Positions 1-64,000 of a DNA stretch of 64,000 nt are shown here, one piece after another. This stretch comes from Rhodococcus sp. ABRD24 (GTDB taxonomy: Bacteria > Actinomycetota > Actinomycetes > Mycobacteriales > Mycobacteriaceae). The stretch is taken from assembly GCF_004328705.1 (NCBI RefSeq), contig NZ_CP035319.1, positions 3,038,001 to 3,102,000 of the forward strand. Reading direction: 5' to 3'. Position 1 is the stretch's first letter; each line of letters opens with the position of its first letter. The notes beneath the pieces are model-generated. The model was given only the letters and a program-made list of their open reading frames with translations, was not told the origin of the DNA and ran no database searches. The position numbers were made by a program, and so were the translations under genes.

Positions 1-2150
1 TGGTCCAGCCGGTGGAAGACGATGGTCTCGTCGATCCGGTTGAGGAACTCGGGCCGGAAGTGCGCCCGCAGCCGCTCCATCAGCGTTGCGGCCAGCTCAT
101 CGACGTCCTCGCTCTTGGCGCCGAGGATCAGATCGGAGCCGATGTTGCTGGTGAGGATCACGATGGTGTTCTTGAAGTCGACGGTGCGGCCCTGCGCGTC
201 CGTGACCCGGCCGTCGTCGAGCAGCTGTAGCAGGACGTTGAACACGTCCGGGTGCGCCTTCTCGACCTCGTCGAACAACACCACGGAGTACGGTTGCCGG
301 CGGACCTTGTCGGTGAGCTGTCCGGCCTCCTCGTAGCCGACGTAGCCGGGCGGCGCGCCGACGAGTCGGGAGACGGTGTGCTTCTCCTGGAACTCGCTCA
401 TGTCGAACCGGATCATCCGGTCCTCATCGCCGAACACGGCCTCCGCCAAGGCCTTCGCGGTCTCGGTCTTTCCGACACCGGTGGGGCCGAGAAACATGAA
501 CGATCCGATCGGGCGGTTGGGATCGGACAGCCCGGCCCGGGATCGGCGCACCGCCTCGGCCACCGCGGTGACGGCCTCCGCCTGTCCGATCACGCGGTGG
601 TGCAGCACATCCTCGAGCTTCATCAGCCGCTCGCGTTCCTCGGCGGTCAGATCTGCTACCGGAATCCCGGTCTGCCTGGACACCACGTGTGCGATGTCGA
701 GGACGGTGACCTCCGGTGTGGTTTCGTCGGGAGTCGCGCCCAGTCGCTCCTGGGCCTCGGTGATCTGCCGTTTGAGATCGTTGGCGCGTTCGTAGTCCTC
801 CGCGCCGACCGCGGAGTCCTTCTCCCGCTTGAGTCGGGACAGTTCCTCCTCTGCGGCGCGGGTGTCGAAATCGGGGGTTCGGGTGCGCAACCGGACGCGG
901 GCGCCCGCTTGGTCTACGAGGTCGATTGCCTTGTCCGGCATGAACCTGTCGGTGATGTACCGGTCGGACAGTTCCGCCGCCGCCACGAGTGCCTCGTCGG
1001 TGTAGTGCACCTGGTGGTGCGCCTCGTAACTGTCGACGAGACCGCGCAGGATCTCGATGGTGTCGTCGACGGACGGCTCCGCGACCAGCACCGGCTGGAA
1101 GCGGCGCTCGAGTGCGGCGTCCTTCTCGATGTGCTTGCGGTACTCGTCGATCGTGGTGGCGCCGATCGCGTGCAGTTCGCCGCGGGCCAACGCCGGTTTG
1201 AGGAGATTTCCGGCATCCATCGCGCCCTCGCCGCCGGCTCCGGCCCCGACGATGGTGTGTAGTTCGTCGATGAACAGGACGAGCTCGTCGGAGTGCGCTT
1301 TGACCTCGTCGAGGATCTTCGTCAGTCGCTCCTCGAACTCGCCGCGGTACTTCGTGCCCGCCACGAGCGAGCCGACATCCAGCGCGACGACGCGGCGGTC
1401 CGTCAGCGTGGACGGTACGTCACCATTGACGATGCGCTGCGCCAAGCCCTCGACAATTGCGGTCTTGCCGACGCCCGGATCGCCGATCAGCACCGGGTTG
1501 TTCTTGCGACGGCGGGACAGAATCTCGATGGTCTGCTCCACCTCCTGCGCGCGTCCCACGACCGGGTCGATGTTCCCGGCGCGGGCCTCGGCGGTGAGGT
1601 CGCGGCCGTACTCGTCGAGCGTCGGTGTCGAGCTCGGCGGGGACTTCGTCTTCTCGTCCTCGATGGTGGCCCCGAGCAGCGCCTTGCCTGCTGGACTCTC
1701 GGAGTTTGCGGCGATGCCGATCAGGATGTGCTCGGGTCCGATGTAGCTGCGTCCCGACTCGCTCGCCTGCTGCTGCGCTGTGCGCAGCGCGCGCTTGGCG
1801 GACGGGCTCAGACCCGGGGACCCGGACGCGGCCTGTGGTGAGGCGTGCTTCTCGAGATGGGCCGCCATCTTCGCGGCCACCTCGTCGGGATCGAGATTGA
1901 TGCTGCTCAGGACGCCGCGCGTCGGGTCGTTCTGAGCAGCTGCGTACAGCAGATGCTCGGGCGTGATCTCGGTGTTGCCCCACTCGCTCGCCGCATCTCG
2001 CGCGACGGCGATCAGCCGCCGAGCGTCGTCGTTGAGGAGCCGACCCAGATCGACGCGTTGGACCGGGGGCTGAGATGACAACCCCGATCCGAAGAACCTC
2101 GCGAAAATGTCGTCGAAGGGGCTGTCCATGCGTCCCCAACCTTCGGTCAT
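1..2150 (-). CDS. Clp/Hsp100 AAA+ ATPase (ClpC/ClpB-like), C-terminus off window
   Basis: AAA+ unfoldase that remodels or threads proteins, usually for a ClpP-type protease or for disaggregation in the cytoplasm. About 716 codons are visible and the frame runs off the left edge. Seen in order: a Clp_N-type repeat ([10 protein letters not shown] near residue 60), first Walker A GDPGVGKT (about residue 220), a UVR-like segment [11 protein letters not shown] (about 450) typical of ClpC, second Walker A GPTGVGKT (about 553), and [10 protein letters not shown] close to the edge. The start at 2150 has AGGATAGG just upstream; Met at 2129 is an alternative. The N-terminus ([13 protein letters not shown]) is unlike mycobacterial ClpC1, so this is probably a second Clp ATPase rather than the essential ClpC1. 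ClpB versus ClpC cannot be settled without the C-terminus. Confidence 0.9.
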
Positions 2151-2313
2151 GTCCTATCCTCCAAATCTCTGCTTACAGCAATCTGGTTCGGACTCGTCTT
2201 TGCATCCGGGTGGAACACCTCAACCTTGCGGCCACCACGGGGGAAAGTAAAGAGTCCTCAGCCCCCAGTTCGCGGCACCCGCCGCCGACACCTGCCGAAA
2301 GGGTTTGTGCCGC

Positions 2314-3375
2314 ATGGTGACCGCGACCGCATCCACCGAACACCCGTCCAAGACACGCAACCCGAGGCTGCTGCGTGATGCGCAGGCCGGTGCGCTGGTC
2401 GAGGCCTTCGTCGTCATCGGAATCCTCACGATCCTGGTGACCCGTGCGTATCTGCACGCGACCGGATACCCGCAGATCGGCGGCGCGACGCTGCACATCG
2501 CGCATTCGCTGTGGGGCGGGCTCGGCCTGGTGATCGCCCTGGTGGTTGTGTTCTCGTTCCTCGGCGACCTGCCACGGATGGTCGCGGTGGTGGCCGGCGG
2601 CATCGGGTTCGGGCTGTTCCTTGACGAGGTCGGCAAGTTCGTGACGAAGACGAACGACTACTTCTTCCAGCCCGCGGTCGCGATCATGTACGTGGTCATC
2701 GTGGCGTTGCTGCTGGTCAACCGCTGGATTCATGACTCCCGGCAGCAGACTGCCGCCGAAGACCTCGTCAACGCCGCCACGGCCGCCGCCGACGGACTGG
2801 GCCACGGCCTCACGCCGAACCGGCTCGCCCAGGCCCACCGGCAGTTGCGCCGGGCCGCGGCCGATGGCGCCGATCCCACGGCGATCGCGAGCGTCGAGAA
2901 CCTGTTGTCGCGGTGTGCGCCCCGCCGGACCGGACGCCTCGACAACGTCGGCGCGTGGTTCCGTGAGCACCTGTCGCAGGTGTTCGACGGCACCCGCGCC
3001 CTGTGGATCGCCGCGGTCGCGCTTGCGCTGTTCTCCACTGCCGGCCTGGTCAACGCTGTCCTCACGATGGCCGAGGATCTCGAGGGCGGCACCGGCACCG
3101 ACATCACCACGATCGGCCAGATGTGTGGCTCGATCGTCGCGTTCGCGCTGTGCGGGGTCGCGATCGCTCGACTGCGCGGCGGAGGGATCTGGCCGGTGCG
3201 GATGCTGCGGGCCGCGGCGCTCGTGACGATCCTGCTGACCGAGGTCTTCAACTTCGTCGCCGAGGAGTTCGGTGCGCTCATCAACGTCGCGGTCGGGTTG
3301 AGTGCCCTGGTGGTGTTCTCGCGTCGCATCGCGGTGCTCGAGCGCGCCGAGGGACGCGCCGAATTGTCCGAATGA
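2314..3375 (+). CDS. Multi-pass integral membrane protein of unknown function
   Basis: 353 residues with about eight hydrophobic segments. Four lie in the N-terminal half (e.g. AFVVIGILTILVTRAYL, LWGGLGLVIALVVVF, MVAVVAGGIGFGLF, AIMYVVIVALLLV) and four after a soluble loop of roughly 100 residues (LWIAAVALALFSTAGLV onward). The loop is rich in Ala, Arg and Asp and helical in character. ATG at 2314 is chosen because GAAAGGG lies about 10 nt upstream; a TTG three codons earlier is also possible. It lies head-to-head with the Clp gene. No enzyme motif is recognised, so only location (cytoplasmic membrane) is claimed. Confidence 0.8.
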   Translation: MVTATASTEHPSKTRNPRLLRDAQAGALVEAFVVIGILTILVTRAYLHATGYPQIGGATLHIAHSLWGGLGLVIALVVVFSFLGDLPRMVAVVAGGIGFGLFLDEVGKFVTKTNDYFFQPAVAIMYVVIVALLLVNRWIHDSRQQTAAEDLVNAATAAADGLGHGLTPNRLAQAHRQLRRAAADGADPTAIASVENLLSRCAPRRTGRLDNVGAWFREHLSQVFDGTRALWIAAVALALFSTAGLVNAVLTMAEDLEGGTGTDITTIGQMCGSIVAFALCGVAIARLRGGGIWPVRMLRAAALVTILLTEVFNFVAEEFGALINVAVGLSALVVFSRRIAVLERAEGRAELSE

Positions 3376-3430
3376 CGACCCGTGCGAACCAATCCCACCC
3401 ACGGTCCACGCCTGGACGGGCTTCGTCGCC

Positions 3431-3446
3431 TACCGTAGAGACCGTG
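3431..3446 (+). promoter_or_regulatory. -10 element with leaderless GTG start
   Basis: TACCGT (3431-3436) lies 7 nt before the GTG at 3444, the distance expected if transcription starts at the start codon. There is no Shine-Dalgarno sequence. The same TACCGT-7 nt arrangement precedes the gene at 7172. Confidence 0.45.
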
Positions 3447-4055
3447 AGCAACCCCGTCCCCGGCGTACCCCGGCCGTCCGCGAGCGCCGCGTCGCCCTGG
3501 CCCGCCGTCCTGACGTGGCGCGCACACGGCGCGCCCCGCATGGAATCGGTGCGGGTGCAGTTGAACGGAAACCGAATCAAGGCGACCGGACGCATCATCG
3601 GCGGCGAGTGCCCCGAACACCCCGCGTTCAGCGCATCATATGACCTCGTCACGGACGAGAACGGCGTCACTCGACGACTGTCCCTGCGTACCGCGCTGAC
3701 ATCCGGCGAGCGGCAGATGTCGATCAGCCGGGACGAGGAGGGCGCCTGGATGGTCGAGACCGGCACTACCCACCTGCGGTCCACGTTCGCCGGGGCGAAG
3801 GACGTCGATGTGGTGCTGAGCCCGTTCTTCAACACGCTGCCGATCCGGCGCTTCGGGCTGCAGCACGAGTCCGAGGACCTCCAGGTCCCCGTTGTCTACG
3901 TGAATCTGCCCGACCTGGCAGTACAGGAGGCGTCGCTGACCTACAGCAGCGGCGCCGATGGCATCCACGTCCTCTCTCCGGTATCGAGTTCGTCGATCAC
4001 CGTCGATGCGGACGGGTTCGTCCTCGACTACCCGGGGCTCGCGGAGCGGATCTGA
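3444..4055 (+). CDS. Putative glycolipid-binding family protein (DUF1089 type)
   Basis: 203 residues. The opening LTWRAHGAPRMESVRV followed by NGNRIKATGRI, and the later MSISRDEEGAWMV, match the putative glycolipid-binding family, a beta-rich fold of about 185-200 residues. The protein is complete for the family and has no signal peptide, so it is expected to be cytoplasmic. GTG at 3444 is preferred because it keeps the conserved LTW segment and sits 7 nt behind a TACCGT box; the ATG at 3540 would cut that segment. Ligand and physiological role are not known for the family. It stands alone between a membrane protein gene and a lipoprotein gene. Confidence 0.75.
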   Translation: MSNPVPGVPRPSASAASPWPAVLTWRAHGAPRMESVRVQLNGNRIKATGRIIGGECPEHPAFSASYDLVTDENGVTRRLSLRTALTSGERQMSISRDEEGAWMVETGTTHLRSTFAGAKDVDVVLSPFFNTLPIRRFGLQHESEDLQVPVVYVNLPDLAVQEASLTYSSGADGIHVLSPVSSSSITVDADGFVLDYPGLAERI

Positions 4056-4191
4056 CGCGTCTGCCTGCCGGGCGGGAGCACCGTATCGTCGAGTCGTTCG
4101 CGCCAGCGCCTTGTCGAGGGGTCTCTCGCGTCCTGTCTGCGCGAATGGGTCGGATACCCTTACCCCGTAGCTGTCACGCTACTGTCGACGC

Positions 4192-4797
4192 ATGGCGTAC
4201 AACCAGTTCGCGAAGATAGTCAAGACTCTTGTCTGTGCCGTGGCTGGGGCGGCGCTCCTCGCCGGATGCGGCACGACCGCCACAACCGAACGCGACGAAC
4301 CGGCGCCGGTCACAGCCGGGGAGCTGCTCGAACAGCACGGCCTCGACGGTCTCGACGCCCGCGAGGTGATCACCCGGCTCGACACCATGCCGGTCGACGA
4401 TCGGCCCGCGGATCTGCTCGCATCGGTCAGGTCGCGTACGGTCGAGCTCTCCGACGGCAGCGGCGCCACGGCGTCCTTGGCGCTACCTGACGAGCAGTTC
4501 TACGTCTCGATCGCCCCCTATGCCACGCAGACTCACGAGTGCTACTTTCACAGCCTGACGACGTGTCTCGGCGAGATGCAGAACGAGGACATCCGGGTCT
4601 CGGTCACCGACCGCGCGAACGGCGCCGTGCTCGTCGATCGCATGCTCCGCACCAACGACAACGGGTTCTTCGGACTCTGGCTGCCGAGAGCTGTCGACGC
4701 GACCGTCACACTCGAAAGCGGCGGCCGCTCGGTTACGTCGGCGATCTCCACATACGACGACGATCCGACCTGTGTGACGACGCTGCAGCTCACCTGA
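4192..4797 (+). CDS. cueP: CueP-family copper-binding lipoprotein
   Basis: 201 residues. It starts with a lipoprotein signal (hydrophobic 9-24, lipobox LLAGC with Cys26), so the mature protein should be tethered outside the cytoplasmic membrane. The body matches Salmonella periplasmic CueP: FYVSIAPYATQTHECYFHSL, TTCLGEM, GFFGLWLPR and the terminal DPTCVTTLQL. The three family cysteines are present as Cys117, Cys125 and Cys194; in CueP they bind copper and hand it on to periplasmic targets. No copper ATPase or CueR-type regulator is adjacent, so regulation is unknown. CueP is best known from enterobacteria, where it is periplasmic. Here the protein is a lipoprotein, which suits a Gram-positive-type envelope. 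Confidence 0.85.
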   Translation: MAYNQFAKIVKTLVCAVAGAALLAGCGTTATTERDEPAPVTAGELLEQHGLDGLDAREVITRLDTMPVDDRPADLLASVRSRTVELSDGSGATASLALPDEQFYVSIAPYATQTHECYFHSLTTCLGEMQNEDIRVSVTDRANGAVLVDRMLRTNDNGFFGLWLPRAVDATVTLESGGRSVTSAISTYDDDPTCVTTLQLT

Positions 4798-4813
4798 TCC
4801 TGCGAATGCGCGG

Positions 4814-6160
4814 TCAGCCCACCGTCAGTGCACAGGCGAGAGCGGTGGACTCGGCAGGATGCGACCCGTGCCCGCCCGCGGTGGTGGGCAGACCGATCAG
4901 CTGGACGCCGACCGGCGCGCCTACGTCGATCGTGACGGGCGCCGAGATCGCGGGGATCCCGAGCGCATTGAAGGGACTGCACATGCGCAGCAGCGGGGTT
5001 CGGGCAACGGCAGGGTCGGCTGAGAGGGCTTGTTCCTGGGTGACGGCACGCAGGGGAGTGGTGGCGGTGATCAGTGCGTTCAGGCCCAGGCTGCCGCGCA
5101 GGCGGGAGAGTGCTTGGCGGCGAAGCCGTTCCACCGTGCGCAGCGCGTGCAGGTACTCGACGGCGGGGCGGTCCTTCTGTGCCGCCAGCAGCGCGGCGGT
5201 CGGTGGCTGGTAGAGCTCCGGCACGGACTCGAACCAGCCCCGGTGCGTCTCGTACGCCTCCGAGCCGGTGATGATCGGGTACGCGGCCAGGAGTTGCGGC
5301 GTCTCGGGCAGCTCCACGTCGATCACCTCGGCGCCCGCGTCGGCCAGCGCCTGGCACGCCGCATCCACTGCGGCCGCGATCGCGGCATCGGCGACATCCC
5401 AGTTCTCCCCGCGCAGCCGGCCCACCCTCAGCCCTGCCACCGGGGTGCGCACGTGTGCGACGCCGGGGATCGCACCCCATGCCAACGAGACATCGAGAAC
5501 GTCGGCCGCCAGCAAGCCGACGTGGTCGAACGTGGTCGACAGCGGGAACACGCCGCCGGTCGGCAAGGCGTCGAAGCTCGGCTTGAAGCCGACCACGCCG
5601 CACAGGGCGGCGGGAGTGCGTGTGCTGCAACCGGTATCGGTGCCCAGAGCGAGTGGGACGACGCCCCTCGCAACCAGGGCCGCCGACCCGGATGACGAGC
5701 CGCCCGTGATCAGCGCCGGGTCAACCGGGTGCGCGGCCGGGCCGGACGCGTTGACCGCGCCCGTCGGACCGTACGCGAACTCGTGCAGGTGCGTCTTGGC
5801 GACGATGATCGCGCCGGCCTCACGTAGCCGGGCGACGATGCGGGCATCGGACTCGGCTGGCGGGACGTCGGCGAGGACCGCGCTGCCGCACCGCGGCGGC
5901 ATCCCCGCGACATCGATGTTGTCCTTCACCGCGACCGCGATGCCGTGCAGTGGGCCGATCCAGTTCCCGTCGGCCATCTCGGCGTCGGCGCGCGCGGCCG
6001 CCTCCAACGCCGCAGCGTCGTCGCGGGCGGCCACTAGGTTCGCCCACGGCGTGTCGAGCAGTCCGTCGAGCGCGTGGAGAGTGGCCCGTACATGCTCGGT
6101 GGCGGTCATCTCCTTCTTGGCGAGCAGACCCGCGACGTCGCGCAGCGTGGGCGTGCTCAT
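4814..6160 (-). CDS. Amidase-signature family amidase
   Basis: 448 residues, normal family length. The Ser-cisSer-Lys triad is visible: Lys79 (AVKDNI), Ser155 (GGSSSGS) and Ser179, with the FAAH-like spacing of 24 between the two serines. It would hydrolyse an amide, substrate unknown. The nucleophile motif reads GTDTGCSTR, with Cys178 where nearly all members have Gly and Thr180 where Ile is usual, so the active-site turn is atypical. ATG at 6160 overlaps the stop of tyrA by 4 bp, so the two are co-translated. There is no GatB/GatC neighbour, so this is not the GatCAB subunit. Confidence 0.85.
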   Translation of the reverse strand: MSTPTLRDVAGLLAKKEMTATEHVRATLHALDGLLDTPWANLVAARDDAAALEAAARADAEMADGNWIGPLHGIAVAVKDNIDVAGMPPRCGSAVLADVPPAESDARIVARLREAGAIIVAKTHLHEFAYGPTGAVNASGPAAHPVDPALITGGSSSGSAALVARGVVPLALGTDTGCSTRTPAALCGVVGFKPSFDALPTGGVFPLSTTFDHVGLLAADVLDVSLAWGAIPGVAHVRTPVAGLRVGRLRGENWDVADAAIAAAVDAACQALADAGAEVIDVELPETPQLLAAYPIITGSEAYETHRGWFESVPELYQPPTAALLAAQKDRPAVEYLHALRTVERLRRQALSRLRGSLGLNALITATTPLRAVTQEQALSADPAVARTPLLRMCSPFNALGIPAISAPVTIDVGAPVGVQLIGLPTTAGGHGSHPAESTALACALTVG

Positions 6161-7122
6161 GGCCGCAACACCCCGCCGCGGCGTCCGGCGTCCCGCATTC
6201 GTTCGAGCCAGTTCTCGGAGCCGGGGGGGATGTCGGTGATGGTCCAGCGCTCGCGCTGCTCGTAGCGCAGGCGGGCGTCGTGCCCGGATTCCACCAGCTC
6301 AATGAGCGTGCCCTGGCCTGCCAGCTCGGTGCGAGCCCGATTCAAGACCTCGAGAGTCTCGTCCAGAGAGGTCAGCAGGGCGGCACGGTTGCCCTCGCAC
6401 ATCGCCCGCACCAGCTGCGGCGCGGTCGATGCAACGCGGGTGCCGTCGCGGAACGAACCGGCGGCCAGGCCCAGCGCCAGGTCGCCACCGGCAGCGCCGG
6501 ACAGCGCGAGCGCCTCCGCCAGGACGTGCGGCAGGTGCGAAATGCGGGCCACGGCGGCGTCGTGCTCGGCGGACTCCGCCGGAACCACCACCGAGCCGCA
6601 GTCCAGCGCCAGCCGCGCCACCTGCGCCCAGATGGCCGGGTCCACGCCGTCGTCGGCGCTCACCACCCACACCGCGTCGCGGAACAAGTCGGCGTCGCCG
6701 GCCACCCACCCGGATTCCGATGTCCCCGCCATCGGGTGCCCGCCCACGAACCGGTCCTGGAGGCCGTGCCGGGCGACCGCAGCGGCCACTTCGACCTTGA
6801 CACTGACGACGTCGGTGACGGGGCTGTCGGGTGCGTGCTCGGCGATCGCGGCGAGGGTCGCATCGACGGCCGGCATCGGCACCGCGACCACGATCAGCGC
6901 CCGCGCAGCGGCGGCCCGGCGGAGCACCGCGGCCAGGTCGGTTCCGGCATCGAATCCGTCGGCGAGAGCGGCGTCCACGGTGGGAGCGGAGCGGTTCCAG
7001 CCCCAGCCCTCCCGGCCCGCGGCGACGGCCGCACGAAGTAGCGATCCACCGATCAGACCGAGGCCGAGAACGCAGATGGGAGGTGCGGAAACGGAGTCAG
7101 CCACCCGAACAGGTTGGCACAT
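6157..7122 (-). CDS. tyrA: Prephenate dehydrogenase
   Basis: 321 residues. Oxidatively decarboxylates prephenate to 4-hydroxyphenylpyruvate with NAD(P)+ in tyrosine biosynthesis. The N-terminal Rossmann nucleotide site is GLGLIGGS (20-27). Family segments follow: TDVVSVKVEV, the substrate-side GGHPMAGTSESG, and HDAAVARISHLPHVLA in the helical dimerisation domain. The ATG at 7122 lacks a clear ribosome site, and a GTG six codons later is possible. Divergent from the TadA-associated gene and translationally coupled to the downstream amidase. tyrA facing tadA and its companion matches the gene order I recall from M. tuberculosis (Rv3752c-Rv3754), which supports vertical inheritance. Confidence 0.92.
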   Translation of the reverse strand: MCQPVRVADSVSAPPICVLGLGLIGGSLLRAAVAAGREGWGWNRSAPTVDAALADGFDAGTDLAAVLRRAAAARALIVVAVPMPAVDATLAAIAEHAPDSPVTDVVSVKVEVAAAVARHGLQDRFVGGHPMAGTSESGWVAGDADLFRDAVWVVSADDGVDPAIWAQVARLALDCGSVVVPAESAEHDAAVARISHLPHVLAEALALSGAAGGDLALGLAAGSFRDGTRVASTAPQLVRAMCEGNRAALLTSLDETLEVLNRARTELAGQGTLIELVESGHDARLRYEQRERWTITDIPPGSENWLERMRDAGRRGGVLRP

Positions 7123-7171
7123 TTACGCCTGGACTTCTTATGGAGGCACTGCGCGGGCTACCGTTGCGCGC

Positions 7172-7711
7172 ATGGGTGCACAGCGCGCGAACAACATCAG
7201 CGCCTCCGCAGGTTCGATGGAGGACCTGACCGGCTTCGGCATCGCCGTCGTCCGTGAGGAAGGCCGCTGGAAATGCGGTCCGTTGAGCGAGGGTGCGCTG
7301 ACGAGTCTGCGCACCGCCGAAAAGGAGCTGCTGGAGCTGCGCAGTTCCGGTGCCGTGTTCGGTCTGCTCGACGTCGACGACGAGTTCTTCGTCATCGTCC
7401 GTCCCGCACCGACCGGCACTCGACTGCTGATCTCCGACGCCACCGCGGCCATTGACTACGACATCGCGGCGGACGTGCTCGAGGCGCTCAACGTCGACAT
7501 CCCCGACATCGATCCCGACGAGCTCGACGACGTCGAACCGTGGGAAGAAGGCGACCTCGGGGTGCTCGCCGACTTGGGGCTGCCGGACGCCGTACTCGGG
7601 GTGATTCTCGCCGAGACCGACCTGTATCCGGACGAGCAGCTGACGATGGTCGCCCAGCGCTGCGGCTTCGAGGCGGAGTTGTCGGCTGAACTCGACAAGC
7701 TGCCCCGCTGA
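7172..7711 (+). CDS. TadA-associated protein (tRNA adenosine deaminase-associated)
   Basis: 179 residues. It matches the actinobacterial family always found beside tadA: MEDLTGFGIAVVREEGRWKC at the N-terminus, a central FGLLDVDDEFFVIVRP and an acidic DIDPDELDDVEPWEEGDL followed by a helical C-terminus. No catalytic motif is visible, and the family function is not established; partnership with TadA is inferred from constant linkage (16 bp gap here). ATG at 7172 follows TACCGT (7159-7164) by 7 nt, so the transcript may be leaderless. Confidence 0.85.
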   Translation: MGAQRANNISASAGSMEDLTGFGIAVVREEGRWKCGPLSEGALTSLRTAEKELLELRSSGAVFGLLDVDDEFFVIVRPAPTGTRLLISDATAAIDYDIAADVLEALNVDIPDIDPDELDDVEPWEEGDLGVLADLGLPDAVLGVILAETDLYPDEQLTMVAQRCGFEAELSAELDKLPR

Positions 7712-7727
7712 CATCGGGTAGTTCGGC

Positions 7728-8186
7728 GTGACCCTGCGGGACGACGAGCGGATGGTCCGTGCCGCGCTTGCCGCGGCCGCCGCCGCCTCCGATGCGGATG
7801 TACCGGTGGGCGCGGTGGTGTTCGACGCGGCCGGCGTGGAGCTGGCGCGTGCAGCGAACGCCCGCGAGGCGTCCGGCGACCCCACGGCGCACGCCGAGAT
7901 TCTCGCCCTGCGCGCCGCCGCCAGGGTTCACGGCGACGGCTGGCGGCTCGAGGGCGCGACCCTCGCGGTGACCCTCGAGCCCTGCACCATGTGCGCCGGC
8001 GCGCTGGTTCTCGCACGCGTCGGCCGGGTCGTGTTCGGGGCGTGGGAACCGAAGACCGGTGCGGTCGGCTCGTTGTGGGATGTGGTCCGGGATCGTCGGC
8101 TCACCCACCGCCCACAGGTGCGCGGCGGGGTCCTCGAGGGCGAATGTGCGGGCCTTCTCGAGAATTTCTTTCAGGACCAGCGTTAG
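7728..8186 (+). CDS. tadA: tRNA-specific adenosine deaminase TadA
   Basis: 152 residues. Deaminates A34 to inosine in tRNA-Arg(ACG), letting it read CGU, CGC and CGA. Zinc-site motifs are intact: HAE (His55, Glu57 as proton shuttle) and PCTMC (Cys86, Cys89). GAVGS further on belongs to the tRNA-binding face of the TadA group, which separates it from free cytidine deaminases. GTG at 7728 is chosen for distance to the upstream gene; ATG at 7752 would remove the first eight residues. Cotranscribed with its associated protein. Confidence 0.92.
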   Translation: MTLRDDERMVRAALAAAAAASDADVPVGAVVFDAAGVELARAANAREASGDPTAHAEILALRAAARVHGDGWRLEGATLAVTLEPCTMCAGALVLARVGRVVFGAWEPKTGAVGSLWDVVRDRRLTHRPQVRGGVLEGECAGLLENFFQDQR

Positions 8187-8332
8187 CGCCTCTGAACTGC
8201 GATAACGCAGACTTTCCTGGCGGTGAGCCGGGGAGTTCCCCGGCAGAGTTCCGCCGATCGTGGTGTCGTGGAGACAGGTGCTCATGTGGCACCGGAACCG
8301 CAAGACCTACGCAGATTCACGGAGGAGTGCTC

Positions 8333-8530
8333 ATGGGAATCGCAGACAAGGCTCAGAACAAGGCTCAGGACCTCGGCGGCAAGGCCAAGGAAACCGCCGG
8401 CAAGGCGACCGGTGACGACGAGCTGAAGAACGAGGGCAAGGGCGACCAGGTCGAATCCGCCGTCAAGGACGCGGGTGAGAAGGTCAAGGACGCCGCCTCG
8501 ACGATCAAGGACAAGCTCACCGGAAAATGA
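8333..8530 (+). CDS. CsbD-family stress protein
   Basis: 65 residues, almost all charged and Ala/Gly/Lys, with the CsbD pattern GKAKETAGKATGDDELKNEG. It is small, soluble, probably disordered or helical and cytoplasmic. CsbD proteins are general-stress (SigB-type) induced in bacilli and many actinobacteria; the molecular role is unknown. GGAGGA (8321-8326) gives a strong ribosome site for the ATG at 8333. The 146 bp after tadA suggest its own promoter, but I could not identify a convincing sigma-factor motif. Confidence 0.88.
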   Translation: MGIADKAQNKAQDLGGKAKETAGKATGDDELKNEGKGDQVESAVKDAGEKVKDAASTIKDKLTGK

Positions 8531-8581
8531 CCCTGACCTGGCGATTCGGCCATATGGCTGACGTCCGGTAAAGTTTTCGGC

Positions 8582-8669
8582 GGTGGCGTGTCCGAGCGGC
8601 CTAAGGAGCACGCCTCGAAAGCGTGTGACGGGTAACCCCCGTCCGAGGGTTCAAATCCCTCCGCCACCG
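8582..8669 (+). tRNA. tRNA-Ser(CGA)
   Basis: Acceptor GGTGGCG (8582-8588) pairs with CGCCACC (8662-8668), followed by discriminator G and encoded CCA (8670-8672). The anticodon stem CACGC/GCGTG encloses CTCGAAA, with CGA at 8616-8618 reading UCG codons. The long variable arm (GACGGGTAACCCCCGTC) is the class II serine type, and the T-arm GGTTCAAAT is intact. An integrase remnant starts directly downstream on the opposite strand, so this tRNA is the likely attachment site of the island to its right. Confidence 0.97.
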
Positions 8670-8675
8670 CCAAAT

Positions 8676-8712
8676 GCCCCTCACCTGCTGTGCAGGTGAG
8701 GGGCAACTTTTT
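8676..8712 (+). terminator. Intrinsic terminator after tRNA-Ser
   Basis: GCCCCTCACCTG (8676-8687) and CAGGTGAGGGGC (8693-8704) form a perfect 12-bp stem with a 5-nt loop, followed by AACTTTTT. A textbook Rho-independent terminator for the tRNA transcript. Confidence 0.92.
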
Positions 8713-8927
8713 GCCCACATGTTGATTCTCCACAGCTGCATCGAGTGTGTCGGCCACCGCAGTCAGGTCACCGTCGAACAGGTCCGTGCAGACATCGAGG
8801 GTCATGGTCGCGGACGGGTGTCCGAGCATCTTCTGGGTTGTCTTCACGTTCGCCCCTGCGGATACCGCAAGCGATGCGGCTGTATGCCGACTGAGCGCTC
8901 CCGCCTACACCTCCTCAGCGGGGTGCG
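8693..8927 (-). pseudogene. Tyrosine-recombinase (phage/ICE integrase) C-terminal remnant
   Basis: Translating leftward from about 8890 gives RHTAASLAVSAGANVK then KMLGHPSATMTLDVCTDLFD, the C-terminal box II region of tRNA-targeting integrases. The catalytic Arg and His of the box survive (codons 8887-8889 and 8884-8886), as does LGH. The catalytic Tyr after TLDV is Cys (TGC, complement of 8788-8790), a one-base change from TAC. An in-frame stop lies just upstream and no N-terminal domain remains. The reading frame then runs on through the terminator and the tRNA antisense strand. Non-functional relic of the element that entered tRNA-Ser. Confidence 0.85.
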
Positions 8928-9079
8928 TGAGGCGCTCGACTGTTTGCGATGGGAGCTGCAGCTCGCTGGCGGGTGCTGAGGTGTTTGGTCTAGAAGCATT
9001 CGGGTGATCTCGCAAACCGGGCGGTCGACTTCGTGTTTAGATGTTGCGGGCCAATCGCACATCTTTTGGGGGAGTCACC

Positions 9080-9727
9080 TTGTCCGGATTCTTCAGCCTC
9101 GTGGGCGTCGTTGCGCTGATTATTGGCGTCATCGCGCTGTTCAGGGGTCGTCTTGGGTGGGCCCGAATCACGGGCCGCAAGCCAGCCGCTGCGGTCACCG
9201 CGGGCGCCGTCGGTTTGATGATCATCGGTGGCACGCTCGCTCCCTCCCCGGAATCTCCGGAGTCTGAGCAGGTCCGAGTCACGCGGTCGCTCACACCTAC
9301 CGCGACATCGACTACCACGACTACTGAGCGACCAACGACTACTACTGCCACGACGACGGTCGAGGCGCGACCTACAACGACAAGTGTTGCGCCTGCGCCG
9401 ACTTCGATTCCATCTGCGGGCGCATTGGTGGCGCCTCTGGTTGCCCCGCCTGCGCCGGCCGTTGTCGCACCCGCACCCGCACCTGCACCCGCTCCGTCGC
9501 CCGCTCCCGCTCCGGCTCCCGCGCCATCTGGTACAGGTGGTAGAACGAGCGGCGGCGGTTGGGGCTGCGGCGACGGCTACTACGAGAACTCCGCGGGCAA
9601 CTGCATTAAGTCGCCTGGCTCAGACGCGTCCGGGGCATCAGCGAAGTGCAAGGACGGCACTTTCAGCTACAGCCAGAGCCGAAGGGGAACTTGCTCAGGC
9701 CACGGCGGCGTCGCCGTCTGGTACTGA
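9080..9727 (+). CDS. Secreted/membrane-anchored DUF3761 protein with Pro/Thr-rich stalk
   Basis: 215 residues from TTG 9080. Two N-terminal hydrophobic segments (FFSLVGVVALIIGVIALF; AAVTAGAVGLMIIGGTL) are followed by a Thr/Pro/Ala-rich stalk of about 100 residues, including a poly-(AP) run. The C-terminal cysteine module is CGDGYYENSAGNC plus CKDGTFSYSQSRRGTC and GHGGVAVWY, the DUF3761 signature. The stalk should span the cell wall and expose the module; function unknown. TTG 9080 has GGGGGAG five bases upstream; the in-frame ATG at 9041 has no ribosome site. First intact gene inside the tRNA-Ser island and a likely cargo gene. Confidence 0.8.
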   Translation: MSGFFSLVGVVALIIGVIALFRGRLGWARITGRKPAAAVTAGAVGLMIIGGTLAPSPESPESEQVRVTRSLTPTATSTTTTTERPTTTTATTTVEARPTTTSVAPAPTSIPSAGALVAPLVAPPAPAVVAPAPAPAPAPSPAPAPAPAPSGTGGRTSGGGWGCGDGYYENSAGNCIKSPGSDASGASAKCKDGTFSYSQSRRGTCSGHGGVAVWY

Positions 9728-9743
9728 CCGACCGAACGTGCAG

Positions 9744-9765
9744 GCCCCGCCGAACTCGGCGGGAC
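9744..9765 (+). terminator. Hairpin after DUF3761 gene
   Basis: CCCGCCGA (9746-9753) pairs with TCGGCGGG (9756-9763), a compact 8-bp GC stem 19 nt after the stop codon. There is no clear T-run, so termination is likely but not textbook. Confidence 0.6.
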
Positions 9766-9864
9766 CTTCATTCGGGTCAGTCTTCCTCTGATCCCGCATC
9801 AGATCGGACTCATCCAGAAGCGAAGGTGGACAACTCCGTTGATCCGTAGGGGACAGTTGGAGTT

Positions 9865-10383
9865 TCACAGGTTGGCGCAGATGTCAGCGGCCCAGTTGTC
9901 GATGTCGTGCCAGTCGCGAGCATCACCGTAGTGACCACCCATCATCCGAAACACGATTCGGCCAGTCCCGGGCCAATCGCCAGGAGCGATCGCCCCGGCG
10001 AAAAAGCGATGATCGCGCACGCGTGCCGTTGATCGCAGTGTCGCTACGGCACGGGGTTCGGGAGTCGCCCGGCGCAAACCCCGCGCCAGAAGTGGCGACA
10101 GAAACGTGCTGGTCGTTCCCACCGAGGACACCGAAAACGCCCAAACAGTTCGTCCGCGCAGATCCGTGCTCAGTCGCTCGATCGCCTCACTGGCCTCGGT
10201 GAGCCACTGTCCGTTGTGGATCGCGCTTCCGAACACGCATGCCCGATAGCCGGCTACCGATGTCGTCTCGCCCAGCGGGCGAATGTCCACGTCCTCACCG
10301 GACCGCTTGATCGATGCTGTAATGGCCTCAGCTACACCGCGAGTCGACCCATTGGCCGTCGCGTAACCCACCAGTACGGCCAT
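9865..10383 (-). CDS. Flavodoxin-domain protein (HemG/flavodoxin_5-like)
   Basis: 172 residues. The N-terminus VLVGYATANGSTRGVAEAI is the FMN phosphate-binding loop, followed by ACVFGSAIHNGQW, the second flavin-contacting loop of the flavodoxin/HemG-like group. Expected to bind FMN and carry electrons in the cytoplasm; the partner is unknown. AAAGGG lies about 10 nt before the ATG at 10383. Proteins of this type occur in actinobacterial low-oxygen regulons, but no DosR-type box was identified. It lies within the tRNA-Ser island, opposite in direction to its neighbours. Confidence 0.85.
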   Translation of the reverse strand: MAVLVGYATANGSTRGVAEAITASIKRSGEDVDIRPLGETTSVAGYRACVFGSAIHNGQWLTEASEAIERLSTDLRGRTVWAFSVSSVGTTSTFLSPLLARGLRRATPEPRAVATLRSTARVRDHRFFAGAIAPGDWPGTGRIVFRMMGGHYGDARDWHDIDNWAADICANL

Positions 10384-10591
10384 GTGGTGAAGCCCTTTCG
10401 ACGGGTAGTCGCCGGCGCGACTGCGCCCTCGACGTCACGACCACGTTGAAAGTGAGAGCCTACGCCTGCAGGAGGCCGAACCGACCCGAGTTGAACTGCT
10501 ACCGCTGGCCCGACGAGGCTGGTGTGACGCTCGTCGACGCAGAAGTATCACGCTGACGAATCGAGTCGGTGGCAACAGTCAACGCAGAGGG

Positions 10592-10734
10592 GTTTTCGAT
10601 GGCAGGCAGGAACGGCTCGATCACGCAACCGCGAGGATCGCCGTGGATGCGGCGCTCGACGCCGCTCGGCGGGACGGCAGCAGTGTAAGCGTCGCCGTCG
10701 TCGATGCGCGGGGACACGATCTGTTGGTGGGTCG
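10592..10734 (+). pseudogene. GlcG/HbpS-like gene, N-terminal half
   Basis: The frame starting near 10592 reads QERLDHATARIAVDAALDAA then SSVSVAVVDARGHDLLVGRG, the opening of the GlcG/HbpS (haem-degrading-like) family. Similarity stops abruptly near 10730, where VirD4-type sequence begins in another frame. The missing C-terminal part is found on the same strand at 14943-15106. No start codon with a ribosome site was found. Assignment rests on family pattern only. Confidence 0.55.
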
Positions 10735-11131
10735 CGGTACTCGACGAGGCGACCAACACGGTGATACTCGAGTTGCTTCCGGGCCAGTACAGCCACTTCG
10801 GCGGCCGCGGCGGTGGAAACAGGTCACAGAGCTGGCAGGAGCGGTCGATCTTGACGGACGATGATCTCGCGACGCTACCCAAGGACAGAGCCATCGTGTC
10901 GTTCCCTGCGAACCGGCCTGTGCTGATCAAGAAATGCTGGTGGTGGAAGCCGATTATGCCGACACCGTCCGAGACTCGATCCGCCGCTACAGCGCCAGTC
11001 CAGCGCTTGCTGAACTGCTACTTGCCGGCGCCGGGGACGATAACGACTACGACGATCCGGAGCCGATCTCCGACGCTTCGGCAGGTCCCCGAAAGTCGGT
11101 CCAGCTGGTTCTGGAGCCAGGTTGTGATTGA
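10728..11131 (+). pseudogene. VirD4/TraG-type conjugation coupling ATPase remnant
   Basis: Starts at VAVLDEATN, the Walker B region of VirD4-like coupling proteins, continues with the family's LPGQYSHFGGRG, then jumps straight to the C-terminal SQSWQERSILTDDDLATLPK and ANRPVLIKKCWWW. Roughly a hundred residues normally between these blocks are missing. After WWW the frame must shift to continue as ADYADTVRDSIRRYSA and run to the stop at 11131. An internal deletion plus a frameshift make it dead. It shows that the island once contained conjugation genes. Confidence 0.65.
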
Positions 11132-11139
11132 TACCGATC

Positions 11140-11952
11140 TCAGTTGATCGCGCAGGCCACGGGGTGGTGCCTGTGGCTGCATCGGGCAGCGTACTCGACC
11201 GGGGTCAGGTAGCCCAGGCTCGAGTGACGGTGACGGGTGTTGTGCTCGTGCTTGAAGTCGCCGATGACGACGCGGGCCTCGAGCAGGTTCGTCCAGTGGT
11301 TCCGGTTCAGGCACTCCCGTCGTAGGCGGTTGTTGAACGTTTCGATGTAGCCGTTGTTCCACGGCGTACCCGGACGGATGTACGACAGCCCCACCTGTGC
11401 GGCGCAAAATGATTGCAGCGCTTGGTAAATGAACTCCGACCCGTTGTCCATCCGCAGGGCCATCGGCGGACCGCCCGCTGCAGCGAAACACGCCTCCAAC
11501 TCGCGGGTGAGCCGCTCGGCGGTGATCGACCGCTCGACGATGTTCAACAGCGACTGCCGGGTGGGGGTACCGTCCTGCACGAAGTGCGTGGGGGAGGTTC
11601 ATCGAGCAGCGACGCGATCTTCACCGACTTGCCGTCGACAGTGGAATCGAACTGGAAGTCCAGGGCCCACAACACCTTCGGCGCATCGGCCGGGGTCGTC
11701 GGGTACGACGAGCAGCCGACACGTGTGCGGGCGCTGTGGACCCGCCGCTGCAGGCCCTCCTCCTTCCACAGGCGATGCACCGTCTTCTTGTTCACGCCCT
11801 GGTGTTCGTCGAACCGCAACGCCGCCCAGGTACGCCGGAACCCGTGGCACGGATTCGTCTTCGAGTACGTCCGCAGCCAGTAGGTGGAGCGGGCGAGCCC
11901 GACCGCTTTGCACGCGAGCCGTTCCGACATGCTCAGCACGTCCTCGAAGCAT
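11140..11952 (-). pseudogene. IS3 transposase OrfB, frameshifted
   Basis: DDE integrase-core transposase in pieces. The upstream piece has SERLACKAVGLARSTYWL, HGFRRTWAALRFDE and WALDFQFDSTVDGK with the first Asp. The downstream piece has ALRMDNGSEFIYQAL (second Asp), PWNNGYIETFNNRLRRECLN (Glu) and HNTRHRHSSLGYLTPVEYA. The frames change near 11580-11600, where about 30 bp of unrelated sequence follows SLLDE. A further shift near 11945 separates the start SPDATRRAVDMLR from the rest. All DDE residues are present, but no intact protein can be made. Confidence 0.8.
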
Positions 11953-11981
11953 GTCGACGGCGCGGCGTGTGGCGTCCGGGC

Positions 11982-12090
11982 TCAGAGTTTTCCCTTGGCC
12001 ACCTCGCGGAGGGCGTCCTTCTCGAGTTCGGCCTCGGCGAGCAGTCGCTTGAGCCGGGTGTTCTGTTCGCGCAGCTCACGTGGTCTTCGC
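11982..12090 (-). pseudogene. IS3 OrfA fragment
   Basis: Reads LREQNTRLKRLLAEAELEK then DALREVAKGKL and stop, the leucine-zipper end of IS3-family OrfA. The N-terminal helix-turn-helix half is not recognisable upstream. OrfB begins in the -1 frame across GGGAAAACTCTGA, as expected for IS3 elements. Confidence 0.65.
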
Positions 12091-12208
12091 CGCGGCCTAT
12101 GCGCTTGACCGCCGTATCAGCGTGGTGTTGGCGCAAACGACCCGAGACTGCGGTGGATCACGGGTGGCCGGCGTGCGCAGTGGCATCTCGCCTACCCACG
12201 CAAGTTGC

Positions 12209-12246
12209 TTGACCTACTTGACTTGACCTGCTTGACCTAGGATTAT
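12209..12246 (+). promoter_or_regulatory. Promoter with TTGAC repeats upstream of RES toxin-antitoxin operon
   Basis: TTGAC occurs four times, at 12209, 12218, 12223 and 12232. TTGACT (12218-12223) and GATTAT (12241-12246) are spaced 17 bp as a -35/-10 pair, with the antitoxin ATG 7 nt further on. Repeats overlapping a promoter suit autoregulation by the antitoxin; that is inference. Confidence 0.45.
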
Positions 12247-12252
12247 GGAGTC

Positions 12253-12759
12253 ATGAGCACTCCACTGAAGAAGGTTGTCGACGACCAACTGGATGCCAGC
12301 GGTATGGCAGGGGAGCCTCTCGACGCCGCCGATGCGAAGTATGTTGCCGCCGGGGTGAAGAGCGTGCTGTCGAGCCTCAGGGCACGCCGCGCCTGGGAGA
12401 ACCACATCGGCGCGGTCCTTACCCACAAGCAGGCCCTCCATGTCACCGGCTGGAGCAAGCAGGCCCTCAGCCAAGCTGTCCGAGAGCATCGGGTGCTGCA
12501 GTTGAAGGCTGCTGAAGGGACCGCGGGCTATTGGTCAGGCGGTTTGACCGACACCGATCCGCACGTCCCGATCCTGGGGATCAAGGGCGTTCTGGGGGCG
12601 TGGGCGCATGCCGACGTCGAAGGCTGGACTATCGCCTCGTGGATGTCGAGCCCGCAGCCCGAACTGGGTGGGCGTACCCCGCGGCAAGCCCTTGTTGATG
12701 GGGACACGAGTGACGTCGTCACGCTCGCGCAGCAGGCGTCTGCACGGTTGGTCGCATGA
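12253..12759 (+). CDS. Antitoxin of RES/Xre (MbcA/ParS-like) family
   Basis: 168 residues. The C-terminal half, GVLGAWAHADVEGWTIASWM followed by ELGGRTPRQALVDGD, is the DUF2384 toxin-binding domain that blocks RES toxins; the N-terminal half (KQALHVTGWSKQALSQAVRE) resembles a DNA-binding helix-turn-helix. It should neutralise the toxin encoded immediately downstream (ATGA overlap) and repress the operon through the TTGAC repeats. It is intact, unlike most of its neighbours in the island. Confidence 0.85.
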   Translation: MSTPLKKVVDDQLDASGMAGEPLDAADAKYVAAGVKSVLSSLRARRAWENHIGAVLTHKQALHVTGWSKQALSQAVREHRVLQLKAAEGTAGYWSGGLTDTDPHVPILGIKGVLGAWAHADVEGWTIASWMSSPQPELGGRTPRQALVDGDTSDVVTLAQQASARLVA

Positions 12760-13394
12760 GTGCATCGCGCGCCCAGCAGCACCTGAGCCCGCCACCGTCC
12801 TCGGATGAACTCCGGGGACGGTTTCCTGTGGTCGCTCTCCCAGCCGGAACGCGCATGTACCGCACTCACGGGTCCAAGTTCGCTCCGTGGTGGTTCGGTA
12901 CCGGCGGCGGCCGCTTCGACCTGCCCGGTCCTCACGGGACCTGCTACACCGCTGAGGCGGAACTGATCACGCTGCTTGAGACATGGGGCGGAATCCAACT
13001 GATTCCGCGGCCCGAGATCAACAAGCGATCGATCTCGACGGTGGCTGTCAGTAGAGAGCTCCAGGTCGCGGACATGACATCGAACGCCGCGATCCAGTTC
13101 GGCATGACCTCTGAGATCTCCACGACCATCGACTATCCCCTCACACAGCAGTGGGCCCTTGCGCTGCGCGATGCGGGCTATGACGGCATCCGGTATTGGG
13201 CACGGCACGAGATGGCACACGCGGATGCCTGCTTCGCGCTGTTCGCCCCGGGTGGGGACCAGACCAGTGCACCAACTGCGCCAACCGACTTCACGGTTCT
13301 CGGTTCCGCGGCACTGTCGGACCGGCCCGATCTGTGGGATGCCTTGCAGCGTGTGGCGGGTATTGAGGTTCTGGACATCCCGGCGAGCTTCTGA
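12756..13394 (+). CDS. RES-domain toxin (NAD+ phosphorylase/glycohydrolase type)
   Basis: 212 residues. RES toxins such as M. tuberculosis MbcT destroy cellular NAD+. Visible family elements: MYRTHG (Arg36), WWFGTGGGRFDLPGPHGTCY (Arg53, Tyr64), LLET with Glu75 spaced 11 after Tyr64 as in MbcT, and GYDGIRYWARHE in the later core. The ATG at 12756 overlaps the antitoxin stop, the usual antitoxin-first order. The frame is full length and undamaged, so the pair is probably functional and may stabilise the otherwise decayed island. Confidence 0.87.
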   Translation: MSASRAQQHLSPPPSSDELRGRFPVVALPAGTRMYRTHGSKFAPWWFGTGGGRFDLPGPHGTCYTAEAELITLLETWGGIQLIPRPEINKRSISTVAVSRELQVADMTSNAAIQFGMTSEISTTIDYPLTQQWALALRDAGYDGIRYWARHEMAHADACFALFAPGGDQTSAPTAPTDFTVLGSAALSDRPDLWDALQRVAGIEVLDIPASF

Positions 13395-13884
13395 CTGGCG
13401 GAAACGCAAGGCTACCAACCAGGTTCAGGTCGTTCATGGAGTCGCGGAGTTTCGAGGCTCAGTGAGTCGTCTGTCCCCGACCACCTTGATCAGCTGTTGT
13501 CTGAAGCTGGCGTGACGAACCGGGTTTGGGGGAGAATCGATCTGATCGATGTCGTAGCGACTCGATCCGATGCCGATCGGCATCCTCGCCTGGGCAAGTG
13601 GCTTGGGGTGCCGGAATCTGTGGTGGTGGCGGACGTATCCGACCCACGCGCCGGCGCCTCGGGTTCCTGTCAGCGGCCGGACGGGGGAAATGCGTTTCAA
13701 GGATGGGCACCCAGAGTTGTTTCGCCAGTTGCATCCGACCCGGAATGGCGGGGTTGATCCTGAGGCGATCACGAATGGCGCGACACAATGGGTTAGGAGC
13801 AGGCAAAGCCTGTTCAACGCCAGCTCCGCTGTGCAGGACCATTTCGAAATGCCCGGCCCACCGGGCGATCGAACCTAGTACGTG
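13395..13884. other. Degenerate stretch downstream of RES toxin
   Basis: No complete gene. At 13690-13800 (+) the frame reads MRFKDGHPELFRQLHPTRNG followed by GVDPEAITNGATQW. This matches one repeat of the treble-clef zinc-ribbon domain found in actinobacterial and phage proteins (pattern HPELAAxxHPTKNG...DPxxIxxGS). No cysteine pairs follow, so this is only a fragment. The rest (13395-13689) contains nothing I recognise. Confidence 0.45.
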
Positions 13885-13922
13885 ACGCTGCCCCTCGCCT
13901 GGCATGGACCCAGGGGCAGCGT
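13885..13922 (-). terminator. Perfect 11-bp inverted repeat, terminator-like
   Basis: ACGCTGCCCCT (13885-13895) and AGGGGCAGCGT (13912-13922) with a 16-nt spacer, just beyond the stop codon (13936-13938) of the leftward remnant gene. Likely its terminator, without a T-run. Confidence 0.6.
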
Positions 13923-13935
13923 TCCGGGTGGTTGC

Positions 13936-14545
13936 TTACAGCCCGCGGTCGGTGTCGCGACCGGGCTCGGGTTCTGTCCGGTGCTGATCGCCGCGTTCGA
14001 ACTTCACGGTGGACTGTTTGCCGCAGATTGTGCGGGTGGCCCGCGTCCAGAGTGGCGCCGGCGCTACGGGCGACTTCGATCCCGGTGGGCATGGCCGCCG
14101 GTTCCTTCTCGAACCGTTTGAGAGCGGTCTCGGCTGCGTAGCGGGCAGCGTCGCGGCGGTCTTCGAAGTCGCTGGCTTTGGTGCCGTCTGCGCCCCAGGC
14201 GCTCCAGTGCCAGGCCCGGTCGGTCCATTGGATGCGCGCGCCGGGTTGGCCGCTATCGCGGTCGGCTTCGCCGGCCTTCCACTGTTCGGCGTATGCGGCC
14301 ATCCGTTCCGGGACCGACTCGGCGAGCGCGGCCGGGCTGGTTTTCTCCTTCTCTGCGTGTGCGCGTGTGGAGTTCAGGTCCAAAGGCCACTTCGGATACA
14401 GACCCTCGGCGCGGCGACGGTCGAGGTCGTGACCCCGGTCCGCGAGTGCTCCGGGGGAATTCTCACGGGCGTTGACCTCGGCCTTGAGCTCGGCGAGGGC
14501 GTAGCGGGCGCGAAAGTTCCTCGGTCCGGGCGCCGCTGTGGCCCC
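13936..14545 (-). pseudogene. Mobile-element gene of unknown function, frameshifted
   Basis: Leftward reading from about 14530 gives a credible protein-like sequence: ALAELKAEVNARENSPGALA, GLYPKWPLDLNSTRAHAEKE, SVPERMAAYAEQWKAGEADR, RIQWTDRAWHWSAWGADG and DAARYAAETALKRFEKEPA. Near 14040 the frame has to change to finish as ICGKQSTVKFERGDQHRT and end at 13936. It is hydrophilic, with no membrane segment. I do not recognise the family; composition and context suggest a plasmid or conjugative-element gene. Its upstream end merges into the ImuA'-like remnant. Confidence 0.5.
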
Positions 14546-14985
14546 AGCACTTCCCGACGCCGGTGTAGCCGGCCACGCGGGCATTGAGCTGCAGATCGAC
14601 GGTCGGCCAGCGACCGTTGATGACCGCGAGAACTGTGCCGTTGCGGCGAGCCCGCGCGGTCACGGCGCGGGCCCTGCTCGGGGACACGTCGGCGCCGCCG
14701 AGCGAGACGAGGACGAAGTCGACGCCATCGACCAGCGCCGCGGCCACGGCGACCGGATCCGGCCCCGGGTTCGGCACGAGCGCACACCTGCGGAGGTCGG
14801 CACCCATCTCCGCGGCCCGCGAGCAAGCTCAGGCGGGGTAGCCCGACGATGGCGGCCCATCCGCCAGCCTCCGTCACGGAGGCGATCAGTCCGGCGCGTA
14901 GTGAGGCGGCGCCGCTGACCGAGACGATGGTGCTTCGTAGTTCGTCGACCTGATCGATGCGCAGGTTCAGCAGTCCCTGACGACT
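14545..14985 (-). pseudogene. ImuA'-like (RecA-fold mutasome accessory) remnant with 1-base frameshift
   Basis: Leftward translation gives DELRSTIVSVSGAASLRAGL, EAGGWAAIVGLPRLSLLA, then in the next frame AEMGADLRRCALVPNPGPDP, AAALVDGVDFVLVSLGG, SRARAVTARARRNGTVL and WPTVDLQLNARVAGYTG. These blocks match ImuA', the partner of ImuB and DnaE2 in damage-induced mutagenesis. Removing one C from CCC at 14816-14818 restores a single frame (LAAAEMGADL). Similarity ends after GYTGVG and no imuB or dnaE2 is present. Dead copy, probably carried in by a mobile element. Confidence 0.65.
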
Positions 14986-15106
14986 CTGCCCGGTGGTCTG
15001 CCGGTCATCGTCGACGGCGTCATCGTCGGCGGTGCGCAGCCGGAGCAGGACGTGGAATACGCGCAGACCGGTATCGACGCCCGCTGACCGGCACTCGGTG
15101 CGGACC
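14943..15106 (+). pseudogene. GlcG/HbpS-like gene, C-terminal half
   Basis: The frame from 14943 to the stop at 15104-15106 reads QQSLTTLPGGLPVIVDGVIV then GGAQPEQDVEYAQTGIDAR. This is the C-terminal pattern of GlcG/HbpS proteins (GGxPxxVDGxVVG...xxQDxxxAxxG), lacking the usual IGVSG segment. Upstream of FVDLIDAQ the frame closes with TAG. With the N-terminal piece at 10592-10734, same strand, it appears to be one gene interrupted by about 4.2 kb. Confidence 0.55.
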
Positions 15107-15223
15107 GGGCGGGCCTCATCGTCACGGCCGACGATGTGCAACCCCGATCCGCATCGGCCTGTGCGCGGGGTTGTCCCGTAATCTCCTATGAGGCTTGTCT
15201 GGCGATCCTCCTGGGAGATACAC

Positions 15224-15556
15224 GTGGCAAAGAAGGTAGTTGTCGAGCTCGTCGATGATCTTGATGGCGAGCCCATCGACGTTGGTGGCGAGACCATCAC
15301 ATTCGCCGTCAACGGCGTCGAGTACACGATCGACCTCAACGACAAGAACGCCGTCGAGTTCCACCGGAAGCTCGACTACTACATCCGTCACGCGACCCGG
15401 GTCGGCGGACGGCAGACGGTGCGCGCCGCGAAGCCCGCGGGCGGCGGCGCGAGCACCCAGGAAATCCGCGAATGGGCCAGCCGCAACGGTTTCGCGGTCT
15501 CGGCCCGTGGACGCATTTCCGGTGACGTGTTCAAGGCGTACGCGGCCGCTCACTAG
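15224..15556 (+). CDS. lsr2: Lsr2-family nucleoid-associated protein
   Basis: 110 residues. H-NS-like xenogeneic silencer that coats AT-rich DNA. N-terminal dimerisation strand pair AKKVVVELVDDLDGEPI and FAVNGVEYTIDLNDKNAVEF; C-terminal DNA-binding part STQEIREWASRNGFAVSARG with the RGR minor-groove hook (SARGRIS). The linker is shorter and less basic than in mycobacterial Lsr2, so this may be a paralogue. GTG 15224 has GGGAGA upstream. It sits at the right end of the decayed island and only 2 bp from the next gene, which suggests a joint operon. Confidence 0.9.
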   Translation: MAKKVVVELVDDLDGEPIDVGGETITFAVNGVEYTIDLNDKNAVEFHRKLDYYIRHATRVGGRQTVRAAKPAGGGASTQEIREWASRNGFAVSARGRISGDVFKAYAAAH

Positions 15557-15558
15557 CG

Positions 15559-16443
15559 ATGGCAACTGTCAGTAGGCGCAGGAAGGCCGGCGTAGTGCCA
15601 GATCCTCCTGCCTCCGAATCTCCGGCTCCCGAGCCGTCTGTTCCCGAGGCCGTCGACGACCTCGAGGCCCCCCTCGTCGTTGAGACATCCGACGACGCAC
15701 CGGAGGAGGTCGACGCCGTCGCCCCGGCCACCGACGTCTCGTACTCGCACCAGGATCCGATCCGGGTCTTCCTGTACGACATCCCCAACGACGGCGGCGA
15801 GTGGAATGCCCACTACGAGCTCGGGATCAAGCGCATCCGCAGTAAGAAGGTGGGCCCCGTGGTCTACCTCGATCTGCTGCACCGGGTGTTCCCCAAGCAC
15901 GAGGTGCTCGTCAAGGGTGAGCTGCTGAGCGTGAAGACGCGGCCGCACCCCGACGACCCCAAGGTGCTCACCGAGGTGGCGCTGCTGGTGTACCTGACCA
16001 CCGAGGTGGAACTGTTCAAGGCGTTCCTCGAGTGGGCCGGTGGGGAGGTCGCGGCGATCCGCGTCACGCCCGCGCAGCTCGACGAGGTGGCCCGCAAGAT
16101 TCACAACGACGTCTACCGAATCCACCTGTTCAAGCAGCGGCTCGTCGCGGCCGGTATCGAGGATCCGGCCGAGCTCGACGAGGACGTCATGCGCCCGATC
16201 GAGGTCATCAAGAGCGAGATCGACGCCATCCAGGACCTGCGGATCTCCGTCAAGCGATACCGCGACCGGGTGGTGCAGGCCAAGCGTGATCGCGTCGTCA
16301 AGGAGAGCCAGAACCTAGTCGGAAACATCGAGATGGCGACCTGGGATTCGGTGCAGCGCCGCGAGGAGATGATCGTCATGCGGGAGTGGGTGGACAACCA
16401 GCAGCGGGTCCTGCCCATCGGCCGCACAGTGAAGTTGACCTGA
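15559..16443 (+). CDS. Conserved protein of unknown function, Lsr2-linked
   Basis: 294 residues; not recognised. Residues 1-60 are Pro/Glu/Ala-rich and probably disordered. From about 68 there is a compact domain (IRVFLYDIPNDGGEWNAHYE, KRIRSKKVGPVVYLDLLHRV, PKVLTEVALLVYLTTEVELF), then a long basic/acidic helical region (VARKIHNDVYRIHLFKQRLV to RYRDRVVQAKRDRVVKESQN) likely to form a coiled coil. There are no cysteines, signal peptide or membrane segment, so it is cytoplasmic. Two bp separate it from the lsr2 stop, so the two are cotranscribed; a role with Lsr2 on DNA is inference from linkage only. Confidence 0.75.
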   Translation: MATVSRRRKAGVVPDPPASESPAPEPSVPEAVDDLEAPLVVETSDDAPEEVDAVAPATDVSYSHQDPIRVFLYDIPNDGGEWNAHYELGIKRIRSKKVGPVVYLDLLHRVFPKHEVLVKGELLSVKTRPHPDDPKVLTEVALLVYLTTEVELFKAFLEWAGGEVAAIRVTPAQLDEVARKIHNDVYRIHLFKQRLVAAGIEDPAELDEDVMRPIEVIKSEIDAIQDLRISVKRYRDRVVQAKRDRVVKESQNLVGNIEMATWDSVQRREEMIVMREWVDNQQRVLPIGRTVKLT

Positions 16444-16472
16444 CGCGATAACTCTCCACTGTGAGATCCGTC

Positions 16473-16487
16473 TACACTTCGCCGGTG
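16473..16487 (+). promoter_or_regulatory. -10 element with probable leaderless GTG start
   Basis: TACACT (16473-16478) lies 6 nt before GTG 16485, and no Shine-Dalgarno is present. This favours GTG 16485 over the in-frame GTG at 16461. No good -35 is seen. Confidence 0.4.
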
Positions 16488-18221
16488 TCGATTCCAGTCG
16501 CCCCCGACGTCCAGTCCGACCCCGAGCAGAAGGATCCGCCGGTCGCGTCGCCGTCGGCGAAGCCGCCGCTGCGACCGCGTCTCATCGCGGCCGTGACCGG
16601 ATACGGCCGCTCACTCAGTGCCGTCGGCCTGACGCTGGCGCTGGTGTTCTTCGCCTTCTCGATGACGCCGTCACTGCTGCCGCGCGCGTGGTACTTCCAG
16701 GGCATCGCGACAGGCGTCTCGTGCGTGATCGGCTACGCGCTGGGCGTGGTCGTTGCGTGGATCGTCCGTAAGATCGGGTTCGATCCGCAGTGGTCGGCGC
16801 AGACCCGTCGCCGGGGGTGGCTCGCGTTGGCGGTGGCCGCGGTGATCGTCGTCCCACTGTTCCTGTACCTGGGGTCGTCATGGCAGGCGACGGTGCGTTC
16901 GCTGGTCGCGGTCGAGGAGACTCCGCGCTCGCTGTACCTGCTGGTGTTGACGGTCGCGGTACTGGTGGCGATGTTGCTGCTGGGGATCGGCCGACTGTTC
17001 CGTGCTGGGACGCGACGCGTGGCGAAGTTCGGCTCCCGGTTCGTCCCGGCACCGGTCGCGCGCGCGGTCGCCGTCGTGCTCGTGGCCTTCCTATCCTTCA
17101 CTATTGCCAACGATGCTCTCTACCAAGGCTTCCTGCGGTTGGCGAACAACGCGTTCGCAGAGGCCGACCACGGCACTCATCCCGGCACCGAGCAGCCGAC
17201 CGCGCCGGAGCGTTCCGGATCTCCCGCATCGACGCAGGCGTGGGACACCCTGGGCCAGGAGGGACGCCAGTTCGTCGCGGCGGGTCCCACCGCCGAGCAG
17301 CTCACCGAGTTCAGCGCGCGGCCCGCGCAGACGCCGATCCGCGCGTACGCGGGTATGGCGTCGGCCGACGATCTCGAGGGTGTCGCGCAGAACGTCGTCG
17401 CCGAACTCGACCGCACCGGGGCCTTCGATCGTGCAGTGCTTGCGGTGGCCACTACCACCGGACGGGGCTGGGTCAACCCGTCCGCCGCGAACTCCCTCGA
17501 GTATCTGTGGAACGGCGATACCGCGATCGCGGCCATGCAGTACTCGTTCCTGCCCAGCCCGGTCGCCTTCCTCACCGATGTGGAGACACCGAAGGACGCC
17601 GGCCGGATCCTGTTCGAGGCGGTGCACGCGGCGTGGGCACAACTTCCCGAGGCACAGCGCCCCAAACTCGTGGTCTTCGGAGAGAGCCTCGGCGCGTTCG
17701 GTGGTCAGAGCGCGTTCACCGGCGCGCAGGACATGGTCGCCCGCACCGACGGCGCACTGTGGGTGGGTAACCCGAGTTTCAGCGAGCAGTGGCAGCGGAT
17801 CACCGACTCCCGCGACCCCGGTTCGCCGGAGATCCTCCCGATCGTCGACGAGGGGCACTCCGTCCGGTTCTCGAGCAGGCCGTCCGATCTGGACCTGCCG
17901 GCGCAGTGGGCCGACCCGCGGGTGGTGTACCTGCAGCACGCGTCGGACCCGATCGTGTGGTGGTCGCCGCGCCTGATCCTGCACAAGCCGGACTGGCTGT
18001 CCGAGCCACGCGGACGCGACGTCGATCCGGCGATGCAGTGGATCCCCGGAGTGACGTTCTTCCAGGTCGCGATCGACATGGCGTTCTCCAACGCCGTGCC
18101 CGACGGCTACGGCCACAGTTACGGACCCGAGGTCGCCGTCGCGTGGGCGAAGATCGTTCCGCCGACGGGATGGACCGACGCCGACACCGACCGGCTGGCC
18201 GAGCGCGAAGCCGCGAGCTGA
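16485..18221 (+). CDS. Alpha/beta-hydrolase membrane protein
   Basis: 578 residues. The N-terminal third has about five membrane helices (LSAVGLTLALVFFAFSMTPS, GVSCVIGYALGVVVAWIV, WLALAVAAVIVVPLFLYL, LYLLVLTVAVLVAMLLLG, AVAVVLVAFLSFTIANDAL). The C-terminal part is an alpha/beta-hydrolase of the actinobacterial membrane type with the nucleophile elbow GESLG (Ser401). FSMTPSLLPRAWYFQG is a family hallmark. Catalytic domain probably extracytoplasmic; substrate unknown, plausibly a lipid or cell-wall ester. It follows the Lsr2-linked gene by about 40 bp on the same strand but seems to have its own -10. Confidence 0.85.
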   Translation: MSIPVAPDVQSDPEQKDPPVASPSAKPPLRPRLIAAVTGYGRSLSAVGLTLALVFFAFSMTPSLLPRAWYFQGIATGVSCVIGYALGVVVAWIVRKIGFDPQWSAQTRRRGWLALAVAAVIVVPLFLYLGSSWQATVRSLVAVEETPRSLYLLVLTVAVLVAMLLLGIGRLFRAGTRRVAKFGSRFVPAPVARAVAVVLVAFLSFTIANDALYQGFLRLANNAFAEADHGTHPGTEQPTAPERSGSPASTQAWDTLGQEGRQFVAAGPTAEQLTEFSARPAQTPIRAYAGMASADDLEGVAQNVVAELDRTGAFDRAVLAVATTTGRGWVNPSAANSLEYLWNGDTAIAAMQYSFLPSPVAFLTDVETPKDAGRILFEAVHAAWAQLPEAQRPKLVVFGESLGAFGGQSAFTGAQDMVARTDGALWVGNPSFSEQWQRITDSRDPGSPEILPIVDEGHSVRFSSRPSDLDLPAQWADPRVVYLQHASDPIVWWSPRLILHKPDWLSEPRGRDVDPAMQWIPGVTFFQVAIDMAFSNAVPDGYGHSYGPEVAVAWAKIVPPTGWTDADTDRLAEREAAS

Positions 18222-18266
18222 CCTGCCGGCCGCTGGTATGACTGTCCGGCCCGGTGGTCGGTCGCG

Positions 18267-19532
18267 TCAGTCGACGCAGGGGATTCCGTTCGGGGTGTCC
18301 GCGGAGATGGGTGCACCCTGGACGCCATTGGTGGGGATCGTCACGGCGTCGGCGCGCCCGTCCGGCACCGAGAGGTCCTGGGCGTCCACGGTGTTCGGCG
18401 GCGTGGAGGTAGTGGGGGGTGGAGCAGCGCGACCGTCAGTGAAGAGTTCCTTGATCTCGCTGCGAAGAAGGTTCGGATCGACGAGGTTGACCGATTGACC
18501 GTCGATGGTGGCGTAGCTCTGGATCGGTAGCGTGTAGAAGTCGAGGTTTCCTCTGGTCAGGGCGCGTGCGTGGGTCGCGAAGTCGACGGGGTCGAGTTGC
18601 GAGTCGATGACGATGTCGTTCTTGACGGCATCGGCCAGCGCGCGCAGCTTGCCGATGTTGCCGATCACTCCCGTCGACTTCAGGTTGTAGAGGACCGCGC
18701 TGAGGAAGGCCTGCTGCCGGTGGGTGCGGTCGAGGTCGCCGTTGTCGAGGCCGTGTCGCTGGCGGACGAACGACAGCGCCTGCGACGGATCCAGGGACTG
18801 CCGGCCCGCGGGGAAGCGTGCGCCGGAGTAGGGATCGTCCACGGGGGCGTTGAGACACACTTCGAGCGGCCCGAGCGCCCGGGCGATGTCGTAGAAGCCC
18901 ACGAGATTCACCTCGGCGAAGTGATCTATCGGCACGCGCAGCAGATCCTGGACCGTCCGGAGTGTCGAACGCCGCCCCGCATCCCGGGCGCGTTGCTCAC
19001 GCTCGGCCGGATCGCTCATCCCGGCCTCGGCTAGTTCAATGTCCGCATCGGCCTTCGCCAGCCCGTAGGCCTCTTTGATCTTGCGCATTCCGTAGCCGGG
19101 AACGGCCACGTAGTCGTCCCGTGGGATGGCGGCCGCCGTGGCGCGGCTGCCGTCACCCGGAACATGCAGCAGGATAAGGGTGTTGGTGTTGTACCCGCCG
19201 ACATCGCTGTCGCCGGCATGCAGCTGGTCGGTGACGAACTCGGCTGGAAGGTCGTTGCCGTCCATATCTTTCCGGCTGTCGAGGCCGATGAGGAGGATGT
19301 TCGTATCGCCATGCGCCGACGTGCGTTCCTCACCCGACAGGGCGTCGAGCGCATCTGATCGGGTGAGCCCCGCGGCGAGGTGCGACTGGGCCGCCCACGC
19401 CAGCCCGCTCGACGCCAGGACCACGGCCGACAGCGACGCAGCGACGACGCGAAGCGCAGTCGCCCCCCGTCGGCGGGGAATCGCATGATGGCGACCCCGT
19501 CCGGCCAGTCTGTGCTTCTGCTGGGCATTCAC
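18267..19532 (-). CDS. LytR-CpsA-Psr (LCP) family cell-wall ligase
   Basis: 421 residues: a basic cytoplasmic tail, one membrane anchor (about 27-48) and an extracellular LCP domain. Family motifs: NILLIGLDSR (78-87), NTNTLILLHVPGD, IPRDDYVAVPGYG with the conserved Arg138/Asp139, HFAEVNLVGFYDIA and LSFVRQRHGLDNGDLDRTHR. In Corynebacteriales, LCP enzymes attach arabinogalactan to peptidoglycan, transferring from polyprenyl-pyrophosphate donors. A Pro/Thr-rich tail ends in PNGIPCVD. Single gene, convergent with the hydrolase gene. Confidence 0.9.
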   Translation of the reverse strand: MNAQQKHRLAGRGRHHAIPRRRGATALRVVAASLSAVVLASSGLAWAAQSHLAAGLTRSDALDALSGEERTSAHGDTNILLIGLDSRKDMDGNDLPAEFVTDQLHAGDSDVGGYNTNTLILLHVPGDGSRATAAAIPRDDYVAVPGYGMRKIKEAYGLAKADADIELAEAGMSDPAEREQRARDAGRRSTLRTVQDLLRVPIDHFAEVNLVGFYDIARALGPLEVCLNAPVDDPYSGARFPAGRQSLDPSQALSFVRQRHGLDNGDLDRTHRQQAFLSAVLYNLKSTGVIGNIGKLRALADAVKNDIVIDSQLDPVDFATHARALTRGNLDFYTLPIQSYATIDGQSVNLVDPNLLRSEIKELFTDGRAAPPPTTSTPPNTVDAQDLSVPDGRADAVTIPTNGVQGAPISADTPNGIPCVD

Positions 19533-19609
19533 CGCGTCAAGATAGCGTGCGACACTGAGAAGAAGCTTGGAGGCCGTGCGGTCTCATTCGAACCAGGGGG
19601 CAGGTCCCG

Positions 19610-20194
19610 TCAGGACCCGGGTCCGCAGCGCCGCTGCGGCGTATGCGTTTCCGGAGCCAGGGTGGAGTCCTTGTCGTAGACCACGATCACCAGCTCCGCG
19701 CGTTCGGGTGACACCGACCGCACCCGGTGTGGGGTGTTCGCGTCGAAGTAGAGGCTGTCGCCCTGATCGAGAGTGATCACCTGGTTGGGGATGCTCACTT
19801 CGACCGTGCCCCGGGTGACGAGGACGAACTCCTCGCCCGGGTGTTCCATGAAGTCGGATCCGGACTCGGTGGTCGGGTGAACGATGAACGGCTGCATCGA
19901 CTTTCCGACCATCCGGGTGGCGATGGGATCGTAGACCGCGCTTCCGGTGCCGTCGGCGACGGGTATGCGCTGGTCGTGGCGTTCGAGGGCCATCGCGTCG
20001 GTGTCGAGGCCGTCGGAGAACAGTTGCCCGACATCGGCGTCGAGCGCTCGCGCGATCTTCAGCGCGACGGCGATGGATGGCGTGCTGATGCCGCGCTCCA
20101 CCTTGGATAGATAGCTCTTTGTCAGTCCGGTGCTCTCGGCGAGGGCTTCCAGTGTCAATCCGGCCCTGCGTCGATGGGAGCGGAGGAACGCCAC
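19610..20194 (-). CDS. XRE-cupin transcriptional regulator
   Basis: 194 residues. An N-terminal helix-turn-helix (LTLEALAESTGLTKSYLSKV then ERGISTPSIAVALKIARAL) and a C-terminal cupin (EEFVLVTRGTVEVSIPNQ, LDQGDSLYFDANTPHRVRS) that should sense a small ligand. GTG 20194 is chosen because GGAG lies 6 nt upstream; TTG 20197 is also possible. It is divergent from the class II aldolase operon and very likely controls it through the paired inverted repeats at 20287-20325. Inducer unknown. Confidence 0.87.
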   Translation of the reverse strand: MAFLRSHRRRAGLTLEALAESTGLTKSYLSKVERGISTPSIAVALKIARALDADVGQLFSDGLDTDAMALERHDQRIPVADGTGSAVYDPIATRMVGKSMQPFIVHPTTESGSDFMEHPGEEFVLVTRGTVEVSIPNQVITLDQGDSLYFDANTPHRVRSVSPERAELVIVVYDKDSTLAPETHTPQRRCGPGS

Positions 20195-20276
20195 CAACTC
20201 TCCGCCTCTCCTCTGTTTGCTGCCGCGCCCGTCGCGTCGGCTTAGTGATTCCCGATCCTACGGTGATCTCCCATGG

Positions 20277-20325
20277 TTGCTTAAATGACACAAAGTGTCC
20301 TATAGTCCTACTTGTGTCACTGACA
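20277..20325 (+). promoter_or_regulatory. Aldolase-operon promoter with paired inverted-repeat operators
   Basis: TTGCTT (20277-20282), an 18-bp spacer, and TATAGT (20301-20306) form the promoter. GACAC-AAA-GTGTC (20287-20299) fills the spacer exactly, and TGTC-ACT-GACA (20315-20325) follows the -10; the two centres are about 27 bp apart. Likely operators of the divergent XRE-cupin regulator. Confidence 0.65.
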
Positions 20326-20349
20326 GGGATAGTTGGAAGGGAGACCGGT

Positions 20350-21138
20350 ATGGCGACCACGATGAGCCTCGGCAAGGAAGAGCTGATGAAGACCGCGAAA
20401 GCGGCAATGCTCGAACAGATTCCGAAGCAGCAGTGGACGGACCGTCAGAAGATCGCACTGACCTGCCGCGCGCTCTTCGACGCCGGCCACGACTCGGGCC
20501 TGGCGGGGCAGATCTCGGCCCGCGGAGCCGAGCCCGGAACGTACTTGACCCAGCGGCTCGGTCTTGGGTTCGACGAGATTACCGAGGGGAACCTGCTACT
20601 CGTCGACGAGGATCTCACGGTCCTCGAAGGCGAAGGAATGGCCAACCCGGCCAACCGGTTCCACAGCTGGGTCTACCGCGCGCGGCCCGACGTGAACTGC
20701 ATCGTGCATACGCACCCGCTGCACGTGGCGGCGCTGTCGATGCTCGAGGTCCCGCTCGAGGTATCGCAGATGGACATGGCCCCGCTCTACGACGACTGCG
20801 CTTTCCTGCCGGACTGGCCAGGTGTGCCGGTCGGCAACGAGGAGGGTGAGATCATCGCCGGGGCCTTGGGCGACAAGCGCGCGATCCTGCTGGCGCATCA
20901 CGGGCAGCTCGTGGTCGGGTCGACCATCGAGGAGGCGTGTTCGCTGGCGCATCTGATCGAACGGGCCGCGCGCCTGCAGTTGCTGGCGATGGCCGCGGGC
21001 GAGATCAAACCGCTTCCGCCGCGGCTGGCGAAGGAAGCTCATGACTGGACGCTGACCCCACGCCGAAGCGAGGCGAACTTCGGCTACTACGCGCGCAAGG
21101 CGCTGCGGGCGCATCCGGACGTCTTCGACCTTCCCTGA
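20350..21138 (+). CDS. Class II aldolase/adducin-family protein
   Basis: 262 residues. Zinc-dependent aldolase-type fold: HTHP (His120, His122) and HH (His183/184) form the metal site, with LAGQISAR near the N-terminus and NRFHSWVYRARPDVNCIVHT in the core. Family members cleave hydroxy-acid or sugar phosphates or decarboxylate; the lack of a clear phosphate loop leaves the substrate open. ATG 20350 has GGAAGGGAG upstream. First gene of an operon with a DapA/NanA-type enzyme and a small membrane protein, under the divergent XRE-cupin regulator. Confidence 0.87.
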   Translation: MATTMSLGKEELMKTAKAAMLEQIPKQQWTDRQKIALTCRALFDAGHDSGLAGQISARGAEPGTYLTQRLGLGFDEITEGNLLLVDEDLTVLEGEGMANPANRFHSWVYRARPDVNCIVHTHPLHVAALSMLEVPLEVSQMDMAPLYDDCAFLPDWPGVPVGNEEGEIIAGALGDKRAILLAHHGQLVVGSTIEEACSLAHLIERAARLQLLAMAAGEIKPLPPRLAKEAHDWTLTPRRSEANFGYYARKALRAHPDVFDLP

Positions 21139-21167
21139 CTTTGACCTACGCCATCTGAGGAGCACAC

Positions 21168-22058
21168 ATGACCAGCACTATCAGCGGCATCGTTGCGTAC
21201 CCCGTGACCCCGCTGCACCCGCGCGACAACAACACCGTCAACGTCGAGATCCTGCACCTACTGCTCGACCGCATGATCGACGCGGGTGTCGATGCGATCG
21301 CGCCACTCGGCAGTACCGGGGAGAGTTCCTACCTCGATCCCAGCGAATGGTCAGCCGTCGCAAACGAATCCATCGGCCATGTCGACGGTCGTGTGCCGAC
21401 CGTCGTCGGAGTGTCAGACCTGACGACAGCCGGAGCCGTCCGACGTGCACGAATCGCAGAGAGCCTCGGCGCTTCGGCGGTCATGGCCTTGCCGATGTCG
21501 TACTGGAGGCTCACCGAGGAAGAGGTGCGCCAGCATTTCATGGCGATCGCGGATGCGGTGTCCATTCCGGTGATGGTCTACAACAATCCCGCCACCACCG
21601 GCATCGATATGACGCCGGAGTTCCTGTTCGACCTGGTCACAAGCGTCGACAACATCACGATGGTCAAGGAATCGACGGGTGACGTCACCCGTATGCACCG
21701 TCTTCGTGAGCTCAGCGGTGGGACACTGCCCTATTTCAACGGGAGCAACCCGCTCGCACAGCAGGCATTCGAGGCAGGAGCCGCCGGATGGTGTACGGCT
21801 GCACCGTGTCTGATCCCGGACCAGATTGTGGCATTCCATCGACTGGTCGTGGCGGGGGACCAGGCTGGAGCGGCTGAGTTCTTCGACCGGATCCGTCCGT
21901 TCCTCGACATGATCGTGAGCCGCGGACTGCCGACCACGATCAAATCGGGCCTGCGCGGTATCGGCATCGAGGCAGGGGACCCGCGTCGCCCACTGATGCC
22001 CCTCGATGAAACCGATACCGCGCACCTTCGGGGGCTCATCGCCGCCGCGTGCGGATAA
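21168..22058 (+). CDS. DapA/NanA-superfamily Schiff-base aldolase/dehydratase
   Basis: 296 residues, complete TIM-barrel enzyme. Schiff-base Lys167 (MVKESTGD), catalytic Tyr138 (VYNNPATTG) and the substrate-carboxylate loop GSTGES (48-53) are all present. It cleaves or forms a 2-oxo-acid C-C bond. It is probably not the lysine-pathway DapA: it sits 29 bp behind a class II aldolase under its own regulator, which suggests a catabolic 2-keto-3-deoxy-acid or opine-like substrate. GAGGAG precedes the ATG. Confidence 0.87.
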   Translation: MTSTISGIVAYPVTPLHPRDNNTVNVEILHLLLDRMIDAGVDAIAPLGSTGESSYLDPSEWSAVANESIGHVDGRVPTVVGVSDLTTAGAVRRARIAESLGASAVMALPMSYWRLTEEEVRQHFMAIADAVSIPVMVYNNPATTGIDMTPEFLFDLVTSVDNITMVKESTGDVTRMHRLRELSGGTLPYFNGSNPLAQQAFEAGAAGWCTAAPCLIPDQIVAFHRLVVAGDQAGAAEFFDRIRPFLDMIVSRGLPTTIKSGLRGIGIEAGDPRRPLMPLDETDTAHLRGLIAAACG

Positions 22059-22067
22059 GAGGGAGTT

Positions 22068-22499
22068 GTGGACGCGAACCTCGGAACGGACACAGTCGTC
22101 ACCCTGCTCGCGGCCGGGCTGATCTTCCTGCTCGCGCTCGGCCTCGGGGTTTGGAAGTACCGCCAGATGGTGACGTCGGACAACCATCTGGCGCACCCGT
22201 ACGTCGATATCGCGCACCGATCGGCGCTGCTGTACGCGTTCGCGACGCTCCTGGTCGCGGTCTTCGTGGAGCTCAGTTCCTGGCCGACGTGGGTGAACCT
22301 GACCGCCGCAGCGGTACTCGTGTTCTTCTTCCTCGCGGCGATTGTCAGCTATATCGTGCACGGTGCGCTGCGCGACACCGACAATCAGTTCGAGCATCCT
22401 GATCGTGGGATGCATATCGCGATGGTCTTGCTCATCGGCGGCGAAATGGGTGGTTTCTCGGTACTTCTCGCCGGATTCGTCGCGGGGCAGATGCTGTAA
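22068..22499 (+). CDS. Small membrane protein, four TM helices
   Basis: 143 residues with helices near 9-26, 54-70, 75-98 and 117-140 (e.g. VTLLAAGLIFLLALGLGVW; VLVFFFLAAIVSYIVHGAL). The loop WKYRQMVTSDNHLAHPYVDI carries charged residues on one face. The GTG start is 9 bp after the aldolase stop, so it belongs to the operon. Not recognised; a transporter or sensor role for the operon's substrate would be a guess. Confidence 0.75.
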   Translation: MDANLGTDTVVTLLAAGLIFLLALGLGVWKYRQMVTSDNHLAHPYVDIAHRSALLYAFATLLVAVFVELSSWPTWVNLTAAAVLVFFFLAAIVSYIVHGALRDTDNQFEHPDRGMHIAMVLLIGGEMGGFSVLLAGFVAGQML

Positions 22500-22603
22500 G
22501 TAGACGGGGCGACGTGGTGCCTCCGGTGGTGGCGGGGGAGTTGCTCGTCGGCGGGGTCCGTGAGTTACCCGGCGAGCGCGCGTCGAATCGTATCTACGAG
22601 AAC

Positions 22604-22638
22604 CCTGTCGGTCACCGGTCTCGCCGGTGACCGACAGG
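22604..22638 (+). terminator. 15-bp perfect hairpin after the aldolase operon
   Basis: CCTGTCGGTCACCGG (22604-22618) pairs with CCGGTGACCGACAGG (22624-22638) around TCTCG. Very stable, without a T-run. Placed between the operon end and the marR promoter. Confidence 0.75.
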
Positions 22639-22672
22639 TCGGCGCACCAGGTTCGACGCCGTCCAGTGTATG

Positions 22673-22688
22673 CTTGCTGATAAGCAAG
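22673..22688 (+). promoter_or_regulatory. MarR-type operator palindrome
   Basis: CTTGCT-GATA-AGCAAG lies 17 bp before the TTG start of the marR gene. An inverted repeat with 6-bp arms of this kind is typical for MarR dimers and suggests autorepression of the marR-MFS operon. Confidence 0.65.
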
Positions 22689-22704
22689 TAACTGGAGGTG
22701 GACT

Positions 22705-23163
22705 TTGACGAGCCTCTTCGATGACGACGAGGTCTCCCGGCTTCGGATCGCACTCGGACGCATTTCCCGGCAGGTCGATCGGCAGACTTCCCGCGGCGAA
22801 CTGACGAAGACGCAGTTCTCGATCCTCACCACCGCGGTGCGCCGGGGGCCGATCCGGGCCAGCGAGATGGCCGAGATCGAGACCCTCAATCCGACGATGC
22901 TGTCGCGGATGATCGGCAAGATGGAAACCGACGGGCTGTTGACCCGCTCGGCCGACCCCGACGACGGCCGCGCCGTCGTCGTCTCCGCGACCCCCGACGG
23001 GGTTGCGCTGCACACGCAGCTGCGGGACAAGCGGACTCAGTTGTTCGCCGAGTACCTCGCGCAACTTCCCAAGGCCGAGACCCAGGATCTGCTCCACGCC
23101 CTGCCGGCCCTGGAGGCCCTCGGCGAGCGGATGTGTAGGGCCCGGGGCGCCAGCCGCTCATGA
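22705..23163 (+). CDS. MarR-family transcriptional regulator
   Basis: 152 residues. Winged helix with TKTQFSILTTAVRRGPIRAS, recognition helix LNPTMLSRMIGKMETDGLL and wing RSADPDDGRAVVVSATPDG, the MarR pattern. The TTG start has GGAGG six bases upstream. The stop overlaps the ATG of the MFS gene, so it very likely represses this exporter and is released by an exported compound. Operator candidate at 22673-22688. Confidence 0.92.
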   Translation: MTSLFDDDEVSRLRIALGRISRQVDRQTSRGELTKTQFSILTTAVRRGPIRASEMAEIETLNPTMLSRMIGKMETDGLLTRSADPDDGRAVVVSATPDGVALHTQLRDKRTQLFAEYLAQLPKAETQDLLHALPALEALGERMCRARGASRS

Positions 23164-24488
23164 CGACCGCGGGAAGTCTCGGACGCCAAACCTTTGCCGC
23201 GCTGGCGAACCGCAACTTCCGCTGCTTCCTCAGCGGCCAGGCAGTCTCGCTCATCGGTACCTGGATGCAGCTGGTCGCACAGTCGTGGCTGGTCCTCGAG
23301 CTCACCGGCTCCGGCACTGCGATCGGCCTCGTCGTCGCGCTGCAGACCCTGCCGGTCTTACTGCTCGGGCCGTACGGGGGTGTCGTTGCCGACCGGGCGG
23401 ACAAGCGCCGCTTGATGATCGGCCTGCAGTCGCTGATGGGCGTGCAGGCCGTCGTCCTAGGCGTCCTCACGCTCAGTGGCGCCGTTGCGCTGTGGCACGT
23501 ATACCTGCTGGCGCTACTGCTCGGCCTCAACCAGTCCTTCGAGAACCCGGCGCGACAGTCGTTCCTGCTCGAGATGGTGGGGCCGGAGGATCTGCGTAAC
23601 GCCGTGAGTCTGCAATCCACGCTCGTGAGCGCGTCGCGCATCGTCGGTCCGGCGGTTGCGGGCGTCACGATCGCCGCGGGCGGTCTCGGTATCTGTTTCC
23701 TACTCAATGCGGCCAGTTTCGTCGCGGTGGTGACATCGTTACTGCGGCTGGATATCTCGGAGCTGCGCCGCTCGCCGCCGATGGAACGCGCACGCGGCCA
23801 GCTTCGTGAGGGTCTGCGTTACGTGCGTGGCAACCGCAATCTCGCGGTGCCACTGCTGATGATGGCATTCATCGGCTGCCTCGCCTTCGAGTTCCAGGTG
23901 GTACTCCCGATCGTTGCCGACCAAACCTTCGGCGCGGGTTCCGAGGCGTACGGATTCATGACCGCCGCGATGGGCATCGGCGCAGTGTGCGGCGGTCTGC
24001 TTGTCGCGACGTGGGGTCGCACCGGCACGCGCGTCCTGATCGTGGCGGCGGCGGCCTTCGGTTTCGCGCTCGTCGCCGCGGCGGCAGCGCCCACGCTCGC
24101 GCTCGAACTGATCGCCCTCGCCATCGTCGGCGCCGTCAGCATCGCCTTCAACTCCACCACCAACAGCACCCTCCAGCTCGAGGCCGAACCGCAGATGCGC
24201 GGCCGGGTCATGGCCCTGTGGGCCACGGCGTTCCAGGGCTCGACGGCCATCGGCGGGCCCATCGCGGGGTGGGTCAGTCAGGAGTGGGGTGGACGGGCCG
24301 GGCTGCTGCTCGGTGCGATCACCTGCCTGGTCGTGGCTCTCGTTGCGGCGATCGTGATCGGCCGCGGCAGGAAGGTTGCCGCGCAGACCGAGCCGATCCC
24401 CGGGGACCCGGAGGGGCCGGTCACCCCGAGTCTCGCGAGCACCGAGGATCCGGCGGCGATGGCGGATGTGCGTCCGAAAGCGGCGTGA
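23160..24488 (+). CDS. MFS exporter (enterobactin-exporter-like/MFS_3)
   Basis: 442 residues, about 12 membrane helices. The N-terminus NRNFRCFLSGQAVSLIGTWM and the first cytoplasmic loop GGVVADRADKRRLMI are the MFS_3 signature. The central loop has RGQLREGLRYVRGNR; the last 45 residues form a charged, Pro-rich cytoplasmic tail. Probably a proton-driven efflux pump for small lipophilic compounds, under the upstream MarR. Substrate not predictable. Confidence 0.9.
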   Translation: MTTAGSLGRQTFAALANRNFRCFLSGQAVSLIGTWMQLVAQSWLVLELTGSGTAIGLVVALQTLPVLLLGPYGGVVADRADKRRLMIGLQSLMGVQAVVLGVLTLSGAVALWHVYLLALLLGLNQSFENPARQSFLLEMVGPEDLRNAVSLQSTLVSASRIVGPAVAGVTIAAGGLGICFLLNAASFVAVVTSLLRLDISELRRSPPMERARGQLREGLRYVRGNRNLAVPLLMMAFIGCLAFEFQVVLPIVADQTFGAGSEAYGFMTAAMGIGAVCGGLLVATWGRTGTRVLIVAAAAFGFALVAAAAAPTLALELIALAIVGAVSIAFNSTTNSTLQLEAEPQMRGRVMALWATAFQGSTAIGGPIAGWVSQEWGGRAGLLLGAITCLVVALVAAIVIGRGRKVAAQTEPIPGDPEGPVTPSLASTEDPAAMADVRPKAA

Positions 24489-24604
24489 CCTTCGGGCAAC
24501 CCGAGGCTGCATGAGACCTGAAGACGCCGGCCATGCCAGTTGCTCCGTAATCCGCACTTGCGACAGGAGAACCAACGTCGCCACCGACACAACGATGGGC
24601 ACCA

Positions 24605-26041
24605 TCACCCCGTCGCTGTCGGTATCCAGTTGCCGTGGAACCCCGCCGGAACATGTTGTGGAAGTCGGACGGCGGCTCTGTCCTCCAAGGTCTGGGCATC
24701 CAGGATCCGCAGCTCCGTCTCGTTGCGAGCGAGATCGGACACCAAGCCCATGACGATGCCGTGCCCCTCGGCGCTGTCTGGGGAATCCGGGTGAAAGACG
24801 AACTCCCCGACTGCCGATCGCGGTCCGAAGTCGCGAGTGGCGACCGCGCCGCGATCTCGATCCGTGCGGAGCAGTCGGTGCTCTCCGGAGAGGTCGTCGG
24901 TGCCGGAGACCAGCCAGCAGTCGTGATGGACCGCGGTGGTGAGCCGCTCGTCGAATCGGGGAAACTCGACATGCTCGTCCCCGAGCCTCTCCCGTCGGAC
25001 CGAACTACCGGTCCGTGGAAGGTGCCAGCGTTCCAGGCGCGGCCGACCCTCGGAGGGGCCGGTGAGGTCTCCGTCGAACACGCGTTCATGGACTACCAGA
25101 TCGACGACGACGCCATCGCTCGTGCTGACCGCGTTGACGGGATGGAACACGTAGCAGGGTTCGACGTCCAACCAGATCGGCGTCGAATCTCCCTGCCGGG
25201 GAATCAACCCGACGCGCGCGGGATAGCCGTCGTCCCAGGAGTACGGGAAGCTCCCCACTCGTGTCCGTGGAACACGGTTGAGGACCGGGTGGGGCAGCCG
25301 GATGCGGCCGATCGTCGCGCCGAGCGCCAGGGTCGCCAGCGGGCGCAGTGGGCGCGGGACGTTCGCCGCAACGGCGCTGCGGACGTCGAAGGTCACCGGG
25401 AGGTCGTAGATCACCACGTAATCTCGGGTCAGGGAGAACGCGTGCATCATCGGACTGCCCCCGACGCGGATCGGGATCTTCTTCCGGAGGCGACCGTCCG
25501 GGCCGATCACCGTGTACTGCACCGTGTCACCCCGACCGAAGTGATATGAAACTGCGTGAAGCTCTCCGGTATCCGGATCCTCGATGGGGTGGGCCGTGTA
25601 GCCGCCGCGGACTGTGCCATCGAAGTCGCAGACATCGACCGTCTCGAGTTCCTCGGAGAGCTCCGCGCACGCCACGCCTCCTTCGACGAGGGCGAGCGTG
25701 CGTCCGGCGAACCCGATGACGTTGGTGTTCGCCGACGGTCCGTGCAGGGGCGATCTACCTCGTTCGGGAGGAGCCGACCGCTGCAGGGCCGCCGAGGTGA
25801 CCTCCGAGTCGACCCATCGGTTCCGGTACCACAACGCCTGTCCATCGCTGATACGAATGCCGTGAACCATGCCGTCGCCGGTGAACCAGTTGTATTCGGC
25901 TGGAACGACATCGGCAATCGGATTGGGTCCGTTGCGGAGATACCTGCCGTCGAGCCAGTCCGGAATCGCGCCACGAACAGGAAGGTTGTACTCAGTCAAC
26001 TCGGTGCGGACCGGCGCATAGCGCTCGTCTACGAAACTCAT
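24605..26041 (-). CDS. Carotenoid (retinal-type) cleavage oxygenase
   Basis: 478 residues, seven-bladed propeller family with a non-haem Fe(II) held by four histidines: His151 (YTAHPIED), His200 (MMHAFS), His300 (VFHPVNA) and His469 (FHGNWIP). Cleaves a C=C bond of a carotenoid, apocarotenoid or stilbene with O2. RYLRNGPNP and WFTGDGMVHG are typical N-terminal motifs. The ATG at 26041 overlaps the stop of the desaturase-family gene by 4 bp. The neighbour could hydroxylate or desaturate the same lipid. No carotenoid synthesis gene is nearby, so the substrate may be imported or made elsewhere. Confidence 0.9.
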   Translation of the reverse strand: MSFVDERYAPVRTELTEYNLPVRGAIPDWLDGRYLRNGPNPIADVVPAEYNWFTGDGMVHGIRISDGQALWYRNRWVDSEVTSAALQRSAPPERGRSPLHGPSANTNVIGFAGRTLALVEGGVACAELSEELETVDVCDFDGTVRGGYTAHPIEDPDTGELHAVSYHFGRGDTVQYTVIGPDGRLRKKIPIRVGGSPMMHAFSLTRDYVVIYDLPVTFDVRSAVAANVPRPLRPLATLALGATIGRIRLPHPVLNRVPRTRVGSFPYSWDDGYPARVGLIPRQGDSTPIWLDVEPCYVFHPVNAVSTSDGVVVDLVVHERVFDGDLTGPSEGRPRLERWHLPRTGSSVRRERLGDEHVEFPRFDERLTTAVHHDCWLVSGTDDLSGEHRLLRTDRDRGAVATRDFGPRSAVGEFVFHPDSPDSAEGHGIVMGLVSDLARNETELRILDAQTLEDRAAVRLPQHVPAGFHGNWIPTATG

Positions 26042-27009
26042 CGCAGCCGATGGGATTCGTGACGGTCGATGGCGCTGGCAGGGTCGACTTTCTGGTGTCC
26101 CTGGCCCGCGCTCGACGGCGCCCATCCGGGCGGGCCGAACACATAGCCGGCGCGCTCCCGCCACGATGATGTCGAGCGAAAATCGCGTCCGATCGCGGCA
26201 TACTCGTGAGTTTGCAGCTTCCAGATATCGTGGGTGCCCACCGGTTTCGTCAGACCGTAGGTGGGGCGCTGCTTCTCGGCTCGGAATGTGCCGAACATGC
26301 GGTCCCACACGATCAGGATGCCGCCGTAGTTGCGGTCCAGGTACTCGGGATCGCAGCCGTGGTGCACACGATGGTGCGACGGGGTATTGAAGATGAATTC
26401 GATGGGCCGCGGCAGCTTGCCGACCCGCTCGGTGTGTACGAAGAACTGGTACACCAGGCTTACCGAGAATCCTACGAAGACCATCCATGGCGGAATGCCG
26501 ATCAGTGGCAAAGGAATCCACATGAGGATCTCGCCACTGTTGTTCCATTTCTGACGTAGCGCGGTGGAGAAGTTGAAGTACTCGCTCGAATGGTGCGCCT
26601 GGTGCGTTGCCCAGATCAGCCGGATCCGGTGCGCCATACGGTGATACGTGTAGTACAGCAGGTCGATGCCCACCAGCAGGATCACCCACGTATACCAGGC
26701 ATTCGCCGGTAGGTGCCACGGGGCGAGATACACCCAGATCGCGGAGTACCCGATCAGCGCGAGGGCCTTCCAGAATGCCGTCGTCGCGATCGACACCAGT
26801 CCCATCGAGATCGATGCCCGCGCATCCCGGTACTCGTAGCCGGCCGTGGGCGGGTGCGCGCGGCCGTCGTGGATCTCAGCTTCTTCGAGCTTGCGGGCTG
26901 CGAACCACTCGAGACCCAGGAAGACGACAAACGCCGGTATCGCGAGGGTTACCGGATCGCCGAGCGGTTCGAGCAGCGAACCCCACGCCCCGGTGAGGGT
27001 CTCCCACAT
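26038..27009 (-). CDS. Sterol desaturase/fatty acid hydroxylase-family membrane oxygenase
   Basis: 323 residues with about five membrane helices and the di-iron histidine clusters HRMAH (123-127), HQAHH (136-140) and HHRVHH (212-217). It oxidises a hydrophobic substrate, by hydroxylation or desaturation, in the membrane using O2. EYFNFSTALRQKW and DRNYGGILIVWDRMFGTF are family segments. Encoded upstream of and coupled to the carotenoid oxygenase, a pairing that could modify a carotenoid, sterol or alkylglycerol. Confidence 0.9.
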   Translation of the reverse strand: MWETLTGAWGSLLEPLGDPVTLAIPAFVVFLGLEWFAARKLEEAEIHDGRAHPPTAGYEYRDARASISMGLVSIATTAFWKALALIGYSAIWVYLAPWHLPANAWYTWVILLVGIDLLYYTYHRMAHRIRLIWATHQAHHSSEYFNFSTALRQKWNNSGEILMWIPLPLIGIPPWMVFVGFSVSLVYQFFVHTERVGKLPRPIEFIFNTPSHHRVHHGCDPEYLDRNYGGILIVWDRMFGTFRAEKQRPTYGLTKPVGTHDIWKLQTHEYAAIGRDFRSTSSWRERAGYVFGPPGWAPSSAGQGHQKVDPASAIDRHESHRLR

Positions 27010-27077
27010 GATTCCTCCGAGCTGTCGAATGCACCTGAGTGGACTTCGCGCGCCTGCCCGAAAATCTACCCCGTGAG

Positions 27078-27091
27078 GTGACCTGGGTCAC
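27078..27091. promoter_or_regulatory. Palindromic operator between desaturase operon and rrf2
   Basis: GTGACC-TG-GGTCAC, a perfect 14-bp palindrome, lies 69 bp from the desaturase start and about 60 bp from the Rrf2 GTG. Its central position suggests one dimeric regulator, most simply the Rrf2 protein, controls both directions. Confidence 0.55.
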
Positions 27092-27152
27092 TGCCAACGT
27101 GCTGGTGGGTAACGTCTGTGCCGACACGGTGTCGGATCGGGCGGGGGTTGGC

Positions 27153-27608
27153 GTGCACATCACGGCGAGGGTGGACTGCGCGGTGCGCGCCCTCGTCGAA
27201 CTCGCGGCCTCCGCACCCGGTCCGGTCAAAGCCGAGGTGTTGTCGAGTTCGCAGTCCATTCCTCACAAATTTCTCGAATCGGTGCTTGCCGATCTGCGTC
27301 GGGGTGGCCTGGTGAGCAGCAGGCGGGGACCCGACGGTGGCTACTGGCTGACCCGTCCCGCCGCCGAGATCACGATCGCGGACGTGATCCGCACCGTCGA
27401 GGGTCCGCTTGCATCCGTGCGCGGCGAGCGACCCGAGGATGTCACGTACGACGGGCCGGCCGAGTCGTTGAAACAGGTGTGGATCGCTGTTCGGGTGAAC
27501 CTGCGGGCGGTGCTCGAGGGGGTCACCGTCGCCGATGTCGCCGCGGGTGCGCTGCCGGAGTTCGTGACGGAACTGACCGCCGATCCGGGGGCGTGGCGTC
27601 GACGCTAG
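27153..27608 (+). CDS. Rrf2-family transcriptional regulator without Fe-S cysteines
   Basis: 151 residues. HITARVDCAVRALVELA opens the winged helix; IPHKFLESVLADLRRGGLVS is the recognition region and RRGPDGGYWLTRPAAEITIA the wing. IscR-like members have three clustered Cys for an Fe-S cluster, but here only one Cys (in VDCAV) exists, so a small ligand or another signal is expected. GTG 27153 is preferred because upstream codons do not match the family. Divergent from the desaturase/carotenoid oxygenase operon. Confidence 0.87.
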   Translation: MHITARVDCAVRALVELAASAPGPVKAEVLSSSQSIPHKFLESVLADLRRGGLVSSRRGPDGGYWLTRPAAEITIADVIRTVEGPLASVRGERPEDVTYDGPAESLKQVWIAVRVNLRAVLEGVTVADVAAGALPEFVTELTADPGAWRRR

Positions 27609-27627
27609 CCCCGGTACCTTCCTCGGC

Positions 27628-29331
27628 TCACCCGGCTTTGTATGCCGATACTCGCCCTTCGTCGATCTCGAGAACCGCGTCGCAGATCCCGAGCGTTGTG
27701 TGACGGTGCGTGATCCACAGGACGGTGCAGTCGCCGATCGCGTCCGCGAGCCGGCCGAGGACACGACGCTCGGTGGATTCGTCGAGTTGGCTCGTGCCTT
27801 CGTCGATGACGAGGAGTTGTCCGCCGTGCACCACCGCACGCGCAATTGCCAGACGCTGGCACTGACCGCCGGACAGCGCGGCGCCGCGCTCGCCGACATG
27901 CGTTTGCAGCCCGTCTGGCAGTACCCGCACGGTGTCGGCGAGATCAGCGATGTGCAGGGCGCGCCACAGTTGCTCGTCCGTCGCCGCCGGATCGGCCAGT
28001 CGCAGGTTGTCGGCGACGGTGCCGTGGAGCAGGAAGGGCTGCTGGTCGATCACCGTGACGCGGCGGCGGAGCTCGGCGGACGGAATGCGGCGCATGTCCG
28101 CGCCGTCCCACGTGACGGCCCCTGCGGTGGGGTCCCAGATTCGGGCGAGCAGTGCCCCGATTGTGGACTTGCCGCTGCCGGTCGGGCCGACGATCGCGAC
28201 GGTGTGCCCTGCCGGAATCGTCAGGTCGACCCCAGTCAGCGCCGGCGGCCGTACGTCACGGGACGGGTAGGTGAAATCGACATTGTGGAAACAGATTTCG
28301 GGTGGACCGTCGCCCGGGATCCAGACCGTGTCCGGGGCCGGCTCGGGAGCCGCCGGCTCCTCCTCCGCGATCGCTCGAACCCGGTCGAGGGATGTGCGGG
28401 TGCTGCCCAGGAGGGCGGCGAAGCCGTCGACGGCCTCGAGGGCCGGGAACGTCGCGACAGTGACGGCCACCGCGACGGCGACGGACGCCGAGTCCAAGCC
28501 GAGGGCTGTGCCGACCGCCACGATCACGATCAGCACTCCGGCCTGCGCTGCCCGGGTCGAGCCGGCCCGGATCGATGCCCACCGGGCAACGATGCGGTGC
28601 TGTGCGCCGGACGCGGCGTCGAGCCGGGCCAGATCCGTGCGGCGACGATTCTCGGCGCCGTACGCGGTGATCTCGCGCAACCCACCGACGGTGTCCGTCA
28701 GGTGCGCCGACATGACCCCGCCGAGTCGTACGGTCTGCCCCTCCGCGCGTTGGGTGGTGCGCCGGCCGGCGAAGGGGATCACCGCGCCGAGCAACAGCAG
28801 GAACGGCGCGGTGACCAGGGCTACTGCGGGGTCGACTTCTGCCGCGAGATAGCAGAGCACGCCGACCGGCACGATCACCGCCGTGACGGCGGGAACGACA
28901 GAGTGGGCGAAGAACACCTCGAGGCGGTCGATGTCGCGGGTGACTCGGGCGAGCAGGTCGCCCGTGCGGCGCTGCACCGTGACGGCGGGAGCCAGGACTG
29001 CCAAGCGCTCGTAGAAGAACACCCGCAGCATCGCCAGCGCGCGGAACGCGACCCAATGGCCGGTGTAGTGCTCGAGGTACTGAAAGAGGCCTTTGATCGC
29101 GGCGAGTCCGACAAGCACGCCGAACACCGTCCATGGCGCGCCGCCTCCGGTGGTGGCCGCCGTGACCACCGCGTGCGCGGCGTACCCGAGTAGAGCGATA
29201 CCCGCAGTCAAGCCGACGACGCGGCACAGTGCCGAGATCGCCAGCGGCCATCGCACGGGGCGGCCGAAGGCCAGCAGCCAGCCGGTCATGGAGACGTGTC
29301 CGGTGACACGGGCAGTGGCGGCGGCTGTCAT
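27628..29331 (-). CDS. ABC half-transporter (permease + ATPase), subunit 2
   Basis: 567 residues: six membrane helices (about 20-300), then a nucleotide-binding domain with Walker A GPTGSGKST, signature LSGGQCQRLAIARA, Walker B LLVIDEGTSQLD (catalytic Glu present) and H-loop WITHRH. The ATG overlaps the partner gene stop by 4 bp, so the two form a heterodimer. This fold covers exporters and the exporter-like siderophore importers IrtAB/YbtPQ. Divergence from a FecCD-type importer around a Fur-family-like box favours metallophore traffic, direction unknown. CydDC is an alternative but no cytochrome bd genes are adjacent. Confidence 0.87.
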   Translation of the reverse strand: MTAAATARVTGHVSMTGWLLAFGRPVRWPLAISALCRVVGLTAGIALLGYAAHAVVTAATTGGGAPWTVFGVLVGLAAIKGLFQYLEHYTGHWVAFRALAMLRVFFYERLAVLAPAVTVQRRTGDLLARVTRDIDRLEVFFAHSVVPAVTAVIVPVGVLCYLAAEVDPAVALVTAPFLLLLGAVIPFAGRRTTQRAEGQTVRLGGVMSAHLTDTVGGLREITAYGAENRRRTDLARLDAASGAQHRIVARWASIRAGSTRAAQAGVLIVIVAVGTALGLDSASVAVAVAVTVATFPALEAVDGFAALLGSTRTSLDRVRAIAEEEPAAPEPAPDTVWIPGDGPPEICFHNVDFTYPSRDVRPPALTGVDLTIPAGHTVAIVGPTGSGKSTIGALLARIWDPTAGAVTWDGADMRRIPSAELRRRVTVIDQQPFLLHGTVADNLRLADPAATDEQLWRALHIADLADTVRVLPDGLQTHVGERGAALSGGQCQRLAIARAVVHGGQLLVIDEGTSQLDESTERRVLGRLADAIGDCTVLWITHRHTTLGICDAVLEIDEGRVSAYKAG

Positions 29332-30941
29332 GTAGTAGCTCCGATCTCGATCGTGCGGTCTGCGAGGGCGAGCAGGCCCGCAGAATGGGTCGCGATCACC
29401 AGGGTCGTGTTCCCGGCCAGTGATGCGAGGGTGTCCGCAATCAGAGCTTCGGACCGGGCGTCGACATGGCTGGTCACCTCGTCCAGGACCAGCATCGGAG
29501 TGCGGCGCAGCAGTGCGCGGGCAAGCGAGAGCCGCTGGGCCTGTCCGCCGGACAAGCTCGTGCCGAACTCGCCGACCTCGGTGTCGAGACCATTTGGCAA
29601 ACAACGGATCTCGTCGGCCAGATGGGCGCGGTCGAGAACTTCCCACAAGTCGGTGTCCGACGCGACGGGCGCGGCCAGGCGCAGATTGTCGGCGACGGAC
29701 CCGCTGAACAGGTAGGTGTTCTGGTGCATCGCGGTGACGAAGGCGCGCGGGTCGGCCACCACGCCGTCGAATTCGACAGTGCCCGCGTCCGGGCGCAGGT
29801 CGCCGGACAGTAGCGCCAGCAGGGTGGACTTACCGCCCCCGGACGGCCCGGTGAGTACGACAGTCTCTCCGGCGGCGACCGCGATGGTGGTTGCCGACAG
29901 CAGTGGAAGACGCCCGGGGTAGGTGAAGTCCACATCGCGTACTGCGCACGAGACGGGCGTCTGCACGGTGGCCGGCATCACCGGCGTCGCCGACCGGTCC
30001 GAGTCGTCGTCCGTGCCGATCAGCGCCGCCGCCTCGCGCTGGGCAGCGGCGCCGGTCATGCCGATGTAGAAGAACTGGCCGATGTAGTCGATGGGGGCTG
30101 TGAGCAGCAGTGCGAGGAGGACCAGCGTCAGCGCTCGGCCGAGGGGCAGCTCTCCGCTGGTCCCGAGGTGGACGCCGACGGCGGCCGCGGTGCCGACCAC
30201 CCCGCCGTAGAAGACGATATCGGTCACGAGCAGGACGATCTGGTTGCCGAGTAGCAGTCGCATGACGGTGCGGCGCTGCAGCTCGCTCTCGTCGGCCAGG
30301 TGGGCGGCCTGCTGGTCCGTGCGCCCGAGAAGTGAGACCGTCCTCAGCCCGCGCAGAGCTTCGAGGAACTCTCCCGCCAACCGCCTGGACTGTGTCCGGT
30401 AATCGGCCGCAGAACGCCGGAACAGTCGTTGGAAACCGCCGACCGTGACCGGGGCGAGCAGGACCAGAACGAACAGGAGTCCCGCGAGCACCCAGCTCAC
30501 CGTCGTCGCGACCACCACGAGCGCGATGAGCGGTGCGGTCCCGGCCGCGATGATCGACGCGACGAAGCCGCCGCGCAGCGCGGCAACCTTCGCGGCACCG
30601 TCGAACCCGGTGGACACTATCCGGCCGGTCGCAGGGAGTGCCGCGCGGGCAAGGACGGTATCTGCTGTCAGCACACGTGTCAGCAGGCGGTTGCGCACCG
30701 TCTGCTCGACGAGGCGTTGCGCGCGGTCGTTGATCAGGGGGACGGCCGTGACGGCCGCGGCACCGACGGCGGCGATGAGGAACGAGAGTATCCAGTTCCA
30801 CTGAAAGGAACTGTCGGTCAACGAATTACCGAGTGCGAGATAGAACAGGCACATCGCGACGGATGCGGTCCAGGAGAGCGCGACCGCGCCGCGGACGTAT
30901 GCGCCGATGGGCATGCGCAGCGCCGATGGGGACTGACGCAT
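29328..30941 (-). CDS. ABC half-transporter (permease + ATPase), subunit 1
   Basis: 537 residues. Six-helix domain (e.g. WILSFLIAAVGAAAVTAVPL, FVASIIAAGTAPLIALVVV), then Walker A GPSGGGKST, signature LSGGQAQRLSLARAL, Walker B MLVLDEVTSHVD and H-loop IATHSAG; both ATP sites of the pair look competent. ATG 30941 is chosen over 30953 because GGAGG sits five bases before it. Pairs with the next gene (ATGA overlap). It is transcribed away from the FecCD operon, with the regulatory box in between. Confidence 0.87.
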   Translation of the reverse strand: MRQSPSALRMPIGAYVRGAVALSWTASVAMCLFYLALGNSLTDSSFQWNWILSFLIAAVGAAAVTAVPLINDRAQRLVEQTVRNRLLTRVLTADTVLARAALPATGRIVSTGFDGAAKVAALRGGFVASIIAAGTAPLIALVVVATTVSWVLAGLLFVLVLLAPVTVGGFQRLFRRSAADYRTQSRRLAGEFLEALRGLRTVSLLGRTDQQAAHLADESELQRRTVMRLLLGNQIVLLVTDIVFYGGVVGTAAAVGVHLGTSGELPLGRALTLVLLALLLTAPIDYIGQFFYIGMTGAAAQREAAALIGTDDDSDRSATPVMPATVQTPVSCAVRDVDFTYPGRLPLLSATTIAVAAGETVVLTGPSGGGKSTLLALLSGDLRPDAGTVEFDGVVADPRAFVTAMHQNTYLFSGSVADNLRLAAPVASDTDLWEVLDRAHLADEIRCLPNGLDTEVGEFGTSLSGGQAQRLSLARALLRRTPMLVLDEVTSHVDARSEALIADTLASLAGNTTLVIATHSAGLLALADRTIEIGATT

Positions 30942-30955
30942 CCTCGCCTCCATTC

Positions 30956-30980
30956 GATAATGAAAACTGTTATCGTTTTC
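30956..30980. promoter_or_regulatory. Fur-family (Fur/Zur)-type box in divergent promoter
   Basis: Hexamer array GATAAT-GAAAAC-T-GTTATC-GTTTTC. The first 19 bp agree with the enterobacterial Fur consensus at 15 of 19 positions, and GAAAAC...GTTTTC resembles actinobacterial Zur sites. It has no resemblance to the DtxR/IdeR iron box. It lies between the ABC pair and the FecCD operon and could control both. Confidence 0.55.
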
Positions 30981-31019
30981 GATCTATCGGAGCTTACTGC
31001 ATGGAAAGGCCCACTCCCG

Positions 31020-32078
31020 TTGCCCCCCAACACTCCCGTCGTCGACTCGGTCCCGGTCGCTCGGCGACGACTGCCTCCCGCCGCGCTGGCCGTTCCCGCC
31101 GCCGGGCTCGTCCTGGCGGCCCTGGCCGCCGTCTCGCTCGGCCCTGTCTCGGTACCCTGGCCCGACGTCCTCGACGCCATCGCCACCCGGGGTGGCGCGG
31201 GGGTTCCGCATGCCGCGCTGGTGTGGGACGTGCGGGTGCCCCGTGTGCTGGTCGCAGCGATGGTCGGTGCCGCCCTCGCCGTTGCCGGCGCCGTCATGCA
31301 GGCAGTTTTTCGCAACCCACTCGCGGACCCCGGCATCACGGGGGTCTCCTCCGGCGCCGCAGTCGGTGCTGTCGCGGTGCTGGTAACCGGGACATCGGTG
31401 TTCGGGTCCGCAACCCTGCCCCTCGGCGCTTTCCTGGGTGCGGCGGTGACGATGATCGCGCTGCTCGTCGTGACGCGGCTGCGCCGCGATGCCTCTCCGA
31501 TGACTCTCGTCCTGGTCGGGATCACTCTCGGCTCGTTCTGCTCCGCGCTGACCGCGGTGCTCGTCGCCAACGCCTCGGAGGACTCTGCCGTGCGCTCCGT
31601 GGTGTTCTGGGTCAACGGTGATCTCACTGCTCGCGTGTGGGGCGACGTGTATCTGTGCACCGTGCCGATTCTGGTGGGAACCGCGATCCTGCTGTCCCGC
31701 CACCGGGTACTGGACGCGATGTTGCTCGGCGAGCGCACCGCCACGAGCCTGGGGGTCGACGTACGCCGGCAGCAACTGTTGCTACTGCTCGCCGGCGCGC
31801 TCGTGACCGGCGCCGCAGTCGCCGTTACCGGCGTGATCGGCTTCGTCGGCCTGGTGATCCCTCATGCGGTGCGGTTGATCGCCGGGCCCCGCCACGCCAT
31901 GCTGCTGCCCGCCGCGATGCTCTCCGGTGCTGCGTTCCTCGTCCTGGCTGATCTGGGTGCTCGATTGATGTTCGATCCAGTCGTCTTGCAGACCGGAACC
32001 GTTGCCGCCCTTGTAGGTTCACCGGTCTTCGGTTATCTGGTCTTGCGTCGCGGGAGTGGACATGAGGGCGCCGCATGA
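31020..32078 (+). CDS. FecCD-type (BtuC-like) metal-chelate ABC permease
   Basis: 352 residues, about ten membrane helices. Hallmarks of the iron-siderophore/haem/cobalamin permease family: WDVRVPRVLVAAMVGAALAV, FRNPLADPGITGVSSGAAVG, SVVFWVNGD, LLGERTATSLGV and IGFVGLVIPHAVRLIAGPRH (coupling helix). TTG 31020 is favoured: GGAAAGG lies 10 nt upstream, and starting there leaves the regulatory box outside the gene, whereas the ATG at 30960 lies inside the box. Operon with the ATPase (ATGA overlap) and the binding protein. Confidence 0.9.
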   Translation: MPPNTPVVDSVPVARRRLPPAALAVPAAGLVLAALAAVSLGPVSVPWPDVLDAIATRGGAGVPHAALVWDVRVPRVLVAAMVGAALAVAGAVMQAVFRNPLADPGITGVSSGAAVGAVAVLVTGTSVFGSATLPLGAFLGAAVTMIALLVVTRLRRDASPMTLVLVGITLGSFCSALTAVLVANASEDSAVRSVVFWVNGDLTARVWGDVYLCTVPILVGTAILLSRHRVLDAMLLGERTATSLGVDVRRQQLLLLLAGALVTGAAVAVTGVIGFVGLVIPHAVRLIAGPRHAMLLPAAMLSGAAFLVLADLGARLMFDPVVLQTGTVAALVGSPVFGYLVLRRGSGHEGAA

Positions 32079-32884
32079 GCGCGGAAGCCCTGCTCCGGTT
32101 GCGGGCCGTCCGGGTGGACCGCGGGCGGCGGACGATACTGCACGACCTCGATCTCGACATCGCGCCGGGTGCCGTCGTCGGGCTCATCGGACCCAATGGT
32201 TCGGGCAAGACGACGCTGCTTTCGGCCATCGGTGCGGGCACGGCTGTGGCAGCAGGCCAGATCCTTTTCGGAGAAAAGGATTTGACGTCGTTGAGGCCAC
32301 GGCATCGGGCGCGGTACGTCTCATTCGTGCCGCAACAGACGGGCCTTACCTTCGACCTGACCGTGCGAGAGATCGTCGCGCTCGGCACGATTGTGACCGG
32401 GCATGCCAACTCTCGGGACGAACTGGTTGCCGCGGCGATCGAGAGCGCCGGATGTGCGCACCTTGCCGACCGGCCCGCCTCCCGATTGTCTGGTGGGGAG
32501 GGGCAACTCGTCCAGATTGCCAGGGCGCTCGCGCAGAATGCCCCCGTGCTCGTGATGGACGAACCGATCTCCGCGCTCGACATCGCCCACCAGCTCACCG
32601 TCCTGACCCTCGCCCGCGCGCAGGCCGACAGGGTGGATTGCGGGCGCGGACGGGCCGTGGTCGCCAGCCTGCACGACATCGACCTCGCCGCCCGGTTCTG
32701 TGATCATCTCGTCCTGATGCAGTCCGGGCGCATCGTCGCCACGGGCACCCCGGACGAGGTGCTCGAGGCCGAGCTGCTCGCCCGGGTCTATGGCGTGCAC
32801 ATCGGCACCTGCCGTGACGAGATCACCGGCACCTTGCGCGTGACCGCCCTTCCTGCCTCCAGCCCAATCACCCCTTGCCCATAG
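32075..32884 (+). CDS. FecE/HmuV-type ABC ATPase
   Basis: 269 residues. Walker A GPNGSGKTT, Q-loop FVPQQTG, signature LSGGEGQLVQIARAL, Walker B VLVMDEPISALD and H-loop SLHDIDLA. Powers uptake through the FecCD permease. The signature LSGGEGQ departs slightly from LSGGQ/E-RQ but keeps the key residues. ATG overlaps the permease stop; the binding protein follows after 7 bp. Confidence 0.92.
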   Translation: MSAEALLRLRAVRVDRGRRTILHDLDLDIAPGAVVGLIGPNGSGKTTLLSAIGAGTAVAAGQILFGEKDLTSLRPRHRARYVSFVPQQTGLTFDLTVREIVALGTIVTGHANSRDELVAAAIESAGCAHLADRPASRLSGGEGQLVQIARALAQNAPVLVMDEPISALDIAHQLTVLTLARAQADRVDCGRGRAVVASLHDIDLAARFCDHLVLMQSGRIVATGTPDEVLEAELLARVYGVHIGTCRDEITGTLRVTALPASSPITPCP

Positions 32885-32891
32885 GAGCACC

Positions 32892-33812
32892 ATGAACCCG
32901 ACTTTTCGCCGACCCGGCCTGCTCACCGCGCTCTGCTGTGTAGCGGCCACCCTCGTCGGATGCACCTCGCCGGCCCCGCCCGCCTCGACCGAGGCCACGA
33001 CCGTCGCTGCGCCGCAGCGCATTGCGGCGATCTCTCCTGACGTCGCCGAGACCGTCGCGGCGCTCGGTGCAGGCGACCGGCTGGTGCTGATCCCGGAGAC
33101 CGCGGTCAACCCGGCATTGACGAACCACCTGTCGGTCATGCAGGCCGTGCCGGCGACCATCGCGTCCCACGGTCCGGCCGACCCCGAACAGATCCTCGCC
33201 ACCGAACCGGATATCGCGATCATCACTCCCCGGCACGAGGGCGAGAGCGATACCGCCGCGCTGCTGGAGGCGTCCGCCGTTCCGGTGCTCACGTTGCCCA
33301 ACTCGTGGCAGTCGGGTGCGGAGATGCTCGCCAACATCACGTTGATCGGGGATGCCATCGGCGCCCCGGAACAGGCCGCGGAACTCGTTCGTGAGCTCGA
33401 TGAGGGGCTCGATTCGGTCGAATTCCCTTCCGGGCCCGCTCCGTCCGTACTGGTCCTGAGCAATCAGGCCGGTCGCCCGATGGTCAACGCGGGCAGGGGA
33501 TTCACCCTCGATCTGCTGGCCCGCGCCGGAGGGCGCAATGCCGCAGACGATGCCGGGCTGGTCCGTACGGCTCTCGCGGATCCGGAGCAGGTCGCCCGTG
33601 CCAACCCTGACGCGATTCTGCTCGTCGACATCCGCGGTGCGGGCGAGGGCTCGTTCGCGTCGGTCCTGGAGAACCCCGCGGTGGCCGCCCTGCCTGCAGT
33701 GCAGCAGGGGCGGATCCTCGTGCTCGACGGGAAGCGTAGTCAAGCGCTCGGCCTGCGCTCGATACCCGAAGGTCTCTCGCAGTTGCGTGGGTGGCTTACC
33801 GGACTGGGCTGA
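32892..33812 (+). CDS. Metal-chelate ABC substrate-binding lipoprotein
   Basis: 306 residues with a lipoprotein signal ending in TLVGC, so it is anchored outside the membrane. Class III (FepB/BtuF/HmuT) two-lobe binding protein: RIAAISPDVAETVAALGAGD, DPEQILATEPDIAIITPRHE, the long connecting helix and FTLDLLARAGGRNAADDAG. No pair of axial haem ligands (Tyr/His as in HmuT) could be assigned, so siderophore, haem and zinc-metallophore substrates remain open. Last gene of the importer operon. Confidence 0.87.
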   Translation: MNPTFRRPGLLTALCCVAATLVGCTSPAPPASTEATTVAAPQRIAAISPDVAETVAALGAGDRLVLIPETAVNPALTNHLSVMQAVPATIASHGPADPEQILATEPDIAIITPRHEGESDTAALLEASAVPVLTLPNSWQSGAEMLANITLIGDAIGAPEQAAELVRELDEGLDSVEFPSGPAPSVLVLSNQAGRPMVNAGRGFTLDLLARAGGRNAADDAGLVRTALADPEQVARANPDAILLVDIRGAGEGSFASVLENPAVAALPAVQQGRILVLDGKRSQALGLRSIPEGLSQLRGWLTGLG

Positions 33813-33867
33813 CCGATGCGGTGTGGCGTGCGACGCACAGTGCCTCGGTGTGTGGCCAATCACACAA

Positions 33868-33907
33868 AAGGTGCAGAGCTCTGCAATATTGCAGAGCTCT
33901 GCACCTT
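33868..33907 (+). promoter_or_regulatory. 40-bp perfect palindrome: double TetR operator
   Basis: Perfect palindrome centred at 33887/33888. It consists of two copies of the self-complementary 14-mer TGCAGAGCTCTGCA (33872-33885, 33890-33903), 18 bp apart, around AATATT. A -35-like TTGCAG (33889-33894) lies in it, with -10 TACCTT (33911-33916) and the tetR GTG just after. Bound repressor would block the promoter of tetR and probably of the MMPL gene. Confidence 0.85.
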
Positions 33908-33923
33908 CCGTACCTTGGAGAGG

Positions 33924-34523
33924 GTGAGTGAAACGCTCGGTCTGCGGGACCGGAAGAAGGTGGCGACGCGCATCGCGCTCAGCGAGGCCGCCGCCCGCCT
34001 CGTCAAGGAGCGGGGCATCGAACTCGTCACCGCCGACATGATCGCGTCCGAGGCCGGTGTGTCCACCCGTACGTTCCACAACTATTTCTCCTGCAAGGAG
34101 GAAGCCGTCCTGCACCATCTCGAGGCGCAGGTGCTCGAGTGGGCCGATTGGTTGCGTGAACGACCGGCCGACGAACCCATCCTGGATTCGCTCGAGCTCG
34201 TCGTGGTGCGTGCACTTGCCGAGTCCGGTCGACAACTCGAGGAGATGAAGGCGCTCGTCGACTTCATCGACTCGAGCCCCACTCTGCTGGCCAAGAAGAT
34301 GGAGATGCACGTACGGCTCACACCGATGCTCGACGAGGTCATCGCCGAGCGCACCGGGGCCTCCGGCCTCTACCCGGGCCTGCTGCAGATGGTGGTCGGC
34401 GCCGCCTGCAAGGCATCGCTCGACCTGTGGATGAGCGGTCGGTCGTCGGCCGAGAACCCCGAGCAACTCGTCCGTGAGGCCTTCGTCCACCTGCGTTCAG
34501 GTCTTACCGCCCCCACGCGCTAG
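33924..34523 (+). CDS. TetR-family regulator
   Basis: 199 residues. N-terminal TetR DNA-binding domain: VATRIALSEAAARLVKERGI, LVTADMIASEAGVSTRTFHN, YFSCKEEAVLHH. The C-terminal ligand domain is helical. GTG 33924 follows TACCTT by 7 nt, so initiation may be leaderless, although GGAGAGG also lies immediately upstream. The MMPL transporter starts 26 bp after its stop, so this protein probably represses that pump through the palindrome at 33868-33907. Confidence 0.92.
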   Translation: MSETLGLRDRKKVATRIALSEAAARLVKERGIELVTADMIASEAGVSTRTFHNYFSCKEEAVLHHLEAQVLEWADWLRERPADEPILDSLELVVVRALAESGRQLEEMKALVDFIDSSPTLLAKKMEMHVRLTPMLDEVIAERTGASGLYPGLLQMVVGAACKASLDLWMSGRSSAENPEQLVREAFVHLRSGLTAPTR

Positions 34524-34549
34524 AACCACCCGATCACGAAGGAGCCACC

Positions 34550-36898
34550 ATGGCCACCTATCTCTATCGGATCGGCCGATTCGCCTACCGGCGAAAAGGC
34601 ACGGTCCTGTCCATCTGGCTGGCCATCCTGGTTCTGATGGGTGTCGGCGCCGCGACGCTGTCGGGTCCGACGAACGACTCGTTCTCCATTCCCGGAACCC
34701 CGGCGCAGAAGGCGCAGGACCTGATGGCCGAGCGGTTCCCCGACTCGGCCAAGGATCCGTTCAGCTCCATCTCTGCCAGGTACGTCTTCGCGGCGCCCGA
34801 GGGCCAGACCCTCGACAGCCCGGAGAACCAGGCCGCGATGGACGCGACACTGGCTCAGGTCCGCGGCATCGCGCTCGTCGATCCGGCCGCCAAGGTCGAC
34901 CCGGCCACTGCGTCTCCCGAGGCCGCCCAGGGTGCGCTGGTCAACCCGGTCGTCGCCGACGCCGGTCTGACCCAGAAGCTGGCGGCCCAGGCCGAACAGA
35001 CGGGCAAGCCCCTCGACGTCGCGCGGGCCGACGCCGCGGCACTGTCCCCGCTGAGCCCGGACAAGACGGTCGGTTACGTCGAGGTCCCCTTCTCCGGCAC
35101 CTTCGAGAACGTCGACACCGAACTGATCGACCAGATCGACGCCGCCGCGCAGGTCGCGCGTGACGCCGGGCTCACGGTCAAGGTCAGCGGCAGCGCTGCA
35201 CAGGCTCCCGAGATGCCGGGTGGATCCGCCGAGCTGATCGGCCTGGCCGTCGCCGCGGTCGTCCTGCTGCTCACCTTCGGTTCCCTCGTCGCTGCCGGGC
35301 TGCCGCTGATCGCCGCGATCATCGGTGTCGGCATCGGCAGCCTCGGTATCACCATCGCAACCGGATTCACCGAGCTCGGATCGATGACCCCGACTCTGGC
35401 GGTGATGATCGGCCTCGCCGTGGCCATCGACTACTCGCTGTTCATCGTCTCCCGTTTCAGGCACGAGGTCAGTGTCAGCGGTAACCACGAGGAGGCTGCG
35501 GGCCGCGCGGTCGGCACCGCCGGTTCGGCAGTCGTGTTCGCCGGCCTGACGGTGATCATCGCGCTCGTCGCGCTCCGCGTCGTCGGCATCAAGTTCCTCA
35601 GCGACATGGGCCTGGCCGCGGCTTTTGCGGTGCTCGTGGCGGTGCTCGTGGCGCTCACCTTCCTGCCGGCCTTCCTGGGTTTGCTGGGCCGTAAGGCGTT
35701 CGCCGGCAAGGTTCCGTTCGTCAAGGCTCCGGATCCGGAGGCCGAAGACGCGGTTCCCGGCGCGGCCGCCCGCTATGCCGGCTGGGTCGCCCGCAAGCCC
35801 GCGATCCCGCTGATCGCCGGCATCGTCGTCCTCGGCGCGCTGGCACTGCCGGCCGCCGGACTCAAGCTAGCTCTGCCTTCGGAGAGCACCGGCGACCCCG
35901 CCACCAGCTCGCGGCAGGCTTACGACCTGGTGTCCGACGCGTTCGGACCCGGCCGCAACGCCCCGCTGCTCGTCGTCGTCGACGCCAGGGACGCCACTGT
36001 CCCGGCGCCGGAGGCCTTCGGTCAGGTGGTCCGGACCATCTCGGAGCAGGACGATGTCGTCAATGCTCAGATCGTGGCGATGAACCAGGCCGGGGACACC
36101 GCACAGATCCTGGTGACTCCCGGCAGTGCACCGGCCGACGCGAAGACCATCGACCTGATGCAGTCCATCCGTGACGGTGAGGGCGCGCTCAACGAACAGA
36201 TCGGCGTCCACTACGGCGTCACCGGACAGACCGCGCTCGAGACCGATGTCTCGGACCGCCTGCTCGACGCCCTGGTGCCGTACCTGATCATCGTGGTCGG
36301 GCTCGCGTTCATCCTGCTGATGCTGGTTTTCCGCTCGATCCTGGTACCGCTGACTGCGGCCCTCGGCTTCCTGCTCAGCGTGGCCGCCACGTTCGGCGCT
36401 ACTGTCGCGATCTTCCAGGAGGGCTGGGGCGGGCTGATCGCCAACCCGCAGCCTCTGGTCAGCTTCATGCCGATCTTCCTGATCGGTGTGGTGTTCGGAC
36501 TCGCGATGGACTATCAGGTGTTCCTGGTGACCCGGATGCGGGAGGAGTACGTGCACGGTGCGTCCGCGAAGGGCGCCATGACCATCGGCTTCAGCCATGG
36601 CGCTCGCGTCGTGACAGCCGCCGCGCTGATCATGATCTCGGTATTCGGGGCGTTCATGCTCGAGCCCAACTCGTTCATCAAGTCGATCGGATTCGCGCTC
36701 GCCGCAGCCGTGTTGTTCGACGCGTTCATCGTGCGCATGGTGATCATCCCGTCGTTGATGGCGCTGATGGGCGACAAGGCCTGGTGGCTGCCGAAGTGGC
36801 TCGACAAGATCCTGCCCAACGTCGACATCGAGGGCGAGAAGCTGGCCCGTGCGCTGCCACGGGACAAGCGCGAACTCGAAGACGCAACGGTTTCCTGA
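34550..36898 (+). CDS. MMPL-family RND transporter
   Basis: 782 residues. Two repeats, each with a large extracytoplasmic loop and membrane bundles, about 12 helices. The proton-relay Asp-Tyr pairs of MmpL3-type pumps are present: Asp294/Tyr295 (AIDYSLFIVSRFRHE) and Asp654/Tyr655 (AMDYQVFLVTRMREE). Exports lipids or drugs across the membrane using the proton gradient. It is smaller than MmpL3 and lacks its long C-terminal tail. Controlled with tetR; an SD-like AAGGAG precedes the ATG. Confidence 0.92.
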   Translation: MATYLYRIGRFAYRRKGTVLSIWLAILVLMGVGAATLSGPTNDSFSIPGTPAQKAQDLMAERFPDSAKDPFSSISARYVFAAPEGQTLDSPENQAAMDATLAQVRGIALVDPAAKVDPATASPEAAQGALVNPVVADAGLTQKLAAQAEQTGKPLDVARADAAALSPLSPDKTVGYVEVPFSGTFENVDTELIDQIDAAAQVARDAGLTVKVSGSAAQAPEMPGGSAELIGLAVAAVVLLLTFGSLVAAGLPLIAAIIGVGIGSLGITIATGFTELGSMTPTLAVMIGLAVAIDYSLFIVSRFRHEVSVSGNHEEAAGRAVGTAGSAVVFAGLTVIIALVALRVVGIKFLSDMGLAAAFAVLVAVLVALTFLPAFLGLLGRKAFAGKVPFVKAPDPEAEDAVPGAAARYAGWVARKPAIPLIAGIVVLGALALPAAGLKLALPSESTGDPATSSRQAYDLVSDAFGPGRNAPLLVVVDARDATVPAPEAFGQVVRTISEQDDVVNAQIVAMNQAGDTAQILVTPGSAPADAKTIDLMQSIRDGEGALNEQIGVHYGVTGQTALETDVSDRLLDALVPYLIIVVGLAFILLMLVFRSILVPLTAALGFLLSVAATFGATVAIFQEGWGGLIANPQPLVSFMPIFLIGVVFGLAMDYQVFLVTRMREEYVHGASAKGAMTIGFSHGARVVTAAALIMISVFGAFMLEPNSFIKSIGFALAAAVLFDAFIVRMVIIPSLMALMGDKAWWLPKWLDKILPNVDIEGEKLARALPRDKRELEDATVS

Positions 36899-36920
36899 AA
36901 GCCGATGTGAACATCCAATG

Positions 36921-36966
36921 AAGAGGGAGGGATCGGACCCCACTGCGCGGGCCTGATCTCTCCTTT
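36921..36966 (+). terminator. Probable terminator after MMPL gene
   Basis: An imperfect stem between GGGAGGGATC (36925-36934) and GATCTCTCC (36954-36962), followed by TTTTT, about 30 nt after the stop codon. Confidence 0.5.
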
Positions 36967-36998
36967 TTCGTCCTTTCGATTGGTAACCTTCGCAAACC

Positions 36999-38732
36999 AT
37001 GCTGATCAGACTCCTCGGCACCTATCTGGGGCCATACAAGCGCGAACTCGCCGGCGTCATCCTCCTCCAACTCGTCGCCACCGGCGCTGCGCTCTATCTG
37101 CCCAGTGTCAATGCCGACCTGATCGACAACGGTGTTGCCACCGGCGACACCGGCTACATCATGACGGCGGGCGCGAAGATGCTGCTCGTGACGGTGGTGC
37201 AGATCATCTGCTCCATCGGGTCGGTGTACTTCGGTGCGCGCGCCGCGATGGGCTTCGGCCGTGACGTGCGCAGCGCCGTCGTGGGCCGGGCCCGGGCGTT
37301 CTCATCGCGCGAATTCGGCCGCTTCGGCGCGCCTTCTCTGATCACCCGCAGCACCAACGATGTGCAGCAGGTGCAGATGATGGTGGTGCTGAGCGCGACC
37401 ATTCTGGTGATGGCCCCGATCATGTGCATCGGCGGCATCGTGATGGCGATCCGTCAGGACGCCGGCTTGTCCTGGATCCTCGCGGTGAGCGTGCCGCTCC
37501 TTGCCCTTGTGATGATCGTCATGATCTCGAAGATGGTGCCCGCGTTCCGCACGATGCAGACGCGGATCGACGCGGTGAACCGTGTGCTTCGCGAACAGAT
37601 CACCGGAATCCGCGTGGTCCGCGCATTCGTGCGCGAGCGTTCGGAGGCCGAGCGATTCGACGAGGCCAACTCCGCCCTCACGAACACCGCGTTGAAGGTC
37701 GGCCGAATGGCAGCGTTGATGATCCCGCTCGTGATGATGATCGCGAATCTCACCAGCGTTGCGGTGATCTGGTTCGGCGGCCACGAGATCGACAAGGGCA
37801 CCATGGGGGTCGGTTCCCTGACCGCACTGCTCAGCTACATCATGCAGATCCTCATGGCGGTCATGATGGCGTCGATGATCGCGATGCTGGCCCCACGTGC
37901 GGCGGTATGTGCCGAGCGCATCACCGAGGTGCTCGACACCGAGCCGTCGGTGGTGCCCCCTGCCGCCCCCGTCACCGTGATGGACCAGCCCGCACTCGTC
38001 GAACTGCGGGATGCCGAGTTCAAGTACCCCGGCGCCGAGGAGCCGGTGCTGCGTGGCATCAGTTTCACTGCCGAGCCCGGAAAGACCACCGCCATCATCG
38101 GCGGCACGGGCTCCGGCAAGACCACGCTGCTCGGCCTGATCCCGCGTCTGATCGACGTCACTGCCGGCTCGGTTGCCGTGTCGGGGACCGACGTCCGGGA
38201 GCTCGATCCCGAGCTGTTGCGCTCGCAGATCGGTCTGGTGCCGCAGAAGGCGTTCCTCTTCTCCGGCACCGTCGCGACCAACCTCCGCTACGGCAAGCCA
38301 GACGCCACGGACGAGGAACTGTGGCGCGCACTCGAGATCGCGCAGGCCGCCGACTTCGTCCGCGCGATGCCCCAGGGACTCGACACCCCGATCTCGCAGG
38401 GCGGCACCACTGTTTCCGGTGGTCAGCGACAGCGTCTCGCGATCGCCCGCGCGGTCGTGCGCCGCCCCGCGGTGTACCTGTTCGACGATTCGTTCTCGGC
38501 GCTCGACCTGAGTACCGACGCCAGGCTGCGTGCGGCGCTGAAACCCGAAACCGAGGATGCCTGCGTGATCATCGTGGCCCAGCGTGTGTCGACGATCATC
38601 GACGCCGACCAGATCATCGTCCTCGAGGAGGGCGCGACGGTCGGCATCGGCACGCACGAGCAACTGCTCGAGACGTGCGCGACGTACGTCGAGATCGTCG
38701 AGTCCCAGCGTTCCGTGCAGGAGGCGTTGTGA
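36999..38732 (+). CDS. Heterodimeric ABC exporter subunit with degenerate Walker B
   Basis: 577 residues. Six helices, then Walker A GGTGSGKTT, signature VSGGQRQRLAIARAV, and Walker B VYLFDDSFSALD, where Asp replaces the catalytic Glu. This is the hallmark of the non-hydrolysing site in heterodimers such as BmrCD and TM287/288. NREQ-type coupling segment VLREQITGIRVVRAFVRE. Its partner overlaps by GTGA. Resembles the mycobacterial Rv1273c/Rv1272c pair. Probably a drug or lipid exporter. Confidence 0.9.
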   Translation: MLIRLLGTYLGPYKRELAGVILLQLVATGAALYLPSVNADLIDNGVATGDTGYIMTAGAKMLLVTVVQIICSIGSVYFGARAAMGFGRDVRSAVVGRARAFSSREFGRFGAPSLITRSTNDVQQVQMMVVLSATILVMAPIMCIGGIVMAIRQDAGLSWILAVSVPLLALVMIVMISKMVPAFRTMQTRIDAVNRVLREQITGIRVVRAFVRERSEAERFDEANSALTNTALKVGRMAALMIPLVMMIANLTSVAVIWFGGHEIDKGTMGVGSLTALLSYIMQILMAVMMASMIAMLAPRAAVCAERITEVLDTEPSVVPPAAPVTVMDQPALVELRDAEFKYPGAEEPVLRGISFTAEPGKTTAIIGGTGSGKTTLLGLIPRLIDVTAGSVAVSGTDVRELDPELLRSQIGLVPQKAFLFSGTVATNLRYGKPDATDEELWRALEIAQAADFVRAMPQGLDTPISQGGTTVSGGQRQRLAIARAVVRRPAVYLFDDSFSALDLSTDARLRAALKPETEDACVIIVAQRVSTIIDADQIIVLEEGATVGIGTHEQLLETCATYVEIVESQRSVQEAL

Positions 38733-40657
38733 GCACCGCGGCCCAGTCCTCGCCCCCGATGCCAGGAGCCCCCGGGGCGCCGGCGGCGAAGGCACAGAAC
38801 TTCGGCGCGTCCATGAAGCGTCTGCTGGGACGGCTGCGTTCGCATCGGCTCGCGGTCTCGTTCGTGCTCGTCCTCGCCGCCGCCAGCGTCGTGCTGTCCG
38901 TCATCGGCCCGCGCCTGATGGGCCATGCCACCAACATCATCTTCGATGGTGTCATCGGCCGGCAGCTGCCGGAGGGCCTCACCAAGGGCGAGGCTGTAGA
39001 GGGGTTGCGCGCGGCAGGACAGAACCAGTTCGCCGACATGGTCTCGGGTATGGACGTCGTGCCCGGCGCCGGCATCGACTTCACGGCCGTCGGACGCGTG
39101 CTCGCGCTCGTGCTTGCGCTGTACATTGCGTCGTCGTTCGTGTCCTGGTTGGCTGCGTACCTGCTCAACATCATCGTGCAGGGTGTGGTGCGGGATCTGC
39201 GCAACGACGTCGAACGGAAGATCAACCGGCTTCCATTGCGCTACTTCGACACCACCTCGCGTGGTGATCTGCTCAGCCGCGTCACCAACGACATCGACAA
39301 CGTCTCGCAGAGCCTGCAGCAGACGCTGAGCCAGCTGGTCATTGCCACACTCAGCGTCATCGGCATCCTTGCGATGATGATCATCATCTCGCCGCTCCTG
39401 GCACTCATCGCGGTTCTGACGGTGCCACTGTCGGCAATCGTCGCGGCCATGATCGCGAAGCGGTCCAAGCCGCATTTCGGCGCGGTGTGGAAGACGACCG
39501 GTGAGCTCAACGGACAGGTCGAGGAGGCTCTCACAGGCCACGAGCTGGTTACCGCGTACGGCCGCAGCCGTGAGGTCCAGGCCGCGTTCCAGGAAAAGAA
39601 CGAGCAGCTGTACCGGTCCGGGTTCAAGGCGCAGTTCATCTCCGGCATGGTGATGCCGGCGATCATGTTCCTCGGCAACCTGAACTACGTCGCGATCGCC
39701 GTCATCGGTGGCATGCGGGTGGCGTCGGGCACCATGAGTCTCGGCGACGTGCAGGCGTTCATCCAGTACTCGCGCCAGTTCACGCAGCCGCTCACCCAGA
39801 TCGGTTCGATGGTGAACCTGCTTCAGTCGGGCATCGCGTCCGCCGAGCGCGTGTTCGCGGTCCTCGACGAGGACGAGCAATCCCCGGATGTGGATCCTGC
39901 GGCCACGCCGGCGCAGGCCCGCGGCCGGGTGCAGTTCGAGGACGTTCGGTTCAGCTACGACAAGGAGACCCCGCTCATCGAGGGCCTCTCGCTCACCGCG
40001 GAGCCGGGACAGATGGTCGCGATCGTCGGACCTACGGGCGCCGGCAAGACGACGCTGGTGAATCTGATCATGCGGTTCTACGAGCTCGACGGCGGACGTA
40101 TCACCCTCGACGGCACCGATATCTCGCAGATGACCCGCGACGACCTGCGCTCGCGGATCGGCATGGTGCTGCAGGACACGTGGCTGTTCGGCGGCACGAT
40201 CCGCGACAACATCGCGTACGGGCACCCGAACGCGACCGACGAGCAGGTCCGCGAGGCCGCTCGGATGAGCTACGTCGACCGTTTCGTGCACATGCTGCCC
40301 GATGGCTACGACACGGTCATCGATGAAGAGGGCAGTAACGTCAGTGCCGGCGAGAAACAGCTGATCACGATCGCGCGGGCATTCATTGCGCAGCCGGCGA
40401 TCCTGATCCTCGACGAGGCCACCAGCTCCGTCGACACTCGCACCGAACTACTGGTCCAGCAGGCGACGGCGTCGCTGCGCAGCGACCGGACCAGCTTCGT
40501 GATCGCGCATCGGCTCTCCACCATCCGTGACGCCGACCTGATCGTGGTCATGGAGGATGGCCGGATCGTCGAGCAGGGCAACCACGACGAGCTGCTCGAG
40601 CGTCGCGGGGCGTACTACAACCTGTACAACAGCCAGTTCGTGGGAGCGGTGGACTGA
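38729..40657 (+). CDS. Heterodimeric ABC exporter subunit, catalytic
   Basis: 642 residues. N-terminal Pro/Ala-rich extension (about 25), six helices with a loop of roughly 60 residues between the first two, then Walker A GPTGAGKTT, signature VSAGEKQLITIARAF and Walker B ILILDEATSSVD with the catalytic Glu; H-loop IAHRLST. Complements the degenerate site of the upstream subunit. The GTG at 38729 overlaps the partner stop and has AGGAG upstream. The signature VSAGEKQ, in place of LSGGQ, is consistent with an asymmetric pair. Confidence 0.9.
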   Translation: MSTAAQSSPPMPGAPGAPAAKAQNFGASMKRLLGRLRSHRLAVSFVLVLAAASVVLSVIGPRLMGHATNIIFDGVIGRQLPEGLTKGEAVEGLRAAGQNQFADMVSGMDVVPGAGIDFTAVGRVLALVLALYIASSFVSWLAAYLLNIIVQGVVRDLRNDVERKINRLPLRYFDTTSRGDLLSRVTNDIDNVSQSLQQTLSQLVIATLSVIGILAMMIIISPLLALIAVLTVPLSAIVAAMIAKRSKPHFGAVWKTTGELNGQVEEALTGHELVTAYGRSREVQAAFQEKNEQLYRSGFKAQFISGMVMPAIMFLGNLNYVAIAVIGGMRVASGTMSLGDVQAFIQYSRQFTQPLTQIGSMVNLLQSGIASAERVFAVLDEDEQSPDVDPAATPAQARGRVQFEDVRFSYDKETPLIEGLSLTAEPGQMVAIVGPTGAGKTTLVNLIMRFYELDGGRITLDGTDISQMTRDDLRSRIGMVLQDTWLFGGTIRDNIAYGHPNATDEQVREAARMSYVDRFVHMLPDGYDTVIDEEGSNVSAGEKQLITIARAFIAQPAILILDEATSSVDTRTELLVQQATASLRSDRTSFVIAHRLSTIRDADLIVVMEDGRIVEQGNHDELLERRGAYYNLYNSQFVGAVD

Positions 40658-40659
40658 GT

Positions 40660-41823
40660 ATGACGATGAAGCCGCTGGACCTCTTCGGGATCGACGCCCT
40701 CCTCGGTGACGAGGAGCGCGACATTCAGGCGACGGTCCGGCGGTTCGTCGACGAGCGGCTCCGACCGCAGCTGCCGGAGTGGTTCGAGTCGGGGACGCTG
40801 CCCCGCGAGATCGCCCGTGAGCTGGGCGGTCTGGGTCTGTTCGGTATGCACCTGCAGGGCTATGGCTGCGCCGGCACCAACGCAGTCAGCTACGGCCTCG
40901 CGTGCCTCGAACTCGAGGCCGGCGACAGCGGGCTGCGCAGCTTCGTCTCCGTGCAGGGCTCGCTGTCGATGTACTCGATCCACCGGTACGGCTCGGAGGG
41001 TCAGAAGCAGGAGTGGCTGCCGCGGCTCGCCGCGGGTGAGGCGCTCGGCTGCTTCGGCCTCACCGAACCGGACTTCGGCTCCAACCCCGCGGGCATGCGC
41101 ACCCGCGCCCGCCGCGACGGCTCCGACTGGATTCTCGACGGCACCAAGATGTGGATCACCAACGGCAGCCTCGCCGACGTCGCGACGGTGTGGGCGCAGA
41201 CCGACGACGGCGTACGCGGCTTCCTCGTGCCCACGGACACACCGGGATTCGCCGCCAACACCGTGCACGGCAAGCTGTCGATGCGGGCGTCGGTGACATC
41301 CGAACTGGTGCTCGACGGTGTCCGGCTGCCCGCGTCGGCGCAATTGCCCGGCGCGCACGGCCTCGGAGCTCCGCTGTCGTGTCTGAACGAGGCGCGCTTC
41401 GGCATCGTGTTCGGGGCGCTCGGCGCCGCTCGGGACAGCTTGGAGACGGCCATCGCGTACGCCGGGACGCGTGAGGTGTTCGACCGCCCCCTCGCCGGCT
41501 ATCAGCTCACGCAGCAGAAGCTCGCGGACATGACGCTCGAACTCGGCAAGGGCATGCTGCTCGCGCTGCAATTGGGCCGGATCAAGGACCGCGGCGAGAT
41601 CACCCCCGATCAGATCAGCGTCGGCAAGCTCAACAACGTTCGCGAGGCCATCAAGATTGCCCGCGAGTGCCGCACCATCCTCGGCGCCAACGGCATCACG
41701 CTCGAGTACTCGCCGCTGCGACATGCCAACAACCTCGAGTCGGTGCTCACGTACGAGGGCACCAGCGAGATGCACCTGCTGTCGATCGGGCGGGCGCTGA
41801 CCGGGCATGCCGCGTTCCGCTGA
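40660..41823 (+). CDS. gcdH: Glutaryl-CoA dehydrogenase-type acyl-CoA dehydrogenase
   Basis: 387 residues. FAD-dependent acyl-CoA dehydrogenase with the GCDH-type pattern: GCFGLTEPDFGSNPAGMRTR, WITNGSLADVATVWAQ, LGAARDSLETAIAYAGTREV, and catalytic base Glu366 (YEGTSEMHLL). GCDH oxidises and decarboxylates glutaryl-CoA to crotonyl-CoA in lysine/tryptophan breakdown. It begins 2 bp after the ABC exporter stop, so it is transcribed with it, although no functional link is obvious. Another short dicarboxylyl- or acyl-CoA substrate cannot be excluded. Confidence 0.88.
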   Translation: MTMKPLDLFGIDALLGDEERDIQATVRRFVDERLRPQLPEWFESGTLPREIARELGGLGLFGMHLQGYGCAGTNAVSYGLACLELEAGDSGLRSFVSVQGSLSMYSIHRYGSEGQKQEWLPRLAAGEALGCFGLTEPDFGSNPAGMRTRARRDGSDWILDGTKMWITNGSLADVATVWAQTDDGVRGFLVPTDTPGFAANTVHGKLSMRASVTSELVLDGVRLPASAQLPGAHGLGAPLSCLNEARFGIVFGALGAARDSLETAIAYAGTREVFDRPLAGYQLTQQKLADMTLELGKGMLLALQLGRIKDRGEITPDQISVGKLNNVREAIKIARECRTILGANGITLEYSPLRHANNLESVLTYEGTSEMHLLSIGRALTGHAAFR

Positions 41824-41848
41824 GTGCGGGCGCAGTATGGCCGAAGAA

Positions 41849-42223
41849 TCAGCGCCACCCACGTCTCTCTCCCTCGAGGAGGACGATAGCGGCAGCAAAC
41901 CCTCCGTCGTGGGTGATCGTGAGGTGGGGCTTCGAGACTCCGAGGACGTGTGCACGCGCTGCGACCTTCCCGGTCAGGTGGAGGGTTGGCTGACCTGATG
42001 CCAAAGGGATCACTTCAACGTCACCCCAGGGCAGGTCACCGCCGCCCAGCGCCTTGGCGAGTGCCTCCTTGGCCGCGAAGCAACCAGCCAGCGACTCGAC
42101 CGACCGATCGAGTTCTGAGGGTCCGAACAGTCGGGGTCCGAGGATCGGAGTTCGCTCGAGTGCTTTCTTCAAGCCTTGAACTTCGACGAGGTCGATCCCG
42201 ATGCCGATCATGTAGGACATCAT
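41849..42223 (-). CDS. acpS: Holo-[acyl-carrier-protein] synthase (AcpS-type PPTase)
   Basis: 124 residues. Transfers phosphopantetheine from CoA to a Ser of carrier proteins. Mg/CoA ligands Asp11 (GIGIDLVEV) and Glu53 (FAAKEALAKAL) are present, as is the C-terminal LTITHDGGFAAAIVLLE. It is the last gene of the seven-gene cluster and overlaps the PhyH stop (ATGA). Its presence beside an acyl-carrier-like domain (44465-45196) suggests a dedicated activating enzyme rather than the housekeeping AcpS; the latter should lie near fatty-acid synthase genes. Confidence 0.9.
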   Translation of the reverse strand: MMSYMIGIGIDLVEVQGLKKALERTPILGPRLFGPSELDRSVESLAGCFAAKEALAKALGGGDLPWGDVEVIPLASGQPTLHLTGKVAARAHVLGVSKPHLTITHDGGFAAAIVLLEGERRGWR

Positions 42224-43257
42224 CGATGTCCTTGTTCGACGGGTCCGTAGTCGCCGTCGCTCCAACGGCGCAGGTAGGCCTCGGCGACAGCACGGGCGTA
42301 TACGGGACGGCCAGGAAGCGGCCTGCCGGCGGCGGCCAGGCGAGCCCGTGTCTTTTCCCACCGTGTCCGCCACTCCTCGCCGGAGGTGACGACCGACTCG
42401 GGGTGGGTCACCGAGCGGAGCGGGATCGAGGGGAACCACGGCCGGTCACCCGGCCGGGTGTGGTCGAAGAATCGGAGGTCGAAGCTCCAGCGCGGGAAGT
42501 CCGAGATGTTCGGCGCCGAGGCATGAGCGACATGCTTGTGCAGGATGATCACGTCGCCGAACCTGGCCGGCAAGGTCACCGCCTTGCGGTTCAACTCCGC
42601 ACGGAGCTCGGGACCTACTGGCCACGGCACGCTATCGGGCACGTGGTGGCTTCCGGGCAGGAAGAGTAGGCATCCATTCTCTGCCCCAACGTCGCGGAGC
42701 GGGATCCAGACCGTGATCAGTGGGGTGTCCATGGACTCCTCCACCATCGTGATGCCGTCGGTGTGCCACGGTGTCTCGGCCGCCGTATTGGCCGCTGAGC
42801 GTCCAACGTGGCTCGTGGTGGCCTTGGCGGCCGGCAACTTCAGTCGGATGTGCGCGTTGCCGCTGACCGAGATCTCGTTGCCGATGAAGGACTCGATCGT
42901 GTCGAGGAGGTGGGGTGTGGAGATGAGGCGGAGCAGCCCGGGTCCGACGTGGAACAAGGCGTCAGACGTGATCGCGGAGAAGGGGCTGTGCGGCAGGCAG
43001 ATGTCCAACTCGGCGAGCAACTCGGTGTCGAAACCGTGGACAGCGCTGAGCATGAGCAGGTCCCGCTCGAAGTCGCCGATGAAGCGGTTCAATACTTCGG
43101 GGGCGATCAGGCCGCGGCCGCACCACCGTTCTGCTCGCTCACGAAGGAGATCTGCGAACTCTTGGCGTACGGCAACGAAATCGCCGGGCCGAAGTACGCC
43201 CGGCACTCTGACGACGCCCTGCTGGTTGAATTGATCGATCAGCTCTTGAGTGATCAT
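42220..43257 (-). CDS. Phytanoyl-CoA dioxygenase (PhyH)-family Fe(II)/2-oxoglutarate oxygenase
   Basis: 345 residues. The iron facial triad is visible: His165-x-Asp167 (PWHTDGIT) and His245 (HKHVAHAS), with Arg262 (FDLRFF) as the probable 2-oxoglutarate ligand. ENGCLLFLPGSHHVPDSVPW is the usual family segment. Would hydroxylate, desaturate or halogenate a substrate, possibly carrier-bound. The absence of a Gly at the Asp position argues against a halogenase. Overlaps acpS; 38 bp after the adenylating gene. Exact substrate unknown. Confidence 0.88.
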   Translation of the reverse strand: MITQELIDQFNQQGVVRVPGVLRPGDFVAVRQEFADLLRERAERWCGRGLIAPEVLNRFIGDFERDLLMLSAVHGFDTELLAELDICLPHSPFSAITSDALFHVGPGLLRLISTPHLLDTIESFIGNEISVSGNAHIRLKLPAAKATTSHVGRSAANTAAETPWHTDGITMVEESMDTPLITVWIPLRDVGAENGCLLFLPGSHHVPDSVPWPVGPELRAELNRKAVTLPARFGDVIILHKHVAHASAPNISDFPRWSFDLRFFDHTRPGDRPWFPSIPLRSVTHPESVVTSGEEWRTRWEKTRARLAAAGRPLPGRPVYARAVAEAYLRRWSDGDYGPVEQGHR

Positions 43258-43295
43258 TCTTCCCTCCTGTTTTGGTTGGCGAGGATCGCGGCGCC

Positions 43296-44468
43296 CTATG
43301 CGGCACGGTTCGGGACCGAGTAGGGCTCGGGGATGGTCGGAATGAACTGATTCGCCTTTGTCACGCGGACCTTGCCCATGGGCGACCAGTCGAGGACGAC
43401 ATCGGTCCGGACGCGGATCGGCACGATGTCGATGCGGTCGCTATGCAGCCGTAAGTGCTGATGAAGATCACCGGCGTCGTCTCCACCCCGGGCGTCGACG
43501 ATCAGTTCGATGTGCTCGCCCCAGAGCGGGTCATCGATCGGAGTCGTCACGAAATTGAGTCCGGGAAGAAGCTCACGAAGTTGGCCGTCGAGGTGATCGA
43601 GGTCCACCCAGCTTCCTCCCGGCTTCACCCGGCGGCTGGCTCGACCGACGATGCGCATGGTCCCCCTGTCCATGCCGCAGATGAGGTCGCCTGTCGTTAC
43701 CGCGTTTGCCGGTGCCGCCGACTCGACACGGCGGCCGACGCGGGCGCTGCAGACCGTGAGTAGGTGGATGGCATCGTCGAGTTCGCGACCATGTACGGAA
43801 CTCTGGTCGTTCGGGACCACTTCGACGTCGGGGACGACGACCCATGGCGTCTCGCGCATGGTCGTGAACTCGCGCGCAGCGACGACGCCTGTCTCCGAGG
43901 CGCCGAAGAGCTCCACGCCGGTGATGCGGCGACCGCGACACTGCATCGCCTGCACGGTCTCGTCGGCGAGTCTGGGCAGTCGAGCCCCGGCGTGGACAAC
44001 CGTGACCGCCGGATCCTTCGACGGTGTGTTCCTGCTCTCGAAGAAATCGGTCAACGTCGCCGGCAGGGTGTTCCACGACGGCGGAATCGAGAAGACCAAG
44101 GGCTGGTTCCCGACGAGCGGGAGCCGGCGCGTGCCCCACCGGTCGAACCGGTACGGGATTTTCAGTTTCGCGGCGACGAGGATCGCGACGTATCCGTACA
44201 GCGATTCAGGCGGGACGGTGGAGTAGACGGCATCGTGGTCGTCGCCGAGCACGTCCACCGTGGTGGCCGCTTCCAGAGACAGCTGCCGCGCATCGCGTGC
44301 CCAGGTGACCGGGCTGCTCGAAGTTCCGGACGTGGTGAATCCCACCTCATCGACGCTGGCGAGCAGGTGCTCGAGTTCGCCGTCGAGCAGGTGGCGGAAG
44401 TCGGTGGTCCAAACCGAGCCGAGATTGGACGCCGACTCGAGTGCCACCGCCGTGGCCACGGTCGTCAT
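43296..44468 (-). CDS. Short adenylate-forming (ANL-type) enzyme
   Basis: 390 residues, about 100 fewer than typical acyl-CoA synthetases. P-loop FTTSGTSSSPVTWAR (44-58), A5 motif ELFGASETGVVAAR (186-199), TGDLI/RIVGRASRRVKPGG hinge region and the terminal GKVRVTK with the A10-like lysine. The Lys of the usual TSGTTGxPK loop is missing. It likely activates a carboxylate as acyl-AMP and may load the carrier domain of the neighbouring protein. ATG overlaps that gene's stop (ATGA), so the two proteins are made together. Confidence 0.75.
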   Translation of the reverse strand: MTTVATAVALESASNLGSVWTTDFRHLLDGELEHLLASVDEVGFTTSGTSSSPVTWARDARQLSLEAATTVDVLGDDHDAVYSTVPPESLYGYVAILVAAKLKIPYRFDRWGTRRLPLVGNQPLVFSIPPSWNTLPATLTDFFESRNTPSKDPAVTVVHAGARLPRLADETVQAMQCRGRRITGVELFGASETGVVAAREFTTMRETPWVVVPDVEVVPNDQSSVHGRELDDAIHLLTVCSARVGRRVESAAPANAVTTGDLICGMDRGTMRIVGRASRRVKPGGSWVDLDHLDGQLRELLPGLNFVTTPIDDPLWGEHIELIVDARGGDDAGDLHQHLRLHSDRIDIVPIRVRTDVVLDWSPMGKVRVTKANQFIPTIPEPYSVPNRAA

Positions 44469-45196
44469 TCCACACCTCCCGCCAGCGTGGTGAGGGTGTC
44501 GACCAGGTGGCCGAGAGTGACTGTGTCGCCGAACATCTGCTTGACCCGCTCGGTGCCGACGTCGAGGGTGTTGAACGGCAGGCCCAGCCACGACTCCAGG
44601 TTGGTAGCGATCTCCGCCTTCGCCAGCGAGTTCCACCCCATTGGGTTGGGGACCAAGGCGAGGAGCGTGCTGTTCGGCAGGGCCGAGCGAACATGCCCTC
44701 CCCAGAAGCGCGCCAGTAGCTCGCGGACGTCCTCCTCGACCGTGTCGGCCCTCGGCTTCGCTCCGGTGGGCATGTCCTCGGCGGCGACCGGGGCGGCGAC
44801 CGGGACGGGTCCGCGCGGTATCCGCGTGGCTCCCATCGACACCGTGCCGATGTAGGCGTCGACGGCCTCGCGCGGAACGAAGTCGATCGCTACATTCGAC
44901 GACCCGACGCCGAGGTCCTCGAACACGCGGACGATGGTGCCGACGAACTTGTCCCGGAACTCCTGGCTGCGGCGAGTCGAGATGTAGACCCGCAGGAGCG
45001 CGAAGTCGTGCTTGCCGAGCACTTCGTCGAGCGACTTCTGCCCGGCGTAGATGAGCGTGTGCTGTATCGGGCGGAACTCGGTGGACACATGCTCGGCTGA
45101 CATCCCCTCGTCAGCGAACAAGCTGGTGATCGCGCCCTGGACGCGGCGGTGTTGCTGCTGGTTGTGGATCGATGTGACAACTTCGATTCGTGGCAT
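44465..45196 (-). CDS. Tautomerase-acyl-carrier-like fusion protein
   Basis: 243 residues in two parts. Residues 1-120 look like a 4-oxalocrotonate/MIF-type tautomerase: MPRIEVVTS, where Met removal would expose the catalytic Pro, then FALLRVYISTRRSQEFRDKF and GVGSSNVAIDFVPREAVDAY. Residues 153-240 resemble an acyl carrier domain: EEDVRELLARFWG, then MGWNSLAKAEIATNLESWLG with Ser190 at the phosphopantetheine position (Asn before it instead of Asp), then TLGHLVDTLTTL. A Pro/Ala linker joins them. AAAGGAG precedes ATG 45196. I know of no described tautomerase-ACP fusion; the domain calls are by pattern. Confidence 0.65.
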   Translation of the reverse strand: MPRIEVVTSIHNQQQHRRVQGAITSLFADEGMSAEHVSTEFRPIQHTLIYAGQKSLDEVLGKHDFALLRVYISTRRSQEFRDKFVGTIVRVFEDLGVGSSNVAIDFVPREAVDAYIGTVSMGATRIPRGPVPVAAPVAAEDMPTGAKPRADTVEEDVRELLARFWGGHVRSALPNSTLLALVPNPMGWNSLAKAEIATNLESWLGLPFNTLDVGTERVKQMFGDTVTLGHLVDTLTTLAGGVE

Positions 45197-45222
45197 GGCT
45201 GTTTCTCCTTTTGACTTCTCCA

Positions 45223-45984
45223 TTAACGAGTGCCGCCGTTGACGCCCAGGTTGGCTCCGGTGATGAATGAGGCCTCGGCGGAAGCGAGGAAAGCGACGGC
45301 GTCGGCGATGTCGTGGACCGTCCCGGCACGGCCGACCGGAGTCTCGGCGATCAGTGGGCCGGTGATCTCCGGTCCCCAGGCGCCGGTGAACTCGGTGTCG
45401 GCGATGAAGCCGGGGGCAACGGTGTTGACGGTGATGCCCTGCTCGGCCAACTCGCGGGACAGCCCTAGCGTCAGGCCGTGGACGCCGGCCTTGGCAGCCG
45501 CGTAGGCCGTTGATCCTGGGCGGCGCCCGCCCGTGACGGCCGCGATGCTGGAGATGTTGATGATCCGTCCGCCGTTGCGGCGCAGGAACGGAGCGAACGC
45601 GAAGCTCGTGTAGGCGGCGGAGGTCAGGTTGAGGAGGACTTGCTGGTCCCACAAGTTGACGACATCCGCGTACTCCATGGATGTGAGCACGCGGTCGGGG
45701 CGAGCCCCTGCGCAATTGATCAGGATGTCGATCTCTCCGTGACGCTCCTTGATCTCGGCGGCGGCCTCGGCCACCTGCTCGGGATCGGTCAGATCGGCCG
45801 GGTGAACCGTGGCCTTGCCGGGGAGATCGGCAGCGAGCTCATCGAGACGGTCCTTGCGGCGGGCGATCAGGGCGAGGTCACCGGTCGGCGACATCGTGAT
45901 GGCGATCTGCTTGCCGATACCGCTGCTGGCGCCGGTCACGACGATGACGCGGGAATTGCCGGACGGGATGTTCTGGGTGGTCAT
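45223..45984 (-). CDS. Short-chain dehydrogenase/reductase (FabG-like)
   Basis: 253 residues. NAD(P) loop TGASSGIG (17-24), NCAGAR (90-95), catalytic Ser145/146, Tyr161 and Lys165 (STAYAAAKAG), C-terminal ITGANLGVNGGTR as in FabG. Likely reduces a 3-oxoacyl or other ketone, possibly on the carrier domain encoded 26 bp downstream. Third gene of the cluster. Confidence 0.9.
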   Translation of the reverse strand: MTTQNIPSGNSRVIVVTGASSGIGKQIAITMSPTGDLALIARRKDRLDELAADLPGKATVHPADLTDPEQVAEAAAEIKERHGEIDILINCAGARPDRVLTSMEYADVVNLWDQQVLLNLTSAAYTSFAFAPFLRRNGGRIINISSIAAVTGGRRPGSTAYAAAKAGVHGLTLGLSRELAEQGITVNTVAPGFIADTEFTGAWGPEITGPLIAETPVGRAGTVHDIADAVAFLASAEASFITGANLGVNGGTR

Positions 45985-46034
45985 GTTCTTCTTCCTCTCG
46001 ATCGTTGCCCCGGAACGGTTCCGGGATGTCGGTG

Positions 46035-47771
46035 CTACAGGCTGAGATCCGGGAGCCGGGCGCCGTCAGCCGCGTTGGCGATGAGGGCGGCGAGCGCGGT
46101 TGCCAGCAGGCCGCCACCCTCTGAGCTAGCGGGACTCCAGGCCACACCGTTCGGGTGCACGGTCAGGTGGTTGAGCCAGCTGCGGGCGGCAGGCAAGCTG
46201 TCTTCGTCTCCCATCGACTGATGGGCAACCAGCACCGCATAGGTGGTGGCGAGGTCCGGCACCGCACGCGTACTACGTCGAAACGCACCGTCGACACGCA
46301 GACCCCGGATGATGCTCAGGCATGGGGTGATGTCGATGGACGCGTCCGATGCGCCGGTGATGGCATTCGCGGCGCGGACCAGATTGGCGGTAGTCACGGC
46401 GTCAACTGGTCGACTGTCATCGAGACCCTCGATAGCGTTGCCCACCCAGTTGGCCAGGGCGCCGAGACCGGGGAAGCTACCGAGCATGTCGGTGCGGGCC
46501 AAGGTCGCGACCACCGCTGCAGTCGAGACCGGCTCGCTGACCCGCCCGGCCCAGCGGCCGAATCCGCCGTCGAGATTCTGCATTCGCGACGCCCAGGTGA
46601 GCAGCGCGTCGGCGTTGTAGGAGATACCGGCCGCGTCGAGCGCGGCGGTCGCCCACTGGGAGGTGCGTGCTTCAGCCCCACGTCCCGGCATGTACGCGAA
46701 GCCGTCGTCATCCGGCATCATGCAGGACGCGATCCAATCGGCCGTCTGGCTGGTGCCGTAGCCGGCGAGCAGTGCTGCCGACGTCGACAGCACGTCTCCG
46801 GCGTCGGTGACGTTGGTATACGTGTAGCCGCCGTGCGGAAGCTCGCAGGATTCGACGAACGAGACGACCCGAGGTGCCAGCGTGGCGAGTCGGTCCGGGG
46901 CAACGACCCGTAGTACCCGTACCGCCTGCCTGGTTGCCCAGACATCCGCTTGCGTGTGGTAGGCCGGTCCGCGACGGAAACCGCCGGTGGCTTCGTCGAA
47001 GTGGGCCATGACGAACTCGATCACGGAGGTCCGGTTCGGGATCGGGATCTCGAGGGCGTCGAGGACGGCCACCGCCTCGCCGGTACCCCACATACACGGT
47101 GCGCTGTGCGAGTCGAGCGCAAAGCCCCCAGCATCGATCTGCTGGCCGATCACGAATGTCGCGAGCGCCTCGATGTCGGCGTAGCCGGCGAGAAGGGGAA
47201 CGGCAGCAACCTGCCGGAGGGCTTCGACGCAGAAACCAGTTGCGCGTACGTCCCCTGAACCGCGACGGGCCTGCTCGGGCGTCCAGGTGATGCCACCGTC
47301 GGAGGCTTGGGCAGAACCGATCCAGCGAGCCAGCGGCGCCTTCCTCACGGACGTCGGGTCGTAGCGCGCTTGGGCAAGCGCGGCGAACCCCGTCGCCCAG
47401 GCGTCAGGTTTTCCTCCAGGGAACATGGCGTAACCGCCGTTCTGCTCCAGCGAAGACAAAAACGATGCCCAGGCCGGCGGCGCCACGTACCCGAGGTTGA
47501 AGAGGATGCCCGACCCGTAGGTCGTCGACCAGGCATCCTCCTGCGCTCCTATGGTCTCGCCCATGCCCCGAGCCGAGGCTCGGCTGAGCACAGCGCGGGC
47601 GGTCATGAGGTGTGATGCCGGTCGATGCTGAATGTCCGAAAGGGCGGCCGTCGCGCTGTGCGAAGCGAACAGATCGAGCTGGTTACTGCGGAATCCACCG
47701 CCGGTGACCGCCAGATCCGCAAGGTCTACCGCATGTCGGGGCGCATCCGCGCGGAGCGAGGTCGGGATCAT
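46035..47771 (-). CDS. Prenyltransferase/squalene-oxidase-repeat (alpha/alpha-toroid) protein
   Basis: 578 residues built of repeats typical of terpene cyclases and protein-prenyltransferase beta subunits: LEQNGGYAMFPGGKPDAWAT, QASDGGITWTPEQ, DEATGGFRRGPAYHTQADVW, ELPHGGYTYTNVTDAGDVLS, NLDGGFGRWAGR. The class II cyclase acid motif DxDD was not found; the closest are PDDDGF and GDEDS. No signal peptide. It may bind or fold a polyprenyl chain, act as an unusual cyclase, or be a scaffold. ATG overlaps the upstream ligase stop (ATGA), so it belongs to the same pathway. Confidence 0.75.
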   Translation of the reverse strand: MIPTSLRADAPRHAVDLADLAVTGGGFRSNQLDLFASHSATAALSDIQHRPASHLMTARAVLSRASARGMGETIGAQEDAWSTTYGSGILFNLGYVAPPAWASFLSSLEQNGGYAMFPGGKPDAWATGFAALAQARYDPTSVRKAPLARWIGSAQASDGGITWTPEQARRGSGDVRATGFCVEALRQVAAVPLLAGYADIEALATFVIGQQIDAGGFALDSHSAPCMWGTGEAVAVLDALEIPIPNRTSVIEFVMAHFDEATGGFRRGPAYHTQADVWATRQAVRVLRVVAPDRLATLAPRVVSFVESCELPHGGYTYTNVTDAGDVLSTSAALLAGYGTSQTADWIASCMMPDDDGFAYMPGRGAEARTSQWATAALDAAGISYNADALLTWASRMQNLDGGFGRWAGRVSEPVSTAAVVATLARTDMLGSFPGLGALANWVGNAIEGLDDSRPVDAVTTANLVRAANAITGASDASIDITPCLSIIRGLRVDGAFRRSTRAVPDLATTYAVLVAHQSMGDEDSLPAARSWLNHLTVHPNGVAWSPASSEGGGLLATALAALIANAADGARLPDLSL

Positions 47772-49129
47772 CGGATCACCTCGCGACGAACTCGCGTCCG
47801 AGCCCACGACTTCACGACGCCGGCAGTACGCGCGATCGGCGATACCGCATCCACGACGGCGGTGTCGACCCCCAGCTTCGTCTCGATGGTCGCGGCGATA
47901 GTGCTCCCTGCCGGCGAAGAGCCTGGCAAGAGGCTGATCTCGATGCGTGTCAGATTGTCATCGAGATCGGCGACGAGCTGGTAGTCCTCGACCGCCGGGT
48001 CGGCGAAAACCGTCTGCTCGATCCCGGCCTGCTCGATCCAGTGGCCGTGGATCCGGATGCGGTCGTCCAGGCGGCCGAGCACTTTGAAGGCCACGCCGTC
48101 GAGGCCGCACGGGCAGGAGAGGGCATCGACCCGATCGCCCGTGACGTATCTGATCAAGACAAAGTGGCGGAAGAGCGTCGGTGTGACGACCAGCTCGCCG
48201 CGGACGCCGGCCGCCAGCGGCACGAGCGAGCCGTCCTCGATGAGGACCTCGTAGGTACCGCGGCCGACCATCGAGTGAAGGTTGCCGAGACGGCACCCGG
48301 TTGCGATGGTGCCGCACTCGGTGCCGCCGAAGGAGCCGTCGACCACAAGTGCCTGCCACGAACGGCCCAAACGGCGCCGCATGGCCGGGGTGTTGGTGGC
48401 CCCCAACGTCAGCAACGTCGTTGCAGTAGAGCGGATCTCGTCGAAGACGCCGAGGGCGCGCAGTTCGTGTTCAGCGTCGAGTAGAACGCCGGGCGTGGCG
48501 ATGATCACGGTCGGGCTGAACTCCGTCACGGCCTCTGCGAACTGCATCCAGTTGGGGCCAGAAGGTGTGTAGGGCATCAGACGGGCTGTGACAGCGTCGA
48601 GGGTGTACATGATGTGTTCGACCAGGAGGCCGGCAGCGGAGCGGTTGTGGTCAAGGAGGCTGGCCACGCGATGCGGGCCGTTAGGCAACAGCGTCGACCA
48701 GCGCTCGGCGATCCCCTTCGCGTTCTCCTCGACCTCGTCGCGTGAGCGGTAGACGACCGTCGGGCTGCCGGTGCTACCCGAGGTGCCGACACGCATCGCC
48801 GGCGTGTGTAGCGGCGTCATGTAGCGCGCCGGGGCGGCCTTGACATCCGCGGCGGACGTGAGCGGCAGATCCTCGAAGCTGGTCCCTGAGATGCCGGTGT
48901 AGGCGTCGGTCTCCAGTGCGCGATCGAGGTGTACCTCGACGTCCACCGGACCGTTCTGCGAGCGCGCCGTCTCGGATTCGGCATCGTGCCCCCTCGGCGG
49001 CACCTTCGGCGACGCACCGTCGATCTTCGGCTGCGCAACGGCTGCGGTGACACGCCACCTGGTATTGCCGGCGAGTGCCTCGATGTGCGGCGCAACCGGT
49101 TTGGTCGCCGGAATCTTCCTGAGCATCAT
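47768..49129 (-). CDS. PaaK-like phenylacetate-CoA ligase-family adenylating enzyme
   Basis: 453 residues. P-loop TSGSTGSPTVVYRS (116-129), A5-type FGGTEC (267-272), RYVTGDRVDALSCPCG with paired Cys as in PaaK-like ligases (GD at 331-332), hinge LGRLDDRIRIHGHW (351-364). It activates an aromatic or acyl carboxylate as AMP ester and couples it to CoA or a carrier. The first 100 residues are poorly conserved. First gene of the minus-strand cluster; GAGAGAGG precedes ATG 49129. The promoter lies in the 196-bp divergent region shared with the plus-strand operon. Confidence 0.82.
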   Translation of the reverse strand: MMLRKIPATKPVAPHIEALAGNTRWRVTAAVAQPKIDGASPKVPPRGHDAESETARSQNGPVDVEVHLDRALETDAYTGISGTSFEDLPLTSAADVKAAPARYMTPLHTPAMRVGTSGSTGSPTVVYRSRDEVEENAKGIAERWSTLLPNGPHRVASLLDHNRSAAGLLVEHIMYTLDAVTARLMPYTPSGPNWMQFAEAVTEFSPTVIIATPGVLLDAEHELRALGVFDEIRSTATTLLTLGATNTPAMRRRLGRSWQALVVDGSFGGTECGTIATGCRLGNLHSMVGRGTYEVLIEDGSLVPLAAGVRGELVVTPTLFRHFVLIRYVTGDRVDALSCPCGLDGVAFKVLGRLDDRIRIHGHWIEQAGIEQTVFADPAVEDYQLVADLDDNLTRIEISLLPGSSPAGSTIAATIETKLGVDTAVVDAVSPIARTAGVVKSWARTRVRREVIR

Positions 49130-49325
49130 CTGGACCTCTCTCTGGTCGGGACTCCGTTGTAGCGAGCGTGGTGTGACCAGAAAGTTCGGTGGCGATGGTG
49201 GGCTCGTGCCGCGTCTGTGACGCTCGTTCGAGATGAATCCGTGATTGATCACATTTCTGTCACCGAGCACTCGTACGCTCGGCCCCAAGCGTGTGGAGGG
49301 TTCGCGAGGAGAGGAGCAGGCGTCG

Positions 49326-50777
49326 GTGATCAAGATCTGTACGAGCGATCCGTCTGTCCCACATCCAGCAGGGGGCACCGAGTCGGTCAAGGCGACAGCA
49401 GGCGTACTCCTACGCCTCCTGCTGCTTTCGCCAAACCCCAAGGTTCCGATTGACGGTGCCCATGTGGTCATGGGGGTGGCGAAGTCCAGCATCGGGCGCT
49501 ACGTGGGTGAGCTACGGGCAGCTTTGGGCAGCAAGTCGGTGGACCGTAAAGGTGGCTTCATGGAGTACCGCGGCGATCGGACAGCCACGGACGCGGCCCT
49601 GATCGAGACGAAGCTGAAGGTGATCAGTGCATGTATCGACGGCGCAGAAACGATCGATCGTGACCTGGCCGAGAAGATTTTTCCGGAGCTGCAGGAGATC
49701 GATCAGCTCTATGACGGCAACCCGTCAATGGGATTGTCGGGGTTTGCAATGGAGCAGGTCCCTCCGCAGCACCAAAGCTGGGCGATGGAACTCGAGGACA
49801 TCGTCTCTGAGTGGGTGCAGCACTGGAGTTCCGTTCAGCTGATGCTTGCGGACTGCCGCATGCTCATCACTCCGACGAAGCAGACTGGGCTCGACCTACT
49901 CAAGGGACTGTTCAAGATCGCCCGCGATCCGGATCCCCCGGAAGAGGTGTTTCCCCGTTTGCTCCAAGCGGCACAACTGTCCGGTGATCTTCGGCAACAC
50001 CGTAACGCGTGGGAGCTGGTTCAGTCCTTCTACCGGCAGGAGCGCATGTCCTTTCCCAAGGACCTCGAGGAACTCGCGCCGCCGAGTGCCAAGGTGGCGA
50101 ACACACCCTGGGATCCACACCGCTCCCACCCCTTGCACACCCCGCTCGAGTACGCCGAGGACGACCCGATTCACGAGATCGCCCGCGTCCTCGGCATCAC
50201 CTCGCTGTTGAAGCTGCGCGGAGAGGAAGTTGAACCCGCTGAGTGCATCGAACGCACTGAACGCCGGCTCTACTTCTCCGGCGTGCTGGCGTCGAAATGG
50301 GTGGCCGAGGCCGGTATCCGGAGCGAGTTCGATGCTCTGCTGAGCAAGCTCGATGGTGAAGAGGGTGATGTGAGGTTCCTGATCATCGATCCCGAAGGCG
50401 AGGCATATCAGCAGCTGTACCAGCTGCGCGGCGGGCGGCTGAGTGCAGACTCGGTCCCACATCTTCAGCGACTCGTGCGACGGCATCGATCGTTTCAGGT
50501 CAGGGTCGTCAACTCCCTACCGGCATTTCGGATCGTTGTGATCGACGACGATTTCGTCACCTTCTCGCCCTATGCCCTTGATGCGGAGAGATATTCGACA
50601 AGCAAGTACGGCTGGGATGCGCCCCACATCATGCTGGATCCGCTGGCCCCGTACCCGCTGTCTGAAGCGTTCCGCCTCTACTTCGAAGAACGATGGTCGA
50701 CCGCACAGGATCTGAAGCTTCCTCCGGCGCCACAACGACCGACTCCACAACAACCTTCAAGGAGATTTGTTCGATGA
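49326..50777 (+). CDS. Putative transcriptional regulator with C-terminal sensor-like domain
   Basis: 483 residues. The N-terminal 80 (TAGVLLRLLLLSPNPKVPID, MGVAKSSIGRYVGELRAALG, VDRKGGFMEYRGD) look like a winged helix-turn-helix. The middle is helical. The C-terminal 150 (VRFLIIDPEGEAYQQLYQLR, FQVRVVNSLPAFRIVVIDDD, SEAFRLYFEERW) resemble the phospholipase-D-like sensor domains without HKD motif found behind actinobacterial HTH proteins. GTG 49326 has GGAGAGGAG upstream. Its stop overlaps the next gene (ATGA). It is divergent from the seven-gene cluster, so it could control both. Family assignment is tentative. Confidence 0.65.
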   Translation: MIKICTSDPSVPHPAGGTESVKATAGVLLRLLLLSPNPKVPIDGAHVVMGVAKSSIGRYVGELRAALGSKSVDRKGGFMEYRGDRTATDAALIETKLKVISACIDGAETIDRDLAEKIFPELQEIDQLYDGNPSMGLSGFAMEQVPPQHQSWAMELEDIVSEWVQHWSSVQLMLADCRMLITPTKQTGLDLLKGLFKIARDPDPPEEVFPRLLQAAQLSGDLRQHRNAWELVQSFYRQERMSFPKDLEELAPPSAKVANTPWDPHRSHPLHTPLEYAEDDPIHEIARVLGITSLLKLRGEEVEPAECIERTERRLYFSGVLASKWVAEAGIRSEFDALLSKLDGEEGDVRFLIIDPEGEAYQQLYQLRGGRLSADSVPHLQRLVRRHRSFQVRVVNSLPAFRIVVIDDDFVTFSPYALDAERYSTSKYGWDAPHIMLDPLAPYPLSEAFRLYFEERWSTAQDLKLPPAPQRPTPQQPSRRFVR

Positions 50778-51325
50778 CTCCGTACGGCATTGTCCTGGGA
50801 CGTTTCCAGCCACTTCATCACGGCCATGTGGAGTACCTCCAGGCCGCCAAAGCTCGATGCGAGCGGCTGTTCATCGGCATCACCAATCCAGACACGTCCA
50901 AGGCGACTATCAGTGAGGCGGATGCGAAGCGCTCGCTGGCCGAGAACAACCCGTTCACATACATCGACCGTCATCTCATGATCGAACGGGCCCTGTTGGA
51001 ACTTGGATGGGATGCAGACACCTTCTGTCTGATGGCGGCTCCCATCACCGATCCTGATCGGCTTACGGTCTATCTCCCGAGCTCGGCGAAGTCGGAGTTC
51101 TTCGTGACGGTCTACGACGAGTGGGGTGAGCAGAAGGCCCGGGAGATCGCAGCGCTCGGGTACCCGACGACCACACTCTGGAGGCGGACGTACGACGAAC
51201 GATTCACCTCGGGGACGTTCGTGCGCAACGCGATCCGTGACGGAGAGCCGTGGGAGCACCTCGTTCCGTCAGGAGTTTCGAGCTACATCGCCGAGAACAA
51301 CCTGATCGATTCCCTGAGGGTATGA
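50774..51325 (+). CDS. NadM-like nucleotidyltransferase
   Basis: 183 residues. Rossmann-like nucleotidyltransferase: YGIVLGRFQPLHHGHVEYL with the HxGH ATP site (His15, His18), and TSGTFVRNAIRDGEPWEHLV, equivalent to the ISxTxIR loop. It is closest in pattern to archaeal-type NMN adenylyltransferases and related cytidylyltransferases. It joins a phosphorylated compound to a nucleotide and releases pyrophosphate. In this operon it stands between the regulator and a dikinase (ATGA overlaps on both sides), so a substrate other than NMN is quite possible. There are no NAD-synthesis genes nearby. Confidence 0.82.
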   Translation: MTPYGIVLGRFQPLHHGHVEYLQAAKARCERLFIGITNPDTSKATISEADAKRSLAENNPFTYIDRHLMIERALLELGWDADTFCLMAAPITDPDRLTVYLPSSAKSEFFVTVYDEWGEQKAREIAALGYPTTTLWRRTYDERFTSGTFVRNAIRDGEPWEHLVPSGVSSYIAENNLIDSLRV

Positions 51326-53178
51326 CCATGCTCGATCTCGCCACCCGGATTGCCGATCCCTCCATCTACGGTTGGAAAGCTCACTACCTCAGCCGTTTGA
51401 TGGAGCAAGGTTTTGTCGTCCCTGGAGCCCTCGCGCTCGCCCCCGATGAAGTACCCGTTCTGTCGGGCATCAATTCTGAACTTGCCTATGCAGTGAGGAG
51501 TTCCGGACTGGCCGAAGACACCCATACCGGCTCGTATGCAGGTCATTTCAAGACGAACCTCGGCGTCCGAGGTCTCCGTAACCTACTCGCATCCATCGAT
51601 GAGGTGCGTATGAGTGGTGCTGGCGAGATGCCTATGGGGGTAGTCATTCAGGAGATGGTCGACAGACCGATCGTGTCGGGAGTTGCATTTTCTTGCCACC
51701 CGGTCACGCTCGCCCGCGATGTAGCAGTTGTGTCCTGGGTGCGCGGACTCGGCGAGGGTTTGGTCAGCGGTACGGCGATCGGTAATGACGTCGAGGTGCG
51801 CCTGCAGGACGGCGCCGTGTCCTCGGGCGAGTGGCCTCTTGGTGTCGGACTCCTGCGCGAACTTGCAGACATCCTCCGCAAGCTCGAAGACCTCGTGGGA
51901 CAGCCTGTGGACGTGGAGTGGTCGGTCACCGAATCTGAAACACTTGTGCTCCTACAGCTTCGGCCGATTGTCCTGCCGATACCCGGCGTCACCGACCTCG
52001 ATACGGTCGGCGCGTTCGCCAGTCTTCCGGCTGGCATTGCGTCGCATAGCAAACTATGGCTCCGTTCGGAGGCGACTCGTCTGGGTGTCCCCATGGCTCG
52101 TGCCCGGGCGATCCTGGCCACCGGGACGTCGGGCATTCCAACGGTCAGTCCCTTCCTGGCGAGCGACCACTCGGCGGGGCGCAGTGTGGTACTCCTGCAT
52201 CCAGCTCGGGTCGAGGGAAAGATTGTGCGCGAGTTCACGAAAGACTGCGCGACCGACGTCGAGTTCTTTGTGCGAGGATGCCAGCGCTACGCGATTCGAC
52301 AATATCCTCCCCAAGCCGGTGCTGCTCAGTCGATTGCACGTACTCTCGGGATGGGCCTCGAGCACGGACCAGTGGCATGTGTGATCGAGCAAGAGATTCT
52401 GCACGCCTACGCGACTGGGATTCTTCGTCGAACCCCCGATGGCTACCTCGTGGAGGCTGCTCTCGGTCACTTCGTGCCCAAGGGTTACATCCAGACATCT
52501 ACCTATGCACTCACGCAAGACCTTTCGGTCACGCTTCGTGACGAAGTACCGCAAAGCAAGGCGTACCACTTCCTGAACGGCCACGTCATAGTCGAGAGCC
52601 CTCCGTACGAACAACTAGTGCTCGCGGACTCCGATCTTCAACGTCTCGTCCGCGCCATGCTGCCGATTCTTGATCGACGCCCGGCCGTTGCCTTGGAGTT
52701 CGGGCTCCTGGGAAGTGCAGGAAACGAGTTGGAGCCCTACATGATCGATGTGGCCGAGAGTGACAGCGAGGTCGACGTCTTCTCCGTAGCAGACATTGAA
52801 CGGGGAGTCGTATCGGCGGGACGAGCGATGGGTCGCCTGGTCGATCTTCGAGTGGATGCTGTTCATGACGATCTCAATGCCCACCTGTACGACACCGCCC
52901 TGAACGGCGGCGCGGCATTGGGTCCGACCGTTTACATCGCGCGCCAAGCATCGATCGACCTGTTGCCACTCGTTCGTGCTGCGCATCCTTCGAGTGGCTT
53001 CATCTTCGAGAGAGCATCACTACTCGCCCATCTGCCAGTGGTGCTCAGGGAGCGCGGGCTGGCTGCCGTCACGCTTCCAGCCAAGGCCATCGACTCGCTG
53101 ATCGATCGGGCGGATCGGCTCGCTATCAACACATATGACGAGGAGATCGTCGTCCACCAGGAGGCGTCTGAAGCATGA
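51322..53178 (+). CDS. PEP-synthase/rifampin-phosphotransferase-like dikinase
   Basis: 618 residues. N-terminal ATP-grasp domain of the pyruvate phosphate dikinase family: ELAYAVRSSGLAEDTHTGSY, VIQEMVDRPIVSGVAFSCHP, DVEWSVTESETLVLLQLRPI. A central domain of about 300 residues is unlike PEP synthase. Near the C-terminus, GFIFERASLLAHLPVVLRER aligns with the swivelling phosphohistidine domain (His in LLAHL). The PEP-binding TIM barrel is absent. The order ATP domain, substrate domain, His domain is that of rifampin phosphotransferase and implies ATP + acceptor to AMP + phospho-acceptor + Pi. Acceptor unknown. Coupled to both neighbours by ATGA overlaps. Confidence 0.78.
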   Translation: MTMLDLATRIADPSIYGWKAHYLSRLMEQGFVVPGALALAPDEVPVLSGINSELAYAVRSSGLAEDTHTGSYAGHFKTNLGVRGLRNLLASIDEVRMSGAGEMPMGVVIQEMVDRPIVSGVAFSCHPVTLARDVAVVSWVRGLGEGLVSGTAIGNDVEVRLQDGAVSSGEWPLGVGLLRELADILRKLEDLVGQPVDVEWSVTESETLVLLQLRPIVLPIPGVTDLDTVGAFASLPAGIASHSKLWLRSEATRLGVPMARARAILATGTSGIPTVSPFLASDHSAGRSVVLLHPARVEGKIVREFTKDCATDVEFFVRGCQRYAIRQYPPQAGAAQSIARTLGMGLEHGPVACVIEQEILHAYATGILRRTPDGYLVEAALGHFVPKGYIQTSTYALTQDLSVTLRDEVPQSKAYHFLNGHVIVESPPYEQLVLADSDLQRLVRAMLPILDRRPAVALEFGLLGSAGNELEPYMIDVAESDSEVDVFSVADIERGVVSAGRAMGRLVDLRVDAVHDDLNAHLYDTALNGGAALGPTVYIARQASIDLLPLVRAAHPSSGFIFERASLLAHLPVVLRERGLAAVTLPAKAIDSLIDRADRLAINTYDEEIVVHQEASEA

Positions 53179-54101
53179 AGATCGTAACGACGTACAAGAA
53201 CCCTGATCTTGACGGGGTTGCATCTGCAATCGTCTACTCGGAGTATCTAGCCAGTGGCGATGTGCTGCCGCGGTTCGCGGGCAGCCTGAACATGGAGACC
53301 CGCGGTGTGCTGGCGGAGCTCCGGATGAGCGAGCCAGGTCTGTTGGAGGAAGTGAATGGCCTTCGATGGGACGACGTCGTCTTGGTGGACTGTCATCATC
53401 GTGCCCAACTTCCACACGTCGACGATCTGACAGCCGTATCCGTCGTGATCGATCATCACCCCGATGGCGACGCAAGTGCATTTCCTCACGCGGACATTCA
53501 GAATGAGCTCGTGGGAGCGGCCGCCACGCTCGTGGCGGAACGCATCGCAGCGCGTAGTGAAGCCGGGCTCGAGGGTCTAACGGCTGAACACGCCGTCCTT
53601 CTTGCCTGTGCAATCGCTTCGAACACACTCGACTTTGCGGCACCATCGGTGACGGCCCGAGATCGCGCTTCGTTCGAGGGCCTGGTGGCGGCATCGGGTC
53701 GGGGTGCACAGGTCGAAGCACTCACCAGCAAGATGCGCATCTGGCGTCAGACGTTTCTGTCCTTGCCTACCAAAGAAGCAGTACAGCAAGACATCAAGGT
53801 GATCGACGGCTCGTTCGGCCAGATCGCCGTCTCCCAACTCGAAGCTGACGGCGCGAGCAATCTGCTCGATCGGGAGGATCTGCTCGAAAACCTGGAGCAG
53901 CTCATCGAGGAGATGGATGTCGATGCAAGCTTGCTGAGTTTGGTAGACACGGCAATGGGCACAACCACTTTGGTGACTGCGGATCCGCGTGTTCGTGAGC
54001 TGCTGATGACCCTGTCGCCTCAGGTTGTCGGCACCGTCACACTGCGTCTGCCATTCGTAGCGCTCCGCAAGACGCATGTCATCCCAGCGCTTACCCGTTG
54101 A
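53175..54101 (+). CDS. DHH-DHHA2 phosphoesterase (family II pyrophosphatase-like) with altered metal ligands
   Basis: 308 residues. DHH domain with KNPDLDGVAS (Asp11, Asp13), DCHH (72-75) and DHHPDG (93-98); the C-terminal DHHA2 domain ends LRKTHVIPAL, like the SRKKQ substrate loop of family II inorganic pyrophosphatases. Two pyrophosphatase metal ligands differ: the His before NPD is Tyr7, and the Asp of SDTL is Asn150 (ASNTLDF). It may hydrolyse PPi from the upstream nucleotidyltransferase, or another phosphate ester. Last gene of the operon; a hairpin overlaps its stop. Confidence 0.82.
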   Translation: MKIVTTYKNPDLDGVASAIVYSEYLASGDVLPRFAGSLNMETRGVLAELRMSEPGLLEEVNGLRWDDVVLVDCHHRAQLPHVDDLTAVSVVIDHHPDGDASAFPHADIQNELVGAAATLVAERIAARSEAGLEGLTAEHAVLLACAIASNTLDFAAPSVTARDRASFEGLVAASGRGAQVEALTSKMRIWRQTFLSLPTKEAVQQDIKVIDGSFGQIAVSQLEADGASNLLDREDLLENLEQLIEEMDVDASLLSLVDTAMGTTTLVTADPRVRELLMTLSPQVVGTVTLRLPFVALRKTHVIPALTR

Positions 54102-54118
54102 CGAGAGCCGTCAACGGG
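54094..54118 (+). terminator. Hairpin overlapping stop codon of DHH gene
   Basis: CCCGTTGAC (54094-54102) pairs with GTCAACGGG (54110-54118) around GAGAGCC. The TGA stop lies inside the left arm. Ends the four-gene operon. Confidence 0.75.
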
Positions 54119-54420
54119 CGTGTCGCCGGATCTCAGGTGTGAGGAGGGTTGCCGGGTTGCGGTCTGGCCGTCATCGCCCCGCTGGCGGTCTCGGTCCAGA
54201 TCCGCGAGTGCATCGTCCGAGACAAGGACGGTGCGCCCGATCCGTGGGTTCACGTCGTCAGACGCAGAATCGAGGACGGTGTCGGCCCGCCTCGATGACA
54301 GGGGCATAGCGCTGAACCCACTGAGGATGCTTCTTGTGCCCAGCCTTTGTCGGCGTGTGGGAGAGAGCTGAACCTGGGGGAGGCCTTGTCCTCGGGGCCG
54401 GGTGAGCGGACGCTCGAACT
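54119..54420. other. Intergenic stretch without recognisable gene
   Basis: About 300 bp between the operon hairpin and the methyltransferase. Short frames on both strands show no family pattern. No repeat, RNA structure or clear promoter was seen apart from what must drive the methyltransferase. Confidence 0.5.
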
Positions 54421-55257
54421 ATGAGCGAATCACTTGTAGCGAAGGAAGCAGATCGCGCGCTCAAGGCGAAGCACCGCGCGGTGTGGGCGTCGGGGGACTA
54501 CCCGTCTGTTGCGGCTGACGTCATCCCGGATCTGGGTGCGGTTCTGGTCCGGGCGTGCGGTGTGCACGACGGGCAGCGGGTGCTGGACGTGGCGGCCGGG
54601 ACGGGCAACGCGGCGATCCCCGCGGCGTTGACCGGGGCGCGTGTTGTCGCGTCCGACCTCACCCCGGAGCTGTTCGGCGCGGGCCGCCGAGTGGCCGAGA
54701 AGCGCGGCGCTCGACTCGACTGGCGTGAGGGCGATGCCGAGGGGCTGCCGTTTGCCGATGACGAGTTCGATGTCGTGCTCTCGTGCGTCGGGGTGATGTT
54801 CGCGCCGCATCACCGGCGGGCCGCCGATGAACTGGTCAGGGTGTGCAAACCGGGCGGGCCGATCGGTCTGCTGAACTGGACACCCGCCGGCTTCATCGGG
54901 CGAATGTTCGCGGTCATGAAGCCGTTCGCGCCACCTCCTCCACCCGGGGCGCAGCCGCCGCCACTATGGGGCGACGAACCTCACGTCCGTGAGCTACTCG
55001 GGGGCCGGGTCACCGACGTCGTGGCACAGCAAGACACTGTCCGGGTGGACTGTTTCGACGGCCCCGAGGCGTTCCGCGACTACTTCAAGGCCAACTACGG
55101 TCCGACGATCGCGGTGTACAAGGCCATTGCCGACGATCCGGACAAGGTTGCGGCGCTCGACCGCGCCCTCGCCGACCTCGCCCGGCAGTTCGACGTCGAC
55201 GGCGGGTCGTTCGCGATGGACTGGGAGTATCTGCTGCTCACCGCGCGTAAGGGCTAG
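54421..55257 (+). CDS. Class I SAM-dependent methyltransferase
   Basis: 278 residues. SAM motif I VLDVAAGTGNAAIPAA, acidic residue after motif II (VVASDLTPELF), DAEGLPFADDEFDVVLSCVG and ELVRVCKPGGPIGLLNWTP: a UbiE/Methyltransf_11 type enzyme. The C-terminal part contains a Pro-rich loop (FAPPPPPGAQPPPLWGDEP). Substrate unknown. Stand-alone gene, followed by a strong inverted repeat. Confidence 0.9.
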   Translation: MSESLVAKEADRALKAKHRAVWASGDYPSVAADVIPDLGAVLVRACGVHDGQRVLDVAAGTGNAAIPAALTGARVVASDLTPELFGAGRRVAEKRGARLDWREGDAEGLPFADDEFDVVLSCVGVMFAPHHRRAADELVRVCKPGGPIGLLNWTPAGFIGRMFAVMKPFAPPPPPGAQPPPLWGDEPHVRELLGGRVTDVVAQQDTVRVDCFDGPEAFRDYFKANYGPTIAVYKAIADDPDKVAALDRALADLARQFDVDGGSFAMDWEYLLLTARKG

Positions 55258-55309
55258 CGCCCTGTGCGTGCTTGGAGAGGGTAGGCACTCGCCAACCACG
55301 CACAGGGCG
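55258..55309 (+). terminator. 13-bp inverted repeat between methyltransferase and tgt
   Basis: CGCCCTGTGCGTG (55258-55270) and CACGCACAGGGCG (55297-55309) with a 26-nt spacer, starting right after the stop codon. Terminator-like, without a T-run; it ends 27 bp before the tgt start. Confidence 0.6.
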
Positions 55310-55324
55310 GAGGGGGCGTTGTGA

Positions 55325-57321
<1,997 letters not shown>

Positions 57322-57376
57322 GACGACATCCAAGCACCCGCGGCTGCGTGACAGCGATTCGCATCCCACCCCTGCC

Positions 57377-57436
57377 CGTTTTGCGCACTTATCGCTGATT
57401 CCCGAGTGTTCCGGAGAGCGACAAGTGCGCAAAACG
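57377..57436. repeat. Long imperfect inverted repeat, 20-bp arms
   Basis: CGTTTTGCGCACTTATCGCT (57377-57396) faces AGCGACAAGTGCGCAAAACG (57417-57436), 19 of 20 positions pairing, with a 20-nt loop containing CCGAGTGTTCCGG. Located between two minus-strand genes. Could be a terminator for upstream transcription or a genome-dispersed REP-like element. Confidence 0.7.
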
Positions 57437-57456
57437 AGCCTGGAGTGGAGTTTGTC

Positions 57457-58359
57457 CTACGGCGCGACGGGCCCCTGCACGGTGACCCGGTACGCGTAGG
57501 TGGACGCGATGATCGTGACCGGAATGGTCACGAGCAGGCCGACGAGGCAGAGGAGCAAGCCGACGAGGTTCAGGAAGAACAGCGCGATCGCCAGGAGCAG
57601 CAACGGGCCCCAGTTCGACGAGATCGCCCGGAAGCTGGACTTGATCGCGGTGATCGCGTCCTGATCCTGGTCGACCACGAACTCGAGCGTCCACCATGTC
57701 AGGAAGGCGAGGATGAGGCCCGGGATGATCAGGAGAACGAAGCCGACAGTGGTCATCAAGCCCACGAGGAAGCTCGCGATGATGATTGCGCCGACGTTCT
57801 TGAACTCGAAGAACGATCCGAACCCCGGGGGACGGCCGTCCGTCTCGTGCAGTGCGCCCCGGATCAGGGCGGCGCTGATCAGATAGCCGACGATCGTCAT
57901 GATGATGTTGCCGATGATCTGCCACACGCTGAACGACGACGCGACCAGGTCGCTGAAGTCCTCGAACTCTCGGTTGCTGCCGAAGCTGAACGGCAGCGAC
58001 ACCAGAAAGGAGATCAGGGCGGCCACGAGCAGAATGCCGATCCAGACACCGGGGTTGGCCTTGAACTTGTTCCAGCCGTAAGAGAGCGCGGCGCCGACCG
58101 TCACCTCACTGGGCGGAGGACCGGCGGGCTGCTGGCCGTATCCGGAGTCGAATGCAGGCGGAGGCGGCGGGTAACCGCCGGGAGGCGGAGGCGGCGGGTA
58201 ACCGCCGGGAGGCGGGAAACTGCCCCCGGGCGGCGGCGGAGGCGGCGGGTAGCCCCCGGGCGGCGGGTAGCCACCCGGCGGCGGGGTTCCACCGGGCTGC
58301 CACGGCTCGTTGTTGCCGCCCCCGGGGTTCTGATTCGGGTCTTGTCCACCAGTGGTCAT
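57457..58359 (-). CDS. Membrane protein with Pro/Gly-rich N-terminal repeats
   Basis: 300 residues. The first 85 are repeats of PPPGGYP type, presumably disordered in the cytoplasm. Then come about five helices: VWIGILLVAALISFLVSLPF, VWQIIGNIIMTIVGYLISAA, AIIIASFLVGLMTTVGFVLL, IPGLILAFLTWWTLEFVV and LLLLAIALFFLNLVGLLLCL. Similar architecture to DUF975/glycerophosphodiester-phosphodiesterase membrane domains of actinobacteria. Function unknown. Separate transcription unit between the queuosine genes. Confidence 0.82.
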   Translation of the reverse strand: MTTGGQDPNQNPGGGNNEPWQPGGTPPPGGYPPPGGYPPPPPPPGGSFPPPGGYPPPPPPGGYPPPPPAFDSGYGQQPAGPPPSEVTVGAALSYGWNKFKANPGVWIGILLVAALISFLVSLPFSFGSNREFEDFSDLVASSFSVWQIIGNIIMTIVGYLISAALIRGALHETDGRPPGFGSFFEFKNVGAIIIASFLVGLMTTVGFVLLIIPGLILAFLTWWTLEFVVDQDQDAITAIKSSFRAISSNWGPLLLLAIALFFLNLVGLLLCLVGLLVTIPVTIIASTYAYRVTVQGPVAP

Positions 58360-58463
58360 GTGTGCACCTGGGTCTCGTCGGATACTGCTCACGGCGAAGA
58401 TCGAACTTCTGGTTCGAAACATTACGTGGCGAGTGGTCGTTTCGCTGGGTCGACACGTGGTGC

Positions 58464-59378
58464 TCAGATGCCGGCAATCCAGGGAGTCAAGGGGATTTGC
58501 AGCGGTTCCCACCGATCCAGGAGTTGGGACAGGGAGACGGACTCGCCTTCGTCGGCCAGCCCGAGCGACCGCGCGAGTAGGTCCAGCACATCCTGTGGGG
58601 TTCGGCCAAGTGCGGCCTGATCCGCGAGGGTGACGGCGCCGTCGCGCTTGGCCAGGCGCCTGCCGGCGGCGTTGAGGGCCAGCGGGACATGCGCGTATGT
58701 CGGTGCGGGCAACCCTAGCGATCCGGCGAGGTAGGCCTGGCGCGGCGCCGATGAGAGCAAGTCGTCGCCGCGCACCACCTGGTCGATGCCTTGTGCGGCA
58801 TCGTCGACCACGACGGCGAGGTTGTAGGCGGGGATGCCGTCCCCGCGGCGCAGCACCAGGTCGTCGACGGTGCCGGTGTAGCTGCCGTGCAGCACGTCCT
58901 CGACGGTGAACGAGTCGATACCCGACCGTAATCGCAGCGCCGGTGGGCGCCCACTGGCTCGGCGCTCCTCCCGTTGCGCGGGGGTGAGATCCCGACACGT
59001 GCCCGGGTAGGCGCCGGCGGGGGCATGCGGCGCCGAGGCTGCCCGCAGGATCTCCCTGCGAGTGCAAAAGCACTCGTATGTCCGTCCGGCACGCTGTAGG
59101 CGGGCGATGGCGGCGTCATACAGCGGGAGACGCTCGGACTGGCGGACGACGTCGTCGTCCCAGTCCAGGCCGAGGGCCGCGAGATCGGCGAGTTGACGTT
59201 CCTCGGCTCCGGGTCGCACCCGGTCGAGGTCCTCGACGCGCAGCAGGAATCGGCGTCCGGTCGATCGCGCGAACAACCACGCGAGTAACGCGGTGCGGAG
59301 GTTGCCCAGGTGAAGGTCGCCGGAGGGGCTCGGGGCGAATCGTCCGGCTTGTGACGATCCGTCGACCTCGTTTGGCAT
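58464..59378 (-). CDS. gluQ: Glutamyl-Q tRNA(Asp) synthetase
   Basis: 304 residues, a GluRS catalytic core without anticodon-binding domain. ATP motifs [13 protein letters not shown] (HLGN 23-26) and KRDGA (244-248, KMSKS-like); zinc ligands Cys103, Cys105, Tyr124, Cys128 in the inserted domain. Attaches glutamate to the queuosine base at position 34 of tRNA-Asp, completing glutamyl-queuosine. Its location near tgt and the precursor transporter makes a coherent Q-salvage and hypermodification set. Confidence 0.92.
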
Positions 59379-59571
59379 TGCTGCAGCTTATCGAGGTCGT
59401 TTCCGGCCCGGCCGGCACCGTGGATTCCATAGCCAACGACGGATGGAAGGCGTAGCGTCCTGGGTGCTGAGCCTGTGTCGGTGGCCGCCTGCGAGCAGAG
59501 CTTTCGTGCAGACCACGACCGGCTGTGCCTTGACGAGGAGCGTGCCCGCTGGCACGCGGTCAGGAGGAGCG

Positions 59572-61371
59572 GTGGCGACCGTCGAATTCCATCCCGTAGC
59601 TGTCCGACCGTATCCGCCGCGACGCGCGCGCAAGGGCGAATTCATCTTTCGGATCATCACCACCACCGATCCCAAGTTGCTCGGGATCATGTACCTGATC
59701 ACGTCATTCGCGTTCTTCATGCTCGGCGGATTGCTGGCGCTGCTGATGCGTGCGGAGTTGGCGCTGCCGGGGCTGCAGTTCCTGTCGAACGAGCAGTACA
59801 ACCAGCTGTTCACGATGCACGGCACGATCATGCTGCTGCTGTACGCGACGCCCATCGTGTTCGGATTCGCGAACTACATCCTGCCGCTGCAGATCGGCGC
59901 CCCCGATGTGGCATTCCCACGCCTCAATGCGTTCAGCTACTGGCTGTACCTGTTCGGTGCCCTCGTCGCGTCCGCCGGCTTCATCACCCCGGGTGGTGCG
60001 GCGGACTTCGGTTGGACCGCCTACACGCCGCTGTCGGATGCGGTGCACTCACCCGGCATGGGCGGCAACCTGTGGATCATGGGGCTCGCCATAGCCGGCC
60101 TCGGCACCATTCTGGGCGCGGTCAACATGATCACCACCGTCATCTGCCTGCGCGCCCCGGGCATGACCATGTTCCGGATGCCGATCTTCACGTGGAACAT
60201 CTTCATCACCAGCATCCTGATCCTGATCGCGTTCCCGATCCTCACGGCGGCACTGATGGGGTTGTTCGCCGATCGCCAGTTGGGCGCACACGTGTACGAC
60301 CCCGGAACCGGCGGAGTGATCCTGTGGCAGCACCTGTTCTGGTTCTTCGGCCACCCCGAGGTCTACATCGTGGCGCTGCCGTTCTTCGGCATCGTCTCGG
60401 AGATCTTCCCGGTGTTCTCGCGTAAACCGATCTTCGGTTACACCGGCCTGGTGTACGCGACCATCGCAATCTCGGCTCTATCCGTGGCCGTATGGGCGCA
60501 CCACATGTATGCGACGGGAGCCGTTCTGCTGCCGTTCTTCTCGTTCATGACATTCCTCATCGCGGTTCCGACCGGCGTGAAGTTCTTCAACTGGATCGGC
60601 ACGATGTGGAAGGGCCAGTTGACGTTCGAATCCCCGATGCTCTTCTCGGTCGGCTTCCTGGTGACCTTCCTCTTCGGCGGTCTGTCGGGCGTGCTGCTCG
60701 CGAGCCCGCCGATCGACTTCCACGTCACCGACTCGTACTTCGTGATCGCCCACTTCCACTATGTACTCTTCGGCACCATCGTGTTCGCCACCTACGCGGG
60801 CATCTACTTCTGGTTCCCGAAGATGACGGGACGGTTCCTCGACGAGCGACTCGGCAAGTGGCACTTCTGGTTGACCTTCCTCGGTTTCCACGCCACCTTC
60901 CTGGTGCAGCACTGGCTCGGTGCGGAGGGCATGCCGCGCCGTTACGCCGACTACCTCCCGTCCGACGGCTTCACCGTCCTGAATTCGCTGTCGACAGTAG
61001 GCTCGTTCATCCTGGGCGCCTCGACGCTGCCGTTCCTGTGGAACGTCTTCAAGAGCTACCGCTACGGGCAGGTCGTCACCGCCGACGACCCGTGGGGCTA
61101 CGGCAACTCGCTCGAATGGGCCACCAGTTGCCCGCCGCCGCGGCACAACTTCACCGAGCTGCCCCGGATCCGCAGTGAGCGTCCGGCATTCGAGCTGCAC
61201 TACCCGCACATGGTCGAGCGGCTACGTGCCGAGGCTCACGTCGGTCCGGGCAGTGCCGGCCGGCAGGTGACTGCGGTAATCGAGAGCAGTGACCGGGAGG
61301 CGGACAGCGATCGTGAGCCGCCGCCCGAGGAGGAGCAGCGCGGATTGGGCCGGCACCGCGACGACACCTGA
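59572..61371 (+). CDS. ctaD: Cytochrome c oxidase subunit I (aa3 type)
   Basis: 599 residues, 12 helices. Haem and copper sites: [11 protein letters not shown] (low-spin haem His), [16 protein letters not shown] (His-Tyr cross-link pair), AHHMYATG (CuB) and [11 protein letters not shown] (haem a/a3). Reduces O2 in the actinobacterial bcc-aa3 supercomplex. GTG 59572 with AGGAGGAG just upstream; sequence before it is not conserved. The last 50 residues are hydrophilic. Subunits II/III are not in the window, as is usual in this group. Confidence 0.95.
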
Positions 61372-61386
61372 ACCCGGCGCCGCCGG

Positions 61387-61944
61387 TCAGGCGCTGCGGC
61401 CGAGGGCGGCGAGAACCCGGGTCTGGTGGTCCGCCTCGGCCGGCACGGCGATCGCGGGGCCGCACACCCCGTCCATGCGAAGGGAGTCGCCAAGTTGGGC
61501 GATGACCGCGTCGGCCAACGCGAGGTCCTCGGCCGGGATTGTCTCGTCCAGTCCCGCGGCTCGGGCGATGTCCCAGCCGTGGACGATGAGGTCGAAGCAG
61601 TAGAAGGTGCGCACGGTCGACGACAGGTCGGTGCGTCCGAAGTGGCCGTCATACTCGAGGCTCGCTTTGGACGGATCGTCGAGGATGGCCTGCACTGCGT
61701 TTCGCGTGTGGTGCCATGCGGCGGCCGGGTCGGTCTCCGTCGACGGGCCCTCCGGGATGGACAGGCCCACGACACCCATCATGTGGGCCTGCGTTTCGAC
61801 GATGTGTGCCACGACGTCGCGGGTGCTCCAACCGTCACACGGCGAGGGACTTTCCCAGCGGTCGGCAGGGACCGCGTCGATGCGGTCGGTGAGGGCTGCG
61901 GCAAGCCGCCGGTACAGGTCTGGGGTGGATTCGGTGGTCATCAT
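61387..61944 (-). CDS. TIGR03086-family metal-binding (maleylpyruvate-isomerase/DinB-like) protein
   Basis: 185 residues, four-helix-bundle type. CDGWSTRDVVAHIVETQAHM and FDLIVHGWDIARAAGLDETI carry the three metal-binding His positions of the mycothiol-dependent isomerase-like group. May be a mycothiol-dependent transferase or isomerase; reaction unknown. ATG 61944 has GAGGCGAGGAG upstream. Convergent with ctaD and separated by 19 bp from the ABC gene. Confidence 0.85.
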   Translation of the reverse strand: MMTTESTPDLYRRLAAALTDRIDAVPADRWESPSPCDGWSTRDVVAHIVETQAHMMGVVGLSIPEGPSTETDPAAAWHHTRNAVQAILDDPSKASLEYDGHFGRTDLSSTVRTFYCFDLIVHGWDIARAAGLDETIPAEDLALADAVIAQLGDSLRMDGVCGPAIAVPAEADHQTRVLAALGRSA

Positions 61945-61963
61945 GCGGCTGATTCTCCTCGCC

Positions 61964-63025
61964 TCAGTCGGTTTGGGCGAACGCTGCGCCCTCGCCGAAC
62001 ACCTCGATTGACACCGCGGCGCCGACGTGCGGGGTGTGCGTGCTCGCCTGGCGCACCCGGATCTCGGTGTGGGTGGCGTCGAGAGTGATGTCGAGCATGG
62101 CCTGTGAACCCAGGAACTCGATGCTGCGGACCGTCCCCGTCCGGGCTCCGGACTTCTCGGGGGCCATCTCGGTCGCCACGATCTGTTCGGGGCGCAGCAG
62201 CACCCGGGCTGGTCCGTGGAAGGTGCTCTCCTGCACGGGGATCGGACCCAACGCTGTCTCGGCGATGCCATCCGCGATCACGGCCGGCAGCAGGACGCAC
62301 TCGCCGAGGAACTCCGCGGTGAACACGTCGACCGGAGACCGGTAGAGCTGTTCGGGTGTGCCCACCTGCGTGAAGCGTCCGGTGCGCATCACCGCGACCT
62401 GGCCGGCGAAGGTCAGTGCCTCCTCCTGATCGTGCGTGACCAGCAGGGTTGTCACGCCTGCAGCCTCGAGCGTTGCCGCCACCGACTTTCGAGTGGTTAC
62501 GCGCAGGCCCGCGTCGAGCGCGCTGAACGGCTCGTCGAGCAGCATGACCTCCGGATCCCGGGCCAGGGCGCGGGCGAGGGCGACGCGTTGCTGCTGGCCG
62601 CCGGACAGCTCATGCGGGCGCCGACGCCCGTACGAGCTGTCGAGTGAGACCATCTCGAGTAGTTCCGTGACCCGCCGCTCGGCCGCTTTGCGGCCGTGCA
62701 ATCGGGGCCCGTTGAGCCCATACGCGATGTTCCCGGCGACGGTGAGGTGTGGGAACAGCGCACCGTCCTGTGCGACGTATCCGACGCGCCGACGGTGCGC
62801 GGGCACCATCTTCCCGCCGCCGGCCACGACGGATCCGGCGATGGACACCGTTCCGTCATCGGGGCGTTCGAACCCGGCGATGATGCGGAGCAGGGTGGTC
62901 TTACCGCAGCCAGACGCACCGACGACTGCCGTGATCGAGCCGTGCTCCACCTCCAGGCTCACCTCGCGCAGCACGTCCGTCGGTCCGAACGATTTCGACA
63001 CTTTGTCGATCACGATTTCGCTCAC
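61964..63025 (-). CDS. FbpC-type iron(III) ABC importer ATPase
   Basis: 353 residues. Walker [11 protein letters not shown]-loop [14 protein letters not shown], signature [16 protein letters not shown], Walker [18 protein letters not shown]-loop VTHDQEEAL, then a C-terminal TOBE-type regulatory domain ([11 protein letters not shown]). Pattern fits the FbpC/FutC/PotA group; pairing with a fused two-domain permease favours ferric iron. The GTG start at 63025 overlaps the permease stop (GTGA). Confidence 0.88.
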
Positions 63026-64000
63026 GCGCCGGCCGCCTTCCGAGATTGGCTGAACAAGAGGTAGGTCATCGGCAACGCCAGCGCGATCATCAGCAGCGCG
63101 TACGGGGCTGCGGCCGCATAGTCGAGTTCGCTGGTGAGCGACCAGAATCGGGTGGACAACGTGCGGGTGCCATTCGGGGCAAGCAGCAGGGTCGCGGTCA
63201 GCTCCGTCGCGATTGCCATGAACACCAGCGCGGCGCCGACGGCGGCGGACGGCGCGGTCAGCCGCAGCGTCACGCGCAGGAACGTCGTCCACGGCGGCTT
63301 GCCGAGCGCCGCCGAGGCTTCCTCGAGGCCGACCGGCACCTGCGCGAGACCCGCTCGCAAGGACACCAGGGATCGCGGCAGGAACATCAGTACGTATGCG
63401 ACGATCACCATGATCGTGGTCTGGTACAGCGGATTCGCATACCGGATGGTGACGGTGATCAGTGCCAGAGCGGTGACGATGCCGGGCAGCGAACTGGTCA
63501 CGTAGTTGGTGCTCTCGACGATCTTGCTGATCGCGCCGGGCCACCGGACCGCCAGCCATGCGACGGGAAACGCGAGTGCCGTCGCCGCGAGCGCGCCCGC
63601 CAGGCCGAACGTGAGTGTCTGCGACAGCGCGGGCCACAGTGCCGCCGACCGCCACACCTCGGCGCCGCCGATTCGCAGCCACCGCACTATCGTCCAGACC
63701 GGAACGCCGAGTGCCAGGACCGTCAGCGCGACGAGGCCCAGCGCGGCAGGCGCCGCGCTCCACCGGAGACGGGCGCGGGGTGCAGTCCTGGGTGCCCCGG
63801 AGCCGACCCGGGCGTAACGGGCGGACCCGCGGGCGGCGGATTCAGTGACGAGCAGCGCCAGGCACAGCAGCACCAGCACGCTGGCCAGCATGCTGCCCGC
63901 GACGCCGTTGAACGTGGATTGGAACTGCTCGAGGATTGCGGTGGTGAATGTGTCGAACCGCAGCATCGCGAACGCGCCGTACTCGGCGAGCAGGTGCAGG
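63022..64000 (-). CDS. FbpB-type iron(III) ABC permease, N-terminus off window
   Basis: About 326 residues visible; the frame continues past the right edge. The visible part holds the second permease repeat with the EAA-type coupling loop [20 protein letters not shown] and helices such as [19 protein letters not shown] and [17 protein letters not shown]. Fused double-permease proteins of this type import ferric iron with FbpA/FbpC. The binding-protein gene is expected beyond the edge. Confidence 0.88.

Follow-up and report, generated by a model that had tools for sequence, protein, structure and literature searches.

The question raised by this locus is whether seven adjacent genes of Rhodococcus sp. 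ABRD24 together constitute a biosynthetic pathway and, if so, by what kind of chemistry its product would be assembled.

Gene layout and genomic setting

Within the window (the whole 64,000-nucleotide stretch of DNA that was analysed), the cluster occupies positions 49129 to 41849 of the minus strand. All seven genes were found to be read in the same direction, as the preliminary description had stated, and their frames are intact and free of internal stops. The features of the cluster and of the island containing it are as follows.

47768..49129, minus strand: PaaK-like adenylate-forming ligase, 453 aa; core gene 1
46035..47771, minus strand: DXDD-less alpha/alpha toroid, 578 aa; core gene 2
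45223..45984, minus strand: SDR reductase, 253 aa; between toroid and tautomerase, outside the five-function core
44465..45196, minus strand: Pro-1 tautomerase-carrier fusion; core genes 3 and 4 (tautomerase about residues 1-122, carrier about residues 150-243, with Ser190)
43296..44468, minus strand: short ANL ligase, 390 aa; core gene 5
42220..43257, minus strand: PhyH-type Fe/2-oxoglutarate oxygenase, 345 aa; accessory
41849..42223, minus strand: AcpS-type phosphopantetheinyl transferase, 124 aa; accessory
41830..54400, no strand: variable island with the cluster, between acyl-CoA dehydrogenase and methyltransferase genes
49245-54101, plus strand: divergent four-gene set in the right half of the island, GC about 0.60 against about 0.66

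Four-base ATGA overlaps were present at three of the six junctions (PaaK/toroid, carrier/ANL and PhyH/AcpS) and not at four as originally counted, the remaining junctions being gaps of 50, 26 and 38 bases. The supposed fourth overlap was not counted because it needs an upstream start for the tautomerase, and the junction formed with that alternative ATG is TAATG; its use would also hide the N-terminal proline. As called here, the SDR-tautomerase junction is the 26-base gap, with an AAAGGAG-like site ahead of ATGCCA, giving a Met-Pro start.

Pfam matches over cut-off were obtained within the cluster for ACPS, PhyH, adh_short, Prenyltrans and AMP-binding. No condensation, ketosynthase or thioesterase domain was detected by Pfam in the seven proteins, which agrees with the claim that the cluster has no PKS or NRPS core. 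The families first assigned by eye were confirmed by Pfam or NCBIfam, by motifs or by relatives. The tautomerase match fell below cut-off, and Pfam matched neither the short ANL protein nor the carrier half of the fusion. The SDR matched PF13561 with 172.6 bits and carries GASSGIG and YAAAK motifs. In the PhyH protein (PF05721, 77.3 bits), residues H165-T-D167 form the HxD motif of Fe/2-oxoglutarate hydroxylases, at the site where halogenases carry HxG/A, and the score against the chlorinating-enzyme profile was only 30.3 bits against a cut-off of 226.3. The genome contains four matches to the ACPS family. The AcpS protein of the cluster, which is one of them, scored 117 bits against the holo-ACP synthase profile NF000832 (cut-off 107), in line with its proposed role as a carrier-activating PPTase; its FAAKEALAK sequence fits the AcpS motif (F/W)xxKE(S/A)xxK.

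The cluster lies in a variable island of about 12.6 kb, the flanks of which are 63 bases apart in another stretch of the same genus (L115) and enclose about 2.4-10 kb, unalignable with the island, in six further same-genus stretches (L116-L121). Positions 41830-54400 form an insertion hotspot between the two flanking genes. The divergent set at 49245-54101 codes for four proteins: one of 510 aa whose N-terminus looks by eye like a winged helix, one resembling NMN adenylyltransferases, one with a PEP-synthase domain, and a DHH protein akin to Mn-pyrophosphatases. PADLOC matched none of them. On Rhodococcus pyridinivorans plasmid pRJH2, each of the four has a relative (54-78% identity); these relatives are adjacent to one another, with no toroid among the listed neighbours. 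Relatives of the middle two also occur on an Enterococcus gilvus plasmid. In view of this plasmid arrangement and of a GC content of 0.60 against about 0.66, a role for the four in the carrier pathway was considered and dropped.

The five-function core in other genomes

The wider toroid family was scanned against genome contigs, and the best 80 of 93 matches yielded 78 loci (L003-L080). Of these, 31 were strong (L003-L033, E ≤ 2e-67), while the 47 weak loci (L034-L080), several of them short contigs, served for contrast only and stand outside the core counts. The order PaaK-like ligase, toroid, Pro-1 tautomerase, carrier and short ANL was observed in 27 of the 31 strong loci from these best matches, the genes between the toroid and the short ANL encoding a tautomerase (about 125-165 aa) and a carrier (about 91-111 aa). 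Matches to PaaK lay beside the toroid in all 31 strong loci listed and matches to the short ANL in 27, against none of the 47 weak loci in either case. Three of the misses (L026, L028 and L030) are loci in which a contig edge falls inside the toroid. The true exception is L027 (Kutzneria, 7953-11689), where PaaK and the toroid are accompanied by an inverted tautomerase upstream and where no carrier or short ANL was found nearby. Within the 27, the ANL of L021 is cut by the contig end, and the frames of L024 and L033 are disturbed.

The strong loci were hosted by Streptomyces, Kitasatospora, Amycolatopsis, Lentzea, Micromonospora and other Actinobacteria, by Pseudomonas and Pantoea, and by a Melainabacteria metagenome bin (L028). 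Among plasmids, toroid matches were confined to four records, three from Rhizobium rhizogenes and one, partial, from Priestia, and both of the Rhizobium plasmids opened (pColt5.8a and pAtK84c) carry the five core genes in order. On pColt5.8a (L081, 17751-18950), an IS256 transposase lies between the carrier and a shortened ANL; it is absent there in pAtK84c. The linkage of the core thus extends beyond Actinobacteria, and a gene order that recurs in other phyla is more than chance. Pairwise identities of the five core proteins were correlated (r 0.89-0.97, highest for PaaK and toroid at 0.97) across 24 of the 31 strong loci, the two Rhizobium loci and the window, with L021, L024, L033 and loci lacking a core gene left aside; such joint variation is expected if the five travel as a unit. 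The window proteins are distant members, sharing with these relatives 26-34% identity for PaaK and toroid, 13-27% for the tautomerase, 15-23% for the carrier and 21-31% for the short ANL. The neighbourhood comparison called for by the preliminary description therefore gave conserved linkage, in 27 of the 31 strong loci listed and on two Rhizobium plasmids; co-conservation outside this genome holds for the five-function core, and the SDR, PhyH and AcpS genes are local additions to it.

The core is nevertheless rare. Protein searches returned, beyond the window's own proteins, six relatives of the fusion, at least 30 of the toroid and at least seven of the short ANL. For the toroid and the short ANL, scoring covered the 7995 and 7996 candidates, respectively, with the most words in common. 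Among the close relatives, the longest contigs were equal in size across genes (97642, 32055, 13476, 12026 and 4253), an indirect hint of linkage that falls short of proving a single contig. The fusion was absent from 40 other related genomes, including 13 of the genus, and from the viral contigs and plasmids searched; toroids of the window's type had no relatives among the genome contigs. With up to three candidates scored per genome, the window toroid was found in none of 393 other genomes of the class (E 1e-20) and the L009 toroid in none of 395 other genomes of the phylum (E 1e-40).

The genes around the core in other hosts include those for an amidase, a class II DAHP synthase, an aromatic amino acid lyase family enzyme and an asparagine synthetase, as well as SDR, AKR, ATP-grasp and MFS proteins. 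The lyase and ATP-grasp names are from Pfam, those for Rhizobium from its annotation, and the others from sequence reading and tblastn. As these accessory genes vary while the core is kept, the tailoring and presumably the product would differ between hosts. In L008, L013 and similar loci, the first four of these (amidase, class II DAHP synthase, lyase family enzyme and asparagine synthetase) flank the core; for such clusters of Streptomyces and Amycolatopsis, the gene content suggests an aromatic amino-acid-derived amide. Two more specific assignments were dropped, namely the lyase family enzyme as a tyrosine aminomutase, prompted by a resemblance, and the unsupported guess that the Rhizobium cluster makes agrocin 434 (the K84 record is plasmid pAtK84c).

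Ligases, tautomerase-carrier fusion and toroid

Both proposed carboxylate-activating enzymes were upheld, each having an ATP-binding loop and a C-terminal lysine, in motif alignments that covered nine chosen relatives. The PaaK-like ligase exceeded the PF00501 cut-off (35.6 bits) and has an intact TSGSTG loop; its best NCBIfam profile was BagE_FevW (NF041217), with 67.6 bits against a cut-off of 800. Identification of the short ANL enzyme draws on low-scoring NCBIfam profiles, among them 4-coumarate-CoA ligase and further members of the ANL group, on its TSGTSSS loop and MGK, and on its alignment with the short ANL proteins of relatives. As the C-terminal GK is missing in four of the 27 readable relatives (L003, L004, L005 and L025), the function of this enzyme may not be the same in those hosts.

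The tautomerase half of the fusion scored 16.8 bits against Tautomerase_3 (cut-off 25.7), and structure comparison placed its residues 2-127 in the MIF/cis-CaaD fold, with a beta-alpha-beta double repeat. Residues P2, H36 and R76 are invariant in 19 of 19 aligned rows, and the window protein begins with Met-Pro. The script used to pick tautomerase starts favoured those followed by CC and was thus biased towards Met-Pro; mechanical start calls gave Met-Pro in 12 of 14 tautomerases, with Met/Val-Pro internal to a longer frame in L004 and L027, and Met-Pro was also present at the annotated Rhizobium start and in database proteins P0001-P0006. In the putative carrier half, Ser190 lies at the start of a helix (190-204) within a helical domain, and the attachment serine is present in 35 of 35 aligned rows, which strengthens the earlier claim of a fusion with a possible carrier domain. 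Further support for the identity of this half comes from relatives in which the carrier has a gene of its own; the carrier scored over the PF00550 cut-off in L008 and below it in L081. Tautomerase and carrier are fused in the window protein (P0001) and five relatives (P0002-P0006), whereas they are separate genes in 27 strong relatives and in Rhizobium. Given that the two form one protein in the window, the tautomerase probably acts on acyl groups tethered to the carrier.

The toroid contains Prenyltrans repeats (PF00432), and its 578 residues were confidently predicted as an all-helical model. The first barrel is clear and resembles GGTase beta in model comparison; whole-length superposition on SHC was loose (rmsd 11.6). 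At the site of the DXDD motif, 42 of 42 toroids have DVW (DVWA in 40, DVWS in two), which aligns opposite the DVDD of drimenyl diphosphate synthase (7xq4). The window toroid has no DxDD anywhere, and two of the 42 carry one elsewhere in the sequence. Over profile residues 191-427, the zinc ligands of GGTase, which we take to be Asp, Cys and His, align with E367 and R369 (both invariant) and with Ser, respectively. No zinc-binding DxC is conserved, any one site being common to at most seven of the 42 (six at C226). With DVWA in place of the acid motif and no conserved DxC, the toroid should carry out chemistry other than that of a class II cyclase or prenyltransferase. Polar residues invariant across the 42 sequences include D174, R176, R267, D276, E367, R369 and R410, and their number suggests an active site; by elimination, we infer a joining or cyclising enzyme.

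Proposed pathway and comparison with known systems

Gene content and order, conservation of the core across phyla, the tautomerase-carrier fusion and the retention or loss of motifs were established directly. The reading favoured here, to which a probability of about 0.55 is given, is that of a horizontally variable cluster whose small-molecule product would be assembled on a carrier protein with no involvement of PKS or NRPS condensing modules. That figure applies to the pathway as a whole; biosynthesis in general is rated higher and the toroid step lower. Judging from the motifs, AcpS would arm Ser190 of the fused carrier and the short ANL would load a carboxylic acid onto it. The Pro-1 tautomerase could then isomerise, hydrate or otherwise activate the tethered acyl group, which the SDR would reduce. 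A second acid would be activated by the PaaK-like ligase, the toroid would join or cyclise the activated pieces inside its barrel, and PhyH would hydroxylate the product. The tethered-intermediate logic originally put forward is strengthened by the carrier serine at a helix start, the ligase motifs and the AcpS score over the NCBIfam cut-off.

A more specific form of this proposal, put forward tentatively, is a third kind of assembly on carriers, in which a cyclase-fold toroid without the proton-donor motif does the work of a ketosynthase or condensation domain: it would link an acid activated by a ligase to the acyl group on a tautomerase-linked carrier, within a transferable five-protein unit of Actinobacteria and Proteobacteria that has variable tailoring. 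Somewhat less probable, but the best-surviving of the alternatives, is the same carrier pathway with the toroid as a binding or scaffolding subunit of PaaK, the join being made by PaaK itself, as we presume for the BagE/FevW esters, or by spontaneous chemistry. This would explain why PaaK adjoins the toroid in all 31 strong loci listed, even L027, why the identities of these two proteins show the highest correlation (r 0.97), and why BagE_FevW is the best PaaK profile; the many polar residues invariant in 42 toroids, however, suggest an active site in the toroid itself. A terpenoid or prenylated product, for which the toroid would be active as a class II terpene cyclase or as a prenyltransferase while its neighbours decorate the isoprenoid or make its acceptor, is unlikely, given DVW at the DXDD site of all 42 toroids, the rarity of DxDD elsewhere, the replacement of the zinc-binding Asp and Cys by E367 and R369, and the finding of no prenyl diphosphate synthase in the seven genes or in the gene lists of the two Rhizobium loci. 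An aromatic-acid catabolic operon, in which PaaK and the tautomerase would be degradative and the carrier resemblance incidental, has in its favour that degradation pathways include members of each of the PaaK, tautomerase, SDR and oxygenase families, but is very improbable in view of the attachment serine in 35 of 35 rows, the presence of AcpS, the lack of any ring-cleavage dioxygenase or aldolase family in the seven proteins (Pfam), and relatives accompanied by MFS transporter, amidase, DAHP synthase, asparagine synthetase or ATP-grasp genes.

If the carrier-based pathway is correct, the cluster would represent a small, self-contained natural-product route left unnamed by searches for PKS, NRPS or terpene hallmarks, would supply a concrete core to mine across phyla, and would include a cyclase-fold protein whose chemistry must differ from that of its relatives. 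The recurrence of the core in distant bacteria points to an unexplored type of natural-product pathway, and the tautomerase-carrier fusion makes the idea of a tethered substrate directly testable.

The enzymes are individually of known kinds, and their conserved combination was not found described in the open-licence PMC literature, in line with the initial view of an unrecognised gene set; no characterised cluster there matched the core, and a description in a subscription journal is possible. The portions covered of the papers on siderochelin (PMC11481915), matlystatin (PMC5719088) and C-nucleoside clusters (PMC8724604) held no tie to the core, the matlystatin text treating a putative 4-OT gene (orf+3) as a cluster-boundary gene that was tested, and the portion covered of the paulomycin paper (PMC4425429) gave no matches to the terms sought.

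Among characterised proteins, the cis-CaaD/Cg10062/MIF group has the fold, Met-Pro start, H36 and R76 in common with the window tautomerase, but mostly at 10-16% identity, and the window enzyme is fused to a carrier, which in its relatives is encoded beside it. Class II terpene cyclases (drimenyl diphosphate synthase and squalene-hopene cyclase) likewise have Prenyltrans repeats and a related alpha/alpha barrel fold; they differ in having DXDD where the toroid has DVWA, and in superposing only loosely over the whole length. Compared with the beta subunits of protein prenyltransferases (RabGGTase and FTase), the toroid lacks a conserved DxC, has E and R at the aligned ligands, and is about twice as long as their single barrel. 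BagE/FevW, the bagremycin/ferroverdin synthetases, are likewise PaaK-type ligases in small-molecule clusters, where they presumably make esters, although the score of the window ligase is far under the family cut-off and, to our knowledge, their clusters are without the toroid-tautomerase-carrier set. Finally, in the portion covered of its description, the minimycin NRPS MinA has the domains A-Ox-T-TE-Tau (PMC8724604) and so unites tautomerase and carrier domains in a single polypeptide, as in the window fusion; MinA, however, is an NRPS with oxidase and TE domains, whereas the window cluster has separate ligases and a toroid.
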